Assembly (NCBI RefSeq): GCF_001005315.1
Contig: NZ_LBMG01000006.1
Coordinates: 62,001-126,000 of the forward strand
Source of the DNA: Kordia jejudonensis
GTDB lineage: Bacteria; Bacteroidota; Bacteroidia; Flavobacteriales; Flavobacteriaceae
Length of the DNA stretch: 64,000 nucleotides
Reading direction: 5' to 3'
Shown here: positions 1 to 64,000 of the stretch, piece after piece
Layout of the letters: the number at the start of each line of letters is the position of its first letter
Numbering within the stretch: position 1 is the stretch's first letter
Program-made: the position numbers and the translations under genes
The notes under the pieces: generated by a model
What the model saw: only the letters and a program-made list of their open reading frames with translations
What the model was told of the DNA's origin: nothing
Databases searched by the model: none

Positions 1-234
1 TGAAGCTGCTAAGTTTCCAGATATTGTAAAAACAGGATCATTTGGACCATCGCCATCTAAATCACGAGAAACTAGAGTAATTGTATTTCCTCCATTAGTT
101 AGTGAAACCGTAACTGTAGTAATTACTTCTTCTTCATTTACTGGTGCAGGTGCATCATCGTCACTAGAACATGCTGTAAAAAGTAAGCTTGTAATGGCTA
201 AAATTGTTAAAATTGAGAATTTGAATGTTTTCAT
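1..234 (-). CDS. Surface lipoprotein, 3' part outside window
   Basis: Only the first 78 codons are in the window; the gene continues past base 1. The N-terminus is a lipoprotein signal peptide with the lipobox F-T-A-C at Cys22. It is followed by SSDDD, an acidic stretch that in Bacteroidota acts as a surface-export signal for lipoproteins. Around residues 58-65 there is an acidic D-L-D-G-D-G turn that could bind a divalent cation. The gene begins 12 bases after the TonB receptor stop, so the two are very likely co-transcribed and the lipoprotein probably works beside the receptor. Its function is not known; the metal link rests on context. Confidence 0.75.
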   Translation of the reverse strand, partial: MKTFKFSILTILAITSLLFTACSSDDDAPAPVNEEEVITTVTVSLTNGGNTITLVSRDLDGDGPNDPVFTISGNLAAS

Positions 235-246
235 CTTTGAATTTTT

Positions 247-2649
247 TTAATATGTTATTTTTAAATTAATTGAAAAGTTTCTACCCAAATCATCTGCATA
301 ATAACGCAAACGGTTTAAGTAATTTCGATAGTTGGTATCGAAAAGGTTTGTAACAGCTACACCAACATGTAACATAGAATTTTTTCCTAAGTTAAAATCT
401 GCATTTGTACGCAAGTGTAGTAAATGGTACGCGTCTGGTGGCGTACTAACATCTACCAACTCTAGTGTGTTTGTTTCTGGAATAAAAGCTTCAAAATTGT
501 TGTCAGGGAATTCATTTTGTCTAAATGTATATTCGCTCTGTAACTCAATACGAAGATTTTTTAATTCCGAATTTTGATACACCAAGCTATTTGTTGTATT
601 TACCGGTGGCATATCAATTAATGGTAAATCGAGTGTTTCATCATATCCTTTTACCAATGAAAATTGATGTGAAAAATTCAAATTTTTCGTGAAGGTTACC
701 GACGCGTCAATGTCAAGTCCCATAAGAGTTGCATTGGTTTGTCTGTATTCCCATACTTGGAAATTTCCACGAATAGTTTGTTGAATTTCTGTTGGTTCAA
801 TAATCATAAAATCATTAATAAAACTGATATATGGATTCACTGAAAAACCAAAGGTTGTTCCTTGTTTCTGTAAGGTAATCGACACTTTGTGTGCAATTTC
901 TGAGTTAAAACTCAAGTCTCCTAATTCGATACGAGAAGCTGAATGATGCAATCCTTCACTAAATAATTCTGATGGATTCGGAGCCCGAGATGCCACAGAA
1001 TAATTCGTAAATAGCGTATAGTTGTCATTAAATGTATAGCGTGTACCTAACGTTGCAGATACGTTTGAATAGTCCAATTTCGGATTCGTCAATAATTGAT
1101 TACCAAACTCTTCCACTACGATCTCAGGAAATAATACATCGTAGTTTCTATCTTCCCAGAAAGAACTTCTATAAAACTTTTGGGCGTCTATATAAAAATA
1201 ATCAAATCGACCTCCAACTTCGACCAAAAAGTTGTCCGTTATTGAAAAATCGGCAACACCGTAAATTCCTAAATTAAACCGTTCATAATCCGGAATTAAT
1301 CTTCGTACACCTGTATTTGGATTGGCAACATTTTTTTGATATTGCCCCATAATTCCAGTATTCAGGTTAAAAAGTTCGGTATTGTCTGTATCTAAGTCCA
1401 AACGAATTGTTTGTGAGTTTAATGCTAAATCTAATGATGCTCTATCGTCATCATCACTACTTCTACGAACATCGAATTCGAGACGTTCGTTTCGTTGAAA
1501 ATCATATTGAAGTGTTACTTTACCAATATTCTTAAAGTTTTTAAAGCCACGTATTTTAAATAAATGGTGTGTGACATCCTGTTTTGGAGCGTCAATGTCA
1601 TACGTAAAATCTCTAATGATTAATGGAGTACCACTGTTAATAGCGCGCACTTGATCGCTTGCACCACCAATGTGTGATGCACGCAAAATGCCGATTTCAT
1701 TTTTAAAGTAAGAATAATAAGCTTCTAGTCCGTGATCATAATGATTGATTCCAATTCTGGCAGAAATACTACGTTCAAAGATTCCTGTATTGCTTAATAC
1801 ATAATCTGGCGCTTCATAATCGCCAAAACGTTTCATACTTCCTTGAATAGAACCATACCAACCATTTGCATAGCTTTTGGTAAGGGTAGAAGTCAAATTT
1901 CCACCACGACCATTGGTCGCAGCAGTTACATGCGTTTTTCCATAAATAGTATCTTTTACAGGAATTTTGGCAGCTTCTGTAACGATGATTCCACCAACTG
2001 CATCTCCACTGTATTTTAAGGCGCCAGCACCTTTGATCAGTGTTATGTTTCCGATAGTGTTGACATCGATGCTTGGAGCGTGTTCAGCTCCCCATTCCTG
2101 ATCTTCCATTCGGACACCATTATTCATTACAACCACACGACTACTGTGTACACCATTTATTATTGGCTTTACAACAGCATTTCCTGTGTTTAATGAAGAA
2201 ACACCACTCATCGTATTTAGAATGTCTCCTAAAGAGCTACTACTAAAGCGATCTAACTGTTTTTCCGTTATTTTTTGTTCAAAAATCGTCTTGGTTTTAT
2301 TGCCATAGATTTCTGCACTTAACGTGATAGCATTCAGTTCTTCTAAATGATGTTCGAGTTTAAAATTTCGTTTTACATTATCTGAAATTCGAACTTTGAA
2401 CGCTTGTGTTTCACAGTTTGGATGTGATATTTGAATCGTAAATGTTCCTTTGCAAAGGTTTGAAAATGAGTAGTTTCCTTCTAAATCAGACGTCGCTACT
2501 TTTTCAAATCCAGCAATGATTAATGTTGCACCTGGAAGTACAGAATTATCATGTAAATCAATTATTTTACCAGATAGTGTATAGTTGCATTCATTGTTTT
2601 GAGCAATCATACCACTACATAGCAGAAACATAAATATATATGTACGCAT
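247..2649 (-). CDS. TonB-dependent receptor, ZnuD-like (probable metal uptake)
   Basis: This 800-residue outer-membrane receptor has a short signal peptide (about 1-17), a carboxypeptidase-regulatory-like beta domain (about 21-110), a plug domain (about 120-235, containing INGVHSSRVVVMNNGVRMED) and a beta barrel ending in an aromatic-rich strand (SINLKITY). The barrel segment R-A-P-N-P-S-E-L-F-S-E-G-L-H-H-S-A is of the type seen in ZnuD/zinc receptors rather than SusC. There is no SusD gene next to it. The neighbours are a His/Cys-rich small protein upstream and a surface lipoprotein downstream, which fits metal uptake. Substrate zinc is an inference; iron complexes or another metal are possible. 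Confidence 0.85.
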   Translation of the reverse strand: MRTYIFMFLLCSGMIAQNNECNYTLSGKIIDLHDNSVLPGATLIIAGFEKVATSDLEGNYSFSNLCKGTFTIQISHPNCETQAFKVRISDNVKRNFKLEHHLEELNAITLSAEIYGNKTKTIFEQKITEKQLDRFSSSSLGDILNTMSGVSSLNTGNAVVKPIINGVHSSRVVVMNNGVRMEDQEWGAEHAPSIDVNTIGNITLIKGAGALKYSGDAVGGIIVTEAAKIPVKDTIYGKTHVTAATNGRGGNLTSTLTKSYANGWYGSIQGSMKRFGDYEAPDYVLSNTGIFERSISARIGINHYDHGLEAYYSYFKNEIGILRASHIGGASDQVRAINSGTPLIIRDFTYDIDAPKQDVTHHLFKIRGFKNFKNIGKVTLQYDFQRNERLEFDVRRSSDDDDRASLDLALNSQTIRLDLDTDNTELFNLNTGIMGQYQKNVANPNTGVRRLIPDYERFNLGIYGVADFSITDNFLVEVGGRFDYFYIDAQKFYRSSFWEDRNYDVLFPEIVVEEFGNQLLTNPKLDYSNVSATLGTRYTFNDNYTLFTNYSVASRAPNPSELFSEGLHHSASRIELGDLSFNSEIAHKVSITLQKQGTTFGFSVNPYISFINDFMIIEPTEIQQTIRGNFQVWEYRQTNATLMGLDIDASVTFTKNLNFSHQFSLVKGYDETLDLPLIDMPPVNTTNSLVYQNSELKNLRIELQSEYTFRQNEFPDNNFEAFIPETNTLELVDVSTPPDAYHLLHLRTNADFNLGKNSMLHVGVAVTNLFDTNYRNYLNRLRYYADDLGRNFSINLKITY

Positions 2650-2689
2650 GTATATTCTTAAAATTAAAAATAAAAAAATCTTACTTTAA

Positions 2690-3022
2690 TTAAGAAAATA
2701 TCGGTGGTGCACGTAATTTTTTGCTCGTAAGCGGTGAGTGATAACACAAAGGTGTAACAACACCTAAAGTAGTTTTCGAAATAATTGGAGGTACGTCTAA
2801 TGCAGGGTAACTTGTGAATTCATAAGTAAAACTTGAAAAATGAAAACTACACAAGTCACAGTGTAAATTGACTTCATGAATGTGTGCTGCCTGTTCATGA
2901 CATAACGTATACTCGTGTTCCTCTTCAAGTTGATGAGAAAACTGTATACAAGAAGGAAGCGCCAATGTTATGAGCAACAGTGCGGCTAAACTTATTTCTT
3001 TAATCTTGGTTACAGTATTCAT
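2690..3022 (-). CDS. Small His/Cys-rich exported protein
   Basis: This 110-residue protein has an N-terminal hydrophobic segment (about 10-25) that ends in L-P-S-C25, which could be a lipobox. Residues 30-60 are crowded with His and Cys (for example CHEQAAHIHE and HCDLCSFHF), a plausible metal-binding stretch. The C-terminus is basic and ends near RAPP. It is the first gene of the three-gene unit with the ZnuD-like receptor, 40 bases upstream of it. I do not recognise a named family. A metal-sensing or metal-buffering role in the envelope is inferred from composition and context only. A palindrome and a promoter lie directly upstream. Confidence 0.7.
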   Translation of the reverse strand: MNTVTKIKEISLAALLLITLALPSCIQFSHQLEEEHEYTLCHEQAAHIHEVNLHCDLCSFHFSSFTYEFTSYPALDVPPIISKTTLGVVTPLCYHSPLTSKKLRAPPIFS

Positions 3023-3036
3023 GATTTGGTCAATGC

Positions 3037-3060
3037 ATAAGTAGATGTTATGTTACTTAT
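3037..3060 (-). promoter_or_regulatory. Inverted repeat, candidate metal-regulator operator
   Basis: ATAAGTA (3037-3043) and TACTTAT (3054-3060) are perfect inverted arms with a 10-base spacer. The repeat lies between the -7 box at 3069-3076 and the start codon at 3022, a usual place for a repressor to block transcription. Binding by a Fur/Zur-family protein is a guess. Confidence 0.4.
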
Positions 3061-3068
3061 GTTGCAAA

Positions 3069-3076
3069 CAAATTTA
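3069..3076 (-). promoter_or_regulatory. Bacteroidota -7 promoter element
   Basis: The minus strand reads TAAATTTG, an exact match to the Bacteroidota TAnnTTTG -7 element, about 47 bases upstream of the His/Cys-rich gene. No clear -33 TTTG is visible. Confidence 0.5.
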
Positions 3077-3156
3077 GTAAATGCTTATTTGTAAAAAAAA
3101 TAACTTTCACATTATTTAACATACTATTTTAAAAGAAGTGAATCTGTAGCGGATTT

Positions 3157-3684
3157 TTATTTGATAATGCGCATGCGTCTGAGCATTTTCTTTTCAAATT
3201 CCCAGAAAAATTTAAACTGTCCTAAGAGTGTGCCAAAGATGAGCAATAGCACTTGATAGAGTGGAAGGATAATGATGATTCTAACAATCCAATATATGAA
3301 TCCTCCTATAAAACCATCTGAAAATAGCGCTCTTGTAAAACCAATTGCTTCTAAAATAGGTTTTGCAATTCGTAACGAACTTGATCCTGTTAAGGCAAAT
3401 ACAATAAAAATTGCAATCATTTCCCAGCGGTATCTGGTAACCCATTTGTTTTCAAGCTTTTTAAAACACCAAAGAAAAAAGCGCAACATGAGGTAATAAA
3501 AAATAACAATCAATAGTACAACCAAGACATAATAGAGCCATTCGTACTCTTGTCTGTCAATAAAACTGCGGATAATTTTTTTTGAAAAAAGGTATGCTGT
3601 GTATAATAATCCTAGAATTCCTAAAATGGGAAAGGTTAGTTGCCAGTTGTTTTGAATATCCCATCTTTGTTTGAATGCTTTCAT
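3157..3684 (-). CDS. Conserved membrane protein, DUF6787-like
   Basis: This 175-residue integral membrane protein has about four hydrophobic segments (roughly 17-35, 48-72, 87-107 and 125-155) with basic ends. The stretch from E-M-I-A-I-F-I-V-F to S-S-S-L-R-I-A-K-P resembles a Flavobacteriia family often mislabelled diacylglyceryl transferase (DUF6787). None of the catalytic features of the real Lgt enzyme are present. It stands 40 bases upstream of the next minus-strand gene and may share its transcript. Function is unknown. Confidence 0.65.
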   Translation of the reverse strand: MKAFKQRWDIQNNWQLTFPILGILGLLYTAYLFSKKIIRSFIDRQEYEWLYYVLVVLLIVIFYYLMLRFFLWCFKKLENKWVTRYRWEMIAIFIVFALTGSSSLRIAKPILEAIGFTRALFSDGFIGGFIYWIVRIIIILPLYQVLLLIFGTLLGQFKFFWEFEKKMLRRMRIIK

Positions 3685-3723
3685 GTGTACATTTTACTTT
3701 CGCAAATATACACAACTTCTACA

Positions 3724-4155
3724 TTATAAACGAGCAGGAAATACGCCTAACTTTTGTTTGTATTGTCGTTGAAAATAGATGAAATAATAATACAATAAAT
3801 AATTTACTTCATAGCCATAATCAACACTTGGGCGGAAATCAATTTGCTGTTGATACAAATTTGCATCATAGCGACTTGGATCAATGACACGTAAGTTCCA
3901 CTCGGTTACAAACAAAATATTACGCGTGCGCAAAAATTGTTTTGAATAATATTGTCGCGGTTGTGCATTACCAACTAGCCAAGCATTAAATCCAGGTTCG
4001 AAGATGATGATCTCATAACCATCGTCATCTGCGATACGAATACTGTCAGAAGCCTGCGTAACGTCGTCTGTTTTTTTCGTGATTGCTTTTTCTGGTGTAG
4101 CGCAAGAAAAGACGACAAGTCCTGCACAAGCAATTAATAATAATACTTTCTTCAT
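3724..4155 (-). CDS. Small lipoprotein, DUF6146-like
   Basis: This 143-residue protein begins with a lipoprotein signal peptide ending V-V-F-S-C18. After a short polar linker comes a compact domain containing IIFEPGFNAWLV, followed by a Tyr-rich segment (EVNYLLYYYFIYFQRQYK). This pattern matches the DUF6146 family of Bacteroidota as I recall it. The protein should be anchored in the envelope. No catalytic motif is visible and the function is unknown. Confidence 0.7.
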   Translation of the reverse strand: MKKVLLLIACAGLVVFSCATPEKAITKKTDDVTQASDSIRIADDDGYEIIIFEPGFNAWLVGNAQPRQYYSKQFLRTRNILFVTEWNLRVIDPSRYDANLYQQQIDFRPSVDYGYEVNYLLYYYFIYFQRQYKQKLGVFPARL

Positions 4156-4293
4156 AAAAAATTCAGTTTGTATAAAGGTACGATTTTTTTAAGAGCGACT
4201 TTATACAAACAAGCGAACAACACTTATGAATACGCAAGGCACACGTTTGAATGATTGTGATTTTTGAGAGCAGTAAGAAGATGCACTAAAACT

Positions 4294-7221
4294 TTATGAA
4301 GACCGCGTTTTTTTAAACCATAATAAACCAACGAATAGGAGCAAGCATCCAAAAGCAATTAAGTAGTAAATTGTATACTTATTTTGTGATTTGAAAGTAA
4401 TGCTATCATTGTTCCCAATATGTGTCCAAGCTGCCCAATAAAAAGGTAGGCGAGAAGCGGGACTGCTGATTTCATCATTTTCTAAATATTCCAATTGTGC
4501 TTGTTGTAAGGCAACACTTTTTGAGAATCCTTGTTGTAGATTTTTATAATATAAAGTCATAATATGAGCCGAAGAAGCATCAGGAATACTCCATAAAGTC
4601 GCTGTAACACTTGGAATGTTTGAAAAATTAAAGGCACGCGCCAAACTCTGCAAACCTTCTCCTTTTTGGTATTTTCCAAAACCAGTATTGCATGCGCTAA
4701 GCGTAATCATATCTGCATTGAAGTTATGATTGTATATTTCGTCTAAACGTAATAAATGACTATTTGTATTGTTTGTTTTGGTGAAAATTAACGCAGATAC
4801 ATTTGGATTTTTAGTATTCAGCAAGGCATGTGTTGCCAAATGAATGCTTTTAGAATTGGTCGCATGTGTGATAAAATTCTTTTTTGTTGCGGCAGTATTT
4901 ATCCAAGCTGTTCCTTGCATGAGCGCAGCGAGTTGTGTAGCTTCCTCATCAGCGAATGCAAGTTTTGAAAATATACCATTTCGCAGACTTTCCGTTTGGG
5001 TACTATTTTGAAGACTATCTTGTAGATAGGTTTGTAAATGCTGAATGGTTTCTTGATCCAATTCTAAACCAAAAGCAGTAAAGTTATTTGTTTGTATTTT
5101 AGTTTTGGGTTCTTGCAAGAGCATTTTACAAAAATAATGATAGCTGACAGCGTATTTTTTAAGAATGGAATGTTCGATGTTTGTCCACGAATCAGTTTGT
5201 TGTGTGATTAACGTCTGAAATGGAATTGCATGCAAAATACCATCAGGAATAATAATCAGTTGCTGAATATTCGTATTATTTTGATGATGTTGTATGGGTT
5301 TTTCCAAAATGGTTTTATAAATGTCAAAAGCTGTGGCAAGGAATTGCTTTTCAGCAACATTGTACTGTGATTGGATAAACGAAATATCGCTTAACGCTTC
5401 TCTGTATTGTGCAATTGATTCTTGAAACTGTTCAGGCAATTGAATTTCATCCACAAAAAAGTATTGTTTTGAAATTGAAAAGATATACAAGGTTTCAGCG
5501 CCTAAAAAGTACTTAATACATATGGTGTTGGCATCAATCTGATGTTGAATATCCGCAACGGAAACACCTTCTAAATCGTTTCTAATTTTGTCGAACTTTG
5601 GATAGTTTTTGGAGATTATAGCTTTTAGATATTCGAAATCTTCTTTTGCTTTCATCCACAATTCACGTGTGGAATCGATTTCAATTGAATCTTCTATTTT
5701 TCTGCTAAGAACCGCAATGTTTTTTAGGCTTTCTTGCCATAACGCAATAGTATCTTTTGGAATGTTTGCTACTTTTAATGCTTCTTGTTCATTTAATAAT
5801 TCACGCAGTACAAAAGCATTGGCGCGTTGTGAAATTTTGAAAGCTTCTTGTTGATAGTTCGTTTCTTGTGTATGTGCATACAAAGCTAAATTTACTTTGA
5901 TCAATTTTTCGTAAAATTCATTGCTATACGCGCCTAAATTTAGCTTAGTAGCAGCTTCTGTAAAATTCAATCGTTTTGTTTCGCTTGCATCTACTGCAAA
6001 TTCATAATTTTCTACCGCTTTTGTGAGCCAGTTTCTATTGTTCGTTGTTTCGTATTTGGCAATGTAACAATCTCCTTTATTTCTAAAAATATCGAGTAAC
6101 CAAATTTCTAGTGTCCACCAATCTTTTGGAGGATTTTTGCTAGGATCAACCTCTTTAAAACTCTGAATAAAAGTTTGCAGTGCTTTTTGATAGTTTTCTA
6201 AAGCTTTGTCATACTGTTTTGTAATTTTATAGGTATCTCCAATAAGAATATACAACTGCCCAATGTCTCTGGAATTCTTCAGCGATGCTACCAATGGGAT
6301 ACTTTTCAGAAATTCCGCTAATGCTTTTTCGGGTTGTTGTAACTTTATATAAATGTTGCCAAGTGAAATAGTAGCTTCGTTAAAGTTTCGACGACATAAA
6401 TATTGATTTTTAGAAGCATCATTTTTGCAATTTTCTGTCAAGCGAATTGCTTTTTTTACAACAACTAGCGCTTCGTTATACTGTTCCGATACGTATAAAA
6501 TATTGGCTTCAATAAGTTCAAATGTACCATCTTTATCGTCTTTGATAGCTTGTGCTTTTTTAAATGTTTGTAACGCTTTTTCATAATTACCATCATAAAA
6601 ATAAGCATCGCCAAGCGCTTTTGTATTCTTCCAAATTGCGAGTGTGTTTTTAGCCGATTTCGCATAGGTAATGGCAATTTTAGAATAGTGCTGCGCTTTT
6701 TCATATTTACCTTGTTGTGTGTAAATCAAGCTTATATTTCCAAGAATCCGATCGAGTAGTTCTAAATTTTTGGTTGTTTTAAAACAAGCTACACTCTTTT
6801 CATAATATGTCAATGCATCAGCAATAGCACCTACAGCATCGTAGCAATATCCTAGCAGCGCAAACATTTTTCCCTGTGTCAAAACTTCTGTTTCTGGAAG
6901 CTGCAAAAGTCCTTTTTGAATCAGCTCAATGCTTGTTTCATGATCTTCTGCATAGAATCCATTAAGTAGAATGGCATAATAAGCTTTATACCATGCATCC
7001 CATTTTTGTATTTTCTGAAAAAGGGAAGCTGCTTCTAATGCCGTTTGGTTGGCAGCTTTATAATTTTTTACTTGTGAAAGACTTTCCGCTTTGCGTAGCA
7101 ATTCTTTGCCTAAAATAGTATCATTTGCTATGGTTTGTGATACCGTTATTTGAATAGAAAAAACAATCACACAAACGGCGATTGTTTTTTTTGTAAGAAA
7201 TAATAATTGTTTAATACTCAA
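4294..7221 (-). CDS. TPR-CHAT protease-like protein, membrane-tethered
   Basis: This 975-residue protein has an N-terminal signal segment (about 10-29), a long array of tetratricopeptide helices (about 30-460), a helical linker, and a C-terminal CHAT domain (about 640-940), a caspase-like cysteine peptidase fold. The expected dyad is visible: His798 in I-H-L-A-T-H-A and Cys844 in I-T-L-S-A-C-N-T-G. A single hydrophobic segment (about 950-969) and a KKTRSS tail close the protein. This topology places TPR and CHAT in the periplasm, anchored at the C-terminus. The start codon overlaps the stop of the upstream T9SS gene by four bases, so the two are translationally coupled. A sigma factor and a membrane TPR protein are encoded divergently nearby. 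Peptidase activity is inferred from the intact dyad; the substrate is unknown. Confidence 0.85.
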   Translation of the reverse strand: MSIKQLLFLTKKTIAVCVIVFSIQITVSQTIANDTILGKELLRKAESLSQVKNYKAANQTALEAASLFQKIQKWDAWYKAYYAILLNGFYAEDHETSIELIQKGLLQLPETEVLTQGKMFALLGYCYDAVGAIADALTYYEKSVACFKTTKNLELLDRILGNISLIYTQQGKYEKAQHYSKIAITYAKSAKNTLAIWKNTKALGDAYFYDGNYEKALQTFKKAQAIKDDKDGTFELIEANILYVSEQYNEALVVVKKAIRLTENCKNDASKNQYLCRRNFNEATISLGNIYIKLQQPEKALAEFLKSIPLVASLKNSRDIGQLYILIGDTYKITKQYDKALENYQKALQTFIQSFKEVDPSKNPPKDWWTLEIWLLDIFRNKGDCYIAKYETTNNRNWLTKAVENYEFAVDASETKRLNFTEAATKLNLGAYSNEFYEKLIKVNLALYAHTQETNYQQEAFKISQRANAFVLRELLNEQEALKVANIPKDTIALWQESLKNIAVLSRKIEDSIEIDSTRELWMKAKEDFEYLKAIISKNYPKFDKIRNDLEGVSVADIQHQIDANTICIKYFLGAETLYIFSISKQYFFVDEIQLPEQFQESIAQYREALSDISFIQSQYNVAEKQFLATAFDIYKTILEKPIQHHQNNTNIQQLIIIPDGILHAIPFQTLITQQTDSWTNIEHSILKKYAVSYHYFCKMLLQEPKTKIQTNNFTAFGLELDQETIQHLQTYLQDSLQNSTQTESLRNGIFSKLAFADEEATQLAALMQGTAWINTAATKKNFITHATNSKSIHLATHALLNTKNPNVSALIFTKTNNTNSHLLRLDEIYNHNFNADMITLSACNTGFGKYQKGEGLQSLARAFNFSNIPSVTATLWSIPDASSAHIMTLYYKNLQQGFSKSVALQQAQLEYLENDEISSPASRLPFYWAAWTHIGNNDSITFKSQNKYTIYYLIAFGCLLLFVGLLWFKKTRSS

Positions 7222-8723
7222 TTTTTAATAACTTTTCGTGTGTATTGTCCTTCATTATTTTTTAAAGTTATGAAATACAAACCGCTTGAAACATCTTTTA
7301 AGTCAATTATTTTTGTAAAAATTAAGGAGTTTTGTGTTGGAATTGTATAGGACTTGATCACTTTTCCAGAAAAATCGAGTAACGAAATGCTGAGTTCAGT
7401 AGTTTTTTGTGTGTTAAAATTCACTTTGATATTCAATTGATTTTTCACAGGATTTGGAAAGACTGAAAATTCCAAAGGTTTTATATTATTTACGGGTATT
7501 TCCATGTTACTTTTATTGGCATCTGCATTACAAAGATCATAATCTGTACAATCTTCATAAGCACAAACTTCAGAAATATCTGTTATAAATTCAGGCTGTG
7601 TATCAAATATAATACTTGCTTCATTTGAAATACAACCTTTTAGATTTTCTTTCGTACAGATTTTAAATGAAAAATATGTGAAAGCTTCATCATACGAATA
7701 TACTTTTGGACTAGTTTGATTGGTTCCAGGCAAATTAATGTTTAAAAACTCAAAATCTAAAACGTCATCTTCTTCAAACCAACTGGGTTGTACTTCATAA
7801 TCTACCAAACTAATTTTATTAGGATCCAAATCGCTAGGAAGATGATCTTTCACAAACACATCTTTTGCAAAATATTCTCCATCATTAAAAAAACCGATAG
7901 TGTAAATTAATTCTTGATGATCAGATAGTGATGATTTTACACATTGCTTATTTGCAATTTTGAAATTTGGATCATGCGGATATTTTCGCGAAAGAAAACT
8001 ATGTGGACTGTTTATTCCTCTACTTGCGCAATCTGTTTTTAATTGTACATCAAGATGTATTGTTTGTCCTACAGGCACAAGTGTTTCTGCTGGTACGTAT
8101 ACATATCTTACTTCATTAGGCAGTAAGTTGAAAAAATTCCACGTTATTTTATGTGTATGCGTACTTGAAGGCAACGGAATACTTTGATTGCTTACCCAAT
8201 TATTGTAAATTTTAGTGTTAGATTGATTTACAGAAATCTCATTGTTGTTGTAATGAAATTCAAGACAACCACCTGGATAGGTTGCAGCACTCGTATTTCT
8301 AAACGCGATGATATAAAAATTTTCATAATGTTGAGCAGTTGCCCAACTCGTCATTAAATCAACCTCACCAGTCATACTGATGGTTGGGTTTGTGAGGGTT
8401 CCAGTGTTTGTGCCAACAGGACTAATATTAGCTACTTTTTTGGGTGGTAAATTAGGATCGTACGCACGTACAAAATAGGATTCTGATATGTATCCAGATT
8501 GATTTGGCGGAAATATATGCGTTGGCATACTTTGCGAACTAAAAGTGCCGTCGCCAAACAAAGTAAACACAAAGGTGTTATCACCTGCATTATTGATATC
8601 GTACGCTACGAGACCACTAGCTTCTTGACTGATGTTAATTGTAGGACTGTACTGCGCATGAGTTGTAAAAATGAAACATATCCACAGTAAAAAGACGTAT
8701 GTAAGGTATTTAGTAGTTTTCAT
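7218..8723 (-). CDS. T9SS-exported protein with DUF7619-like domain
   Basis: This 501-residue secreted protein has a signal peptide (about 1-23), an N-terminal beta-rich region, and a repeat-like beta domain (about 260-385) of the DUF11/DUF7619 kind, recognisable from Y-T-I-G-F-F-N-D-G-E and F-V-K-D-H-L-P. The end is a type A T9SS sorting domain starting at F-S-V-F-P-N-P-V and finishing G-L-Y-F-I-T-L-K...K-V-I-K-N. It should be exported through the outer membrane and the C-terminal domain cleaved. Its last bases overlap the CHAT gene start (ATGA), so it is the direct operon partner of the CHAT protein and a candidate partner or substrate. Confidence 0.85.
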   Translation of the reverse strand: MKTTKYLTYVFLLWICFIFTTHAQYSPTINISQEASGLVAYDINNAGDNTFVFTLFGDGTFSSQSMPTHIFPPNQSGYISESYFVRAYDPNLPPKKVANISPVGTNTGTLTNPTISMTGEVDLMTSWATAQHYENFYIIAFRNTSAATYPGGCLEFHYNNNEISVNQSNTKIYNNWVSNQSIPLPSSTHTHKITWNFFNLLPNEVRYVYVPAETLVPVGQTIHLDVQLKTDCASRGINSPHSFLSRKYPHDPNFKIANKQCVKSSLSDHQELIYTIGFFNDGEYFAKDVFVKDHLPSDLDPNKISLVDYEVQPSWFEEDDVLDFEFLNINLPGTNQTSPKVYSYDEAFTYFSFKICTKENLKGCISNEASIIFDTQPEFITDISEVCAYEDCTDYDLCNADANKSNMEIPVNNIKPLEFSVFPNPVKNQLNIKVNFNTQKTTELSISLLDFSGKVIKSYTIPTQNSLIFTKIIDLKDVSSGLYFITLKNNEGQYTRKVIKN

Positions 8724-8791
8724 TGCTTTTATTGTTTTATAGTATAGAAATATAGGGGATATTGTACTTTAAATATAAGTAAAAACTTAAA

Positions 8792-8830
8792 ATAATATCA
8801 CACAGCACACGTGTTACCATGTGATATTAT
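8792..8830 (-). terminator. Hairpin terminator after the 8843-10495 gene
   Basis: ATAATATCACA (8792-8802) and TGTGATATTAT (8820-8830) form a perfect 11-bp stem. The minus strand continues into a T-rich tail. It ends the upstream T9SS gene transcript and separates it from the T9SS-CHAT pair. Confidence 0.65.
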
Positions 8831-8842
8831 ACTGGTTAGCAC

Positions 8843-10495
8843 TTAATTTTTGATGAGTTTTTTAACTTCCGTCGTATTTCCAACTGTAATCTTTAAAAAG
8901 TAAATTCCAGCAGTATAGTTAGTAATATCTAAATGATATGATCTGTTCAATGGAATAGTTTCTTTGGTAAAAATTGACTTTCCAGCAATATTGGTAATTG
9001 TAATTTCATAAGCTTTTTCGTTTACAGCAGTCTTAAAATTCGGTTGAATACTGTAATTTCCATTAGATGGATTTGGATAAATTACAAAATTAGAAGGCTT
9101 TTCAGAAGTACCATTCAGTTGATCGGAAGCCTTTTTTTCTGTTCGAGCCCATTCATCACAAACTACTTTATAAATCACAGTACAACTGCAACCTGTTTCC
9201 GAAATAAAAGTTACCGAATATTCTCCGCCAGGCACATAATCAACCACTTGAGATGATTGTGTTGACGATTCTCCAACACCATTTATAATATAGGAATAAT
9301 AGCCATCTGTTCCACCACAAGCTTCCATAACAATTCTACCTTCTTCTTCAGGACAAACTTCTTTAATGATCACTTCATCCTCTTTGGTTACATTTACACA
9401 TAAAAATAATTCACAGCATTCATAAATTACTTTTAATACAGTATTTTCTTGAAAATAAATAGGTGCCGTAGGTAGATAAGATACCTGACTCACTAAATCT
9501 TCGATACCTACAATATCTCCTTCACATGTGTCTGGAAAACTGATAGTATTTGGGTCAAATGGTTCGCCACAAGCAAGATCAACACACGAGGTATGTACTT
9601 CTTTTTTTGTAATATTGAATTTTCTTTTTATGATGTGTTTAATTCCGCAAGCATCCCAATATTCAAAAGTTACCGTATACGTTCTACCTGCCTGAAACCC
9701 ATTCCAAAGGCTTCTAAAATCAATAAGGTTTACGTTTCCAGAAATTCCCAATGTAGCATGTTTCAGAACATTTCCACCATTAGTTACATCGTGAATCAAC
9801 CATCGGTAAGACATCAAACCACTAGGAACGGCTATTGGTAGAATTGGGTCATCTTCACAATATTCATCTTTCATGGTAAAAATTGGAGTAACATTCGCTA
9901 ACGAAATCACAACGTCATCAATATTCATTTCCGCTTGACTTACACCATTGCTTGGGTTTGCCATATACGGAAAAATCCATAAGCGACTATAATTATTGTC
10001 GGGTGTAAATTGTACATTAATGTTTGTCCATGTATTTAGATACGCTCCCATGGTATTCTGAAAAATAGGATCTCCAGAAGGATTTGGCGTTACAGGACCT
10101 GCATTATTTGTAGCGATAAGATTTACAATTGCATTATTGGCTACATTAGGATCGCCAGAATTACGATCGTCCGTTCTGATTCTGAAACAAATGTTGTAGG
10201 TAACACCTCGTTGGAAGTTCATTGGTGCAGAAATAGCTTCGCCGCCGCCGCCGTATGACCACATCCAAGCATTTGAATTGGACGGAAAATTACTGATACT
10301 TGCCGTTCCGCCTTCGTTTGCCCAACCAGGTACACAATTGTTACTAAACGCATTGTTTCCTCCGCAGGTAGCGGCGTTAAAGTTTCCATTGGTAATTAAG
10401 TTGTTATTCGGATCGCAGCAGATTTCTTGAGCGTTCGCAACACCAAATGATGCTAAAAAAATAATACTTAAGAATAGTTTTTTAATTTTTTTCAT
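8843..10495 (-). CDS. T9SS-exported protein, carbohydrate-binding-like N-terminal domain
   Basis: This 550-residue protein has a 22-residue signal peptide. It is followed by a domain (about 25-200) starting NLITNGNFNA, a pattern typical of carbohydrate-binding-module-like jelly rolls in secreted proteins. A Cys-rich middle region (about 205-450) follows, then a type A T9SS sorting domain beginning F-V-I-Y-P-N-P-S and ending K-K-L-I-K-N. It is divergent from the sigma factor gene with 147 bases between them, so the shared region may control both. The ligand is unknown. It probably belongs to the output of the sigma/CHAT locus, which is an inference from position. Confidence 0.82.
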   Translation of the reverse strand: MKKIKKLFLSIIFLASFGVANAQEICCDPNNNLITNGNFNAATCGGNNAFSNNCVPGWANEGGTASISNFPSNSNAWMWSYGGGGEAISAPMNFQRGVTYNICFRIRTDDRNSGDPNVANNAIVNLIATNNAGPVTPNPSGDPIFQNTMGAYLNTWTNINVQFTPDNNYSRLWIFPYMANPSNGVSQAEMNIDDVVISLANVTPIFTMKDEYCEDDPILPIAVPSGLMSYRWLIHDVTNGGNVLKHATLGISGNVNLIDFRSLWNGFQAGRTYTVTFEYWDACGIKHIIKRKFNITKKEVHTSCVDLACGEPFDPNTISFPDTCEGDIVGIEDLVSQVSYLPTAPIYFQENTVLKVIYECCELFLCVNVTKEDEVIIKEVCPEEEGRIVMEACGGTDGYYSYIINGVGESSTQSSQVVDYVPGGEYSVTFISETGCSCTVIYKVVCDEWARTEKKASDQLNGTSEKPSNFVIYPNPSNGNYSIQPNFKTAVNEKAYEITITNIAGKSIFTKETIPLNRSYHLDITNYTAGIYFLKITVGNTTEVKKLIKN

Positions 10496-10624
10496 GGTTT
10501 AAAAATTTATTGGTTATTGACTTCTATTTGTTGTATAACCTTTTCAAAGCGCAAACGTGACATTATTTTTTAGTCACATTTTTCATAAATTATGTTTATA
10601 AGAGTAAAGCAGCATTTTTTTCTG

Positions 10625-10632
10625 TAATTTTG
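10625..10632 (+). promoter_or_regulatory. Bacteroidota -7 promoter element for the sigma factor
   Basis: TAATTTTG matches TAnnTTTG exactly and ends 10 bases before the sigma factor start codon, giving a very short leader. Confidence 0.5.
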
Positions 10633-10642
10633 TAGTACAATT

Positions 10643-11245
10643 ATGAAGTATAAGCCTACTCTAAATACTACAGATGCTACGCGTACCAACGTACAGCAAA
10701 ATTTTGGATTGAATGAAGCATCATTTAATGAAATGCTTCAAAACATGAAGACAGGAAATGAAGAACTGTTTGAAAAGATATTTTTAGCACAGTTTGAAGA
10801 GACCATTTCATACATCATGAATCGTTACAAAGTCTCTCGATCGATGGCATATGATGCAACAATGGATGCTTTGCTAAAGTTTAGAAAACGTTTGTTAGAA
10901 GGAAAAATTACGTATTACAACATGCGGTTTTTGTTTACGCAAATGGCAGGACAGTTTTTAACAAATACGTTGAAGAAAAATAATAAATCGGTTGCCATTA
11001 CAGAAAACGAAGATGTAGGCGAAATTGAAGAAACAATAGATGCCAACATTCTAGATTATTTAGATATCGCTTGGAAACAATTGGGCGATCAGTGTGGCAA
11101 GTTGTTGGAAAATTTTTATTATAAGAAAATCGCCTTAAAAGAATTGGCAAAAAAACTCGGCAAATCGGATGCAGCATTGCGAAAACAAAAACAACGATGT
11201 TTAGAAACATTGCGATCCTATTTTCTAAAACAATACAAAGGATAA
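10643..11245 (+). CDS. ECF-like sigma-70 family RNA polymerase sigma factor
   Basis: This 200-residue protein has a region-2-like helical part (about 38-110, with ELFEKIFLAQFEETISYIMN) and a region-4 helix-turn-helix (about 145-195, with LKELAKKLGKSDAALRKQKQ). The linker between them is poor in conserved residues, as in ECF sigma factors. The first 30 residues are a poorly conserved extension. It is followed after 37 bases by a one-pass membrane TPR protein that is placed like an anti-sigma factor, and is divergent from exported proteins and the CHAT protein. It probably directs transcription of part of this locus; the target promoter is not known. Confidence 0.85.
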   Translation: MKYKPTLNTTDATRTNVQQNFGLNEASFNEMLQNMKTGNEELFEKIFLAQFEETISYIMNRYKVSRSMAYDATMDALLKFRKRLLEGKITYYNMRFLFTQMAGQFLTNTLKKNNKSVAITENEDVGEIEETIDANILDYLDIAWKQLGDQCGKLLENFYYKKIALKELAKKLGKSDAALRKQKQRCLETLRSYFLKQYKG

Positions 11246-11282
11246 CCATGATTATCGCAGGCATGTGATATAAAGAAAGTAT

Positions 11283-11978
11283 ATGGATTATAAAAAATAT
11301 ACCGAAAAAGGAACACTCTCAACAGATGAATTAGAAGCAATTAGTGAAGAATTGATTCAAGCAAAGTTTGATAGAGAGAAACGGGAAGCATTAACAGCTC
11401 GGCTAAAAAATGAGTTTGGAGTTACGCGAGAAACGACTCCTAAAAAGAAAAACGTTCTCTTTTCAAAATTAGCAATTGCAGCAATTTTAGTTGGTTTTAT
11501 AGGAATTGTAACGTACAGTGTTATTTTGTACACAACACCAAGCTATGATTCGGTTGTCAAAGCGTCAATTGAAAATTTGATTACGATAGACAATCAAGCT
11601 GTTGTAACGCGTGGAGATGAATCGGTTCATAAAGAGACATTAGCTGCAATAAACGCTTATAAGAATCAGCAATATGATGAAAGTATAATTATTTGGAAAA
11701 AAATAATTTCCGCAGAAAAGGTAGAAGGCGCTTCGTATTATAATTTGGCAATCTGTTATTTGCAAAAAACACCTCCAGAACCTAGTGTCGCAATCAACTT
11801 TTTAGTGAAAGCTAGGAACGCAAAAACTGTTCAAGAAGAAGCAAATTGGGCATTGGCTTTAGCGTATATACAAGCAAATCGAAAAGCGGAAGCAAAAGAA
11901 ATTTTAGAAGAAATCATTCGCGCCAAAGCGTACAAATATAAAAGGGCAGAAGTACTATTGACAAAGTTGCAAAAATAA
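11283..11978 (+). CDS. One-pass membrane TPR protein, possible anti-sigma partner
   Basis: This 231-residue protein has a polar cytoplasmic N-terminus of about 58 residues, one membrane segment (about 60-83), and a C-terminal periplasmic TPR region (about 110-230, with YNQ-type helices such as ASYYNLAICYLQ and WALALAYIQANRKAEAKEI). It follows the sigma factor gene by 37 bases, the usual arrangement for a sigma/anti-sigma pair. It shows no zinc-binding anti-sigma motif, so an anti-sigma role is inferred from position and topology. The periplasmic TPR could contact the periplasmic TPR-CHAT protein. A terminator overlaps its stop codon. Confidence 0.75.
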   Translation: MDYKKYTEKGTLSTDELEAISEELIQAKFDREKREALTARLKNEFGVTRETTPKKKNVLFSKLAIAAILVGFIGIVTYSVILYTTPSYDSVVKASIENLITIDNQAVVTRGDESVHKETLAAINAYKNQQYDESIIIWKKIISAEKVEGASYYNLAICYLQKTPPEPSVAINFLVKARNAKTVQEEANWALALAYIQANRKAEAKEILEEIIRAKAYKYKRAEVLLTKLQK

Positions 11979-12000
11979 AGCGAACCGAAGTTCGCTTTAT
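11975..12000. terminator. Bidirectional hairpin terminator
   Basis: ATAAAGCGAAC and GTTCGCTTTAT form a perfect 11-bp stem around a CGAA loop. The TPR gene stop codon lies inside the left arm. It separates that gene from the convergent precursor-peptide gene. Confidence 0.7.
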
Positions 12001-12017
12001 ACGCATCAACTAAAATC

Positions 12018-12281
12018 CTACCCTACAGGACTGTCTACAGACGCATTTGCCGCTGCATCACTATGAACTGGTTCATATGGATTATATACACTTGGAGCTG
12101 CATCCAATGGAGGAAATTTTATTTCTTCACACAGTATTCCTTCTTTTGTTACGATACAAAGAGCTGGACAGTTGGAAATTTGAAGTCCAGAATTTGATAC
12201 TTCTCCGCCTTTCAATTCATTTGCAAAGTTTGCAATAGATTTTTTGTTTAATGATAAACTGTTTACATTTCTTTTTTTCAT
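12018..12281 (-). CDS. Orphan lanthipeptide-like precursor with double-Gly leader
   Basis: This 87-residue peptide starts MKKRNVNSLSLNKKSIANF and has a GG pair at 25-26, the leader layout of class I lanthipeptide-like precursors of Bacteroidota (L-x-L-x-K-x-x-I). The putative core carries Cys38, Cys42 and Cys51, several Ser/Thr, and a Pro/Ala-rich tail. Three more peptides with the same leader lie at 35.5, 38.6 and 38.9 kb. No dehydratase, cyclase or peptidase-ABC exporter gene is in the window, so any modification must come from elsewhere. The product and its role are unknown. Confidence 0.75.
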   Translation of the reverse strand: MKKRNVNSLSLNKKSIANFANELKGGEVSNSGLQISNCPALCIVTKEGILCEEIKFPPLDAAPSVYNPYEPVHSDAAANASVDSPVG

Positions 12282-12387
12282 AGTATAAAATTTTATGCCT
12301 AGAAGTCACTATGACTCCTTTCTATTGCTATAACTTTTTGAGATGTAAAACGTGACATTATTTTTTAATAAAAATTATGACATAAAA

Positions 12388-12415
12388 AAAAGCATCAACT
12401 TTCGTCAATGCTTTT
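12388..12415 (-). terminator. Hairpin terminator after the DUF937 gene
   Basis: AAAAGCAT and ATGCTTTT form an 8-bp stem with a 12-base loop. The minus strand continues into seven Ts. Confidence 0.6.
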
Positions 12416-12438
12416 CTATGTGTATTTGTAGTATTTTT

Positions 12439-13107
12439 TTATTTTCCTCCGAAAAGTCCGCCTAACAATCCACCAAGACCACCGCCGCTGTTTCCTGAGT
12501 TGTTATTGTTATCGTTTCCTTTAAAAATCATTCCTGCGATATCGTCAATAACGCTTCCGTCATTATCTGCATCTAAAATCGATTCAATAAAACTTTGTTG
12601 TTGTGGTGCTTGTGATGATCCGCCACCACCTAACAATCCGCCAAGTAAATCGCCGATTCCGTTAGAACTCTGTACATTTTGCTGACGTTTTTGCTTTCCT
12701 AAAACACCCATTAATATTGGAGCAGCCACTTTTAAGATTTCTCCAATAGAAGAACTGTCAACACCAGATTGTCTACTAATAGCATTTTCAACATTAGACC
12801 TACGATCTCCTAAAACATGACGTAAAATTCCGTCTCCATCTTGTTTTACTTCCTGATTTACGCCGCCGCCAAATAAGCTGCCTAAATTATCTAAAATACT
12901 ACCATCGTGTTTATTTTCTAAAGCTTTGTTTAAGCCTTCTGCACCTTCATTTGTGCTTGCATTTCTTTTCATTGCTCCCATAAGTACAGGTAATGCCATA
13001 CTTAATACTGAAGCCGTTTTGTTTTGATCTTGTCCCACTTCATTACTCACTCCGCCAATGATTTGTTTTCCTAAATCACTGTTTAATAAATCTAAAATTC
13101 CAGACAT
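12439..13107 (-). CDS. DUF937 (YidB-like) protein
   Basis: This 222-residue protein starts with a DUF937-type helical repeat (about 1-100, with SVLSMALPVLMGAMKRNA) and repeats the pattern at about 115-140 (ILKVAAPILMGVLGKQKRQQ). The C-terminus is Gly/Asn-rich low complexity, ending GLGGLLGGLFGGK. No signal peptide is visible. The family is widespread but has no established biochemical role. The gene is monocistronic with its own terminator. Confidence 0.85.
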   Translation of the reverse strand: MSGILDLLNSDLGKQIIGGVSNEVGQDQNKTASVLSMALPVLMGAMKRNASTNEGAEGLNKALENKHDGSILDNLGSLFGGGVNQEVKQDGDGILRHVLGDRRSNVENAISRQSGVDSSSIGEILKVAAPILMGVLGKQKRQQNVQSSNGIGDLLGGLLGGGGSSQAPQQQSFIESILDADNDGSVIDDIAGMIFKGNDNNNNSGNSGGGLGGLLGGLFGGK

Positions 13108-13255
13108 TTTATAAATGATGTTTATTGTTAATATGTTTACAAGATAGCAATATTCTGTAAGATTTTAAATATGACTATTTGTTTTTTAAGGGAACTGTAT
13201 TAAATGCAGAAATATCGGTTGAATGGATTTTTTATTCGACTAGAAACACAAAAAA

Positions 13256-13269
13256 CACTCATTTGAGTG
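13256..13269 (-). terminator. Hairpin terminator after serA
   Basis: CACTCA and TGAGTG form a 6-bp stem with a TT loop, flanked by A- and T-runs that give a minus-strand T tail. Confidence 0.55.
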
Positions 13270-13298
13270 CTTTTTGATGGTATGATATGTAGATACTA

Positions 13299-14258
13299 TT
13301 ACTTCTCAGTTTTGAGAATTGCTGCGATTTGTGACGCCAATTCCAACCCAATTCTATCTTGTGCTTCGTTTGTTGCCGCGCCAATATGTGGTGTTAATGA
13401 TACATTCGGATTCATTAATACTTTGATTGCTGGCGTTGGTTCGTTTTCAAATACATCTAATCCTGCAAAGGCTAGTTTGTTATTGTCCAATGCGTCAATT
13501 AAGGCAACTTCGTCAATAATGCCACCACGCGATGCATTTACAATTCCAGCACCAGTTTTCATGAGTTCAAATTCTTTTTTCCCAATAATGTAGTCTTTTT
13601 GTGCAGGAACATGTAATGTGATAAAATCTGAATGTTGCAAAACGTCTTCCATAGGTTCTGTGTCAATTTCTACATTGATAAACTGTCCGTTGTAAAAATC
13701 AACCTTTACAGTAGCTTTGCTAATAAATTTATCAGCAGCAATAACCTTCATGCCTAGTCCTAATGCAATTTTAGCAACTTCACGACCAATACGTCCAAAA
13801 CCGATAATTCCGAGTGTTTTACCACGTAATTCAGTTCCTTTTGCGTAGGCTTTTTTCAAATCTTTAAAACGAGAATCGCCTTCTAAAGGCATATTTCTAT
13901 TCGCATCATGTAAGAAACGAACGCCGTTGAATAAGTGACCAAAAACCAATTCGGCTACAGAACTTGAAGAAGCCGCTGGTGTATTGATGACATGAATTTC
14001 TTTTGAACGTGCATATTCCACATCTATATTGTCCATTCCGACACCACCACGACCGATGATTTTTAAGCTTTTGCAGGCATCAATGATATCTTTGCGAACT
14101 TTTGTAGCACTTCTGACTAACAACACATTTACTTCGTTTTTATTGATGTAATTGATGAGTTGTTCTTGGGCAACTTTTGTCGTAATCACTTCGAATCCAT
14201 CTTTTTCTAAAGCGTCAATTCCACTTTGAGAGATTCCGTCGTTTGCTAATATTTTCAT
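13299..14258 (-). CDS. serA: D-3-phosphoglycerate dehydrogenase (D-2-hydroxyacid dehydrogenase family)
   Basis: This 319-residue NAD-dependent dehydrogenase has the Rossmann motif G-F-G-R-I-G at 153-158 and the catalytic triad of the family: Arg244 (N-A-S-R-G-G), Glu273 (E-N-E-P) and His291 (L-T-P-H-I-G). It is short and lacks the C-terminal ACT domain of large SerA proteins. It lies 48 bases downstream of serC in the same direction, which supports serine biosynthesis from 3-phosphoglycerate. By sequence alone another D-2-hydroxyacid substrate cannot be excluded. Confidence 0.88.
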   Translation of the reverse strand: MKILANDGISQSGIDALEKDGFEVITTKVAQEQLINYINKNEVNVLLVRSATKVRKDIIDACKSLKIIGRGGVGMDNIDVEYARSKEIHVINTPAASSSSVAELVFGHLFNGVRFLHDANRNMPLEGDSRFKDLKKAYAKGTELRGKTLGIIGFGRIGREVAKIALGLGMKVIAADKFISKATVKVDFYNGQFINVEIDTEPMEDVLQHSDFITLHVPAQKDYIIGKKEFELMKTGAGIVNASRGGIIDEVALIDALDNNKLAFAGLDVFENEPTPAIKVLMNPNVSLTPHIGAATNEAQDRIGLELASQIAAILKTEK

Positions 14259-14306
14259 GATTTAATTTAAATATTCAGAGATTAAATAATTGAAAGCTAT
14301 GTTTTA

Positions 14307-15371
14307 TTACGCGTTCTTTTCTAATGTTTGCATCACATCAACTAATACTTGTACGCTTTCTACAGACAAGGCATTGTACATGGACGCTCTGTATCCGCCA
14401 ACACTTCTATGTCCGTTAAGTCCGTTGATTCCAGCTTCGTTCCACATAGTGTCAAACGTTTCTTTTAAGGCTTCATTTTCTAGTGTGAATGTAGCATTCA
14501 TATGACTTCTATCTTCTGTTGCAACCACACCTTTGAATAGTGGATTTCTATCAATTTCGTTGTATAACAAAGCAGATTTTTGCTCGTTTACTTTTTCTAT
14601 TGCGGCAATTCCACCTAAATTTTTCAACCATTCTAGTGTCAACATTGAAACGTATACTGGAAATACAGCTGGCGTGTTAAACATACTGTCTTTTCCAATA
14701 TGTACTTTATAGTCTAACATGGAAGGAATGGTTCTGTTTACTTTTCCAAGAATTTCTTCTTTTACCACTACCAATGTTGTTCCGGCTGGTCCCATATTTT
14801 TCTGCGCTCCAGCGTAAATAAGATCAAATTTCGAAAAATCTAATTGACGCGAAAAGATATCTGAACTCATGTCGCAAACCAAAGAAACATTGGTTTCTGG
14901 AAAGCTTTTCATTTGAGTTCCGAAAATGGTATTGTTACTTGTACAGTGAAAATAATCAGCGTCAGAAGGAATTTCGTATCCTTTTGGAATGTATGTAAAG
15001 TTTTTATCTTTTGAAGAGGCAACTTCTACAACTTCGCCAAAAAGATTGGCTTCTTTAATGGCTTTTGTACTCCAAGTTCCAGTGTTTAAATAGGCTGCTT
15101 TTGTGTTTAATAAATTATAAGCAGTTGCTAAAAACTGTGTACTTGCGCCACCATGTAAAAAAAGTGCTTGGTATCCTTTTCCTTCTAAACCAAGTAATTC
15201 TAATGCCAAACTACGTGCATTTTCCATTACGTGTACAAAAGGTTTGCTTCGGTGCGATATTTCAATTAATGATAAATTGTCATTATTAAAATTCAATACG
15301 GCTTCAGATGCCTTCTGCAATACTTCTTGTGGTAAAATACAAGGTCCTGCGCTAAAGTTATGTTTTTTCAT
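14307..15371 (-). CDS. serC: Phosphoserine aminotransferase
   Basis: This 354-residue PLP enzyme converts 3-phosphohydroxypyruvate and glutamate to phosphoserine. The start chosen is the Met of M-K-K-H-N-F-S-A-G-P, the conserved N-terminus of SerC; an in-frame Met 11 codons upstream is not used in this family. The PLP-binding lysine is Lys191 in Y-A-G-A-Q-K-N. The substrate-binding H-R-S is present near the C-terminus (LNGHRSVGGYRAS). It precedes serA in a two-gene serine operon. Confidence 0.95.
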   Translation of the reverse strand: MKKHNFSAGPCILPQEVLQKASEAVLNFNNDNLSLIEISHRSKPFVHVMENARSLALELLGLEGKGYQALFLHGGASTQFLATAYNLLNTKAAYLNTGTWSTKAIKEANLFGEVVEVASSKDKNFTYIPKGYEIPSDADYFHCTSNNTIFGTQMKSFPETNVSLVCDMSSDIFSRQLDFSKFDLIYAGAQKNMGPAGTTLVVVKEEILGKVNRTIPSMLDYKVHIGKDSMFNTPAVFPVYVSMLTLEWLKNLGGIAAIEKVNEQKSALLYNEIDRNPLFKGVVATEDRSHMNATFTLENEALKETFDTMWNEAGINGLNGHRSVGGYRASMYNALSVESVQVLVDVMQTLEKNA

Positions 15372-15510
15372 TTCAATGTATTTGTCGTGTGTTCTTAATT
15401 TCAATGCAAAGTTGCTAAATTATGAACGAATTGTTGTTATGATTATCCTAAATATTTTAGTTTGATGGGTCAAGAATTCTATAAAAGTTATGCTGCAAAG
15501 CATTCATTAC

Positions 15511-16251
15511 TTATTCATGATCATCATGTTCTTCAATTTCTTCTTTTATAAGTTGAAGCAACTCGTTAAGCTCACTAATCGATGTTGCGTAAAAAGCCAA
15601 TCCTTTGGCACGCATTGCCATTGTGAGTGTAAGTATGTTTCGAAACTTTGGATTTTTTGTAAGTTCATCGTAATTATTAGGTTTCAGAGCTATAGTTTCA
15701 TCTTCAAGCAAATAACTGAGATGTTCCGTAATAAATGGCAAGGTTACATTTTCAAACAATACCCATTCTGCTTTGTCGTAGTCATTTACAATAAATCCAA
15801 GTGTCGTTTCGTGAAATTTTATAACGCCGTTTTTGATGTCTTTATTTTTAATAATACGAATGCCTTCCGTTTTGAAAATTTCATAGGTTGTAAAGGTTGC
15901 TAGCGGACTTTCCCAATTGGCAATCGCAGGAAATAATGTGTCTAAAGCACTTGTATAAGCTGTGTTTTGGTCAAGATGATGTAGCGCAATTTCAAGATAT
16001 TGTTTTGATGTTTTGTTAGCTTTGATATCATTTTCTAGTTCTTCTTTTGTAGCCGATAAATCTCTGTACAAATTTTGAAGAATATTGTATTCAAGCGCAT
16101 TGACATCTTGTTGTTCTTTCCAACCGTCAATTTGTAATGCGATTAAAATTCCAATAACCACCAAGATAATTTCGCCAATGGCATAGGTGAGGTATTTGCT
16201 AAGTTTACTGTCTTTTACGAGTTGTTGACGTATTTTTTTGAAGAAATTCAT
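15511..16251 (-). CDS. DUF6090-family membrane protein
   Basis: This 246-residue protein has a short basic N-terminus, a membrane segment (about 21-43, IGEIILVVIGILIALQIDGW) and a helical extracytoplasmic part of about 200 residues. The juxtamembrane W-K-E-Q-Q and the YAIGEIILVVIGILIALQID pattern match DUF6090 of Flavobacteriia, a family often present in many copies per genome. Function is unknown. It lies 20 bases from the acyl-CoA reductase gene on the same strand. Confidence 0.8.
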   Translation of the reverse strand: MNFFKKIRQQLVKDSKLSKYLTYAIGEIILVVIGILIALQIDGWKEQQDVNALEYNILQNLYRDLSATKEELENDIKANKTSKQYLEIALHHLDQNTAYTSALDTLFPAIANWESPLATFTTYEIFKTEGIRIIKNKDIKNGVIKFHETTLGFIVNDYDKAEWVLFENVTLPFITEHLSYLLEDETIALKPNNYDELTKNPKFRNILTLTMAMRAKGLAFYATSISELNELLQLIKEEIEEHDDHE

Positions 16252-16272
16252 TTTTGGTTGCGGTTTTGATGA

Positions 16273-17340
16273 CTATTTATGATCTAAATTTGTTAGAAAC
16301 ATAAGTGTATCAACACCATCCGCATAGTCATGTAATTCAGGATGTTGTGTTTGTCCAAATTGTATTTCGTTCTCAATTCCAAGATCAGCAACTACACATT
16401 GGATGTTGTCTGCTTCTGCGCGTAATTTTTCTTGTAAAGCATCTAAATTATCATAATATTCATAAAAAACAGTTGCAATAGGCGAAGCGTATTTTTCATC
16501 TTCTTTTATCATGAGAAAACCATTTTCCAAGATATCAAACAAACTCATAAGATATACCGCTTTGTTGTAATCGTAATTGTTGGCGTATTTGGCGCTGTTC
16601 ATCACATCACTTTTATTGTACATACCACCAAAGAAGAGTTGAAAATCATAGTCTTTAGGAACAAATATTTTTGAAACACTTCGGCAACCCAACCCAAAAT
16701 AGGTAAATATATCGTCGCTTAAACCAACGAGTTGCTCTTCCGTTTCGTCTCCTGTTAAGATAGCTACAGAATTTCTGTTTTTACGAATTATATGCGGTTT
16801 GTCTTTAAAATAGTATTCAAAATAACGTGCGGTATTATTGCTTCCTGTTGCAATAACGGCATCAAATTCTTCTAATTTTTCTTCGGTAAACGTAATTTTT
16901 CCTTTAAAACTTGGTTCTACATATTCTAAATATTTTGCCAAATAGGGAAGGAGATGCTTGTCGTTTGATGATTGTTTTATGAGTACTTCGTGTCCACAAA
17001 GCAAGACTGATAAAAAGTCATGAAAACCTACTAACGGAATGTTTCCAGCCATAATAATGGCAATTTTTTGAGCTGAAACATCCTCAATTGTATATTTTTT
17101 TGTCCAGTTTTCTAAATGTTCTTGTTGTAAAGCTTTTGCCCAATTGCCAATTGCAAAGCGAAGATTTTCCTTCGTAAACCAGCCATTATTTTCTTGCGTA
17201 AGCTTTAGTTGGTGCAACATTCCATCAAAAAATGGATCGTTTAGAAGTACAGCAAATTTGGGTGTTGGATTTTCTGTTGCGAATTGTTCTAAAAAAGCGC
17301 CCAATTTTACAAAAGCGTTAATTCTTTCTGCTAAAGCCAT
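16273..17340 (-). CDS. Acyl-CoA reductase, LuxC family
   Basis: This 355-residue protein belongs to the LuxC/aldehyde-dehydrogenase-like acyl-CoA reductases, which reduce acyl-CoA or acyl esters to aldehydes with NADPH. Seen in the sequence: NIPLVGFHDFLSVLLCGHEV, I-A-T-G-S-N-N-T-A-R and G-L-G-C-R-S-V-S, the last holding the expected nucleophilic Cys. The start is the Met of M-A-L-A-E-R; the longer in-frame reading would add 49 poorly plausible residues. It is divergent from a ferredoxin gene 140 bases away. No luciferase genes are present, so a role in lipid or aldehyde metabolism is more likely than light. Confidence 0.88.
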   Translation of the reverse strand: MALAERINAFVKLGAFLEQFATENPTPKFAVLLNDPFFDGMLHQLKLTQENNGWFTKENLRFAIGNWAKALQQEHLENWTKKYTIEDVSAQKIAIIMAGNIPLVGFHDFLSVLLCGHEVLIKQSSNDKHLLPYLAKYLEYVEPSFKGKITFTEEKLEEFDAVIATGSNNTARYFEYYFKDKPHIIRKNRNSVAILTGDETEEQLVGLSDDIFTYFGLGCRSVSKIFVPKDYDFQLFFGGMYNKSDVMNSAKYANNYDYNKAVYLMSLFDILENGFLMIKEDEKYASPIATVFYEYYDNLDALQEKLRAEADNIQCVVADLGIENEIQFGQTQHPELHDYADGVDTLMFLTNLDHK

Positions 17341-17480
17341 CTGAATTTGTTTTTGAATAGTTTTGGCGCTATTTTTGTAAAATATACGAATGACGCCAAG
17401 ATTTATTTTTGGCGAATTTATAAAACTTTTACCGCATTTGTGGTAGTTGATAACAAGATTGTAAACGAAAAGAAAAAATA

Positions 17481-17834
17481 ATGGCAATAATAATTACTGA
17501 CGAATGTATTAATTGTGGCGCTTGCGAGCCAGAATGTCCAAATACAGCTATTTATGAAGGTGCCGATGATTGGCGCTATTCTGATGGAACTTCTTTAAAA
17601 GGTATTGTTGTACTTCCTGATGGGAAAGAAGTCAATGCAGACGAAGCACAGACACCAATTTCGGATGAAATTTATTATATATCTCCAGATAAATGTACAG
17701 AGTGTAAAGGATTTCATGAAGAACCACAATGTGCGGCAGTTTGTCCTGTAGATTGTTGTGTACCTGATGAAGATATTGTTGAAACTGACGAAGAATTACT
17801 GGGAAAACAAGCATTTATGCATCCTGAAGGATAG
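17481..17834 (+). CDS. 4Fe-4S dicluster ferredoxin
   Basis: This 117-residue electron carrier has two cluster motifs. The first is C-I-N-C-G-A-C-E-P-E-C-P near residues 9-20. The second is C-T-E-C with an 8-residue insertion before C-A-A-V-C-P near 73-95. This is the layout of YfhL-type bacterial ferredoxins. It is divergent from the acyl-CoA reductase, a pairing common in Flavobacteriia. The electron partner is not known. Confidence 0.93.
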   Translation: MAIIITDECINCGACEPECPNTAIYEGADDWRYSDGTSLKGIVVLPDGKEVNADEAQTPISDEIYYISPDKCTECKGFHEEPQCAAVCPVDCCVPDEDIVETDEELLGKQAFMHPEG

Positions 17835-17870
17835 TTTTTTTTAATTCAGAATTTAGAATTATGAATTTTG

Positions 17871-17919
17871 AACACTGAATACTGAACACCGAACACCGAA
17901 TACTGAACACTGAATACCG
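17871..17919 (+). repeat. Seven-copy heptamer tandem repeat GAAYACY
   Basis: Seven uninterrupted copies of a 7-base unit GAA(C/T)AC(C/T) cover 49 bases. They lie between the ferredoxin stop and the convergent sugar kinase, after an AT-rich stretch of TTAGAATTATGAATTTT type. It is not coding. Confidence 0.85.
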
Positions 17920-17962
17920 ATTCTAAAACTAAAGAAGAGACGTTAAAAGTCACAGATCTGCA

Positions 17963-18904
17963 TTACTTTTTCAACAATTCTGATAAGATATTGATGTTAT
18001 TTGGTAATCTTCCCACATTTTGTAGTTTAAGTGCTGCAAGATTCAATGCAATATGCAAACAGTCTTCGATTGTGTTATTTTTTAAATATGCAAATAAAAA
18101 TCCTGACCAAAAAGCATCTCCCGCACCCGTAGCATCCATGACTTTGTTAATTTTGATGGCTGGCATATGAATCAATTTTTTGTTGCGTTGTGATAATTTT
18201 ACACCATCTTTCCCCAATGTTAAGCACACAATGTCCACTCCAAGATCGTGAAAAAAACTAAAGACTTCGTCATGGGTAAAAGTATCATCAAATAATCGTG
18301 CTATATCATCTTCGCTAATTTTCACCAACGGATTGTAGCTGCAATATTCTTTGATAATTTGTAATGCATTTTCTTTATCTGGCCATATTTTTTCAGAGTA
18401 ATTGATATCGATACTGAATTTACATCCTAGTTGAAACGCTTCCTTTGCTTTGTTGATGATTGTTTTTTGCGCTGGATTTTTACTTAATGCAAAGCAAGTT
18501 GTATGAAAAATGCGAATCTTTTTTAGTAAACTCGTCGGAATTTGATCTTCAGTAATTAAAAAATCTGAATTCCGATAGGCAATAAAATCTGGCGTATCTA
18601 AAGAGCGTGATACAAAGATGATTGATGTGGGACTTGTCTCAATTTTTTTGACATGATCAATATTGATGGCAACTTCATGCAACCGTTCTAAAATATAGTC
18701 TCCTAATCCGTCAGTACCAATACTTGCCACTAAAGCCGTATTGAGTCCTAAACGTGCTGTGTTCATCGCCACATTGGTAGGCGAACCACCTAAATATCTA
18801 TGATAATCTCTTGTATTATTGATAAGAACACCTTCTTGATGTCCTATAAAATCTACCAATGCTTCTCCTACGCAAAGAATATCTATGTCTTTATTTGTGA
18901 TCAA
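17963..18904 (-). CDS. PfkB-family sugar kinase, probable fructokinase
   Basis: This 313-residue ribokinase-fold kinase has the N-terminal G-G-S-P-T-N-V-A-M-N motif (39-48) and the C-terminal D-A-T-G-A-G-D motif (257-263) with catalytic Asp263 and the anion hole. It overlaps the GH100 gene start/stop by four bases (ATGA), so it is the last gene of the four-gene sugar operon. Phosphorylation of fructose released from sucrose is inferred from this context; 2-keto-3-deoxygluconate or another ketose is possible by sequence alone. Confidence 0.88.
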   Translation of the reverse strand: MITNKDIDILCVGEALVDFIGHQEGVLINNTRDYHRYLGGSPTNVAMNTARLGLNTALVASIGTDGLGDYILERLHEVAINIDHVKKIETSPTSIIFVSRSLDTPDFIAYRNSDFLITEDQIPTSLLKKIRIFHTTCFALSKNPAQKTIINKAKEAFQLGCKFSIDINYSEKIWPDKENALQIIKEYCSYNPLVKISEDDIARLFDDTFTHDEVFSFFHDLGVDIVCLTLGKDGVKLSQRNKKLIHMPAIKINKVMDATGAGDAFWSGFLFAYLKNNTIEDCLHIALNLAALKLQNVGRLPNNINILSELLKK

Positions 18905-20076
18905 ACTAATAATCTTTTTCCGTTAATGTATTGTTCTACTAATAGTTCGCTAGCTGCACTCCATGCGCAATTTGGAACTCCGATGGCTTTTTGAGTTTTT
19001 GTGTTGAAATTTTCATAGAATCCAAAATTTTCTTGTGCGTTTAATGTTTTAATTTGGGCTAAAACATCTTTTGCAATTTCAACTTTATTTTGTGTTACTA
19101 AACTAATTCCGTAAAAGCCATTTACCATTTGCCAAGTGCCTCCATTGTGAAATTCGTACGGGAAATTTCTAAATTCATATTTACAGTTATTTACCAATAA
19201 TTTCCAATCGTCATCTGCTTCCGTAATTGGTTTCCAAAAAGCTGGTAATAGTTGTAAAGGCAAACTTTGGCGTAAATTTTCTGTATAATTTGTCAAATCT
19301 TCTTGAAAGTTTTGATCGCCAAGTTGTAATAATTGCGCAATTCCATTTCCAAAGGCATCAAACATAGTTTGATAGCCAGAAGGATTTACTGAAGCCATCC
19401 AATACGAAGCATCTTTTAAATTGTTGTATGCTTTAGGATGGAAAGGTGTTTGGTATGCTGTTTTTCTATAATTTCCATTTACTTTTTCTGTGATGCGTTC
19501 AATTTTTGCTTGCTGCTTTTCAGATGGACGCAACTTTTGGATACATCGCAATGCCCATAATCGCAATACTTGATCGTACAATGTGTGTCCTTCTGTAATG
19601 TATTCGTCTGCCCAATTTCCCGATCTTGGTACGTATAACAAATCGTTGTTATTGAATTCCCATGCTTCTAATAAGTTGAATCCTTTGTCAATATTTGGCA
19701 GTAATTTTTCGAGTAATTCGTCGTCATGTGTCATCCAATAGTAATTACAAACACCAATGATAAACCAAGAAATGGTATCTACACGACCTGCCAAACCGCC
19801 AAAACTCACTTCCACTTCGTTAGTTGACTTAAAAAACACATTGGATGGAATGTGTCCTAATTCATGTTGATGATTGGCAAGCGTATATAAGGTGTTTTTA
19901 AACGTATTTATAAATGTTTCATCACCATCAAGCAATGCAGAAAGTCCACAAATAACGCCGTCTCTTGCCCAAACACGTTTGTAGTTTGTAATGTTTTCGG
20001 CACTTGCCAAGAAACCTTTTTCAGAACTCGCTTTGCGTAGCAATTCTTTAGCTTTTATATACGATTCGTTGCTCAT
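18901..20076 (-). CDS. GH100-family invertase-like glycoside hydrolase
   Basis: This 391-residue (alpha/alpha)6-barrel hydrolase resembles GH100 alkaline/neutral invertases. Motifs seen are R-V-W-A-R-D-G (34-40), S-G-N-W-A-D-E-Y (152-159, candidate acid Asp157) and Y-E-F-H-N-G-G-T-W (307-315, candidate base Glu308). Roles of these residues are assigned by position, not proven. It has no signal peptide, so it should act in the cytoplasm on sugar brought in by the adjacent transporter. It overlaps both neighbours by four bases. Sucrose is the expected substrate. Confidence 0.82.
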   Translation of the reverse strand: MSNESYIKAKELLRKASSEKGFLASAENITNYKRVWARDGVICGLSALLDGDETFINTFKNTLYTLANHQHELGHIPSNVFFKSTNEVEVSFGGLAGRVDTISWFIIGVCNYYWMTHDDELLEKLLPNIDKGFNLLEAWEFNNNDLLYVPRSGNWADEYITEGHTLYDQVLRLWALRCIQKLRPSEKQQAKIERITEKVNGNYRKTAYQTPFHPKAYNNLKDASYWMASVNPSGYQTMFDAFGNGIAQLLQLGDQNFQEDLTNYTENLRQSLPLQLLPAFWKPITEADDDWKLLVNNCKYEFRNFPYEFHNGGTWQMVNGFYGISLVTQNKVEIAKDVLAQIKTLNAQENFGFYENFNTKTQKAIGVPNCAWSAASELLVEQYINGKRLLV

Positions 20077-21383
20077 GCAGTTGCTACTTTTTGTTTGGTT
20101 TTTGTTTGAATCATTAGTGTGCAGATCATACTAATTACTAATAATACACCTGCAAATGTGATCGCATTACGCGGATCGTTGTTTAGAAAGTGTTTTAAGA
20201 TGAATCCAAAAGACACTGTTTGAAGAATCATTGGAATTACAATCATCATGTTAATGATTCCCATATATACACCATAACGTTCTTTTGGAATTTCCGATAC
20301 TACCATTAAGTACGGAATTCCCATCATGCTTGCCCAACCAATACCAAAACCAGTGATGGCAATCAATAATATGTTTTTATTTTCGATGTGTGGAAATGCT
20401 AAAAAGCCAATAGCCGCAATGAGTAAACAAAAAGCATGTACTTTTTTAGGGCTGTATTTTTTGGCAAATCCTACTAAAGCAAACGCGACTAAAAATGTAA
20501 CCACATTGTACCAACCGTTTACCAAACCTGTCCAGCTTACAGCTTCACTATACGCTTCTGTATTTTCGGGTGTTGCGTTCCAAACTGAAAGCGCTACACT
20601 TTTGGATGAGTTTTGCCAATAACAGAATAGGGCATACCATTGAAATAAGTAGACCAATGCTAATTGCCACATTACTTTTGGCATGTCTTTAATTGCTGAA
20701 AAAATTTCGATTAGTGGTTTTAAGATACTTCTTTTTTCACTTTTGAGTTTAGCTAATTCTTCTACTGTAGGAGGAATTTCCTTGGTTTTGCTCATGCTCC
20801 ATAAAACAGACGCTATGGAACAGAAAGCTCCTAGGAAAAAAGATGCATATACCCAAGTTGGTAACGAACCTGTAGTTCCTATAAAAATGAGAGGAAAAAT
20901 AAATAATGATACGTTTGATAATACTTGTCCCAAACCTGTAAAAAAGCTTTGCATTTGAAAGCCAAGTGGTTGTTGTTCGTCATCTAGTTTGTCGGCAATA
21001 AGCGCTCTGTATGGTTCCATTGCTGTGTTATTCCCAACATCTAAAATCCATAACAATCCTGCTGCCATCCATAAAGAACTACTGTATGGAAATATGAGTA
21101 GAGTTAAACTACAAAGTATAGCACCAATGAGGAAAAAAGGTTTACGTCTTCCAAATTTTGGACTCCATGTTTTATCACTTATTGCTCCAATAATTGGTTG
21201 TACTAACAAACCTGTTACTGGACCAGCAAGATGTAAAATTGGAATTTGATCTGGACTTGCGCCTAAGAAATCATAAATAGGTGTTACTGCACTTTGTTGT
21301 AGACCAAAACTGTATTGAATTCCGAAGAATCCAACATTCATGTTTAATATTTGCCAGAAACTTAATTTAACTTTTTTAAACAT
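20073..21383 (-). CDS. SLC45-type MFS sugar transporter
   Basis: This 436-residue transporter has about 12 membrane segments. The loop between segments 2 and 3 carries S-P-K-F-G-R-R-K-P-F, the R-x-G-R-R-x-P pattern of the SLC45/sucrose-proton symporter group. The N-terminus (NVGFFGIQYSFGLQQSAVTP) also fits that group. It overlaps the GH100 gene by four bases (ATGA). It should import a disaccharide, most probably sucrose, across the inner membrane with protons. The substrate is an inference from family and neighbours. Confidence 0.87.
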   Translation of the reverse strand: MFKKVKLSFWQILNMNVGFFGIQYSFGLQQSAVTPIYDFLGASPDQIPILHLAGPVTGLLVQPIIGAISDKTWSPKFGRRKPFFLIGAILCSLTLLIFPYSSSLWMAAGLLWILDVGNNTAMEPYRALIADKLDDEQQPLGFQMQSFFTGLGQVLSNVSLFIFPLIFIGTTGSLPTWVYASFFLGAFCSIASVLWSMSKTKEIPPTVEELAKLKSEKRSILKPLIEIFSAIKDMPKVMWQLALVYLFQWYALFCYWQNSSKSVALSVWNATPENTEAYSEAVSWTGLVNGWYNVVTFLVAFALVGFAKKYSPKKVHAFCLLIAAIGFLAFPHIENKNILLIAITGFGIGWASMMGIPYLMVVSEIPKERYGVYMGIINMMIVIPMILQTVSFGFILKHFLNNDPRNAITFAGVLLVISMICTLMIQTKTKQKVATA

Positions 21384-21449
21384 TGTGGTATTGTTTTTAA
21401 TAATCTTTTTCAGAAAGTATGCTAGAAACTCAAGATACTATTTTGATAA

Positions 21450-21485
21450 AAAAAGAGCTAACATTAATTAACATTAACTCTTTTT
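21450..21485 (-). terminator. Possible weak terminator between TonB receptor and MFS gene
   Basis: AAAAAGAG (21450-21457) and CTCTTTTT (21478-21485) pair around an AT-rich loop that itself has a direct repeat of TAACATTAA. On the minus strand it could end or attenuate transcripts after the receptor gene. Confidence 0.4.
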
Positions 21486-21516
21486 CATTAATTTAAAAAC
21501 TTATGAATTCAAATAA

Positions 21517-24132
21517 TTAAAACATGTATTGTAGTGTAAGTGATATAGATCTTCCAGGTAAAGGTCTTGCTCTTACGATATTAGTTTGTCCTTCTACAAT
21601 GCTTCCTTCTTCTGATTCTGTAATTCCTAAAGAATCAAATATATTGTTTGCTGCGATGTTTGCATTTAACGATTTTGTAATTCCGATATTGATGAAACTG
21701 TTTACTATAACAAATCCTGGCATAACTAGTTCGTTAGAATCTTGCGCATATGCTTTTGTTTGTCCTATAAAGCTTAAACCAACGGAGTTTTGCTTTTCTT
21801 TTCCAAAGTCATACGTTGGAATTATGTTGTATATGAAATCTGGTTGTCTTCTTGGTGTGTTTCCAGCATTGTCTCCAGAGTCTACTTCTGCATCTGTCCA
21901 AGTAACGGCTCCACGTAAGCTGAAATCGTCAAATTTGTAAAAACCTTCTACTTCTACACCAAAAGACTTATAGTCGTTTTCAATGATACTGTTTGTTGAA
22001 GCTTCAAATCCGCCTTCTTCTTCCGTTTTTGCATAGAAAGCTGTGGCATAAATAGCTCCGTTTTCAAAACCTCTTTTGTATCCAAATTCAGCTTGATTGA
22101 TAAAATCCAACGCATTGATACGATCTCCATCTAAGTAATCTAATCCAGAGAATAAAATTCTGTCTGCTTTTGCAGAAGCGCCTCTACTGTAGCGACCAAA
22201 GATTGCTTGATTGTTTTGTAATTTATAGTTTAAACCTACAGAATATGATACGTAATCATAATCGTAATCAACCGCTGTAGGATTTGCATTATCAATAGCA
22301 AACACATTTTGTTCTGGCACAGAAATTACACCATCATTGTTTACATCAAATTCTCTTTCTGTTCCTGCGGTAAACGAACCTGAAACGCGTCCTTTATCAT
22401 AACGTAAACTTGCATCAATGGTAAAGTTTTCAGAAGCTTCTAACGTAAGGTTTACGTATGGCGCAGATACATTGTAGTCTGTGTCATAGTTTCTGTGTAG
22501 ATTTCCCCAGAAAGGTGTTCCGTACGCATACAAACCATTTTCACTTAAAGCGCCTCCAGAAGCATCAAAAGCATTGATTAAACGTGCATTATCATCATTT
22601 ACTTCTTGTAAGTACGAATTCCATAACCATGACATAGAAATACTTTGAAACGATTTAAAATATCCTACCGTTACATCTAAGTTATCATATGATTTTGATA
22701 ATTTAAAATCGTTCATGAAGTTATTAAAGTTGTTCAATTCTACATCAAACATATGAATTCTTGCTACCAAACTGTTTCCTCCAACTGGCGAACCATCTGT
22801 AAAGGCAAGTGTTGCACCTGTTCCGAAAGAATCGGCTATTGTAGTTGCATCAGCTACTTGCGAAGGAAATGGAGATACAAATGTTCCATTATTAGCAGAA
22901 AAACGTCCATTGTTGCTTACTTTCCAATTGTTTCCTAAATCAAAGTTTGCTTGCATTCCTATAGATGTAGAAATTGGATTCATTCCGTTTGTAACATCGC
23001 CTCTTCGCAATTGTCCATCAGCACCAAGTCCAACAGTTTGGGTTAGGTTTGCACTATGCAATGATCCTCTAGTAGCATCAAAGTTTGGCGCATTTCCCCA
23101 ATCAGGATTGCTATTAGTTCCTGTTACTTGTATTGGCATTGGTAAATAGGCAGCTGCTTTGTCATTTAAATATTTTGCATATACGCGAATTGAACCTTTT
23201 TCAAATTCTTTTGTTAAGCTTACTTTTAATTGGCCACCATTATTGGCAGTATACCCTGTTTCTCTAACGCCTTCTCCAGCTCTGTAGAATCCACCCGTAT
23301 GCAGGTATAAACCGTCTCCTATTTTAGAACCATAACTAAAGTCTGTTCGGAACGAATTAAAATCGATTCCAAATGTAGTTCCAATAGCGCCACCTTCTTT
23401 TTTTCCTGTTTTGCTAATGATGTTGATAATTCCACCAGGTCCGTTAGAAGTTAGTGTTGATGCTGAACCTCCACGAATCGCTTCAATTCTTTTTACATTG
23501 TAATCAAATCGTGTAAAAATATCTGCGGTTCCAAAAGAGATATCACCATATAATAATACAGGCAAACCATCTTCTTGCAATTGTACATATTTAGATCCAC
23601 CAGAAGAAATTGGTACACCACGTACGGCAATGTTAGCATTTCCTTCTCCACCAGATGATTCTGCACGAATACCAGGAATTGTTCTAAATATTTCTGCTGT
23701 AGTTCTTGGAGCAGATTGCTCAATGGTTGCAGGTTGCATCGTTGTTACCGATACACTCGATTCAATTTTCGATCTTGGGTTTACCACACCAGTTATAATT
23801 ACTTGATCTAGAGAGTTTTCATCTTCTGCTAGTGTAGCGTTTACGATAAGATCAGTACCATTAACAGTTATTACTTTACTAAAAGTAACATATCCAATAG
23901 AAGAAGCTTTTAATGTGTAGTTTCCGTCTTCTACATTGACAATCGTATATTTTCCATCAAAATCAGTGACAGCTCCTTTTGTAGTTCCATCAAGAATAAT
24001 GTTTACACCAGGGATTGGCATTCCTTTTTGATCATTCACAGTACCTGAAATTTTGGTTTGTGCAAATGATATTGTTGTCACCAAAAGTAATAATAAGGAA
24101 CAAAGACCTTTTAAGTTAGTATAGTTTTTCAT
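21517..24132 (-). CDS. TonB-dependent receptor of the sugar locus
   Basis: This 871-residue receptor has a signal peptide (about 1-24), a carboxypeptidase-like domain (about 27-110, with GVNIILDGTTKGAVTDFDGK), a plug (about 125-240, including IRGGSASTLTSNGPGGIINI) and a barrel ending in SLTLQYMF. It is shorter than SusC (usually about 1000 residues) and has no SusD partner, so it resembles receptors such as SuxA of Xanthomonas that import sucrose alone. It heads the operon transcribed toward the MFS, GH100 and PfkB genes and faces a LacI regulator. Sucrose is inferred. Confidence 0.87.
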   Translation of the reverse strand: MKNYTNLKGLCSLLLLLVTTISFAQTKISGTVNDQKGMPIPGVNIILDGTTKGAVTDFDGKYTIVNVEDGNYTLKASSIGYVTFSKVITVNGTDLIVNATLAEDENSLDQVIITGVVNPRSKIESSVSVTTMQPATIEQSAPRTTAEIFRTIPGIRAESSGGEGNANIAVRGVPISSGGSKYVQLQEDGLPVLLYGDISFGTADIFTRFDYNVKRIEAIRGGSASTLTSNGPGGIINIISKTGKKEGGAIGTTFGIDFNSFRTDFSYGSKIGDGLYLHTGGFYRAGEGVRETGYTANNGGQLKVSLTKEFEKGSIRVYAKYLNDKAAAYLPMPIQVTGTNSNPDWGNAPNFDATRGSLHSANLTQTVGLGADGQLRRGDVTNGMNPISTSIGMQANFDLGNNWKVSNNGRFSANNGTFVSPFPSQVADATTIADSFGTGATLAFTDGSPVGGNSLVARIHMFDVELNNFNNFMNDFKLSKSYDNLDVTVGYFKSFQSISMSWLWNSYLQEVNDDNARLINAFDASGGALSENGLYAYGTPFWGNLHRNYDTDYNVSAPYVNLTLEASENFTIDASLRYDKGRVSGSFTAGTEREFDVNNDGVISVPEQNVFAIDNANPTAVDYDYDYVSYSVGLNYKLQNNQAIFGRYSRGASAKADRILFSGLDYLDGDRINALDFINQAEFGYKRGFENGAIYATAFYAKTEEEGGFEASTNSIIENDYKSFGVEVEGFYKFDDFSLRGAVTWTDAEVDSGDNAGNTPRRQPDFIYNIIPTYDFGKEKQNSVGLSFIGQTKAYAQDSNELVMPGFVIVNSFINIGITKSLNANIAANNIFDSLGITESEEGSIVEGQTNIVRARPLPGRSISLTLQYMF

Positions 24133-24206
24133 TGTATTATTTATAGTTTTTTGGATTAATTTTTAGCTAAATTATATTTATAGTGCTACTATTTTACATT
24201 TTTCTC

Positions 24207-24243
24207 ATCGAAAACGTTTTCGATTTTACCGAAAACGTTTTCG
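24207..24243. promoter_or_regulatory. Twin LacI-type operators, 21 bp centre to centre
   Basis: Two perfect palindromes are present: ATCGAAAACGTTTTCGAT at 24207-24224 and a 14-bp core CGAAAACGTTTTCG at 24230-24243. Their centres are 21 bp apart, two helical turns. The pair lies between the TonB receptor start (24132) and the LacI start (24292), so it can control both. Confidence 0.9.
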
Positions 24244-24291
24244 ATTTCGTATTTTGTAATTTCTTTAATTAAAAAAACTACTTTAGTTTTC

Positions 24292-25320
24292 ATGAAACCA
24301 GTTACTTTAAAAGATATAGCAGAAACATTAGGAATTTCTATTACTACAGTTTCAAAAGCGTTGAAAGGGTATCCAGATGTTAGCAAAAAAACACGTGCCT
24401 TGGTCAAAGAACTTGCCCAAACATTGAATTATAAGCCCAATGCTTTTGCGGTAAACTTACGAACCGAAGAATCTAAAACAATTGGTTTGATCATTCCTGA
24501 GATTGTACATCACTTTTTTTCTAGTGTGATTAAAGGAATTGTCAGTCAGGCAGAAAAAAAAGGATATTTGGTGATTATTTTACAATCAAATGAATCGTTT
24601 GAACTAGAAAAGAAACAACTCGATTTGTTGATGAATAAACGTGTGGATGGTATTTTGATTTCGCTGGCGAATGGAACGGCAGATTTTAAACACATTACAG
24701 ACATCATCGCACAAGGAAAACCTATAGTAATGTTTGATAAGATTGCGAAAATTGTCAAATGTTCAAAAGTAATTATCGATGACCGAAAAGCTGCCTACAC
24801 TGCTACACAGCATTTAATTGATACTGGATGTAAGCGAATTGCACATTTTAGAGGTCCATTATTACCTCAAAATTCTATAGATCGTTTTTTAGGGTATAAA
24901 AAAGCCTTGGTAGATAATAATATGGAATACGATCCGTCTTTAGTATATATTTTTGATGATATGACTTTTGAAGTAGGAGAGGAGTTTGCTCGGAAAATCT
25001 TAGCTGAACATACCAATGTAGATGGTATTTTTGTCAATACCGATTTGGTAGCTATTGGAGCAATTACGGAGTTTAACAGACAAGGAGTTAAAATTCCTGA
25101 GGAAATTTCTATTGTGGGTTTTAGCAATTGGTTTATGTCATCTGCAATTACACCTTCATTAACAACTATAAATCAACCAGGATTTGAAATGGGAAAAAAA
25201 GCATTTAAACAATTGTATAAAGAATTAAAAGCTAAGAAAAATAAAAAGTCGGTTGTACCAAAGATTCTTGAATTAGAGACGAGTTTGGTAAAAAGGAATT
25301 CTACAAGAAATTCTGAGTAA
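24292..25320 (+). CDS. LacI-family transcriptional regulator
   Basis: This 342-residue regulator has the LacI helix-turn-helix at the N-terminus (VTLKDIAETLGISITTVSKA) followed by the hinge helix and a periplasmic-binding-protein-like sugar domain (about 60-330). It is divergent from the sugar operon, with twin palindromic operators in between that have the central CG of LacI-family sites. It is probably a repressor released by the imported sugar or a derivative. The effector is inferred. Confidence 0.93.
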   Translation: MKPVTLKDIAETLGISITTVSKALKGYPDVSKKTRALVKELAQTLNYKPNAFAVNLRTEESKTIGLIIPEIVHHFFSSVIKGIVSQAEKKGYLVIILQSNESFELEKKQLDLLMNKRVDGILISLANGTADFKHITDIIAQGKPIVMFDKIAKIVKCSKVIIDDRKAAYTATQHLIDTGCKRIAHFRGPLLPQNSIDRFLGYKKALVDNNMEYDPSLVYIFDDMTFEVGEEFARKILAEHTNVDGIFVNTDLVAIGAITEFNRQGVKIPEEISIVGFSNWFMSSAITPSLTTINQPGFEMGKKAFKQLYKELKAKKNKKSVVPKILELETSLVKRNSTRNSE

Positions 25321-25454
25321 ATATGTATTTATGATTATTTTATGTTGATGTTAAAAATAGAGAAATAGTACTAGAAGTTATAAATACGAGAAGTCATTCA
25401 TGAACCAATGTTTTCGTTTTTTAATTCTTCAATCTTTTAATCTTGATACAAATC

Positions 25455-25491
25455 AAAAAGCCACTTTATCATATGTAAAAAGTGGCTTTTT
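25455..25491. terminator. Bidirectional hairpin terminator
   Basis: AAAAAGCCACTTT and AAAGTGGCTTTTT form a 13-bp stem with an 11-base loop between the convergent LacI and DUF3276 genes. A- and T-runs serve both directions. Confidence 0.75.
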
Positions 25492-25516
25492 TGGTTTTGG
25501 ATTGGTTGTTAATTGT

Positions 25517-25900
25517 TTATATATCTTCAAAATTTACATCTGTAAAACTTCCTGTAGTTCCTGAATCGGCAATGTCGTTGGTATTATCAGCAACATATTC
25601 ACGTTTGAAGTCTTTTTGATGACGTTCAGATATTACTTCTTCTCCTTTTTCATCTACAATATAGGAAGTCATTTCTCCTAAAATTTCTGTAAATGCAGCG
25701 AAATCTTCTTTGTATAAATAAATTTTGTGCTTTTTGTAGTGGAAAGATCCGTCGTCGTTGGTAAATTTTTTGCTTTCTGTAATGGTTAGGTAATAGTCGC
25801 CAGCTTTGGTAGCTCTGACGTCAAAGAAATAAGTTCTCCTTCCTGCCCTCAGTACTTTAGAGAAAATTTCTTCTTTCTCTAATAATTCTTTTTCACTCAT
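25517..25900 (-). CDS. DUF3276 PUR-domain protein
   Basis: This 127-residue protein contains a PUR-alpha-like beta-beta-beta-beta-alpha domain (about 12-90) with R-R-T-Y-F-F-D-V-R and D-Y-Y-L-T-I-T-E-S-K-K motifs. Members bind single-stranded nucleic acid; DUF3276 is common in Bacteroidota. The acidic C-terminus (about 100-127) is disordered. It stands alone and its cellular role here is unknown. Confidence 0.85.
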   Translation of the reverse strand: MSEKELLEKEEIFSKVLRAGRRTYFFDVRATKAGDYYLTITESKKFTNDDGSFHYKKHKIYLYKEDFAAFTEILGEMTSYIVDEKGEEVISERHQKDFKREYVADNTNDIADSGTTGSFTDVNFEDI

Positions 25901-25980
25901 AATCCCCTTTTTCTAAAGTTTAGTTGTTTGTTAATCTCCTTCAAAAATGTAAAAAAAAAATTAACTGAACAACAAAAACC

Positions 25981-27735
25981 TTACAAATCTTTTTCAGAAA
26001 GTTGTTTCAAATAAAGCTCTTTAAAATATCCATCTTCCAGTATTAGCGACTTGTAGCTACCATTTTGAATAATATGACCGTCATCTAAAACGATGATCTT
26101 ATCGGCATTTTTTGCTGAAGAAATTCGATGACTCACGATAATAGTTGTCTTATCCTTGGTCATTTCTTGAATGTTTGATAAAATTGTTTCTTCCGTTTCC
26201 GTATCTACCGCAGATAAACAATCGTCTAATAATAAGATATTAGGATCTTTTATTACAGCACGCGCAATAGAAACACGTTGTTTTTGTCCACCACTTAGGG
26301 TAATTCCTCTTTCTCCTAAAATAGTGTCATATCCTTTATTAAATCCAATAATATTTTCATGCACGGAGGCAAACTTTGCAGCTGCTATGACTTCCGCGTC
26401 CGTTGCATCTTCTTTTCCAAACTTAATGTTGTCTTTTATCGTTTCCGAGAATAGAAATGCATCTTGCGGTACAATACTGATTGAATCTCGTAAGCTGTCT
26501 AAGTGTATTGCTTTTATCGGAATATCATCAATTAGAATTGTTCCTTTTTCAATATCGTACATTCTACTGATGAGGTCTAAAATAGTAGTTTTTCCCGAAC
26601 CCGTTTTCCCTATAATTGCTAAAGTTTCACCAGATTTTAATGAAAATGAAACATTCTTCAAAGCTGTAATATTGGTATCGTCATATGTAAAGGAAACATC
26701 TTTAAATTCAATATTTCCAATAATAGTACTTTCTTCGTCAACTTCATTTTGAATTTCTGGAGTTACTTTTAGAAACTCATTGATACGTTTCTGAGAAACT
26801 TCAGCTTGTTGCACAATAGAAGTTACCCAACCAATCGTCGCTACTGGCCACGTTAACATGGTAACATACATGATAAATTCCGCCAACACACCAAATTCAA
26901 TTTCTCCATTGATAAACTGCAAGCCACCAATGTAGATGACTAAAATGTTGCTGGCGCCAATTAATAAAATCATCATTGGAAAAAACCAAGCATTCACTTT
27001 TACCAAGTCCATACTTTTTTCTTTTCCTTCCACAGCCATTTCATTAAATGTTCGCTTCGTTTGTGGTTCAATTCCATAAGCTTTAATTACGGAAACACCC
27101 GAAAATGATTCTTGTGTAAATGTTGATAATTTGGAAAGAAACTCTTGTACTATTGTACTTCGTTTTTGAATAGCTTTACTCAATTTATATATAAGGAACG
27201 ATAATATTGGCAATGGAACTAATGTATAAATTGCCACTTTTGGTGCCGTTATAAACATTAATGGTATCAAACAAGCAAATAGTGTAATGGTACGAATACT
27301 ATACATAATTGCAGGTCCTGCATACATACGCACCTTTCCAACATCTTCACTGATACGATTCATCAAATCACCCGTACGATTCTTTTTATAAAAATTAGTG
27401 GAGAGATTCTGATATTGTTGGTAGACTTCATTTTTTAGATCATATTCCACATAGCGAGAAATATTAATAATCGTTTGTCTCATTAAAAATGTAAAAAAAC
27501 CAGCTAACACCGCAGCGCCAATTAGCAATAAGATATTCATGAAAAGTTCTTCCTTCACATAGGCAATATCTGTAATTTCATTTCTAATGTACTTTTCAAC
27601 AATCGTGAGTGAGTTTCCAATCAGTTTTGGTGCAAAAAGAGCAAATACTTGCGCTATAATGGTAATTAATATTCCTAAAAGTAGGCGTCCTTTGTATTTT
27701 GCAAAATATTTATTTAGATACTGTAATTCTTTCAT
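25981..27735 (-). CDS. ABC exporter, fused membrane and ATPase domains
   Basis: This 584-residue half-transporter has six membrane helices (about 15-310) and a nucleotide-binding domain with Walker A (G-K-T-G-S-G-K-T-T, about 372), signature L-S-G-G-Q-K-Q-R and Walker B (I-L-L-L-D-D). It works as a dimer. It lacks an N-terminal C39 peptidase domain, so it is not a bacteriocin-processing exporter. Lipid or drug efflux of the MsbA/LmrA kind is the family expectation; substrate unknown. Confidence 0.9.
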   Translation of the reverse strand: MKELQYLNKYFAKYKGRLLLGILITIIAQVFALFAPKLIGNSLTIVEKYIRNEITDIAYVKEELFMNILLLIGAAVLAGFFTFLMRQTIINISRYVEYDLKNEVYQQYQNLSTNFYKKNRTGDLMNRISEDVGKVRMYAGPAIMYSIRTITLFACLIPLMFITAPKVAIYTLVPLPILSFLIYKLSKAIQKRSTIVQEFLSKLSTFTQESFSGVSVIKAYGIEPQTKRTFNEMAVEGKEKSMDLVKVNAWFFPMMILLIGASNILVIYIGGLQFINGEIEFGVLAEFIMYVTMLTWPVATIGWVTSIVQQAEVSQKRINEFLKVTPEIQNEVDEESTIIGNIEFKDVSFTYDDTNITALKNVSFSLKSGETLAIIGKTGSGKTTILDLISRMYDIEKGTILIDDIPIKAIHLDSLRDSISIVPQDAFLFSETIKDNIKFGKEDATDAEVIAAAKFASVHENIIGFNKGYDTILGERGITLSGGQKQRVSIARAVIKDPNILLLDDCLSAVDTETEETILSNIQEMTKDKTTIIVSHRISSAKNADKIIVLDDGHIIQNGSYKSLILEDGYFKELYLKQLSEKDL

Positions 27736-27802
27736 TTTCTTAAATTAGCAAGCGTTTTCTTTGAATTTTCTTTGAAAAAAAATCATTTTAACAACAAGTT
27801 TA

Positions 27803-27832
27803 TTGCATAATTTTTAATTATCACTATTTTTG
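27803..27832 (+). promoter_or_regulatory. Promoter of the leucine dehydrogenase gene
   Basis: TTG (27803-27805), a 19-base spacer and TATTTTTG (27825-27832) match the Bacteroidota TTTG-N19-TAnnTTTG promoter, 41 bases upstream of the start codon. Confidence 0.7.
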
Positions 27833-27873
27833 CGGTCTATTTTTTATAGATAGTATAATCAAATATAATATAC

Positions 27874-28977
27874 ATGGTTTCAGACGTTATACACACAAAT
27901 GAATTACACAAGGTAGATCCAGTATTTGGTCAGTTATCTTTTGATAACCACGAACAAGTTGTTTTTTGTAACGACAAAGATACAGGTTTAAAAGCAATAA
28001 TAGGAATACATAACACAGTTTTAGGACCTGCCTTAGGTGGAACTCGAATGTGGCAATATAACAATGAATGGGAAGCCTTGAATGATGTGCTTCGCTTGTC
28101 TCGTGGGATGACATTCAAATCTGCCATCACAGGTTTAAACCTCGGAGGCGGAAAAGCTGTCATTATCGGAGATGCGAAAACGCAGAAAACTCCAGCATTA
28201 ATGAAAAAGTTTGGAGAGTTTGTACATTCATTAAGCGGAAGATACATTACCGCAGAAGATATCGGAATGGAAACGGCTGATATGGATTTGGTACGCGATG
28301 TGACTCCTTATGTAACAGGAATTTCAGAATCTAGAGGCGGCGCAGGAAATCCCTCACCAATTACAGCATATGGCGTTTTTATGGGAATGAAAGCTGCTGC
28401 AAAATATAAATTTGGTACGGATGTTTTAGAAGACAAAACAATATATGTACAAGGAATTGGACATGTTGGAGAAGCATTAGTAGAACATTTAACGAACGAA
28501 GGCGCCCATGTTATCATTGCAGATATCAATGAAGAACGTTTGCAAACAGTTAGCAAAACGTACGGAGCCGAAATTTACAGAGGTTCAGATATTTATTCTG
28601 AAAACATGGATATTTACGCACCATGTGCTTTAGGAGCAACTGTAAATGATGCGAGTATCAGCAAATTAAAGGCAAAAGTAATTTCTGGAGCAGCTAACAA
28701 TCAGTTAGCCGATGAAAAAAGACATGGAGCAATGCTGCGTGAAAAAGGAATTGCCTATGCGCCAGACTTCTTAATCAATGCCGGAGGTATCATTAATGTA
28801 TACGCCGAATTGGAAGGATATGGCAAAACAGAAATCATGCGTAAAACTGAGAATATCTACAATACTACTTTGGAAATATTCACACATTCAGAAGTAAATA
28901 ATTCTACAACACACAATTCTGCATTAAACATTGCTTTAGATAGAATTGAAACTAGAAAAAAAGAAGCTAATAAATAG
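27874..28977 (+). CDS. Leucine dehydrogenase (Glu/Leu/Phe/Val dehydrogenase family)
   Basis: This 367-residue NAD-dependent enzyme reversibly deaminates branched-chain amino acids. Seen are L-G-G-T-R-M-W, L-N-L-G-G-G-K-A-V-I with the catalytic Lys, and the Rossmann stretch V-Q-G-I-G-H-V-G. Length matches leucine/valine dehydrogenases (about 365) rather than glutamate dehydrogenase (about 450). It is monocistronic with its own promoter. Exact preference between Leu and Val is not readable here. Confidence 0.9.
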   Translation: MVSDVIHTNELHKVDPVFGQLSFDNHEQVVFCNDKDTGLKAIIGIHNTVLGPALGGTRMWQYNNEWEALNDVLRLSRGMTFKSAITGLNLGGGKAVIIGDAKTQKTPALMKKFGEFVHSLSGRYITAEDIGMETADMDLVRDVTPYVTGISESRGGAGNPSPITAYGVFMGMKAAAKYKFGTDVLEDKTIYVQGIGHVGEALVEHLTNEGAHVIIADINEERLQTVSKTYGAEIYRGSDIYSENMDIYAPCALGATVNDASISKLKAKVISGAANNQLADEKRHGAMLREKGIAYAPDFLINAGGIINVYAELEGYGKTEIMRKTENIYNTTLEIFTHSEVNNSTTHNSALNIALDRIETRKKEANK

Positions 28978-28998
28978 TAGCTTTATTCAAAATAATTA

Positions 28999-29006
28999 TA
29001 TTTTTG
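28999..29006 (+). promoter_or_regulatory. Bacteroidota -7 element upstream of nusB
   Basis: TATTTTTG matches TAnnTTTG exactly, 61 bases before the nusB start. Transcription from it would begin just before, or inside, the hairpin at 29010-29034. Confidence 0.6.
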
Positions 29007-29009
29007 CGG

Positions 29010-29045
29010 GGCGAAAGGATTTTATCTTTTCGCCTTTCATTTTTT
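29010..29045 (+). terminator. Hairpin with T tail in the nusB leader, terminator or attenuator
   Basis: GGCGAAAGGAT (29010-29020) pairs with ATCTTTTCGCC (29024-29034) over 11 positions with one G-U pair and a TTT loop. It is followed by TTTCATTTTTT. It lies immediately downstream of the nusB -7 element, so it can end the upstream transcript and may also attenuate nusB. Confidence 0.7.
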
Positions 29046-29066
29046 AAAATTAAAGTGCCGACTTAG

Positions 29067-30008
29067 ATGCTAACAAGAAGACATATTCGAGTTAAAGTAA
29101 TGCAATCCATTTATGCATTGTCACAATCACAAAGTGATCAAGTTGATAAAGAGCTAAAATTTATCAATATGAGTATTGCGAATATGCACGACTTACACGT
29201 CCTAACTTTGGATTTATTTGTGAAGTTAAGTGAGTTGGCTACAAAGCAATTGGAGCTTTCACAGAAAAAATACCTAGCAACTTCTGAAGAGAAAAATCCG
29301 AATAAAAAATTTATTCAAAATGCCATCATTCGTCATTTAGTTGAAAATGAAGATTTAAAAGATGCCGTAAGTGCTAGAAAACTTGACGATTGGGAATTGA
29401 ATGATGAATACATTCGTGTTATTTTTGATGCCATGATTGCAAGTGATGTATACAAAAAATACATGGCAACTACAGATACTAATTATGATGTAGACAAAAC
29501 ATTTGTAGTAAAACTATTTTCAGATGTTATTGCGCCAAATGAAAAACTCTACGAATATTTTGAAGATCAAAAATTAACCTGGTTAGATGATATTCCTGTA
29601 GTGAATACGTTGATTTTGAAATCTATTAAACAGGCAAAAAGAGGAAAAGAGAAAATTTTCTTATCAAAACTGTACAAAGACGATGAAGACCGTCAATTTG
29701 TAAAAGATTTATTTACAAAAACAGTTTTAAACGATGATCTGTTGACAAAAGAGATTGAAGGAAAAACGCCTAATTGGGACAAAGATCGAATTGCAAATTT
29801 AGACTTAATCATACTAAAAATGGCAATTTGTGAATTCTTGAAATTCCCGTCAATCCCAGCAAAAGTAACCATTAACGAATATATTGAGCTTGCAAAAGAA
29901 TATTCTACCTCAAAAAGTAGTATGTTTGTAAACGGAATTCTCGATAAATTAGTCAAAGAATACAAAAAAGAAAATAAGTTAAATAAAATCGGTCGCGGTT
30001 TGATGTAA
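29067..30008 (+). CDS. nusB: Transcription antitermination factor NusB, long form
   Basis: This 313-residue protein carries a NusB all-helical RNA-binding domain in its C-terminal half (about 165-305, with NLDLIILKMAICEFLKFPSI and VTINEYIELAKEYSTSKSSM). The N-terminal half (about 1-160) is an extension; NusB of Proteobacteria is about 140 residues, but the long form is normal in Bacteroidota. It begins M-L-T-R-R-H-I-R-V-K-V-M-Q, the usual start in this group. It acts with NusE in rRNA antitermination. DUF1573 and yajC follow, probably in one operon. Confidence 0.93.
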   Translation: MLTRRHIRVKVMQSIYALSQSQSDQVDKELKFINMSIANMHDLHVLTLDLFVKLSELATKQLELSQKKYLATSEEKNPNKKFIQNAIIRHLVENEDLKDAVSARKLDDWELNDEYIRVIFDAMIASDVYKKYMATTDTNYDVDKTFVVKLFSDVIAPNEKLYEYFEDQKLTWLDDIPVVNTLILKSIKQAKRGKEKIFLSKLYKDDEDRQFVKDLFTKTVLNDDLLTKEIEGKTPNWDKDRIANLDLIILKMAICEFLKFPSIPAKVTINEYIELAKEYSTSKSSMFVNGILDKLVKEYKKENKLNKIGRGLM

Positions 30009-30050
30009 CAAAAACAATTATTAAATTTACCATTCTAAATTTTAAACACT

Positions 30051-30641
30051 ATGATCAGAAAAGGATTTATATTATTAGGAGCTATGTCGCTTGTCTTATT
30101 CACATCATGTAAAGACGACGCATCAAAAAAAGTAAAAAGTGAAAACGTTGCACAAGCAGCAGAAAGAGATGCAGCATCAAAGAATTTTGCAGCAATGTCG
30201 TTTGACAAAACAGAGCATGACTTTGGAACAATCAACGAAGGAGATCAAGTAGAAACTGTTTTTAAATTTACAAACACAGGAAGTTCTCCATTATTAATTA
30301 CAAACATTAAAGGAAGTTGTGGATGTACAGTTCCTAACGATTGGCCAAGAGAACCTATCGCGCCAGGAGCAGAAGGAAAATTTACTGTAAAGTACAACTC
30401 TACAAATAAGCCTAACTTAAAAACAAATACAGTTACTGTTACTGCTAACACTGAAAAAGGGAGAGAAATTGTACGTATCAAAGCATTTGCTACGCCAAAC
30501 CCTGAGTTAGAAGCAAAAAGAGCTAAAGCAAAAGCGGAACGTGATGCTAGAATGAAAGCACAGCAAGCAGCACAACAAAAAGCAGCAGCTACAAATCAAG
30601 CTGGCGCTGTAAAAACTGGACACGAAGGACACAATCACTAA
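30051..30641 (+). CDS. DUF1573 lipoprotein
   Basis: This 196-residue protein has a lipoprotein signal (V-L-F-T-S-C20) and a DUF1573 beta-sandwich (about 50-145) with the family hallmark T-N-T-G and I-K-G-S-C-G-C-T. The C-terminus is an Ala/Lys-rich helix ending in a His-rich tail (GHEGHNH). It lies 42 bases after nusB and one base before yajC. DUF1573 proteins are common in Bacteroidota and resemble MSP/ASPM-type sandwich domains; the role is unknown. Confidence 0.88.
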   Translation: MIRKGFILLGAMSLVLFTSCKDDASKKVKSENVAQAAERDAASKNFAAMSFDKTEHDFGTINEGDQVETVFKFTNTGSSPLLITNIKGSCGCTVPNDWPREPIAPGAEGKFTVKYNSTNKPNLKTNTVTVTANTEKGREIVRIKAFATPNPELEAKRAKAKAERDARMKAQQAAQQKAAATNQAGAVKTGHEGHNH

Positions 30642-30642
30642 G

Positions 30643-30933
30643 ATGGAAGGATTTTTAGGACAATACGGACCTTTATTGCTTATGCTATTAGTAGTATACT
30701 TTTTTATACTATCGCCAAGCATTAAACGTCAAAAAAAGGAGAAAAACTTTATGAATGCCATTAAAAAAGGTGATCGAGTGATTACTAAAAGCGGAATTCA
30801 TGGAAAAATAGTTGAACTTAATGATAAAGACCATACATGCATTATTGAAACTGGTGCAGGTAAAATCAAATTTGAGCGTGCAGCACTTTCAGCTGATGCC
30901 ACATTAAGAGCAAACGCTCCTGAAAAAAAATAA
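30643..30933 (+). CDS. yajC: Preprotein translocase subunit YajC
   Basis: This 96-residue one-pass protein has the membrane segment at about 8-26 followed by a cytoplasmic beta domain with K-G-D-R-V-I-T-K-S-G-I-H-G-K, the YajC signature. It assists the SecDF-SecYEG translocon at the inner membrane. The start is one base after the DUF1573 stop, so they are co-transcribed. Confidence 0.95.
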   Translation: MEGFLGQYGPLLLMLLVVYFFILSPSIKRQKKEKNFMNAIKKGDRVITKSGIHGKIVELNDKDHTCIIETGAGKIKFERAALSADATLRANAPEKK

Positions 30934-30954
30934 ATATGTTTCTATTAGCATATC

Positions 30955-30986
30955 AAAAAAAGCATCGTGAGAACGATGCTTTTTTG
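30955..30986. terminator. Bidirectional hairpin terminator
   Basis: AGCATCGT and ACGATGCT pair around GAGA, extended by an A-run and a T-run, between yajC and the convergent 30997-31590 gene. Confidence 0.75.
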
Positions 30987-30996
30987 TTTTAGTTCA

Positions 30997-31590
30997 TTAA
31001 CGATACTTATCATTTAAGCCGTTTCCTGCCAAGATCATTGGAATTATTTTTTCTAAACGCTTCTCTCTTGTCGTTTGCCTTTTTGCGGTTTCAATATATT
31101 CAACGTATGCTTTTTGTTTGTAATTTGATAATGCGGCAAATGCTTCTTTCAGGGTTGAATTGGCTTTAAAAGCATTTTTAAAAAGCTCAGGAAGTTCCAA
31201 TACAGCACTTTTTTTCATGGCAACTACATTGCCTTCTTTTTGATGCTGAACAGCTTCATCAACGTACAATTTTACCAAATCAATAGGAATTTCATCATCT
31301 TTATAAAACTTCCAATGGCGCATCGCTTGCGTCTTTCCTTCTTGTGCATTTATCAATACATTGGCTTTATCTTTTAACAAAGCACCTTGAAAAAACCACA
31401 ATCCCACATGGGTTTTAAAAGCAGCCAAACCCAACACATTTTTTCCGTTTACAGTATACACAGGAATATTCCATTTGAACGTTTCCGTTACATCGGAATT
31501 TTCAAGAACAATGCGTTGTAATAAGCGTAGTGTAACTTCCCATTCAGGGAAACTTTGCAAATAGGCCGCAACGGATTTGTATTTCTTCAT
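30997..31590 (-). CDS. DUF1801/YdeI-type protein
   Basis: This 197-residue soluble protein has an N-terminal DUF1801 domain (about 10-115, with ETFKWNIPVY and VGLWFFQGALL) and a C-terminal YdeI/OmpD-associated helical part (about 130-190, with A-Y-V-E-Y-I-E-T-A-K-R-Q-T-T-R-E-K-R). The second motif is typical of the 'bacteriocin-protection' family, whose biochemical role is not settled. It stands 20 bases upstream of nothing in its direction except the terminator and follows pepT. Confidence 0.85.
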   Translation of the reverse strand: MKKYKSVAAYLQSFPEWEVTLRLLQRIVLENSDVTETFKWNIPVYTVNGKNVLGLAAFKTHVGLWFFQGALLKDKANVLINAQEGKTQAMRHWKFYKDDEIPIDLVKLYVDEAVQHQKEGNVVAMKKSAVLELPELFKNAFKANSTLKEAFAALSNYKQKAYVEYIETAKRQTTREKRLEKIIPMILAGNGLNDKYR

Positions 31591-31610
31591 AAAAGGAAAT
31601 TACTAAAGAA

Positions 31611-32846
31611 CTACTTTTTATACTTTTCAGCAGTCAATTCTGCAATTTTTACAATCACGTCAATTGCACTCATGATACTTTCCACAGGAACATATTCATA
31701 ACGTCCGTGAAAATTATGTCCACCAGCAAAAATATTAGGACATGGCAATCCCATAAACGATAATTGCGAACCATCTGTTCCACCACGAATTGGTTTGATA
31801 ATAGGTGTAATATCTAAGGCTTTCATGGCTTCTTCGGCAATTTCAACAATATGAAAAACAGGCTCTACCTTTTCTTTCATGTTGTAATATTGATCTTTCA
31901 TCGTCAATTTTACAGGATCGTAGGTATAACGACTATTAATGTCTGCGGCAATTTTTTCTAACAACTCTTTTCTAGCTTCAAACTTAGCCTTATCGTGATC
32001 GCGAATGATGTATTCTAAAGAAGATTCTTCAACACTTCCTTTTGTAGTGTGCAAATGGTAAAAACCTTCACGACCAGTTGTTTCTTGCGGAATTTCATGC
32101 TGAGGTAACGAATTGATAATTTCGTTGGCAATCAAAATAGAATTGATCATTTTTCCTTTGGCATACCCTGGATGTACAATTTTTCCTTTAATATCAATCT
32201 TTGCACTTGCAGCATTAAAGTTTTCATATTCAAGCTCTCCAATTTCGCTTCCGTCCATTGTATATGCCCAATCTGCGCCAAACTTTTCTACATCAAACTT
32301 GTGTGCGCCACGACCAATTTCTTCATCTGGCGTAAAACCAATACGAATTGTACCGTGTTTTATTTCAGGATGATTTATTAAATATTCCATAGCAGAAACA
32401 ATTTCGCAAATTCCTGCTTTATCATCTGCACCGAGCAACGTGGTTCCGTCTGTAGTGATTAAAGTTTGTCCTTTATACAACAACAAATCTTCAAAATAAT
32501 CTGGCGAAAGTACAATATCTTGTTCCGCATTTAAGACAATATCTTTCCCATCATAATTTCGCACAATTTGCGGATTCACGTTAGCACCTGTAAAATCGGG
32601 CGATGTATCAAAATGTGACACAAATCCAATCGTTGGTACCTCATGAGTTACATTGCTCGGTAATGTCGCCATGATGTATGCATTTTCGTCAATGGTAACA
32701 TCAGACAAGCCAATTCGTTTCAATTCATCAACCAATAAATTGGCTAAATTCCATTGTTTTTCGGTACTTGGTGTGGTTTCGGATGTCGGATCAGATTCCG
32801 TATCAATCGTTACATAACTAATGAATCTATCTATAATATCTTGCAT
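31611..32846 (-). CDS. pepT: Peptidase T (tripeptide aminopeptidase)
   Basis: This 411-residue M20-family metallopeptidase removes N-terminal residues from tripeptides. The zinc ligands fit [21 protein letters not shown] and the C-terminal G-H-N-F-H-G-R-Y-E. The start is the Met of M-Q-D-I-I-D-R-F, matching the PepT N-terminus; a Met six codons upstream is less likely. It shares direction with the DUF1801 gene, 20 bases away. Confidence 0.94.
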
Positions 32847-33002
32847 GTGAAGTCTTTTTTTCAAAAATACTAGATTTCTTAATATTCCTAAAATATGTGC
32901 TTGTGTATTTTTAATTCAATATAGATTTTATGACCGTATTACATGTTCTAAGAAAGAAATAAAAAATAGTGACTAAAAATATTCGCCTTTTGAAAATTAG
33001 AT

Positions 33003-33010
33003 TATTTTTG
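33003..33010 (+). promoter_or_regulatory. Bacteroidota -7 element of pyrD
   Basis: TATTTTTG matches TAnnTTTG, 15 bases before the pyrD start codon. This supports the start at 33026 and argues against the upstream GTG at 32969. Confidence 0.65.
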
Positions 33011-33025
33011 CACAAACAAAACAAC

Positions 33026-34045
33026 ATGTACCAATTTCTTGTAAAACCTATCCTTTTTCTATTCGATCCAGAAAAAGTTCATCATTTTACCTTTTCTCTC
33101 ATTCGAACATTGTGCAAAATTCCGTTAATGTCAAGCATTTTTAAAGGAATGTATGTTGTAAATGACAAACGTTTAGAGCGAACAGTTTTTGGATTAACGT
33201 TTAAAAATCCTGTTGGACTGGCCGCTGGATTTGATAAAGATGCCAAACTCTACAATGAATTGTCCAATTTTGGATTTGGCTTTATTGAAATCGGAACCTT
33301 AACGCCAAAACCACAAGCTGGAAATCCTAAAAAGCGACTATTTCGCTTGCAACAAGATGAAGCGATTATCAACCGTATGGGATTCAATAACGGCGGCGTT
33401 CATGAAGCTGTGGAACGTTTGAAGAAAAATAAAGGTGTATTGATTGGCGGAAACATCGGAAAGAATAAAGTGACGCCAAATGAAGATGCAGTTGAAGATT
33501 ATAAAATTTGTTTTGAAGCCTTATTTCCACATGTAGATTATTTTGTGGTAAATGTAAGTTCGCCAAATACACCAAATTTACGCGCATTGCAAGACAAAGA
33601 ACCGCTGACAAAGCTGTTGACAACCTTGCAAACGCTGAATAAATCAAAAGAAGTTTCAAAACCAATCTTGCTAAAAATTGCTCCCGATTTAACAAACGAG
33701 CAATTGGAAGATATCATCGAAATTGTAGCAGCAACTAAAATTGCTGGCGTAATTGCAACCAATACCACTATTTCTCGCGAAGGTTTACAATCGGAAGACA
33801 AAGGCGAAATGGGCGGATTAAGCGGAAAACCGTTGACCAATCGTGCTACGGAAGTCATTCGTTTCTTAGCTGAAAAAAGTAACAAAGCTTTTCCAATAAT
33901 TGGCGTAGGCGGCATTCACTCCGCAGAAGATGCAATGGAAAAATTAGAAGCTGGCGCAGATTTGGTACAATTGTACACAGGATTTATTTATGAAGGTCCA
34001 AAACTTATCAAAAATATCAACAAACAACTGCTACAAAAAATGTAA
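33026..34045 (+). CDS. pyrD: Dihydroorotate dehydrogenase, quinone type
   Basis: This 339-residue FMN enzyme oxidises dihydroorotate to orotate in pyrimidine synthesis, passing electrons to quinone at the membrane. Class 2 signs are the N-terminal amphipathic helices ([11 protein letters not shown]), G-L-A-A-G-F-D-K-D, and N-V-S-S-P-N-T-P with the catalytic Ser. Length fits class 2. The start at 33026 is set by the family N-terminus and the promoter just upstream. Confidence 0.95.
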
Positions 34046-34065
34046 TTTACTATATATTGTAATAG

Positions 34066-34192
34066 AAAAGAGGCTGTCTGAAAAGCTAAATTTTCGTCAA
34101 GCCGAACTTGATTCGGTTTCTCATAATCATTGAAAATCAGCGTAATGAGATTCTAATTGACGTTTTTTTATACTTTATAGACAGCCTCTTTT
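34066..34192. repeat. Branched nested palindrome (four helices) between convergent genes
   Basis: A 14-bp perfect outer stem (34066-34079 with 34179-34192) encloses a 6-bp stem (34095-34100 with 34157-34162). That stem encloses two hairpins (34101-34106 with 34112-34117, and 34119-34124 with 34145-34150). All four are properly nested. It ends in a T-run, so it can also terminate pyrD. The first inner hairpin resembles REP-like elements of Flavobacteriia. Confidence 0.75.
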
Positions 34193-34209
34193 TTTATATG
34201 ATATTGTAG

Positions 34210-34410
34210 TTATTCAGGAACTTCTTCTTCAGGAGCTTTTCCTGCAAAGAATAATATGGCTCCTAAGACAATCAATCCTATTCGAATTCCCCATCCTACA
34301 GATGCTCCCCACATGTCTATCCACATTAAAATTCGGAGTTCCATGTTAAAAAAAGATAAAATGACGGAGGCAATCCCGAAAATGGCCAAATACGTACCTA
34401 CTGTTCTCAT
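34210..34410 (-). CDS. Small two-helix membrane protein
   Basis: This 66-residue protein has two hydrophobic segments (about 5-25 and 38-58) joined by a Trp/Met-rich loop and ends in an acidic tail (PEEEVPE). I do not recognise the family. It stands alone, convergent with pyrD. It is probably real because it is compact and fully membrane-like, but function cannot be assigned. Confidence 0.6.
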   Translation of the reverse strand: MRTVGTYLAIFGIASVILSFFNMELRILMWIDMWGASVGWGIRIGLIVLGAILFFAGKAPEEEVPE

Positions 34411-34614
34411 AAATATTGAATTATTAGTTTCAATAAATATATAAAAAATAATAAAATTACGTAAAGCGCAATAAATCAGTTAGTTGTAATTGTTTGTCAT
34501 GAAGAAGCGAACGTCACAGCTAAAATTAGCTTTCATAGAATGTTGTACAGTGTAGGGAAAGCATGTGAATTAAATTAAAAAAACATATTTTTATCAACTC
34601 AAAGAAACAAAAGT

Positions 34615-35232
34615 TTGAACATAGAAATACTCATAGGTTTTATCGCTGCAACTTCGTTATTGGCAATTACGCCAGGTCCTGACAATATTTATGTATTGAT
34701 GCAAAGTATTGTAAACGGTCGTAAATACGGAATTGCAACCGTTTTAGGCTTAATGTCTGGTTGTATCATTCATACTTCTGTGGTTGCTTTTGGCGCTTCT
34801 ACGATCTTAAAAGAAAATCCAACACTATTCTTTATCATCAAACTATTTGGCGCATCATATTTAGTATACTTGGCATACAAAGTTTATAAAAGTTCAGGAG
34901 ATATAGAATTGGGAAATGATGCAATTCCCAAAAAAAGTGTTTGGCAACTTTTTAAACAAGGATTTATCATGAATGTGCTCAATCCGAAAGTAACCTTATT
35001 CTTTTTAGCGCTATTTCCAGGGTTTTTATTTAGTGATGAACTCAGTAAAGTCATTCAATTTTACATCTTAGGATTGCTATTTATCTTAGTTTCTTTTGTA
35101 GTTTTTGGTTCAATAGCTGTCTTAGCAGGAACCATTTCGGACACCATCAAAAAAAATAAAAACATAGGAATTTATATGAAATGGACGCAGATTATCGTGT
35201 TTATTGGTATTGCTATATTTATTCTTATATAA
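34615..35232 (+). CDS. LysE/RhtB-family amino-acid exporter
   Basis: This 205-residue protein has about six membrane segments and the family motif I-T-P-G-P-D-N-I near residues 18-25. It should export an amino acid or derivative; substrate not readable. The start is TTG at 34615, chosen because M-N-I-E-I-L-I-G-F is where LysE proteins normally begin and no ATG is placed upstream. Confidence 0.88.
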   Translation: MNIEILIGFIAATSLLAITPGPDNIYVLMQSIVNGRKYGIATVLGLMSGCIIHTSVVAFGASTILKENPTLFFIIKLFGASYLVYLAYKVYKSSGDIELGNDAIPKKSVWQLFKQGFIMNVLNPKVTLFFLALFPGFLFSDELSKVIQFYILGLLFILVSFVVFGSIAVLAGTISDTIKKNKNIGIYMKWTQIIVFIGIAIFILI

Positions 35233-35534
35233 ATAGGCGAATTCCTGAAAACTGCTCCTAGAAGCTATTTTTTAGCAAATTAAAAAAGTTTAAACGAGTT
35301 CATTGTACATTTAAAAGATAAAAAAAATTCATTACGGACTTTAGCAAATTGATAACTATAGATGATTTTATAAAAATAAAAAGCTATAAATCTCAAGAAA
35401 GTCCGTAACGAATCTACATAAATGATTCTTTTCACGTTTTTCGATTCCGAATCAATAATATGTGTAAACTACCATTGAAATGATAAATAAAATCGAAAAT
35501 ACTGAAAGAACCTTAATACGATTGTATCAAAAAA
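35233..35534. other. Gene-free stretch with a long inverted repeat
   Basis: About 300 AT-rich bases without a supported gene. Its main content is the inverted repeat at 35327-35413, listed separately. No promoter with an exact match was seen. Confidence 0.6.
35327..35413. repeat. 16-bp inverted repeat with a 55-base loop
   Basis: Arms 35327-35342 and 35398-35413 contain ATTCATTACGGACTTT and its complement with one mismatch (15 of 16 match). The loop is AT-rich. It is not next to a T-run and is not clearly a terminator. It could be a small mobile-element remnant (MITE) or a structured RNA. Confidence 0.7.
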
Positions 35535-35717
35535 TTATGGTTTTCTGATTTCATCATCACAACCTAATTTTGTTACACAGATAAGTACACATGATAATGT
35601 TGTAAAACAAAAAGGTACAATAGTAGAAAGTGACTCATCACGTCCACCTTTCATCTCTTGTAAATTAGAAATTGACTTCTTGTTTAAGCGTAGATTCTTT
35701 AAATTTCTTTTTTTCAT
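35535..35717 (-). CDS. Orphan lanthipeptide-like precursor with double-Gly leader
   Basis: This 60-residue peptide starts MKKRNLKNLRLNKKSISNL and ends its leader at GG (24-25). The core has four Cys (37, 43, 47, 53) in a hydrophobic, Thr/Ser-containing segment. The start is the Met of M-K-K-R-N; a longer in-frame reading would add 24 residues that no family member has. It shares its leader with the peptides at 12.0, 38.6 and 38.9 kb. No modification genes are nearby. Confidence 0.75.
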   Translation of the reverse strand: MKKRNLKNLRLNKKSISNLQEMKGGRDESLSTIVPFCFTTLSCVLICVTKLGCDDEIRKP

Positions 35718-35971
35718 AATAAATAAAGTTTTGATATTAATAGATAGTCTGAAATTACCTATAGATTGCAAAGAATACAAATTAAGCACCTTACGATTCT
35801 TAAATCACGAGTTCTTTTTTATAGATTTAAATGTATTTATATTGCTGTTAATTAGTGATTTATGTTTTGGTGTAAATAATAACAGTGTAAAGTATCTGTT
35901 TTTTTTAGATTTAAAATAAATACAGAATAAATTCAATTTTCATAAAAATTCAATCATAAAAAATAGTACCT

Positions 35972-35996
35972 AAAACGTTTTCGTTGATTATCTTTG
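35972..35996 (+). promoter_or_regulatory. Promoter with operator-like AAAACGTTTT in the spacer
   Basis: TATCTTTG (35989-35996) is an exact -7 element ending 7 bases before the HMG-CoA lyase ATG. The 10-bp palindrome AAAACGTTTT (35972-35981) lies just upstream in the -33/-7 spacer, and is followed by CG, matching 12 of 14 bases of the LacI operator core at 24.2 kb. Confidence 0.5.
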
Positions 35997-36003
35997 ACAT
36001 TCT

Positions 36004-36867
36004 ATGGAAAACATTAAAATAATAGAATGTCCACGAGATGCCATGCAAGGTATCAAGATGTTTATTCCTACAGAAAAGAAAATACAGTACATTCAATCGT
36101 TACTGCGTGTAGGTTTTGATACTATCGATTTTGGGAGCTTTGTGTCGCCAAAAGCAATTCCGCAAATGGTAGACACCGCTGAAGTTTTATCAAAATTAGA
36201 TTTAACTTCAACACGAAGTAAACTACTAGCAATTGTTGCAAATCTTCGTGGTGCAAATGATGCAAGTACGCATCCTGAAATTCAATACTTAGGCTATCCG
36301 TTTTCCATTTCTGAGAATTTTCAAATGCGGAATACTCACAAAACCATTGCACAATCCATAGAAACATTACAAGAAATTCTAAATATTGCCGATAAAACCA
36401 ACAAGGAAGTAGTGGCATATTTATCTATGGGTTTTGGAAATCCATACGGAGATCCTTGGAATGTAGAAATAGTAGGCGAGTGGACCGAAAAACTCTCTAA
36501 CATGGGCGTAAAAATACTATCGCTTTCAGATACTATTGGTTCTTCTACGCCAGATGTCATTCATTATTTATACTCAAACTTAATTCCAAAATATCCAGAA
36601 ATCGAATTTGGCGCACATTTGCATACCACTCCAAGTTCATGGCACGAAAAAGTTGATGCAGCTTACAAAGCTGGTTGCAAACGTTTTGACGGCGCCATTC
36701 AAGGATTTGGCGGTTGTCCAATGGCAAAAGATGAACTTACAGGAAACATGCCAACAGAAAAAATGGTTTCCTATTTTACCGCAGCAAAAGCAACTACAAA
36801 CATTCAAGCCATGAGTTTTGAATCATCATATAATGAAGCTTCAAAGATTTTCAATGCGTATCATTAA
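36004..36867 (+). CDS. Hydroxymethylglutaryl-CoA lyase
   Basis: This 287-residue TIM-barrel enzyme splits HMG-CoA into acetyl-CoA and acetoacetate in leucine degradation. Seen are the N-terminal E-C-P-R-D-A-M-Q (normally E-V-x-P-R-D-G-x-Q), G-A-H-L-H-T-T metal ligands and G-G-C-P-M-A near 237, which holds the catalytic Cys. The EC-P-R-D-A-M-Q is a slight departure from the usual signature. The mRNA would be nearly leaderless, because the -7 element ends 7 bases before the ATG. Confidence 0.9.
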   Translation: MENIKIIECPRDAMQGIKMFIPTEKKIQYIQSLLRVGFDTIDFGSFVSPKAIPQMVDTAEVLSKLDLTSTRSKLLAIVANLRGANDASTHPEIQYLGYPFSISENFQMRNTHKTIAQSIETLQEILNIADKTNKEVVAYLSMGFGNPYGDPWNVEIVGEWTEKLSNMGVKILSLSDTIGSSTPDVIHYLYSNLIPKYPEIEFGAHLHTTPSSWHEKVDAAYKAGCKRFDGAIQGFGGCPMAKDELTGNMPTEKMVSYFTAAKATTNIQAMSFESSYNEASKIFNAYH

Positions 36868-37079
36868 GGTATTTTGTGTTGGTTTGCAAATTCGTTAATT
36901 TGAAAAATAATTCAACGATTAATATACCAAAAGTGTAGCGATACCACGGCAAAGTGTGTTTCGTAATCTAAAAGCAAAGTAATATCACTGATCATTAACA
37001 AATTGTTATCTACAACAGCAAATAGTATAAATTGCACAAAAAGTAGTATATTCGCATGCAATTATATTTTAATTGCAAC

Positions 37080-38555
37080 ATGACAGCACACAACAACAAA
37101 ATTTTAGGCGAGGGATTAACGTATGACGACGTTCTTTTAGTTCCCGCTTTCTCCGAAGTACTTCCAAGAGAAGTTAGCATTCAAACAAAATTTACTAGAA
37201 ATATAACCATCAATGTTCCGATTATTTCGGCAGCAATGGATACCGTTACGGAATCTTCTATGGCTATCGCAATGGCACGCGAAGGCGGAATTGGAGTTTT
37301 GCACAAAAACATGACTATTGCCCGTCAAGCGCAAAAAGTTAGAAAAGTAAAACGTGCGGAAAGCGGAATGATTATCGATCCAGTTACATTACCACTAACA
37401 GCAACTGTTGCAGATGCAAATGCCAACATGAAAGAACACAGTATTGGAGGAATTCCAATTGTGGACAATCATGGCACACTAAAAGGAATTGTAACCAATA
37501 GAGATTTACGCTTTGAGCATAACAATGATAGACCAATTGTTGAAGTGATGACAAGTGAAAATTTAGTCACTTCATCAGAAGGAACTTCGTTAAAAGATGC
37601 GGAAGCCATTCTTCAAAAACATAAAATCGAAAAGCTTTTAATCGTTGACGACAATTACATTCTAAAAGGATTAATTACGTTTAGAGATATCACGAAAGTG
37701 ACGCAAAAACCAATTGCCAACAAAGATTCGTATGGTCGTTTGCGTGTGGCTGCGGCTTTAGGTGTTACTGCTGATGCAGTTGATAGAGCAGAAGCGTTGG
37801 TAAATGCAGGCGTTGATGCAGTTGTCATTGATACGGCGCATGGACATACCAAAGGTGTTGTCAATGTATTGAAAGAAGTAAAAGCTAAATTTCCAACCTT
37901 AGAAGTAATCGTTGGAAACATTGCTACAGCTGCTGCGGCAAAATATCTTGTTGAAGCTGGAGCTGATGCTGTAAAAGTCGGAATTGGACCAGGTTCTATC
38001 TGTACCACACGTGTTGTGGCAGGAGTTGGTTTTCCACAATTTTCTGCGGTATTGGAAGTTGCTGCCGCTATAAAAGGCAGTGGTGTTCCTGTGATTGCAG
38101 ATGGAGGAATTCGTTATACAGGAGACATTCCAAAAGCAATTGCTGCTGGAGCGGATTCTGTTATGCTAGGTTCATTACTTGCAGGAACCAAAGAATCACC
38201 AGGAGAAACCATTATTTACGAAGGAAGAAAATTTAAGTCATATCGAGGAATGGGTTCCGTAGAAGCTATGAAACAAGGTTCAAAAGATCGTTATTTCCAA
38301 GATGTGGAAGCTGATATTAAAAAACTAGTTCCAGAAGGAATTGTTGGACGTGTACCATACAAAGGAAATTTAGACGAAAGCATTCATCAATTTATTGGCG
38401 GATTGCGTGCAGGAATGGGATATTGTGGTGCAAAAGATATTGAAACACTAAAAGAAACGGGACAGTTTGTACGTATTACAGCAAGTGGAATCAACGAAAG
38501 TCATCCACATGATGTAGCAATTACCAAAGAAGCTCCAAACTATTCAAGAAGATAA
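37080..38555 (+). CDS. guaB: IMP dehydrogenase
   Basis: This 491-residue enzyme oxidises IMP to XMP, the committed step of GMP synthesis. Two CBS domains lie at about 95-205 inside the barrel. The catalytic loop is G-I-G-P-G-S-I-C308-T-T. The start is the Met of M-T-A-H-N-N-K-I; eight codons upstream another ATG is in frame but gives an unusual N-terminus. A strong terminator follows the stop. Confidence 0.95.
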
Positions 38556-38580
38556 TACAATCAATAGTATAACATAAAAA

Positions 38581-38610
38581 AGGCTGTTACATAACCAAAT
38601 GTAACAGCCT
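38581..38610 (+). terminator. guaB terminator
   Basis: AGGCTGTTACAT and ATGTAACAGCCT form a perfect 12-bp stem around AACCAA, with A- and T-runs. It can also serve the convergent precursor gene. Confidence 0.8.
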
Positions 38611-38631
38611 TTTACATATTCTAAACTAGAA

Positions 38632-38829
38632 TTATGGATTTGTGTATGTTGGAGGACATTGTGCTGCACAAACGCCACCAAAACTTGTTTGTACTCCATA
38701 ACATAAGTCAATAAAACGACTGCCATAAATATCAGAAGTAGTAATTCCTCCTTTTATTGCTTTTTCAGCAAGTGTTGAAATTGTCGTCTTTTTAAAATTT
38801 AAACTGTTTTTTACGTTTCTTTTTTTCAT
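38632..38829 (-). CDS. Orphan lanthipeptide-like precursor with double-Gly leader
   Basis: This 65-residue peptide starts MKKRNVKNSLNFKKTTISTL and carries GG at 27-28. The core holds Cys43, Cys54 and Cys58 and many Thr/Ser/Tyr. It lies 55 bases from a second such gene at 38885-39085, in the same direction, so the two look like a tandem pair, though cores differ. No enzyme genes for modification or export are nearby. Confidence 0.75.
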   Translation of the reverse strand: MKKRNVKNSLNFKKTTISTLAEKAIKGGITTSDIYGSRFIDLCYGVQTSFGGVCAAQCPPTYTNP

Positions 38830-38884
38830 GATTTAAAATATATAATTAAGGTTAAAGTTTATATGTTGAAATAGTATACTTAAA

Positions 38885-39085
38885 TTATACAGGAAGCGTT
38901 CCTGTACCACAATTTACGGCACAACGAATTCCTTGGCTACTTATTGAACCACCACCGTCACAAACAGTAGGGTGATACGAAGGACATTCTATTGATCCCA
39001 TACTTCCTCCTTTAATGCTATCTCCATTAAAATTTGCGATTGAAGTTTTTTCGAGCCTCAAGACTTTTAAGTTCTTTTTTTTCAT
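38885..39085 (-). CDS. Orphan lanthipeptide-like precursor with double-Gly leader
   Basis: This 66-residue peptide starts MKKKNLKVLRLEKTSIANF and carries GG at 26-27. The core has Cys34, Cys42, Cys55 and Cys59 spaced as two pairs. It is the upstream member of the tandem pair. The core is unlike that of its neighbour, which suggests the leader is the conserved part. Modification enzyme not in the window. Confidence 0.75.
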   Translation of the reverse strand: MKKKNLKVLRLEKTSIANFNGDSIKGGSMGSIECPSYHPTVCDGGGSISSQGIRCAVNCGTGTLPV

Positions 39086-39210
39086 GATTTAATTATTTTG
39101 GTTTCTGTTATAAAGATATTGAATCGGAGATCGTTTTAGAAGAAAATCAAGGAAAGAAAATAGACTTATTACCTCAAATTTATCAATTTGACTTAGCTAA
39201 TGTGCATAAA

Positions 39211-39244
39211 AAAAGCCTTGTATCTAAAGAGATACAAGGCTTTT
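39211..39244 (-). terminator. ompH terminator
   Basis: AAAAGCCTTGTATC and GATACAAGGCTTTT form a 14-bp stem around TAAAGA. The minus-strand reading continues into Ts, ending the ompH transcript. Confidence 0.8.
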
Positions 39245-39266
39245 CTATATAGTTGAGGAGTAAAAA

Positions 39267-39791
39267 CTACTTTTTTTCCTCTTTTAGATCAATTCCAAGT
39301 TTTGCAGCAACTTTTAGTGTCAAATCATACACAGGACTTGCGTATGCCAACTCGTTTCCGTCAAGCGTAAAAACTTGTGTGAATTTTTCTTCTTTAGCAA
39401 TTTCAGCTACTGTAGCACCTACTTTTTGATACAAAGGACGCATTAATTCATCCTGTCGTAACTGTACCAACTGTGCAGCGTTTTGTCTGAACTTTTGGAT
39501 ATCATTTTCCAAAGCAAAAATTTCTTCTTGCTTCTTCTTTTTATTTTCAGGTGTCATAGCTTCAAACAATTTATTTGCTGCTTCAACTTCTACTTTGTAA
39601 GCTTCTAGTTTTGAAGTTAAATCTGCCTGTAATGTCTTTTCATACTCGGTAATTCCAGTTTTCACTTGGGCAATTTCAGGTAATTTAGAAACAAGAATGT
39701 TAATATTAACCGTTCCTACTTTCGATTGTGCCGATGCTGTAAAAGAGCAAAGTACAATGGCTAACGAGTAAAGTAAATGTTTAATTTTCAT
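39267..39791 (-). CDS. OmpH/Skp-family periplasmic chaperone
   Basis: This 174-residue protein has a signal peptide (about 1-21, ending T-A-S-A-Q) and a long coiled-coil (about 45-135) as in Skp/OmpH. The N-terminal V-G-T-V-N-I-N-I-L matches the family. It holds unfolded outer-membrane proteins in the periplasm. The SurA-type operon starts 1.5 kb away, which suits an outer-membrane biogenesis region. Confidence 0.88.
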   Translation of the reverse strand: MKIKHLLYSLAIVLCSFTASAQSKVGTVNINILVSKLPEIAQVKTGITEYEKTLQADLTSKLEAYKVEVEAANKLFEAMTPENKKKKQEEIFALENDIQKFRQNAAQLVQLRQDELMRPLYQKVGATVAEIAKEEKFTQVFTLDGNELAYASPVYDLTLKVAAKLGIDLKEEKK

Positions 39792-39884
39792 CTAATTGAT
39801 ATTTTATTTTTCAAAGTTGGCTAAAGTAATGAAAACATCATACCAAAAAAACGTTATTACATAAAATTAACGTTTTTTGTGCCA

Positions 39885-40118
39885 TTATTTTACCAACTGA
39901 CCTCTATGTGGCTTTAGTTTTTCGCGCATAAAAGTAACATCTTCTTGATTGATAATCATAGAAGCACTTGCAAACATCTCAGAAAAAACTTCTGTCGTAA
40001 TCGCTTCTCCTGCAATACCTTCCATTGCAATGAAGTCCTTTAAGTGAATACAATGATGCTCAGCAGTACGTTTTGCAGCAGGACCTCTAAACTCCCAAAT
40101 CAATTTTACTTTTGCCAT
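39885..40118 (-). CDS. Conserved small protein, Bacteroidota
   Basis: This 77-residue soluble protein (M-A-K-V-K-L-I-W-E-F-R-G-P-A-A-K-R-T-A-E) carries two His and one Cys (A-E-H-H-C-I-H) and has no membrane segment. I recall similar short proteins in Flavobacteriia, but no function is established. It stands alone, upstream of ompH in the same direction, 93 bases away. Confidence 0.7.
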   Translation of the reverse strand: MAKVKLIWEFRGPAAKRTAEHHCIHLKDFIAMEGIAGEAITTEVFSEMFASASMIINQEDVTFMREKLKPHRGQLVK

Positions 40119-40182
40119 GTCTTTATTTTTTTTGCAAAAATATCATTCTTTACTACAACATGGTAAAAAAAAGGCATAAAAA

Positions 40183-40207
40183 AAGCGAATGATAATTTCA
40201 TTCGCTT
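40183..40207 (-). terminator. Terminator after the 40232-40975 gene
   Basis: AAGCGAATGA and TCATTCGCTT form a 10-bp stem with a 5-base loop; the minus strand then reads a T-run. Confidence 0.7.
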
Positions 40208-40231
40208 GTAGACATTTATATTTTCTAATTA

Positions 40232-40975
40232 TTATTTCGCTACGATTTTAAACGTTTTTGAGAAATTTGGCGACGTTATTTTTACGATGTAAATATTATT
40301 TTTTGGCAAATCTAGATATTTACTAAATGTTCCGTTAATGGCAACGTTTTTCAAATCGATTACTTGACGTCCTAATAAATTGAAAATTGAAATATTAGAG
40401 ATTGTATTTACGCCCGTAATTGTCAATTTTCCACTACTGTAACTCGTGTTTACTTTTGTTGCAGCGATGTCATTAGTACTCAATGTACTCGCATTCAATG
40501 GAGCATCAACCAAATCAATAAACAGATCGCCCGTTTGGTTATTTCCACCGCCACCAAACTGATTTTGGAATAAGAAATCAATTCCTAAAATTGTTTCATT
40601 CACAAGCGAAGGAAACAATTGTCCTGGTATAAATGTGATGGAATACGTATTTGGTCCATTTGCGGCATCTCCGTCAGTTAAATTTAAAACTGGTTGCCAG
40701 CTCAAATCATTAAAATCTCCTGGAACGGCTTGAAAACTTCCTGAAGCTGTTCGCAATCCTACATACATATGAATAAACGTCTGATTTTCTGAATAGAAAT
40801 TGTTTATAATATCAAGATCTTCAATTTCAATAGTGATTGCATCATTAATATCTGCGGTAGCTGCAACTAAAGAAGCAGATCCGCCATCATAACCTGTAAA
40901 TGTAAAGGTCTCTTCTTGCGCAAAAAGGAGCGTGGAAGTAATTAAGAAAAAGATTAAAAAGTAAAGTTTTTTCAT
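40232..40975 (-). CDS. T9SS-exported protein
   Basis: This 247-residue protein has a signal peptide (M-K-K-L-Y-F-L-I-F-F-L, cleavage after A-Q) and a C-terminal T9SS type A sorting domain that begins near I-S-N-I-S-I-F-N-L-L-G-R and ends K-I-V-A-K. The start is the Met of M-K-K-L-Y, because the longer in-frame reading would hide the signal peptide. The middle (about 20-165) is a beta-rich domain of unknown function with a Gly/Asn-rich loop. Confidence 0.82.
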   Translation of the reverse strand: MKKLYFLIFFLITSTLLFAQEETFTFTGYDGGSASLVAATADINDAITIEIEDLDIINNFYSENQTFIHMYVGLRTASGSFQAVPGDFNDLSWQPVLNLTDGDAANGPNTYSITFIPGQLFPSLVNETILGIDFLFQNQFGGGGNNQTGDLFIDLVDAPLNASTLSTNDIAATKVNTSYSSGKLTITGVNTISNISIFNLLGRQVIDLKNVAINGTFSKYLDLPKNNIYIVKITSPNFSKTFKIVAK

Positions 40976-41110
40976 ACTTGGGGTATTTTCTTTATTCGTT
41001 TTTTGTTTTAAAAATAGTAAAATCAAAAATGAAATACACGTTTTTATACAAAAATTAACAAAGATCACGCCATACTTGTTAAAAACTATCACAATCCGTA
41101 TTGGAATTAC

Positions 41111-41140
41111 TTGTGAAATATTGTTGAATTCTTATTTTTG
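41111..41140 (+). promoter_or_regulatory. Promoter of the parvulin operon
   Basis: TTG (41111-41113), a 19-base spacer and TATTTTTG (41133-41140) match the Bacteroidota promoter. It leaves a leader of about 110 bases before the first gene. Confidence 0.7.
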
Positions 41141-41251
41141 TCTTTCCCAAAAAAATGGCAATGAAATACGCCACGATAATTCGTTCATAGTATTTTAACA
41201 CAATTCTAAACGAATACCATTTGATGGCTTTCAAAACATAAAAACTAATAG

Positions 41252-43237
41252 ATGAAACATAGCATACAATTATTCCTCACTCTTTTCGTATCGCTTACTA
41301 CGTTTGCGCAGTCAGAAAAAGACAACGTATTATTTACTATAGAAGGCGAACCAACATATGTGTCCGAGTTTTCAAGAGTATACAAAAAGAACCTCGATAT
41401 CATTGACGAAAAGGATCAAAAAGAAATCAACGAGTATTTTGATTTGTTTGTGGAATACAAGCTGAAACTAAAAGAAGCTTACAATCTTAATCTTAACGAA
41501 AAAGCTAGCTATAAGAAAGAATTAGCAGGATATAAAAAGCAACTTTCAAAAAACTACCTTACGGATAATACGGTAACGGAAAAGCTGGTACAAGAAGCGT
41601 ATGATCGTTTACAAAAAGAAGTAAAAGCAAGTCATATACTCATCAAAGTATCGGCAGAAGCTTCTCCAAGCGACACTTTAGCAGCTTATGAAAAAATCAT
41701 GAAGCTTCGCAAATCAATTATAGATGGCGCAGATTTTGGTGACGTTGCAGCACAAAACTCCGACGATCCTTCTGCAAAAGGAAATCAGACAATTCCAGCA
41801 AACAAAGGTAATCTAGGTTATTTTTCAGCTTTCAGAATGGTATATCCGTTTGAAACGGCAGCGTTTAATACACCAAAAGGCGAAATTTCGATGCCAATTC
41901 GTACACAATATGGATATCATATCATAAAAGTAACAGATGTTCGTGAAAATGCGGGCGAAATTACGGTAGCGCATATTTTGCTATTAAACAAAGAAGATAG
42001 TGAAAACAAGGAAAATCCTGAAGAGAAAATCAAAGACATTTACTCGCAAATCAAAGCAGGAAGCGATTTTGGCGCCATGGCAAAACGCTACTCAGAAGAC
42101 AGAAGTTCTGGAGTGAACAATGGAAAATTGCCAAAATTTGGTCGTGGTCGTTTGCGTTCAAAGAAATTTGAAGAAGTAGCTTTCTCTTTAGACAATGTAG
42201 GTCAAATATCAGCACCGTTTCAATCAGAATTTGGCTGGCACATTGTACAATTGGTTAGCAAACATACTCAGAAAAGCTTTGAAGATGAAAAATACAACTT
42301 AGAGCAACGTATCAAAAGAGACAAGCGCGCTAATGTAATTAACAGTTCAGTAGTCAAAAAAATAAAAAAGCTTTACACAATTACCGAAAACCCAGAAGCT
42401 AAAAAAGATTTTCAAACGCTGGCAGCAACAGACAACTTCTTTACACGTTCATGGCAATTACCAACAGATCCAGCATTTTTAAACAAAACATTGATTCAAA
42501 TAAAAGATACAAAGATTACATATAATGACTTTGCAACCTATCTATCGAAAAATAAATCGAGAGTAATGCAAAAAAATATTGATCCGAAAGCTTTTATTAA
42601 TGCCAATTACGCACAATATATTGATGGGAAACTATTGGCTTTCTATGAAAATGATTTGGAAAATGTAAATGAAGAATTTGCAGCAATCTATGGCGAATAC
42701 AGAGATGGTTTGCTTTTATTCGATTTAATGGAACAGCAAATTTGGGAAAAAGCGAAAAACGATACGCTTGGTTTAGAAGCATATTTCAACGCGAACAAAG
42801 AAAACTACAAATGGAAAAACCGTGTAGAAGCTGTCATTGCTACGTGTACAGATGCAAATGTGGCTAAAGAAGTAAAGCAACTCTTAGCAGAAGGAAAACC
42901 ATTAGATGAAATCAAAAATACGGTAAACAAAGATGCAAAAGTAAACGTCATTTTTACAATGGGTGTTTTTGAAGAAGGACATCGAAATCTTCCAAAAGAA
43001 TTTCAACTCAAAAAAGGTGTGTCTGACGTTATAAAAGAAGCAGAAGGCGATTATACCATTATAAAAGTCAATGAGGTAATTCCTGCCGATTACAAAGCAC
43101 TTTCAGAAATCAAAGGAAAAGTCATTAGCGATTATCAAGTACATCTTGAAAAAGAATGGATTCAGCAACTGAAAGAAAACTATAAAGTGAAAATCAACAA
43201 AAAAGTATACCGAAAACTAAAAAAACTCGTTAAATAA
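41252..43237 (+). CDS. Peptidyl-prolyl cis-trans isomerase with two parvulin domains
   Basis: This 661-residue periplasmic protein has a signal peptide (1-20) and two parvulin/rotamase domains, near 125-235 (A-S-H-I-L-I-K...G-Y-H-I-I-K) and 232-345 (V-A-H-I-L-L-L...G-W-H-I-V-Q). Helical SurA-like regions lie before and after. It should fold outer-membrane proteins. It is the first gene of a three-gene chaperone operon; the next gene begins 6 bases after its stop. Confidence 0.9.
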   Translation: MKHSIQLFLTLFVSLTTFAQSEKDNVLFTIEGEPTYVSEFSRVYKKNLDIIDEKDQKEINEYFDLFVEYKLKLKEAYNLNLNEKASYKKELAGYKKQLSKNYLTDNTVTEKLVQEAYDRLQKEVKASHILIKVSAEASPSDTLAAYEKIMKLRKSIIDGADFGDVAAQNSDDPSAKGNQTIPANKGNLGYFSAFRMVYPFETAAFNTPKGEISMPIRTQYGYHIIKVTDVRENAGEITVAHILLLNKEDSENKENPEEKIKDIYSQIKAGSDFGAMAKRYSEDRSSGVNNGKLPKFGRGRLRSKKFEEVAFSLDNVGQISAPFQSEFGWHIVQLVSKHTQKSFEDEKYNLEQRIKRDKRANVINSSVVKKIKKLYTITENPEAKKDFQTLAATDNFFTRSWQLPTDPAFLNKTLIQIKDTKITYNDFATYLSKNKSRVMQKNIDPKAFINANYAQYIDGKLLAFYENDLENVNEEFAAIYGEYRDGLLLFDLMEQQIWEKAKNDTLGLEAYFNANKENYKWKNRVEAVIATCTDANVAKEVKQLLAEGKPLDEIKNTVNKDAKVNVIFTMGVFEEGHRNLPKEFQLKKGVSDVIKEAEGDYTIIKVNEVIPADYKALSEIKGKVISDYQVHLEKEWIQQLKENYKVKINKKVYRKLKKLVK

Positions 43238-43243
43238 AACATA

Positions 43244-44092
43244 GTGAGAAAAATAGTTGTCATCCTTAGTGTCCTTTTATGTTGCTCTTGCGAATACTTT
43301 CGGTCGTCGCCAGATGGAGATGTTATTGCCAGAGTTGGCGAAAACTATCTATACAAAAGCGATATTGCCGCGTTAGTTTCTGAAAATATGTCGAAAGAAG
43401 ACAGTACAATTATTGTGACGAACTATATCAATCGTTGGGCGACACAACAATTATTCATTCAAAAAGCAAAAATAAACCTTCCGCAAGAAAAGCAAACTAC
43501 TTTTGATGCTTTGGTAGAAGATTATCGTAAAGACTTATATGTTGAAGCATACAAAGAAGCTGTCGTAAAAAAAATGATTGATACGACGGTAACAGGATTT
43601 GACGAAGCGGCATATTACAACACCAATAAACAAAACTTTAAGCTCAATGAAGAATTGTTAAAAATACGATACATCAATATCAACAAAGACAATTCGAATC
43701 TAGAAGAAATTACGGAACGATTTCAACGTTTCAATACCGAAGATAAAACCGTATTAGATTCGTTGGCAATTCAATTTAATAACTACTCATTAAACGATTC
43801 TATTTGGGTAAAAGCGACACAAGTTTTCAATAAAATTCCTGTCATAACTAACGAAAACAAAGAGAAATACTTAAAAAAATCACAATTTTCTAAAATAGAA
43901 GATTCAATAGGACTATATTTGGTGCGAATTGAGGATATTATCGGTAGAAACGACATTGCGCCACTCGCGTATGTACGACCAACAGTACAACAAATTATCC
44001 TTAACAAGCGAAAGCTAGAATTTATCAGAAAATTAGAAAAAGACATCACAAAAGATGCAGTTAAGCGAAAACAGTTTGAAATTTACAATTAA
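43244..44092 (+). CDS. SurA-like lipoprotein without a clear parvulin domain
   Basis: This 282-residue protein starts with GTG at 43244, giving the lipoprotein signal ending L-C-C-S-C16. It has the N-terminal V-I-A-R-V-G-E-N-Y-L-Y-K-S-D-I pattern found in SurA-type N-domains and a helical rest. No parvulin active-site stretch is visible, so it is probably an isomerase-negative chaperone. It is placed between two parvulin genes, spaced 6 bases and 1 base. Confidence 0.8.
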   Translation: MRKIVVILSVLLCCSCEYFRSSPDGDVIARVGENYLYKSDIAALVSENMSKEDSTIIVTNYINRWATQQLFIQKAKINLPQEKQTTFDALVEDYRKDLYVEAYKEAVVKKMIDTTVTGFDEAAYYNTNKQNFKLNEELLKIRYININKDNSNLEEITERFQRFNTEDKTVLDSLAIQFNNYSLNDSIWVKATQVFNKIPVITNENKEKYLKKSQFSKIEDSIGLYLVRIEDIIGRNDIAPLAYVRPTVQQIILNKRKLEFIRKLEKDITKDAVKRKQFEIYN

Positions 44093-44093
44093 A

Positions 44094-45512
44094 ATGAAGA
44101 AAAGTATATACTTGTTTGTAATACTTGTGGGAATAAGCATGCAGGCACAAGTACAAGAAGAAACGGTTTCTGAATCATCAATGATGAAGGCCAAAGCGAA
44201 AGTAAACGATTCTACTAAAACGACTTCAAAACGTGTCAAAATCGATGGTGTAGCCGCAGTTGTTGGTGATCACATCATTTTAGAATCAGACATTGATAAA
44301 ACATTTTTAGACTTACGTCAACAAGGCGCTTCTATAGAAGGATTGACACGATGCAAACTTCTAGGAAAATTAATGGAAGACAAACTCTATGCTCACCAAG
44401 CTGTACAAGACAGTTTAGTAGTATCTGAAGGAGAAATAAGCGATCGTGTTACACAAACCATTGAATACTTTAGTGAACAAATAGGTGGAATGGACAAATT
44501 GTTAAAATTCTACGCCATGGAAGATGAAGCTTCTTTGCGTCAGCGTTTAACAAAAATTACCAAAACACAGTTTCTAACACAACGTATGCAATCGAAAGTG
44601 GTAAGTGAAGTAGAAATTACGCCAGAAGAAGTTCGTTTGTTTTTTGAAACAATTCCAGAAGATCAACGCCCAAAAATAGGTGTAGAGCTAGAAGTAGCGC
44701 AAATCATCATTGAGCCAAAACCTTCAGAAGAAGCTGTTAAAAAAGTAGTAGACAAACTAAAAGCAATAAAGTCAGAAGTGGAAGCTGGTGCAAGTTTTGG
44801 TACAAAAGCTATTCTGTATTCTAAAGATAGAGCTTCTGGTCGTCAAGGTGGATTTATGTCTATAACGAAAAGAATGCCACTCGCAAAAGAATTCAAAGAC
44901 ATGTCATTTACGTTGCAAGAAGGAGAAGTTTCTGAGCCTTTTGAAACAGACTTTGGATGGCATATTGTACAAATTGATAAAGTTCGTGGACAAGAAAGAG
45001 ATGTGCGTCATATTTTGTTAATTCCTGAAATTACAAATGAAAAACTTGATGAAGCACGTAAAAAAATTGATACATTACGTCAACGTATCTTAGCAGAAGA
45101 ACTTACGTTTGATGAAGCAGCTCGTTCGTTCTCAGATGACAAAGACACACGTAACAATGGCGGGAAACTGATCAATCCTGCAACATTAGGAACACATTTC
45201 GAATTGACCAAAATGGATCCAGAGCAATACTCACAAATAGAGCCATTAAAAGGAGACGAAATTTCTATTCCTTTACTCGATGAAACACGTACAGGTCAAA
45301 AACGATACAAAATTATCAAAGTAACCAACCGTTACAATGAGCATGTTGCAGACTATTCTAAAGATTACATCAAAATCAAAAGCTTAGCACTCAAAAATAA
45401 ACAGTTACAAGAAGTTGAAAAATGGATTACGGAGAAAATCAAAGAAACATATATCAATGTGAACTCTGGTAATCGTGATTGTGAATTTCAAAATAACTGG
45501 TTAAAAAAGTAA
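44094..45512 (+). CDS. surA: SurA-like peptidyl-prolyl isomerase
   Basis: This 472-residue protein has a signal peptide (about 1-19), a SurA N-domain (V-A-A-V-V-G-D-H-I-I-L-E-S-D-I, residues about 45-60) and two parvulin domains (about 195-305 with V-E-L-E-V-A-Q-I-I-I; about 310-410 with D-V-R-H-I-L-L-I-P). The start is the Met of M-K-K-S-I-Y-L-F, one base after the preceding stop; an upstream in-frame Met would hide the signal peptide. It should escort outer-membrane proteins to the BAM complex. Confidence 0.92.
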   Translation: MKKSIYLFVILVGISMQAQVQEETVSESSMMKAKAKVNDSTKTTSKRVKIDGVAAVVGDHIILESDIDKTFLDLRQQGASIEGLTRCKLLGKLMEDKLYAHQAVQDSLVVSEGEISDRVTQTIEYFSEQIGGMDKLLKFYAMEDEASLRQRLTKITKTQFLTQRMQSKVVSEVEITPEEVRLFFETIPEDQRPKIGVELEVAQIIIEPKPSEEAVKKVVDKLKAIKSEVEAGASFGTKAILYSKDRASGRQGGFMSITKRMPLAKEFKDMSFTLQEGEVSEPFETDFGWHIVQIDKVRGQERDVRHILLIPEITNEKLDEARKKIDTLRQRILAEELTFDEAARSFSDDKDTRNNGGKLINPATLGTHFELTKMDPEQYSQIEPLKGDEISIPLLDETRTGQKRYKIIKVTNRYNEHVADYSKDYIKIKSLALKNKQLQEVEKWITEKIKETYINVNSGNRDCEFQNNWLKK

Positions 45513-45518
45513 AAGCCT

Positions 45519-46472
45519 ATGTCAGATGTTGCTGCTATTGAAAACCTTGTAAAAAAACACAAGGATCTCAAGAACGAAATCGCTAAAATTATTGTTGGTC
45601 AAGAACGTGTAGTAGATCAAATATTACTTTCTATATTTTCTGGAGGACACGCGTTATTAATCGGTGTTCCAGGACTAGCAAAAACGTTAATGGTAAACAC
45701 CATTGCAACAACGTTAGGGTTAGATTTTAAACGTATTCAGTTTACACCTGATTTAATGCCAAGTGATATCTTGGGAAGTGAAATCTTAGATGAATCGCGT
45801 AATTTCAAATTCATCAAAGGACCAATTTTTGCAAACATCATTCTAGCAGATGAAATCAACCGTACACCGCCAAAAACGCAAGCCGCTTTACTAGAAGCCA
45901 TGCAAGAACGTGCAGTAACGGTTGCGGGACATCATTACAAATTAGACTTACCATATTTTGTATTAGCAACACAAAACCCAATTGAGCAAGAAGGAACGTA
46001 TCCGTTACCAGAAGCGCAATTAGACCGTTTTATGTTTGCCATTCACTTAACATATCCAACATTTGCAGAAGAAGTTCAGGTGGTAAAAGCAACTACCACA
46101 GACGTAGAAGCTTCTGTAAAAGCACTATTCAATGCGCAAGAAATCATTGCAATTCAAAAACTCATTCGTAAAATTCCTGTTGCAGATAATGTGATAGAAT
46201 ATGCAGTACGTTTGGTTTCCAAAACGCGTCCAAAAGAAGACAGTGCAACCGAATTGGTAAAACAATACGTAGATTGGGGCGCAGGACCAAGAGCATCACA
46301 AAACCTTATCTTAGCGGCAAAAGCACATGCGGCAATCAATGGAAAATTTTCTCCAGACATTGAAGATGTACAAGCTGTTGCTATCGGAATCTTATCGCAC
46401 AGAGTGATCCGAAACTACAAAGCGGAAGCGGAAGGAATTACGATTGAAAAAGTTATCGAAAGCTTGTTTTAA
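45519..46472 (+). CDS. MoxR-family AAA+ ATPase
   Basis: This 317-residue ATPase has Walker A (G-V-P-G-L-A-K-T), Walker B (I-I-L-A-D-E-I-N-R), and Q-N-P-I-E-Q-E-G-T-Y-P sensor motif of the MoxR group. MoxR proteins usually help mature complexes together with a VWA-domain protein; none is in the window downstream. It begins 6 bases after surA and is the last gene of the operon, with a terminator 30 bases later. Confidence 0.92.
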   Translation: MSDVAAIENLVKKHKDLKNEIAKIIVGQERVVDQILLSIFSGGHALLIGVPGLAKTLMVNTIATTLGLDFKRIQFTPDLMPSDILGSEILDESRNFKFIKGPIFANIILADEINRTPPKTQAALLEAMQERAVTVAGHHYKLDLPYFVLATQNPIEQEGTYPLPEAQLDRFMFAIHLTYPTFAEEVQVVKATTTDVEASVKALFNAQEIIAIQKLIRKIPVADNVIEYAVRLVSKTRPKEDSATELVKQYVDWGAGPRASQNLILAAKAHAAINGKFSPDIEDVQAVAIGILSHRVIRNYKAEAEGITIEKVIESLF

Positions 46473-46503
46473 CTCTCTACACCGACTATAAAATTTATAA
46501 AAA

Positions 46504-46531
46504 AGCTGTTTCAATAAAACTTGAGACAGCT
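46504..46531 (+). terminator. Terminator after the MoxR gene
   Basis: AGCTGTTTCAA pairs with TTGAGACAGCT (one G-U) around TAAAAC, followed by a T-run. Confidence 0.75.
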
Positions 46532-46739
46532 TTTTTACATTTTGATCCTTGAAACATCCAAATACAGTTCATTGTAAAAAGTAAGTATTAAATGAAGTCA
46601 GCTATTATTAAATTTTTTTAGCACACTATATGATTAGCTCTCATAATCAAATTCATTTTTTTTGTCTATATTTAATGACAGTCATCTATTTTTCAAGTAA
46701 TTGGAATACTGTAATTGCAAATTTTTAAAAATAATAAGG

Positions 46740-47204
46740 ATGTATAAAAAATCACAAAAAGAACATCGTAATGGAATTACAGCGGTAGCAAATGCTGTTT
46801 CTCAGCATAAAAGCAACTTAAAAAAAGGATTTGAGCTAAAGGATAACAGACCACATGAACAGGTAATTCAAAATATGGCTGCTAATAAAGAAAAAGCTGC
46901 ATCTGAAATCAAAGTAAATAATACTTCAAATGTGATTCAAAAGAAAGGTGTTATTCAACTTGTATGTGGTAAATGCGGTAGTGCTTATCATGGGCAGAAG
47001 CAATGTACTGCATCAGAAGAAGAAGTAAATGCTTATAAGAATCAAAGAATGGCAAAGAACCATAATGGAGGACAAAAAACCCATGGTTCGAGTAGCAGTC
47101 GCCCAAAGAAAAGACAAGACAAATACGACAAGCAACAAAAAAATAGCTATTCCAATAACAGGAATAGAAGAGGTGGCGGTGGTGGAGCAGGAGCTGCTGT
47201 TTAA
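46740..47204 (+). CDS. Small CCHC zinc-knuckle protein with injection-system-cargo-like N-terminus
   Basis: This 154-residue protein starts at the ATG at 46740, 13 codons after a weaker TTG in frame. The N-terminus contains F-E-L-K-D-N-R-P-H-E-Q-V-I-Q-N-M-A-A-N-K, a D-N-R-P...Q pattern seen in proteins carried by extracellular contractile injection systems (eCIS) of Bacteroidota. It is followed by V-I-Q-K-K-G-V-I-Q-L. Cys76, Cys79, His84 and Cys89 form C-x2-C-x4-H-x4-C, the classic zinc knuckle. The C-terminal third is basic and Gly/Asn/Arg-rich, fit to bind nucleic acid. No injection-system genes are in the window, so cargo status is a guess. Unrecognised family. Confidence 0.6.
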   Translation: MYKKSQKEHRNGITAVANAVSQHKSNLKKGFELKDNRPHEQVIQNMAANKEKAASEIKVNNTSNVIQKKGVIQLVCGKCGSAYHGQKQCTASEEEVNAYKNQRMAKNHNGGQKTHGSSSSRPKKRQDKYDKQQKNSYSNNRNRRGGGGGAGAAV

Positions 47205-47239
47205 AAGTTTTTTACATCAAATTATGTCAAAAAATAACG

Positions 47240-47360
47240 AAGTATTTTTCTTTTAAGTAAGCTGTTTCAGATAACAGCTAAAAATACACTTCGTCTAAAA
47301 ATATCAGTATTATCAAAAAATAGCATCTCAAATTATGAAATTCGTAATTGGAGGTGCTAT
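47240..47360 (+). terminator. Two hairpins in the 300-base gap before aconitase
   Basis: AGCTGTT (47260-47266) pairs with AACAGCT (47273-47279), enclosed by GTATTTTT...AAAAATAC. A second hairpin at 47320-47360 pairs 15 of 16 positions, including one G-U, around TGAAATTCG. The second has flanking A and T runs and is a likely terminator of the zinc-knuckle gene. The rest of the 47205-47505 gap holds no gene. Confidence 0.55.
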
Positions 47361-47505
47361 TTGTAGTTTATTTTAAATTTAATGCAATAAAATCATTAAA
47401 TCGGTAAAAATAATTAGCTTAAAATAAAGGTATACTGTTAATTTTTAAAAATGAAGATAATTTCGTAATTTCGCAAGACTTTCAAAACACTAAAAAAACG
47501 AACAT

Positions 47506-49776
47506 ATGGCCTTCGATATTGATATGATAAAAAAGGTTTACGAAACAATAGTGGAACGTGTTGATAAAGCACGTGAAGTTACTGGTAAACCACTCACACT
47601 TTCAGAAAAAATTCTGTATTCACATTTATGGGATGGAACGGCAGAAAAAGCATTCGTTAGAGGAAAAGACTATGTAGATTTTGCTCCAGATCGTATTGCT
47701 TGTCAAGATGCAACTGCACAAATGGCATTACTACAATTTATGCAAGCAGGAAAATCCAAAGTAGCAGTTCCAACAACGGTACACTGTGATCACTTAATCC
47801 AAGCAAAAGTTGGTGCAAGTACTGATTTACAAGCTGCCATGAATAATAGTAGTGAAGTTTTTAATTTCTTAGAGTCAGTATCAAACAAATATGGGATCGG
47901 ATTCTGGAAGCCAGGTGCTGGAATTATTCATCAAGTAGTCTTAGAAAACTATGCTTTTCCTGGTGGAATGATGATTGGAACCGATTCTCACACCGTAAAT
48001 GCTGGTGGATTAGGAATGGTGGCGATTGGAGTTGGTGGAGCTGACGCCGTAGACGTAATGGCTGGAATGCCTTGGGAACTAAAATTCCCGAAACTGATAG
48101 GTGTAAAACTAACAGGAAAAATTTCTGGTTGGGCAGCGCCAAAAGATGTCATCTTAAAAGTAGCTGGAATAGTTTCTGCAAAAGGAGGAACAGGAGCTAT
48201 CGTAGAATATTTTGGACCTGGAGCCGTTTCAATGTCTTGTACAGGAAAAGGAACTATCTGTAACATGGGAGCCGAAATTGGAGCAACAACTTCAACATTC
48301 GGTTACGATGAATCTATGGAACGTTACTTACGCGCTACAGACAGAGCAGATGTTGCTGATGCAGCAAATGAAGTAAAAGATTACTTAACAGGAGATGCAG
48401 AAGTATATGCAAATCCAGAACAATATTTTGATCAAGTTATTGAAATTAACTTATCAGAACTTGGACCGTTGCTAAACGGACCATTTACGCCAGATTTATC
48501 TACAACGGTTGGTACTGAAATGACAGGACGCGCGCAAGAAAATGACTGGCCACTACAAGTAGAATGGGGATTAATTGGTTCATGTACCAACTCATCTTAC
48601 GAAGATTTATCAAGAGCTTCTTCTGTTGCACAACAAGCATTAGACAAAGGAATTAAAATGAAGTCTGAATTAGGAATTAATCCAGGATCAGAACAAGTAC
48701 GCTACACCGCAGAACGTGATGGAATTCTAGACATATTCGAAAAATTAGATGCAAAAATATTTACCAATGCATGCGGACCATGTATCGGACAATGGGCACG
48801 TTACAGTGATCCTAAAAATGCACCAAAAAACAGTATTGTACACTCGTTTAACAGAAACTTTGCAAAACGTGCTGATGGAAACCCAAATACACACGCTTTT
48901 GTTGCTTCTCCAGAAATTACAGCAGCCATTGCGATTTCGGGTCGTTTGGACTTTAATCCGATGACAGATACGTTAATCAACGAAAATGGAGAAGAGGTCA
49001 TGTTAGACGAACCAACAGGATGGGAATTACCACCAAAAGGGTTTGATGTAAAAGATAACGGATATCTAGCACCAGAAGAAGATGGAAGTCATGTTGTGGT
49101 AACTGTAAGCGACGATTCAGAGCGTTTACAATTATTAACACCTTTCACACCATTAGGCGAAAGCATTACAGGCGCAAAACTATTAATAAAAGCTCATGGA
49201 AAATGTACAACAGATCACATTTCTATGGCTGGACCTTGGTTGCGTTTCCGTGGACATTTAGACAACATTGCAAACAATACCTTAATTGGCGCAGTGAATG
49301 CATTTAACATGAAAACGAACTTTGTAAAAAGTCAGTTAAGTGGAGAATACGATGCAGTACCAAAAACACAACGTGCATACAAAGCGGCAGGAATCAAAAC
49401 AATTGTAGTTGGAGATCACAACTACGGAGAAGGTTCATCACGTGAGCATGCAGCAATGCAACCGAGACATTTAGGTGTAGCAGCAGTATTGGTAAAATCG
49501 TTTGCACGTATCCACGAAACAAACTTGAAAAAGCAAGGAATGTTAGGATTAACGTTTGCCAATGAAAGTGATTATGATTTAATTCAAGAAGACGATACAT
49601 TTAACTTCCTAGACTTAAACGAATTTGCTCCAAACAAGCCGTTGACTATTGAAGTTGTACATGCTGATGGAAGTAAAGATACTATTGTAGCAAACCATAC
49701 GTACAATCAAAGTCAAATTGACTGGTATAACGAAGGTTCTGCTTTAAATTTAATTAAAAAGGAAAACAACGCTTAA
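47506..49776 (+). CDS. acn: Aconitate hydratase
   Basis: This 756-residue [4Fe-4S] enzyme isomerises citrate and isocitrate in the TCA cycle. The cluster ligands are Cys360 (I-G-S-C-T-N-S-S), Cys423 and Cys426 (A-C-G-P-C-I-G-Q-W). The length and N-terminus match the mitochondrial-type aconitase common in Bacteroidota. The swivel domain is C-terminal ([10 protein letters not shown]). It is monocistronic and has its own terminator. Confidence 0.96.
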
Positions 49777-49801
49777 TATTTTAAGTGCGTTTTTATCATA
49801 C

Positions 49802-49835
49802 AAAGCTCTGGACAAAAGTTCGGAGCTTTTTTTTT
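49802..49835 (+). terminator. Aconitase terminator
   Basis: A 12-bp stem (49802-49813 with 49818-49829, two G-U pairs) is followed by Ts to 49835. Confidence 0.75.
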
Positions 49836-50008
49836 GTGATTAAAAGATTGAAGAATGGAAAGATTGAAGAATGAAATCATTCATGTGTGATTTTGAATGA
49901 CAAATAAAAAAATCCAATAACAAACAAATCTACGAACTTGCAGACAAACCCATAAACATTTGGCAATGCCAACATTAATTAGGAAATTTGCAACTTAAAC
50001 TTGAATTC

Positions 50009-51319
50009 TTGAGAGTCACGTTAAAAATTACCCTAGATAATCCTCAAATTGTAAAACAACAACTGTTGTTATGGAGTCAACACTCCCATGAGGTCGTTTG
50101 GCTCGATTCTAACAATTACCAGCAAAAATATAACGAATTTGATGCAATACTTGCCGTAGATGCGTTTACCGTATTGCAAACAGATTATACAAATGCCTTT
50201 CAACAATTAGACGAATACCAACAAACGACGAAGGATTGGATTTTTGGCTATTTGTCCTACGATTTGAAGAACGATGTAGAAAATTTAGTTTCCCAAAATC
50301 ATGACGGTTTGGCGTTTCCTGAACTCTATTTTTTTCAACCTAAAAAACTATTCTTTCTAAAAGGAAATGAATTGGAAGTTCAATATCTGAATATGGTTGA
50401 TGATGAATTAGAAGTAGACATTGAAGAAATTCTTCAGACAGAAATACATACAGAAATATTTGAAAAAGGAGTTTCCAACAAGGAACATCGACCAAAAATA
50501 AAATTGCGGATTCACAAAGATGAATATCATGAAAAAGTAACCAAAGTATTGGCACATATTCATCGTGGCGACATCTATGAAGCGAACTTTTGTCAAGAAT
50601 TCTATGCGGAAAATGCAACGATTGATCCTGTATCGACCTATGCACATCTAAACGCAATTTCAAAACCACCATTTGCAACCTATATGCGTTTGAGTGATAA
50701 ATACATCTTATCGGCTTCGCCAGAACGCTACATCAAGAAAAATGGTACGAAAATCACGTCGCAACCGATCAAAGGAACTGCAAAACGTGTGAGCAATCCT
50801 GTGGAAGATAAAAAGTTGGCAACCGATTTACAAAACGACGAAAAAGAACGTGCTGAAAATGTAATGATTGTAGATTTAGTTCGAAATGACTTAGCAAAAA
50901 CTGCCAAAAAAGGAAGTGTGAAAGTTGAAGAACTATGCAAAATTTACACCTTTGATCAAGTACATCAAATGATTTCTACGGTCACTTCGGAAGTATCAGA
51001 AACGCAAAATCCTGTTGAAATTCTTCGAACAACCTTTCCAATGGGAAGCATGACAGGTGCACCGAAAATTTCAGCCATGCAAATCATAGAAAACTTGGAA
51101 GAAACCAAACGTGGCATCTATTCAGGCGCTATAGGTTACTTTGCACCAAACAACGATTTTGATTTCAATGTGGTCATTCGTTCTATCTTATACAACAGTA
51201 CCAAGCAATATGTTTCCTATTCGGTCGGTGGCGCAATCACAGCAAAGTCCATTCCTGAAAAAGAATACGAAGAATGCTTAATAAAAGCCAAAGCCATGCG
51301 AGAAGCGTTGGAGTTGTAA
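50009..51319 (+). CDS. Anthranilate/4-amino-4-deoxychorismate synthase component I family
   Basis: This protein of about 436 residues has a chorismate-binding domain in its C-terminal two thirds, seen from S-A-S-P-E-R-Y, Q-P-I-K-G-T-A-K-R, E-R-A-E-N-V-M-I-V-D-L-V-R-N-D-L and G-S-M-T-G-A-P-K. It is shorter than TrpE and not linked to trp genes, so para-aminobenzoate synthesis (PabB) for folate is more probable. The start is uncertain: TTG at 50009 gives M-R-V-T, and TTG at 49988 adds seven residues. Confidence 0.87.
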   Translation: MRVTLKITLDNPQIVKQQLLLWSQHSHEVVWLDSNNYQQKYNEFDAILAVDAFTVLQTDYTNAFQQLDEYQQTTKDWIFGYLSYDLKNDVENLVSQNHDGLAFPELYFFQPKKLFFLKGNELEVQYLNMVDDELEVDIEEILQTEIHTEIFEKGVSNKEHRPKIKLRIHKDEYHEKVTKVLAHIHRGDIYEANFCQEFYAENATIDPVSTYAHLNAISKPPFATYMRLSDKYILSASPERYIKKNGTKITSQPIKGTAKRVSNPVEDKKLATDLQNDEKERAENVMIVDLVRNDLAKTAKKGSVKVEELCKIYTFDQVHQMISTVTSEVSETQNPVEILRTTFPMGSMTGAPKISAMQIIENLEETKRGIYSGAIGYFAPNNDFDFNVVIRSILYNSTKQYVSYSVGGAITAKSIPEKEYEECLIKAKAMREALEL

Positions 51320-51326
51320 TCTAACT

Positions 51327-51677
51327 TTATGTTTGAAACAATTTCGGTTTTCTAATATAAGAAGCAAATATTGTAGCCATTACAATAAGCATGGCAACTT
51401 CAAAAGGCTTTCCTATATACATGTGAATCAATACAATAAAAATCATATATAATGACAGCATAGACGTGCCAATCAGTATTGTATTTTTATATAAATATAA
51501 AGCTGTTGCTATCAAAAGATAGATTCCAGTTACAATCATAATTATGTTACTTTCAACAACTTTTCCTGTTTGATTTGGATCTAGTAGTTTATTCAATGCA
51601 TTTGGAATATAAAAAAGTGTAATCATGGTAGACGGTAGCCACGTCAAACTTCTCTTAAGGTATTTCTTTACGCTCAT
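51327..51677 (-). CDS. Four-helix membrane protein, unknown
   Basis: This 116-residue protein has about four hydrophobic segments (about 16-32, 43-62, 67-83, 88-108). No known family is recognised; it loosely resembles DoxX-like small membrane proteins. It is convergent with the pabB-like gene, 7 bases apart. Confidence 0.65.
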   Translation of the reverse strand: MSVKKYLKRSLTWLPSTMITLFYIPNALNKLLDPNQTGKVVESNIIMIVTGIYLLIATALYLYKNTILIGTSMLSLYMIFIVLIHMYIGKPFEVAMLIVMATIFASYIRKPKLFQT

Positions 51678-51791
51678 TGTTTCATCGTTTAAGTTTGACC
51701 AAATCTATTCTTTATTTCGGCAAAACGTAGCTATAAATAAGTATCTGTAGATACCAAAGAAGTAAACGTCGGTTATAAACTATAAAGCGTC

Positions 51792-52448
51792 TTAATCCTC
51801 TTCTTCCATCAATTCAATCTCTTCAGGTTCAGGTGGTGGCGGTGGCATTTCAGAAATAGATATTCGATTGTGTAACCAAATTTTTAAATCTGTTTTTCCT
51901 GAGATATCTTTATAAGCTTTGGTGAGTAGATGTAAGATATTGGGTAATTTTTCGATACCGTTTTCATCGTAAGACACATAAATCAATAACTTTTCAGGAC
52001 TGTCACATAAATGTGGAATCTTTCCATTATTCTCTAAATCTCTACGTAGTACATTCGTTAAACTATCTAAAGGATAAAAATGTTCATCCAATTTATGAAT
52101 CGTATCGTTATGAATTTCAATACTATTTTTTTGTTTGATTAAAATGCACGCATACTTTTTCCAACATGGATTTCGTAAATACACATTTGTGATCTCATTC
52201 TGATGTTTCAATGTTATTTTTGGCAAACTATCATTGCAGGCAATTGCTTCTGTTCGCTCAATTAAAGCCTCAAAGTCTTCAAATTGATCGAGTTGCAATG
52301 TGACACTCAAACTATCATTAAAATCAGGGATCATTCCAAAATTTTGAACAATTGGTTCAGCAGGAACAGTCTCTTTAGTAGTATTTTGACAACTGATAAG
52401 TATCAAAATCATAAAAAAGTATAGAGAAATAGTAAATTGAATTCGCAT
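51792..52448 (-). CDS. Lipoprotein with ExbD-like C-terminal half
   Basis: This 218-residue protein has a lipoprotein signal (L-I-L-I-S-C20). The C-terminal half contains L-L-I-Y-V-S-Y-D-E-N-G-I-E-K-L-P-N-I-L-H, which in rhythm resembles the periplasmic fold of ExbD/TolR (beta strand then amphipathic helix), and ends in a Pro/Glu-rich tail. The similarity is loose and the usual N-terminal membrane helix of ExbD is replaced by a lipid anchor. Four Cys besides the lipid Cys lie in the middle. Function unknown. Confidence 0.65.
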   Translation of the reverse strand: MRIQFTISLYFFMILILISCQNTTKETVPAEPIVQNFGMIPDFNDSLSVTLQLDQFEDFEALIERTEAIACNDSLPKITLKHQNEITNVYLRNPCWKKYACILIKQKNSIEIHNDTIHKLDEHFYPLDSLTNVLRRDLENNGKIPHLCDSPEKLLIYVSYDENGIEKLPNILHLLTKAYKDISGKTDLKIWLHNRISISEMPPPPPEPEEIELMEEED

Positions 52449-52602
52449 AAGTTTAAAATGTATTGCAACAATTTGTACAAATATTATTCCATATTTTGAG
52501 CGTTTACGAATGTAGTAAATACTAATTGATTATGCTTTAATATGCTATTTATTGAAGTAATATTCAAGGTAAATCATAACATTTGGATAATATTTTCAAC
52601 CT

Positions 52603-53196
52603 CTATTTTTTATAAACTTTTTTTAAGTTTTCTCTAACTACAGAAATTAGGTCTATAGATTTGGATAACTCATTATATATTCTCAATCCATCTTCTATTA
52701 ATTTTTCTTTATCTATTGATTGTCCATTTATTAGTTTATCTAATTCAGAAAGAAATAGTTCTTGTTGTGCTTTTTTTGTTTGATGTATTTTATCAATTAT
52801 ATATTCTGCATGTGAAGACATTTCAGCATTTATATATGGAGTAACTTTAGCAAGTCTAGTTGAGAGTTTTTCAAGCTTTTTTTTGAGTTTCGCAACAAGA
52901 GGTTTAGTTTTTACATTATCAATCACATAATTATTTTGACTTATATAATCCATAAGCTTTTTTCGAGTTTTCAGATATTCTCTTAAGTCATTCTGAAAAT
53001 AGCGTAGATTCCTCTCTACATTTTTTGCTTTTTCTTTATCAAAAAAAGACACAATATTATCATTGAGATTATTTATGAAAGAAAAAATTTCTGATGATAA
53101 TGATTTAAATTCATTTATTTCAACATCCTGCGCAGAGATTATACTGCTGTAAAATAAAAGCAAAAACAGACTGATAGTTAATTTAAGTTTAGTCAT
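52603..53196 (-). CDS. Exported helical protein, unknown
   Basis: This 197-residue protein has a signal peptide (about 1-22, ending I-S-A-Q) and is otherwise almost all predicted helix, rich in Lys, Leu and Glu, with coiled-coil-like stretches (about 75-110 and 120-160). I do not recognise the family. The first 8 bases overlap the upstream small gene, so they are co-transcribed. The region is more AT-rich than its neighbours, a possible sign of transfer. Confidence 0.65.
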   Translation of the reverse strand: MTKLKLTISLFLLLFYSSIISAQDVEINEFKSLSSEIFSFINNLNDNIVSFFDKEKAKNVERNLRYFQNDLREYLKTRKKLMDYISQNNYVIDNVKTKPLVAKLKKKLEKLSTRLAKVTPYINAEMSSHAEYIIDKIHQTKKAQQELFLSELDKLINGQSIDKEKLIEDGLRIYNELSKSIDLISVVRENLKKVYKK

Positions 53197-53383
53197 TTTT
53201 TTTAGTTTTTGTTAATAAAAAAAAACCTATAATTAATAAGATTGTTGGTAGAATTAATTCAGAAATATCTAGTTCATTAATATCTCTACCTTGAAGTAAT
53301 TCAATAATAATATCTCTTCTGTAATATATTATAAAACAATTAATGACTAAAATAATTATTCCCGAAAGCCTTTTATATTTCAT
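53189..53383 (-). CDS. Small two-helix membrane protein
   Basis: This 64-residue protein has two hydrophobic segments (about 8-21 and 42-59) and basic termini. It overlaps the exported helical protein by eight bases, so the two form a unit. No family recognised. Its AT-rich sequence matches that partner. Confidence 0.55.
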   Translation of the reverse strand: MKYKRLSGIIILVINCFIIYYRRDIIIELLQGRDINELDISELILPTILLIIGFFLLTKTKKND

Positions 53384-53580
53384 ATGAAATTTCTTTTATT
53401 TTCGAAATAGTATTTCCAACTAACTATTTTTTAATGAAGTTTTTGTTTTAACTCAATAATAAAGCGTAAAGTTTTACTTTACTAAAGTTAAGGGAATCTT
53501 AACTAAAATCAAAATCTTATATTTCATAACACTATAATAACATTTCTAAGCGGTTTTTATTGATAATTCGGCTATTTAAT

Positions 53581-53588
53581 TATCTTTG
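53581..53588 (+). promoter_or_regulatory. Bacteroidota -7 element of tilS
   Basis: TATCTTTG matches TAnnTTTG, with TTG 18 bases upstream (53560-53562), and lies 46 bases before the tilS start. Confidence 0.6.
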
Positions 53589-53634
53589 GCAATACTAAGT
53601 TTCATAAGGCTTGAAGTCTCTTTAACCTATTCGT

Positions 53635-54945
53635 TTGCTAGAGAATTTAAAAAAACATATTGCTAAAAAGTTACCGTTTTTACAACAACAAAAATTGCTA
53701 ATTGCCATTAGTGGCGGATTGGACAGTGTTGTAATGGCACATATGTTTCATGCACTTCACTACAATATTGCCTTTGCACATTGTAATTTTCAACTTCGCG
53801 ATGCAGAAAGTGATGGCGATGCGATTTTTGTGGAAAATTTAGCAAAAACATTGCAAGTGGAATGTCATACCAAAAAGTTTGATACTGAAAACTATGCAAA
53901 TCAGCAGAAAGTTTCTATTCAAATGGCAGCACGTTCGTTACGATATGCTTGGTTTGAAGAACTAGCGACTACTTTTGAATACGATTACATTCTAACAGCG
54001 CACCATGCAGATGATGCGTTAGAAACGTTCATAATCAATCTGTCTCGCGGCACAGGAATCGACGGCTTAACGGGAATTCCAATGCAAAACGGAAACATTA
54101 TGCGTCCGTTATTGCCATTCACGCGAATTGAAATTTTAGCGTATGCAAAGCAGCACAAATTAGCTTGGCGAGAAGACAGTAGCAATGCGTCTACAAAATA
54201 CATTCGCAACAAAATACGACATGATCTTGTGCCAATGCTAAAAGAGTTGCATCCAACATTTATGGAGAATTTTCAAGCAACACAGCAACATTTACAAGAA
54301 AGTAAGCACATCATTACGGCTAGTATTGAAAAATTTCAAAAAGAAGTCATCACGGAAACTTCAGAAGGCGTTTTTTCAATTGATATAAAAAAAGTACAAG
54401 ACAATCTATACCCAAAAGCATATCTATTTGAAATATTACGTCCATATGGTTTTACAGCTTGGAAGGATATTGTAGCTTTACTCAATGGACAAAGCGGAAA
54501 GCAAATAAATTCTAAAACCTATCGTTTGATAAAAGATAGAGTACATTTGTTATTGCAACCGTTGCATGCAGAAGAAAATATTGAAGCAGTCGAAATTACG
54601 GAGCATGCAAGAAACATTACGAATCCGATACAATTACAGTGGGAAGAAGTTTCAACTGTGACAACAACGGGAAATTCAGTTTTGTATGTTGATAAAGCGT
54701 TGTTAAAATTTCCGCTAACCGTAAGAAAATGGAAAAATGGCGACTATTTTTATCCGTATGGGATGAAAGGCAAAAAAAAATTAAGCAAATACTTCAAAGA
54801 TGAAAAGTATTCGTTGATTGATAAAGAAAATCAATGGTTGCTTTGCAATGAAGGACAAATCGTTTGGGTTATTGGAAAACGTTCTGATAACCGCTATAAA
54901 CTAACTCAACCAACCAACTCAATTATTAAGTTTACACTGAAATGA
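53635..54945 (+). CDS. tilS: tRNA(Ile)-lysidine synthetase
   Basis: This 436-residue enzyme modifies the wobble C of the CAU anticodon of tRNA-Ile with lysine. The PP-loop S-G-G-L-D-S is at 26-31, with the N-terminal ATP domain to about 215 and C-terminal TilS domains after. The start is TTG at 53635, because the PP-loop position fits the family and no ATG is placed between it and the motif. It overlaps the dsbD-like gene by four bases (ATGA). Confidence 0.93.
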   Translation: MLENLKKHIAKKLPFLQQQKLLIAISGGLDSVVMAHMFHALHYNIAFAHCNFQLRDAESDGDAIFVENLAKTLQVECHTKKFDTENYANQQKVSIQMAARSLRYAWFEELATTFEYDYILTAHHADDALETFIINLSRGTGIDGLTGIPMQNGNIMRPLLPFTRIEILAYAKQHKLAWREDSSNASTKYIRNKIRHDLVPMLKELHPTFMENFQATQQHLQESKHIITASIEKFQKEVITETSEGVFSIDIKKVQDNLYPKAYLFEILRPYGFTAWKDIVALLNGQSGKQINSKTYRLIKDRVHLLLQPLHAEENIEAVEITEHARNITNPIQLQWEEVSTVTTTGNSVLYVDKALLKFPLTVRKWKNGDYFYPYGMKGKKKLSKYFKDEKYSLIDKENQWLLCNEGQIVWVIGKRSDNRYKLTQPTNSIIKFTLK

Positions 54946-57386
54946 AAAAACTAATTACGTTATTATTTTTATGTGTTTCCAGCTTTGCTGTACATGCACA
55001 AATGGACGATCCTGTTCAATGGACTTCAGAAATAGAACAACTTTCGGATACGGAATACAAGCTTATTTACAAAGCTGAAATTATAGACAAGTGGAAATTG
55101 TATTCGCAATATCTAACTGAAAATAGCGGATTTCCAACAGAATTCATGTACGATTCTATTCAGAAAGCCAATGATTTTAAATTGGTAGGAAAAAATGAAG
55201 AGAGTGAAGGAATAACAAAGTTTGACAAAGTATTTCAAGCGGAACTTACGTTTTTTAAAGGTACGGCAACATTTACACAAAAAATAGAAATCACAAATCC
55301 TGATGTAAAAACAATTACTTCTGAAGTCATTTATCAAAGTTGTGATGATGAAAAATGTGTATTGGGTGATAAAGAGTTTACATTTCAATTGCCAAGAAAA
55401 AGTAATACTGACAACGCTTTTGGCGGACAATCTAATGTATTAGAACCTGTAAAATGGGCAACTTCGGTAAACAAACTTTCAGATGATGAATATGAAATTG
55501 TCTTAAAGGCAAAAGTTGACAAAGGATGGCATTTATATTCGCAAAAAAGTTATGGTGATTTAGGACCATTTCCAACAGAATTCAATTTTGAAGATGCAGG
55601 AAAAACCTATGATTTGGTTGGTAACGTGCAAGAATCGCCAACAAAAGATGTATTTGATAAGATATTTCAAATGGACATCTCTTATTATGAAAAAGAAGCA
55701 ACATTTACACAAAAAATAAAACTCAAAGACAAAAACACCAAGATCATTAACGCTGAGGTTGTCTACATGGTATGTGATGATGAAAAATGTTTGCCACCAA
55801 CAGGAGTTGACTTTGCCATTGCTTTAGATGGTAAAACGGCTGTACCTACGCAAAATGCAGAATTGACAGCAAAAGACATTCAACTTTCAAAAGAATTAGA
55901 TTTACAAATTACTGGAAAAGACGAATTTAAAGATGACACAACCATTGCAGAAAAAAGCAATCTGTCTATCTTCTTTCTTGGATTTTTAGGAGGATTAATC
56001 GCATTATTAACACCTTGTGTATTTCCAATGATTCCGTTAACGGTATCGTTTTTTACCAAAAGTGGTTCCAACTCCCAAAAAGGATTGTTTAACTCTATGT
56101 TGTACGGTTTCTTTATCTTTTTGGTGTACTTTTTACTAAGCTTACCATTTCACGTATTAGATTCGCTCGATCCCGAAATACTCAACAACGTCTCCACAAA
56201 CGCAACCTTAAACATCATATTCTTTGTTGTATTTGTCGTATTTGCGTTTTCATTCTTTGGATATTTCGAGCTGACATTACCAGCGTCGTGGAGTAACTCA
56301 TTAGACTCAAAAGCAAATAATATTGGAGGTGCCATCGGAATCTTCTTAATGGCTTTGGTATTGGTAATTGTGTCATTTTCATGTACAGGCCCAATTTTAG
56401 GAGCTTTGCTAGGAAGTACCACACTAGCCGCAGGCGATCCTGCCATGAAACTTACCATGGGAATGAGCGGATTTGGACTTGCATTAGCGCTACCATTTAC
56501 ACTATTTGCCATGTTCCCAAAATGGTTAAACTCATTGCCACGTTCAGGCGGTTGGCTAAACTCTGTAAAAGTTGTTTTAGGATTTATAGAATTGGCATTG
56601 GCCTTAAAATTCCTTTCAAATGCTGACTTAGTATCACATTGGGGATTCTTAAAAAGAGAAATATTTATCGGAATTTGGGTACTATTAGGAATAGGATTAG
56701 CATTGTATTTATTCGGAAAATTAAAGTTTCCACATGATAGTCCAATCAAAAAACTAAGCTTTAGTAGAATTTCCTTTGGAATCTTAGTCGTAGCTTTTGT
56801 TGTGTATTTAATTCCTGGATTATCAAACACAAAATATGCAAACTTGAAACTATTGAGTGGATTTCCGCCACCATTATTCTATAGTTTATACGATCAGCAA
56901 GCTGGTGTAGAAAGTACGGAACACGGCGATTGTCCGTTAGGATTACCATGTTACAAAGACTTGGAGGAAGGAATTGCAGTTGCCAAAGCAGAAAACAAAC
57001 CAATCATGTTAGATTTTACAGGTTGGGCATGTGTAAATTGTCGAAAAATGGAAGAACAAGTCTGGAGTCAATCAGCCGTTTTTGATATTTTAAACGAAGA
57101 TTACATCTTAATTTCTTTATATGTAGATGATAGAAAACCATTGCCTGAAGCGGAAAAGTTCCGTTTTGACAAAGGAAATGGAAACATCAAAAAAATTAAA
57201 ACCTACGGAGACAAATTAGCTACATTACAAACGTTGAATTTCAATAACAATTCGCAACCGTATTACGTACTCATATCTCCAAACATGGAAATGCTACAAA
57301 AGCCAGTAGGTTACACACCAGATGCACAAGAATATGAAGATTGGCTGCAAGTTGGTATTGACAACTTTAAAAAGAAAAGTAAATAA
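54942..57386 (+). CDS. dsbD: DsbD-like thiol:disulfide interchange protein, duplicated N-terminal domain
   Basis: This 814-residue protein carries electrons from the cytoplasm to periplasmic proteins. It has a signal peptide, two nDsbD-like domains (about 22-150 and 167-290), eight membrane helices (about 330-620) with L-L-T-P-C-V-F-P and S-F-S-C-T-G-P, and a C-terminal thioredoxin domain (about 670-810) with W-A-C-V-N-C. Each N-terminal domain keeps its own Cys pair (Cys134/Cys139 and Cys278/Cys283, both C-D-D-E-K-C). Two copies are unusual: E. coli DsbD has one. It is translationally coupled to tilS by an ATGA overlap. Confidence 0.9.
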   Translation: MKKLITLLFLCVSSFAVHAQMDDPVQWTSEIEQLSDTEYKLIYKAEIIDKWKLYSQYLTENSGFPTEFMYDSIQKANDFKLVGKNEESEGITKFDKVFQAELTFFKGTATFTQKIEITNPDVKTITSEVIYQSCDDEKCVLGDKEFTFQLPRKSNTDNAFGGQSNVLEPVKWATSVNKLSDDEYEIVLKAKVDKGWHLYSQKSYGDLGPFPTEFNFEDAGKTYDLVGNVQESPTKDVFDKIFQMDISYYEKEATFTQKIKLKDKNTKIINAEVVYMVCDDEKCLPPTGVDFAIALDGKTAVPTQNAELTAKDIQLSKELDLQITGKDEFKDDTTIAEKSNLSIFFLGFLGGLIALLTPCVFPMIPLTVSFFTKSGSNSQKGLFNSMLYGFFIFLVYFLLSLPFHVLDSLDPEILNNVSTNATLNIIFFVVFVVFAFSFFGYFELTLPASWSNSLDSKANNIGGAIGIFLMALVLVIVSFSCTGPILGALLGSTTLAAGDPAMKLTMGMSGFGLALALPFTLFAMFPKWLNSLPRSGGWLNSVKVVLGFIELALALKFLSNADLVSHWGFLKREIFIGIWVLLGIGLALYLFGKLKFPHDSPIKKLSFSRISFGILVVAFVVYLIPGLSNTKYANLKLLSGFPPPLFYSLYDQQAGVESTEHGDCPLGLPCYKDLEEGIAVAKAENKPIMLDFTGWACVNCRKMEEQVWSQSAVFDILNEDYILISLYVDDRKPLPEAEKFRFDKGNGNIKKIKTYGDKLATLQTLNFNNNSQPYYVLISPNMEMLQKPVGYTPDAQEYEDWLQVGIDNFKKKSK

Positions 57387-57401
57387 GTTACCTTTACAAT
57401 T

Positions 57402-59234
57402 ATGAAAAAAATTATCAAATACATAAGTGTACTTACGCTAATTACATATTTTGTAGCATGTAAAGGGGAAGATAAATCTTCTGAAAAAGCACATACTGAA
57501 GCGGAAGTAACGGAACATTCGACGCGACTTAATGATTGGTTTCAGGAGCAATTTAAGCTTGACTTAAAAGATTCGCCACAAATGCAAACTCGTATTGGTG
57601 ACAAAACTGATTATGGCAAATGGGATGATATATCGCCAGCAGCCGAAGCAAAGCAATTACAAATTTCAAAAGATCGCTTAAAGTGGCTTAGTGAAAATGT
57701 AGATGAAACGTCTTTAGATGAGTTTACGGCGTTGAGTTACAAACTATTCAAACAACGTTTGGAAAATCACATAGCAGATCATACCTATAGATTGTATAAC
57801 TATCCATTGAATCAAATGCATGGAATGCAAGCGGAAATCCCAGCGTTCTTAATCAACATGCATCAAATAAAAGACGTAAGTGATGCAGAAGCATATATTG
57901 AACGATTAAATGGTTTAAAAGGATTATTTAATCAAGTAGAAGCAAACCTAAAAGAACGTCAAGAAGCAGGCATTTTACCACCAAAATTTGTGTTCAGTCA
58001 TGTTATCAATGATGCTAAAAATATCATCAAAGGACAACCTTTTGACAACAGCAAAACAAACAGCACGCTTTGGAACGATTTCATGTCAAAACTTGAAAAA
58101 CTTGAAATAGCTGATGAAAAGCGTAAAACCCTAGAAGATGCCGCTAAAAAAGTATTACTCAATTCTGTACAACCTGCTTACAGTTCCTTAGTTGTATTAC
58201 TAGAAGAGCAGCAAAAAATAGCAACTACGGATGATGGTGCTTGGAAATTTCCCAACGGAGATGCATTTTATAATGTAGCGTTGGCAAGAACAACGACGAC
58301 AGACATGACGGCTGATGAAATTCATCAATTAGGTTTAGATGAAGTAGCGCGTATTCACAATGAAATGAATCAAATAAAAGAGCAAGTTGGTTTCAAAGGA
58401 TCATTGCAGGAGTTTTTCAAATTCATGAAAAATGACAAGCAATTTTACTACGATGCAACGCCAGAAGGAAGAAACGCATACATGGACAAAGCCACAGGAA
58501 TCATTGATTCTATGAAATCTCGTTTGGACGAATTATTCATCACAAAGCCAAAAGCAGACATTCAGGTAAAAGCAGTAGAAGCGTTCCGTGAAAAATCGGC
58601 AGGAAAAGCATTCTATCAGCGTCCAGCATTAGATGGTTCACGACCAGGAACGTACTACGCCAATATGTACACAATGGAAGCAATGCCAAGTTATCAAATG
58701 GAAGCTTTGGCATATCACGAAGGAATTCCAGGACATCACATGCAAATTGCCATTGCGCAAGAATTACAAGACATTCCGATGTTTCGTAAACTAGGCGGAT
58801 ACACGGCTTATATTGAAGGTTGGGGATTATATTCTGAGTTCATTCCGAAAGAAATGGGCTTCTATAGCGATCCATATTCTGACTTTGGACGTTTGGCAAT
58901 GGAATTATGGCGCGCATGTCGTTTGGTGGTCGATACAGGAATTCACGCTAAAAAATGGACACGCGAAAAAGGAATTGAATATTATGTAACAAACACACCA
59001 AATGCAAAATCGGATGCAGTTAAAATGGTGGAACGTCACATTGTAATGCCAAGTCAGGCAACAGCGTACAAAGTTGGAATGAACAAAATCATTGAACTTC
59101 GTACAAATGCAAAAGAAAAGCTAGGAGACAAGTTTGACATTCGCGAATTCCACGAAGTCGTATTGAGCAATGGCGCAGTGCCACTTAACGTACTGAGCGA
59201 TTTAGTTGACGTTTGGATTGCGAGCAAAAAATAA
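57402..59234 (+). CDS. DUF885 peptidase-like lipoprotein
   Basis: This 610-residue protein begins with a lipoprotein-like signal (Y-F-V-A-C20). It is a DUF885 protein, with the metal-site-like H-E-G-I-P-G-H-H at about 439-446 and a Glu-bearing stretch (A-Y-I-E-G-W-G-L-Y) downstream, as in gluzincin-type metallopeptidases. The family is predicted to be peptidase-like. It follows dsbD by 15 bases in the same direction and may be co-transcribed. Confidence 0.85.
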   Translation: MKKIIKYISVLTLITYFVACKGEDKSSEKAHTEAEVTEHSTRLNDWFQEQFKLDLKDSPQMQTRIGDKTDYGKWDDISPAAEAKQLQISKDRLKWLSENVDETSLDEFTALSYKLFKQRLENHIADHTYRLYNYPLNQMHGMQAEIPAFLINMHQIKDVSDAEAYIERLNGLKGLFNQVEANLKERQEAGILPPKFVFSHVINDAKNIIKGQPFDNSKTNSTLWNDFMSKLEKLEIADEKRKTLEDAAKKVLLNSVQPAYSSLVVLLEEQQKIATTDDGAWKFPNGDAFYNVALARTTTTDMTADEIHQLGLDEVARIHNEMNQIKEQVGFKGSLQEFFKFMKNDKQFYYDATPEGRNAYMDKATGIIDSMKSRLDELFITKPKADIQVKAVEAFREKSAGKAFYQRPALDGSRPGTYYANMYTMEAMPSYQMEALAYHEGIPGHHMQIAIAQELQDIPMFRKLGGYTAYIEGWGLYSEFIPKEMGFYSDPYSDFGRLAMELWRACRLVVDTGIHAKKWTREKGIEYYVTNTPNAKSDAVKMVERHIVMPSQATAYKVGMNKIIELRTNAKEKLGDKFDIREFHEVVLSNGAVPLNVLSDLVDVWIASKK

Positions 59235-59258
59235 TCATGCTTACATAAAATATAGAAG

Positions 59259-59288
59259 AAACGAGTGCTGAAAAGTGCTCGTTTTTTT
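59259..59288 (+). terminator. Terminator after the DUF885 gene
   Basis: AAACGAG and CTCGTTT pair over 7 bp, with a further four weaker inner pairs, then a T-run. Confidence 0.65.
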
Positions 59289-59294
59289 ATTCCG

Positions 59295-59322
59295 AAAACC
59301 TAAAACCCTAAAACCCAAAACC
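59295..59322 (+). repeat. Telomere-like AAAACC(C)(T) tandem repeat
   Basis: Four degenerate copies of AAAACC/AAAACCC separated by T or nothing cover 28 bases just after a terminator. Confidence 0.65.
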
Positions 59323-59504
59323 GAATTACCTATTATTTTTTCACTTCCGTGAGATTGTACACGTTTCAATTAAAATATTGTAAACAGATATAAAAGTATA
59401 GTTAAAAATAGTACCATTCTCTTTGTTTTCGTTCAGTTTGAAGCAACTCAGAACATCGAAAACAGGGAAGAAGTTGATAAGCTTAGAAATAGTAAGACAC
59501 AAAA

Positions 59505-59532
59505 AAAAGCGGATACCATTGTATCCGCTTTT
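59505..59532 (-). terminator. Terminator after the 59555-60598 gene
   Basis: AAAAGCGGATAC and GTATCCGCTTTT form a perfect 12-bp stem around CATT, with A-run to the left that is a T tail on the minus strand. Confidence 0.8.
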
Positions 59533-59554
59533 CAATTTCATATAAAATCAAGAA

Positions 59555-60598
59555 TTATTTGATAATTAATTTCTTGGTAGTTGAAGCGCCATCATTAGAT
59601 GTCAAATTCATTAAATAGATTCCTGTAGTCAGTTTCAAACTTAAATCAACATTTGTAGTAACACCATTCATCTGATTAGAAGAAAGTGTACGACCGTTTA
59701 AGTCAGTAACAGTAACATTTTGTAATGCTACACCAGAATTACGAATCGTAATATTTCCATTTGATGGATTTGGATATACTGCAAATGAATTGCTTAAAAA
59801 CTCATCGTTTGATAAAGTCGTAATATCTATTGCGGCTGGGATATTTGCTAAGTTGTTATTATAGGTAGTATCACCAGTTCCGTTAGTATTAGTTGTATAA
59901 TAATTTGCAGGATCAGTAAATGAATTTTTAGCTGCGACTAACGCTTCTGCTTCGGTTGCAAATCCAGAAAAATCATAAGTTCCGCTATATATTACATTAT
60001 CATTTTCATCTTCTACACCAGCGCTATTACCCAATCCTAAAGCGGTTCTCGGCATAGTTACATCACTCAGTCCCAATGGTAAAGAACTTTGGTTTGTATC
60101 CGTTGGATTTCCAGTAAAGCCAGTTGAAGAGTTATGAGCTATAAATATAAAATTGGCGTTATTACCTGCATTAGTTCCACCAGCAGCATTTGTAGCATCT
60201 TGAAATACAGTTATTTGATCTCCATTTCCAGAGAGGTTAAGAGATCCTCCAATTCTAGAATCTGTGTATGTTGCAAAATTTGGATTAGAAGTTCCGTCAT
60301 CGAATTGTATAATTTCACCAGCATCTAAACCACCAGCAGGAACAGTGTATTTTTGAGCTCCTTCATTACATGGCGTCGTAAAAACACCGCTAGCAGTTGC
60401 GCCACAATCAGAGAAATAGATCCCTGTTCCTTCGTTAATGTCTACAAAAGTAATGAAGGCAAATCTATCGGGACTATCGCTTCTCACGTGTATTACTGCA
60501 ATATCTCCAGCAGCAAGTGTCGTAGCTTGGCTAAATAAAGCCGATGTAAAAAAAAGCATTGGCAATAAAACAAATGCAGAAAGTAATTTTATTTTCAT
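59555..60598 (-). CDS. T9SS-exported protein with an LTD-like beta domain
   Basis: This 347-residue protein has a signal peptide (about 1-25), a beta-rich domain (about 28-250) that starts L-A-A-G-D-I-A-V-I-H-V and contains G-T-G-I-Y-F-S-D-C-G, similar in rhythm to lamin-tail-like exported domains, and a type A T9SS sorting domain (about 270-347, F-A-V-Y-P-N-P-S ... K-K-L-I-I-K). It is exported and surface-bound or released. Function unknown. Confidence 0.82.
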   Translation of the reverse strand: MKIKLLSAFVLLPMLFFTSALFSQATTLAAGDIAVIHVRSDSPDRFAFITFVDINEGTGIYFSDCGATASGVFTTPCNEGAQKYTVPAGGLDAGEIIQFDDGTSNPNFATYTDSRIGGSLNLSGNGDQITVFQDATNAAGGTNAGNNANFIFIAHNSSTGFTGNPTDTNQSSLPLGLSDVTMPRTALGLGNSAGVEDENDNVIYSGTYDFSGFATEAEALVAAKNSFTDPANYYTTNTNGTGDTTYNNNLANIPAAIDITTLSNDEFLSNSFAVYPNPSNGNITIRNSGVALQNVTVTDLNGRTLSSNQMNGVTTNVDLSLKLTTGIYLMNLTSNDGASTTKKLIIK

Positions 60599-60685
60599 AA
60601 TAATGATTTTATAGTTTTGTGTAAAGATACTAATTTAAAGTATATACTGTATTTACGGTAGGAATAATTAATATTGAGTTTACGT

Positions 60686-60723
60686 AAAGTCCTTCTAAGC
60701 TTAGCAATGCTCAGAAGGACTTT
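60686..60723 (-). terminator. Terminator after the tail-collar gene 60746-61306
   Basis: AAAGTCCTTCT and AGAAGGACTTT form an 11-bp stem with a 16-base loop, just below the minus-strand stop. Confidence 0.65.
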
Positions 60724-60745
60724 GTGGGTTTATAGTGTTTTTTAA

Positions 60746-61306
60746 TTAGCTTCTAGAAGGAAAAGTACCTTGCATTGCAATAATATAGTTTATTCCTAAA
60801 AAAGGATTTCTTATATTAAATGGTTGATTATTACCGCTAGATCCTGTATTTCCTGTAATTCCAACAGAATTAGGCGCCATTGTTACAGTATTAGTAGATG
60901 AATTGAACATCAGTGTAGTATCTGGATCTATTAATCCAAAGTTCTTCCCATTAGGGTCATTAGATTCTCCATCATCTTCATTTGCCATGATACTACCTTT
61001 CATAGTTCCTGCATTGTGAAAGTGATTTGGTAATTCTAATAAAGTAAGTGTTTTTGTTTCAATACCACCTCTTTGTCCTAATTTGATGTCAGAGAGTCCT
61101 GGTCCACGACCAGCATGAATTGGACTTCTACTTCTTAAATCTGGCAAAGCAAAAGTAGTTCTTCCATCACCACCATAGGTAGTTCCTAGAAGAGAAAATA
61201 ATGCTTGATTTGCATTTATTGGTAGTAATTGTCCGTCACATAATGCCCAACCTCTCGGAGCAAAATTTCCGGCGAACATTACTATTTGCGCTAAAAATGG
61301 ATTCAT
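60746..61306 (-). CDS. Phage tail-collar domain protein (MdpB-like)
   Basis: This 186-residue protein has the N-terminal collar-domain motif F-A-P-R-G-W-A-L-C-D-G-Q-L-L-P-I (about 15-30), a Gly-rich loop G-T-T-Y-G-G-D-G-R-T-T-F-A-L-P-D-L and a C-terminal half ending in Q-G-T-F-P-S-R-S. This is the layout of microcystin-dependent-protein-like (Mdp) proteins. It is paired with a close paralogue at 61355-61915. Mdp proteins are often free-standing, so no phage is implied. Confidence 0.9.
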   Translation of the reverse strand: MNPFLAQIVMFAGNFAPRGWALCDGQLLPINANQALFSLLGTTYGGDGRTTFALPDLRSRSPIHAGRGPGLSDIKLGQRGGIETKTLTLLELPNHFHNAGTMKGSIMANEDDGESNDPNGKNFGLIDPDTTLMFNSSTNTVTMAPNSVGITGNTGSSGNNQPFNIRNPFLGINYIIAMQGTFPSRS

Positions 61307-61354
61307 AATATATTTTTTAATGTTAATTAATTTAATTTTTATAAAGCCTAATTC

Positions 61355-61915
61355 TTAGCTTCTTGATGGATACACTCCAAGCATTGCAATGATAAAGTTT
61401 ACACCTTCAAAAGGGTTTCTAATGTAGAAAGATTGATTTCCTCCGGTTGCTAATGTATTTCCAGTAATTCCAACTGAGTCAGCAGACATAGATACCGTAT
61501 TAGTGGATGAATTAAACATTAGTGTGGTATCTGGATCTATTAATCCAAAGTTTTTCCCATTAGGATCGTTAGACTCCCCATCATCTTCATTTGCCATAAT
61601 ACTACCTTTAAGCGTAGCTCCACTATGCTCGTGGCTAGGCATTTCTAATACATTTAATGTATGATACTCAGCACCGCCTCTTTGTCCTAACTTAATAGTA
61701 GTCAAACCTGGGCCAGTTCCTGGGTGAACAGCACTTCTACCTCTTAAATCAGGTAAAGCAAATGTAGTTCTACCGTCACCACCATACGTTGTTCCTAAAA
61801 TAGAAAATAACGCTGAATTTGATGAGATAGCTAATAATTGTCCGTTGCATAATGCCCAACCACGTGGTGCAAAATTACCTCCGAACATAACAATTTCTCC
61901 GATAAATGGATCCAT
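61355..61915 (-). CDS. Phage tail-collar domain protein (MdpB-like), paralogue
   Basis: This 186-residue protein has the same layout as its neighbour (F-A-P-R-G-W-A-L-C-N-G-Q-L-L). The start is the Met of M-D-P-F-I-G-E-I; the longer in-frame reading of 20 extra residues is not in the family. It and the 60746-61306 gene share an identical 39-residue segment (from K-G-S-I-M-A-N-E to F-N-S-S-T-N-T-V) while flanks differ, which suggests tandem duplication followed by recombination. Confidence 0.88.
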   Translation of the reverse strand: MDPFIGEIVMFGGNFAPRGWALCNGQLLAISSNSALFSILGTTYGGDGRTTFALPDLRGRSAVHPGTGPGLTTIKLGQRGGAEYHTLNVLEMPSHEHSGATLKGSIMANEDDGESNDPNGKNFGLIDPDTTLMFNSSTNTVSMSADSVGITGNTLATGGNQSFYIRNPFEGVNFIIAMLGVYPSRS

Positions 61916-62148
61916 AATAATATAGTTTATAAGGTTAAAAGAATAAAGATAGCATTTTTTAACAAATACTAACATTTCAAAAATATGAGTATTACGTCAG
62001 TAATCTAATGGTTTATACACTTAAAATTAAAAACAGGTAGAAGTACGTAATTATAAATATAAATTCTTCTTTTAAGTAAGAATTGTAGAAAATAGAATGA
62101 TATATTTTACTATTTTTAAGCCATACTAACTACAAAAATTATATAATT

Positions 62149-62508
62149 ATGGATTCAAAATTCGAAGATCAAAGTAAAAAAATCGAATACCCACTTAAAG
62201 CAATTCCCTTAGCAACAGCTGCGATATGGACACAAAATTGGAGAGAGAGAAAAAAAATAGAAGATATCAGAGGTTATTTTATCCCCATGGAAGATATCAA
62301 TGAAGCAAGAGTTGAAATAGGCATAGATAATATGAGAGGCTATTTAGGAATAGACGATAAAGGAGAAAACCACCTTTTACTTGTAGGTGTAGATGCTAAA
62401 GGAAACGATATGATTGATGAAGAAAATGGTCAATTTGTATATGACTATACGAAGCCATGCCCACAACAATGTGGCAATGGAAATGTATTAAATGGAGAAG
62501 GAAATTAA
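62149..62508 (+). CDS. Small conserved protein with P-C-P-Q-Q-C tail
   Basis: This 119-residue soluble protein contains I-P-L-A-T-A-A-I-W-T-Q-N-W-R (about 19-32), Y-F-I-P-M-E-D-I-N-E (about 43-52), M-R-G-Y-L-G-I-D-D (about 62-70), and a C-terminal C-P-Q-Q-C. Similar small proteins occur in several copies in Flavobacteriia. There is no signal peptide. It is four bases before the membrane protein gene and so is the first gene of a signal-transduction operon. Function unknown. Confidence 0.7.
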   Translation: MDSKFEDQSKKIEYPLKAIPLATAAIWTQNWRERKKIEDIRGYFIPMEDINEARVEIGIDNMRGYLGIDDKGENHLLLVGVDAKGNDMIDEENGQFVYDYTKPCPQQCGNGNVLNGEGN

Positions 62509-62511
62509 TAC

Positions 62512-63150
62512 ATGTCATTATTAGATATTTTTTCTGATAGTTCAACGGTAGTTTTGATACTAAACGCTGCATTATATGCAAAGTTCATAGTATCAAAAGA
62601 TTTTGCCTATAAATATTTTGCGATTTACTTGATATTAATGGCAATAAATCAAACATTGGTTACCATTTCTTTTGAGTTAGAAATAGACAATACACTACTT
62701 GCAAATACATATATGATATTTCAATTTGTAATGTTGAGTCTTTTCTATTATGCAATTTTTAAAGAACAGAAACAGCGAAAATATATCCTAATAATTTTAT
62801 TGGTAGTAACAATAATCTTAGGAGTTCAATATGCTTGGACTCCTAAATTATTTCATGAATATAATCCTTATGGAATTATAGCCACATCTACAATACTTAT
62901 ATTTTACGCAATTACATATTTTTTTCATCATATTTCTGATAAAGAACTAAAATTATACCTCGTAAATAGTGGAATATTAATTTATTTATTAGGAACTATT
63001 TTACTATTTTCTATAGCAAAAGCTGGATTAAAAATAGAACCAGAAATAGAAGTTGCATTATGGATATTAAATGCTTTCATTTATTTAGTCTTTCAAGTAA
63101 TTATTACTACACAATGGTTCTCCGACCGTAGAAAAAACAAAAAAATATAA
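62512..63150 (+). CDS. Multi-pass membrane protein of the sensor operon
   Basis: This 212-residue protein has about six or seven hydrophobic segments spread over its whole length, with short loops. It has no recognisable catalytic motif. The stop overlaps the first base of the histidine kinase start (63150), so the two are translationally coupled. It may be a sensor or membrane partner of the kinase; I do not recognise the family. Confidence 0.75.
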   Translation: MSLLDIFSDSSTVVLILNAALYAKFIVSKDFAYKYFAIYLILMAINQTLVTISFELEIDNTLLANTYMIFQFVMLSLFYYAIFKEQKQRKYILIILLVVTIILGVQYAWTPKLFHEYNPYGIIATSTILIFYAITYFFHHISDKELKLYLVNSGILIYLLGTILLFSIAKAGLKIEPEIEVALWILNAFIYLVFQVIITTQWFSDRRKNKKI

Positions 63151-63944
63151 TGGATGGTCCCTTTTTAGAAGATAATGGAGTGATAGCAATTGTTATTTTT
63201 GGTGTCGTATTACTGTTAGTTATGGGGCTAACATTGATATTATTCTTCTATCTGTCTCGAAAAAAAATCATTCAAAAAGAACTAGAGAAAAAGACCTTAG
63301 AACTAAATCATCAAAAAGAAATGCTGAAAGCTACCATTGTAGCACAAGAAGCAGAACGCAATCGCATAGCACAAGATTTACACGATGCCATTAGTGCAAA
63401 ACTCAATGTAGTGTCGCTGAGCGCCAATTTTCTCTTAGAAGAAGAAAACGTAACACCCAAAGAAACAGATGAAATCATCAATCATATGCTGCGTGTTACC
63501 AACAAAACGATTGAAAGTTCTCGGAAAATTGCACATAACTTACTACCACCAATACTTGAAAAATTTGGTTTGGGTGCTGCTTTAGAAGAATTATGTGATG
63601 AATTTAGCAATAGCAAAAAAGTAAATGTTACCTCTAAAATAGCATATGAAGCGAAACGATTAGACAAAGATGAAGAATTACACGTATTTCGGATCGCACA
63701 AGAATTAATGAACAATTCTATGCGTCATGGAAAAGCAAAAGAAATAGAACTAAATTTTGAACCCAAAAAAGAAAACTTATTGCTATCTTACAGAGATGAT
63801 GGAGTAGGGTTCGATACTGAAAACATAGGAGTTCTAAAGGGCTTAGGTTTACGAAATATTGAAAGTAGAGTATCACTTTTAAAAGGTACTATCGTGTACG
63901 AAAGTGAAGAATTAAAAGGAGTCAAAGTACAAATCACAATTTAA
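63150..63944 (+). CDS. Sensor histidine kinase (HisKA_3 type)
   Basis: This 264-residue kinase has one membrane segment (about 10-33), a dimerisation/phosphoacceptor helix with R-I-A-Q-D-L-H78-D (HisKA_3, NarX/DesK-like), and an HATPase_c domain (about 170-260) with E-L-M-N-N-S-M-R-H and D-D-G-V-G-F-D. It lacks a large periplasmic sensor domain, so the coupled membrane protein may supply it. It is followed by a response regulator start 14 bases downstream. Confidence 0.92.
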   Translation: MDGPFLEDNGVIAIVIFGVVLLLVMGLTLILFFYLSRKKIIQKELEKKTLELNHQKEMLKATIVAQEAERNRIAQDLHDAISAKLNVVSLSANFLLEEENVTPKETDEIINHMLRVTNKTIESSRKIAHNLLPPILEKFGLGAALEELCDEFSNSKKVNVTSKIAYEAKRLDKDEELHVFRIAQELMNNSMRHGKAKEIELNFEPKKENLLLSYRDDGVGFDTENIGVLKGLGLRNIESRVSLLKGTIVYESEELKGVKVQITI

Positions 63945-63957
63945 TATACAAAGGATC

Positions 63958-64000
63958 ATGGATACAGAGATTATAAAAATAGCCATTGCCGATGATGAAG
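63958..64000 (+). CDS. Response regulator, 5' part only
   Basis: Only 14 codons are in the window (M-D-T-E-I-I-K-I-A-I-A-D-D-E). The I-A-I-A-D-D-E is the N-terminal strand and acidic pair of a receiver domain, and the preceding kinase is of the NarX type, so a NarL/FixJ-like regulator is expected. The gene runs beyond the window. The start follows AAAGGATC, a fair ribosome-binding context. Confidence 0.8.
   Translation, partial: MDTEIIKIAIADDE

Follow-up and report, generated by a model that had tools for sequence, protein, structure and literature searches.

Two divergent operons occupy the locus within the window, that is, the whole 64-kb stretch of DNA analysed. The plus-strand operon comprises the gene of an ECF-type sigma factor of 200 aa (10643..11245) and that of a TPR membrane protein of 231 aa, a predicted transmembrane anti-sigma factor (11283..11978). 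On the minus strand, a first export gene (8843..10495) lies behind a promoter-like motif and is accompanied by a second one encoding a DUF7619 protein (7218..8723) and by the gene of a caspase-like TPR-CHAT protein of 975 aa (4294..7221). Every gene was found where the original prediction had placed it, and the two products that it had called T9SS-exported each carry a C-terminal T9SS sorting domain (PF18962; E 2.4e-13 for one, 2.1e-14 for the other). The ATGA coupling that it had described between export gene and CHAT gene was a misreading: the CHAT start is TTG, and hence the overlap is TTGA. The same overlap of the export stop with the CHAT start is present in the four orthologous loci.

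Proteins and promoter-like motifs of the locus

The assignment of the sigma factor holds at the level of its family. Taken alone, the window protein scores 37.2 bits against the sigma70-ECF model, under the cut-off of 42.9, and matches no Pfam family. A profile built from 42 of its relatives matches the structures of the ECF factors SigW, SigH, and RpoE (best E 8.1e-21, SigW, 5wuq), with the SigW match spanning profile positions 7-178 of 188 and thus both conserved regions.

The adjacent gene encodes a protein with a single predicted membrane helix (residues 58-83; AF2 model, pLDDT 83.7), cytoplasmic helices within residues 3-44, and a periplasmic TPR domain from about residue 113. In 130 of the 137 family members, the segment preceding the membrane helix has more lysine and arginine than the one following it; in the other seven the two are equal. 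Hydropathy, charge, and model thus agree on one helix with the N-terminus inside, as in transmembrane anti-sigma factors encoded beside their sigma gene. The window protein itself matches only TPR families, and its model retrieved generic TPR proteins only among the 50 Foldseek matches listed (best E 1.0e-3). The zf-HC2 family is matched in 2/49 TPR family members, and the zinc anti-sigma motif H-x3-C-x2-C can be read in a member from Calditrichia (L047). Because of the N-in topology and of the zinc motif kept in this relative, the TPR membrane protein is probably an anti-sigma factor.

In the TPR-CHAT protein, the Pfam CHAT domain is matched at residues 632-937 (E 9.5e-53). The predicted H798 and C844 are both intact, and this His and Cys are invariant in all 56 aligned CHAT homologues, so that the sequence has the features of a CHAT protease. 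The chain begins with a signal peptide-like segment and ends with a C-terminal membrane anchor. Hydropathy and modelling therefore place the catalytic domain, as originally proposed, in the periplasm and not in the cytoplasm, anchored to the inner membrane. Searched alone by sequence against the PDB, the CHAT domain gave no convincing match, and PADLOC returned just weak generic matches to TPR, CasR, and subtilase. By hydropathy, the anchor is present at 17/18 loci with a TPR match versus 2/20 loci without one, in hand-entered counts that use a threshold of 1.8 chosen post hoc, come from loci picked by TPR match, and ignore phylogeny. Two of these 20 loci, L124 and L127, carry a lone sigma-like ORF.

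Between the two operons, a promoter-like motif, GTCACRTTT-N14-TTATA, points in both directions. It occurs as GTCACGTTT-N14-TTATA upstream of the export-CHAT operon (10534..10561, minus strand) and as GTCACATTT-N14-TTATA upstream of sigma-TPR (10573..10600, plus strand). The same motif is found upstream of lanthipeptide-like peptide genes, including GTCACGTTT-N14-TTATA (12329..12356, minus strand) ahead of a small gene for a GG-leader lanthipeptide-like precursor of 87 aa (12018..12281, minus strand), a predicted regulon member. As the motif is shared by both operons and the peptides, the sigma factor probably drives all three, its own operon included. Motif abundance was discarded as evidence, raw matches numbering 17 versus 18 in the reversed control. 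The 87-aa peptide scores 14.1 bits against the class I lanthipeptide leader model NF038153 (lant_leader_L1a), and the four peptides scanned reach 14.1 to 16.4 bits, all below the cut-off of 22. Its leader region also contains a short inverted repeat read by eye, AGGAGTCA/TGACTTCT (12301..12323, minus strand); similar repeats, again by eye, precede other peptide genes.

Conservation of the sigma/TPR/CHAT unit

Each of the five CHAT genes of this genome has in its vicinity an ECF sigma gene and, next after it, a gene for a one-pass TPR membrane protein. The same arrangement stands near CHAT at 54/59 CHAT loci from 11 same-genus genomes and one family member. Among 119 same-class genomes, 26 of the 47 near-full-length TPR-protein matches (model start at most 65, end at least 190, partial matches dropped) have a listed CHAT match no more than 10 kb away, against a random expectation of 1.26; these were paired with 125 CHAT matches, all hand-entered, from a search scoring up to 18 candidates per genome. 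All but five of the 21 TPR matches far from CHAT were fetched. Elsewhere in the analysis, the sequences fetched exclude three CHAT matches of genome G138. The conserved neighbourhood anticipated for Bacteroidota thus exists, and the original judgement that accident was unlikely is upheld.

At the genome level, the TPR protein was found together with CHAT in 69 and without CHAT in 4 of 396 same-class genomes, where TPR matches weaker than about 2e-27 are scored as absent (for instance in G055, without CHAT, and in G118, with CHAT) and the genomes partly overlap those of the 119-genome TPR search. A further CHAT search covered all 140 genomes of its set with up to five candidates scored in each, CHAT matches being those listed, and a final search for the TPR protein alone matched it in 78/392 genomes at E 1e-30. 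Sigma-TPR pairs stand beside CHAT in many Bacteroidota and also in Calditrichota, Chlorobiota, and Aliifodinibius MAGs, with several copies of the set in many genomes. Comparison of four orthologous loci indicates that sigma factor, TPR protein, and CHAT are inherited together, in matched sets. The conserved sigma/TPR/CHAT unit is therefore real and no local accident. TPR/sigma pairs without a nearby CHAT do exist; the idea of an asymmetry, with CHAT needing the pair and the pair not needing CHAT, was dropped as the TPR protein is rare in genomes without CHAT.

Relation to known sigma factor systems

The original prediction invoked Craspase of type III-E CRISPR, and the logic joining TPR-CHAT to an ECF sigma factor does resemble it. 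In Craspase, this logic involves the TPR-CHAT protein Csx29, Csx30, and CASP-sigma, whereas the putative anti-sigma factor of the window is the TPR membrane protein. The Craspase protease is cytoplasmic, whereas the CHAT of the window is predicted from hydropathy and modelling to be exported and membrane-anchored. No CRISPR part was seen either. Cas7-11 is larger than the biggest ORF of the window, the 975-aa CHAT, and, judged by ORF size, no gene of Cas7-11/gRAMP size is present in the 64 kb; no CRISPR-like direct repeats of at least 24 bases within 120 bases were found in positions 1-20000.

A closer precedent emerged from structure searches: DdvA of Myxococcus xanthus, which combines TPR and CHAT in a single transmembrane anti-sigma chain (PDB 8rot, 8rw5). 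DdvS/DdvA pairs an ECF sigma factor with a transmembrane anti-sigma factor, as predicted for the window locus, and the TPR-CHAT fold of DdvA has its counterpart over the periplasmic part of the window system. In DdvA, anti-sigma and TPR-CHAT form one chain, whereas in the window they are two proteins encoded on opposite strands by divergent operons. Unlike that of DdvS/DdvA, the predicted regulon here takes in peptides and T9SS cargo. Judged from the titles of the structure entries, from tables of alignments, and from a single HMMER alignment, the locus looks like a split version of DdvA.

Other systems share single features. FecI/FecR cell-surface signalling is marked by the FecR domain of its membrane partner, which is absent from the window TPR protein (TPR families alone at E 0.05); for other TPR members, the check extends to the 25 commonest among 71 families. 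In PorXY-SigP of Porphyromonas gingivalis, a T9SS C-terminal-domain protein influences ECF sigma signalling, but this is a two-component system, with no TPR anti-sigma or CHAT apparent in the portion of the source consulted (PMC7712824). Bacteroidota-specific anti-sigma/sigma pairs work across the envelope, a likeness to the window that, compared by description, comes without mention of a CHAT protease in the excerpted text (PMC13088901). In full-text searches of open-licence PMC, only the Craspase paper was found to join a CHAT domain with an anti-sigma factor, and none to join CHAT, Bacteroidetes, and sigma.

Possible roles of the CHAT protein

The gene set, the predicted topology, the co-inheritance, and the common motif are features of the loci themselves; from these we infer promoter activity, anti-sigma binding, cleavage, and a trigger. 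The set suggests a self-amplifying surface-signalling system that is directly testable, and we lean, by a little, towards a transmembrane unit of sigma factor, TPR anti-sigma factor, and CHAT. The cytoplasmic N-terminus of the TPR protein would hold the sigma factor, its TPR domain being periplasmic. Once the anti-sigma factor is inactivated, the freed sigma factor would transcribe its own operon, the divergent operon of exported surface proteins and TPR-CHAT protease, and the small GG-leader peptides. CHAT, anchored in the inner membrane and exposing its catalytic domain to the periplasm, would be in the same compartment as the TPR domain of the anti-sigma factor. It would most likely act on that domain, directly as a site-1-type protease or as a bound co-sensor, so that activation starting at the envelope would feed back positively on itself. 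Classically, the proteolytic freeing of ECF sigma factors is linked to proteases such as DegS (discussed in PMC10028731). The earlier proposal that CHAT frees the sigma factor is borne out as to the conserved unit and the predicted periplasmic location, but not as a simple upstream step: since the motif sets the export-CHAT operon downstream of sigma, release by CHAT would be feedback.

CHAT might instead be purely an output, with the sigma/TPR switch sensing an envelope signal alone and CHAT processing or degrading exports such as T9SS cargo, an S8 protease, or GG peptides while leaving the anti-sigma factor intact. The probable sigma promoter ahead of export-CHAT, the overlap of the CHAT start with the export stop, and the pairs with no CHAT nearby are in line with this, as are S8 subtilase genes between sigma and CHAT at two of the genome's own loci (PF00082, E 5.7e-30 and 2.9e-24) and related or S8-patterned ORFs at other loci. 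An independent switch would need no CHAT, though, whereas the TPR protein lacks any CHAT match in just 4/73 genomes, and both the DdvA fusion and Craspase tie TPR-CHAT to an ECF anti-sigma factor; we regard this alternative as possible but doubtful. The DdvA chain, with TPR and CHAT together, and the joint inheritance of sigma, TPR, and CHAT would also suit a single anti-sigma complex in which CHAT is a regulated scaffold and a non-cleaving co-sensor. Such a role is improbable, as the invariant His and Cys of the 56 CHATs argue for retained catalysis. That surface-protein and regulator genes became mere neighbours through gene-family expansion, without function, is very unlikely: variable exported genes and multiple copies in many genomes speak for it, but it is largely refuted by the 26/47 co-occurrence, the pairs beside CHAT in several phyla, the matched inheritance, and the genome-level tally.

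Within the favoured self-amplifying unit, CHAT may cut the anti-sigma factor; cleavage of an exported partner, which the original prediction also allowed for, is likewise hypothetical. A more specific version, put forward tentatively, is a periplasmic non-CRISPR 'caspase-sigma' family of insulated sets, several to a genome, with their own promoter codes and swappable cargo. CHAT would cut near a conserved R/K-G/S in the periplasmic linker (R110-G111 in the window), releasing sigma, so that contact or an attack on the envelope would set off a self-amplifying surge of peptides, proteases, and surface proteins, with DdvA as the fused form. Among TPR ORFs shorter than 340 aa and within the E cut-offs, such a site was first seen in 95/103 CHAT-linked versus 9/14 unlinked proteins; with more genomes the signal faded (105/115, 12/17, and 3/5; p about 0.05 with R, K, and M pooled), and the site was rejected as a discriminator and retained merely as a lead. 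If true, many lineages would carry, several times over in each genome, a periplasmic caspase-fold protease reserved for a sigma/anti-sigma pair. A single testable principle would then cover T9SS surface export, the logic of Craspase, and the still puzzling CHAT domain of DdvA, and would suggest a function for many 'CHAT domain' and 'TPR protein' genes.

As for the cargo, the export genes placed by the original prediction in one signalling locus do carry T9SS tails but are not fixed parts of it. The second export gene is present in 4/4 orthologous loci, whereas the first has a homologue in just two, another ORF standing there in the remaining two. The first exported gene is thus swapped between species while sigma factor, TPR protein, and CHAT stay matched.

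Conservation of the sigma-TPR-CHAT neighbourhood

An ECF sigma gene (10643-11245, +) is followed by the gene of a one-pass TPR membrane protein (11283-11978, +). Divergent to sigma, on the minus strand, lie two genes whose exported products end in a T9SS sorting tail (8843-10495; 7218-8723) and the gene of the caspase-like TPR-CHAT protein (CHAT; 4294-7221). H798 and C844 of the latter, described as intact in the original prediction, are both present and invariant across 56 aligned relatives; the ATGA coupling of export gene to CHAT gene had been misread, the actual overlap being TTGA, likewise in four orthologous loci.

The same genome contains five CHAT matches. Each lies near a sigma gene with a TPR membrane-protein gene behind it, and at each locus at least one exported gene, judged by eye, lies between sigma and CHAT. 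These include S8 subtilases at two loci and a DUF4412 protein at one. S8 subtilase genes whose products have lipoprotein-like starts are repeatedly found next to CHAT, at L009 5355-6707 (+), L008 5277-6590 (+) and further genus loci, a two-protease pairing that merits separate study. A 207-aa ORF built of a repeat unit of ~28 residues stands between the S8 gene and CHAT of L008 (6681-7304, -), and is possibly an intergenic DNA tandem repeat instead of a gene.

The sigma-TPR-CHAT unit is conserved, and the expectation of a conserved neighbourhood in other genomes was borne out by the genus-set loci, by the distances of TPR matches to CHATs and by genome co-occurrence. The genus sample comprised all 54 CHAT matches of ten same-genus genomes and genome G129 (four window-locus orthologues and 50 others), 49 of which adjoin a sigma-TPR pair (54/59 with the five own loci). 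The five without a pair are L191 at a contig end, the anchored L195 and L197, with none in the stretch, and L204 and L205, whose CHATs have no clear signal peptide or anchor. Of 561 CHAT loci in named records the best 80, mostly of Bacteroidota, were taken; the pair adjoins 42 of these 80, and 21 of the 33 with 7 kb available on both sides. In 119 same-class genomes, 26 of 47 near-full-length TPR matches have a CHAT match no more than 10 kb away versus 1.26 expected (21/42 with the own genome left out), and retrieving 16 of the other 21 TPR places revealed two more CHATs (L106, L108). Across 396 genomes, with the pair scored by the TPR protein only, TPR protein and CHAT occur together in 69, the TPR protein without CHAT in 4, CHAT alone in 71 and neither in 252 (p = 2e-32, ignoring phylogeny and using a TPR profile built mostly from CHAT-adjacent proteins). 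A sigma adjoins by rule in 35 of 40 retrieved TPR loci, with one further sigma at L225, where sigma and TPR ORFs overlap by 166 bases. In four genomes of one family (G001, G286, G303, G337) a first look gave 33 to 40 CHAT candidates apiece, a large expansion if real.

The predicted anti-sigma factor and its matched partners

In the AF2 model of the TPR protein (pLDDT 83.7), helices at the N-terminus are followed by a membrane helix (58-83) and, from 113 on, by TPR helices. Of 137 family members, 130 are more basic ahead of the membrane helix than behind it, 7 are balanced and none is less basic, which indicates an N-in topology. Pfam identifies zf-HC2 in 2 of 49 members, one of which, read by pattern, is the Calditrichia L047 protein (H-x3-C-x2-C). 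From sequence and model, the TPR protein is probably the anti-sigma factor of the adjoining sigma. One aligned linker position (R110 in the window) holds R/K in 105/115 linked TPR proteins, in 12/17 unlinked ones from CHAT-bearing genomes and in 3/5 from genomes without a CHAT match. By eye, L105-L108, L218, L223 and L226 have M-G or M-S in place of the usual R/K-G or R/K-S, only some of them being put in the common column by the aligner.

With sigma types defined by >50% identity, the nearest neighbours of CHAT and TPR protein share the sigma type in 50/54 cases, the other four being one-member types. Identities between the window and its four orthologous loci are 72-77% for sigma, 54-69% for the TPR protein, 55-60% for CHAT and 50-55% for the DUF7619 export protein. 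The first export gene has a homologue in two of the four, and a different ORF occupies its place in the other two. On sequence comparison, sigma, TPR protein and CHAT are matched sets, with the export cargo exchanged.

A promoter-like motif and its peptide genes

The motif GTCACRTTT with exactly 14 spacer bases to TTATA is found four times in the own genome: toward the export-CHAT operon, toward sigma, before a lanthipeptide-like GG-leader peptide gene (12018-12281, -) and, on another contig, before a paralogue of that peptide gene. Among the 15 spacer-14 matches in 11 genomes, eight fall between the divergent operons in the five genomes whose orthologous sigma is intact, six precede GG-leader peptide genes in four of those five, and the remaining one, in genome G123, has no peptide ORF after it. 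The only match to the window sigma in G123 is a stretch with six stops, with the DUF937 neighbour of the window locus at that place; regulator and target have apparently decayed jointly there (sites L151, G123:C67:45145, and G123:C42:29205-29582). The motif with this spacing is absent from the five other genomes without the orthologous sigma. At one more peptide gene, L147, the motif differs by one base, and other sigma types have different conserved elements upstream of sigma (by eye). As matches at all spacings (17) do not exceed those of a reversed control (18), position, not abundance, argues for the motif, which is probably the promoter of the sigma's regulon.

A short inverted repeat is present in the leader of both peptide genes behind the motif, 12018-12281 (-) and L022 5362-5607 (+); by eye, no modification genes adjoin them. 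At a paralogous locus, another GG-leader peptide gene (L016 3751-3960, +) directly follows the sigma-TPR pair, and the window motif is absent from the 100 bases upstream of it.

Precedents, mechanism and anchoring of CHAT

In Foldseek and VIA-align comparisons, the CHAT model (pLDDT 88.1, pTM 0.84) matches Craspase Csx29, separase and DdvA, plus many plain TPR structures. For the CHAT-only profile A7, the single PDB sequence under E 0.001 is DdvA (7.9e-5), a Myxococcus transmembrane anti-sigma factor that retains both catalytic columns, His and Cys. PMC4374960 reports that the ECF sigma DdvS is active once DdvA is inactivated, by a signal given there as unknown. Craspase, the type III-E CRISPR system, offers a further parallel, a TPR-CHAT linked to an inhibited ECF sigma: Csx29 cuts Csx30, the inhibitor, and sigma motifs occur within Craspase's own locus (PMC10028731). 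Cleavage sites of Craspase orthologues are not conserved, according to PMC11106740. The window has no ORF >975 aa and therefore no Cas7-11-sized gene. The logic is known in pieces, from DdvA and Craspase; the literature searched yielded no split, multi-copy form that is exported, carries T9SS cargo and is probably autoregulated.

The reading slightly favoured here is that CHAT, predicted to be periplasmic, would act on the anti-sigma factor, possibly by cleaving it, and so make the locus a self-amplifying sigma/anti-sigma unit. A rather doubtful alternative is that CHAT is output only, switched on by sigma and leaving the anti-sigma factor untouched.

Among CHATs retrieved outside the genus, a C-terminal membrane anchor is present in 17/18 with the pair versus 2/20 without, at a threshold set after the data were seen. 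The rule is not universal, since unanchored CHATs of the 80-locus set carry pairs in Calditrichia (L047), Bacteroidales (L076), Aliifodinibius (L089, L091) and Saprospiraceae (L103). Five genomes of 2 to 3 Mb (G037, G041, G075, G078, G105) have 7 to 14 CHAT matches and no full-length TPR match. CHATs sampled from all of these except G075 lack the C-terminal anchor and mostly have a signal peptide-like start; the CHATs of such genomes perhaps constitute a second, secreted class.
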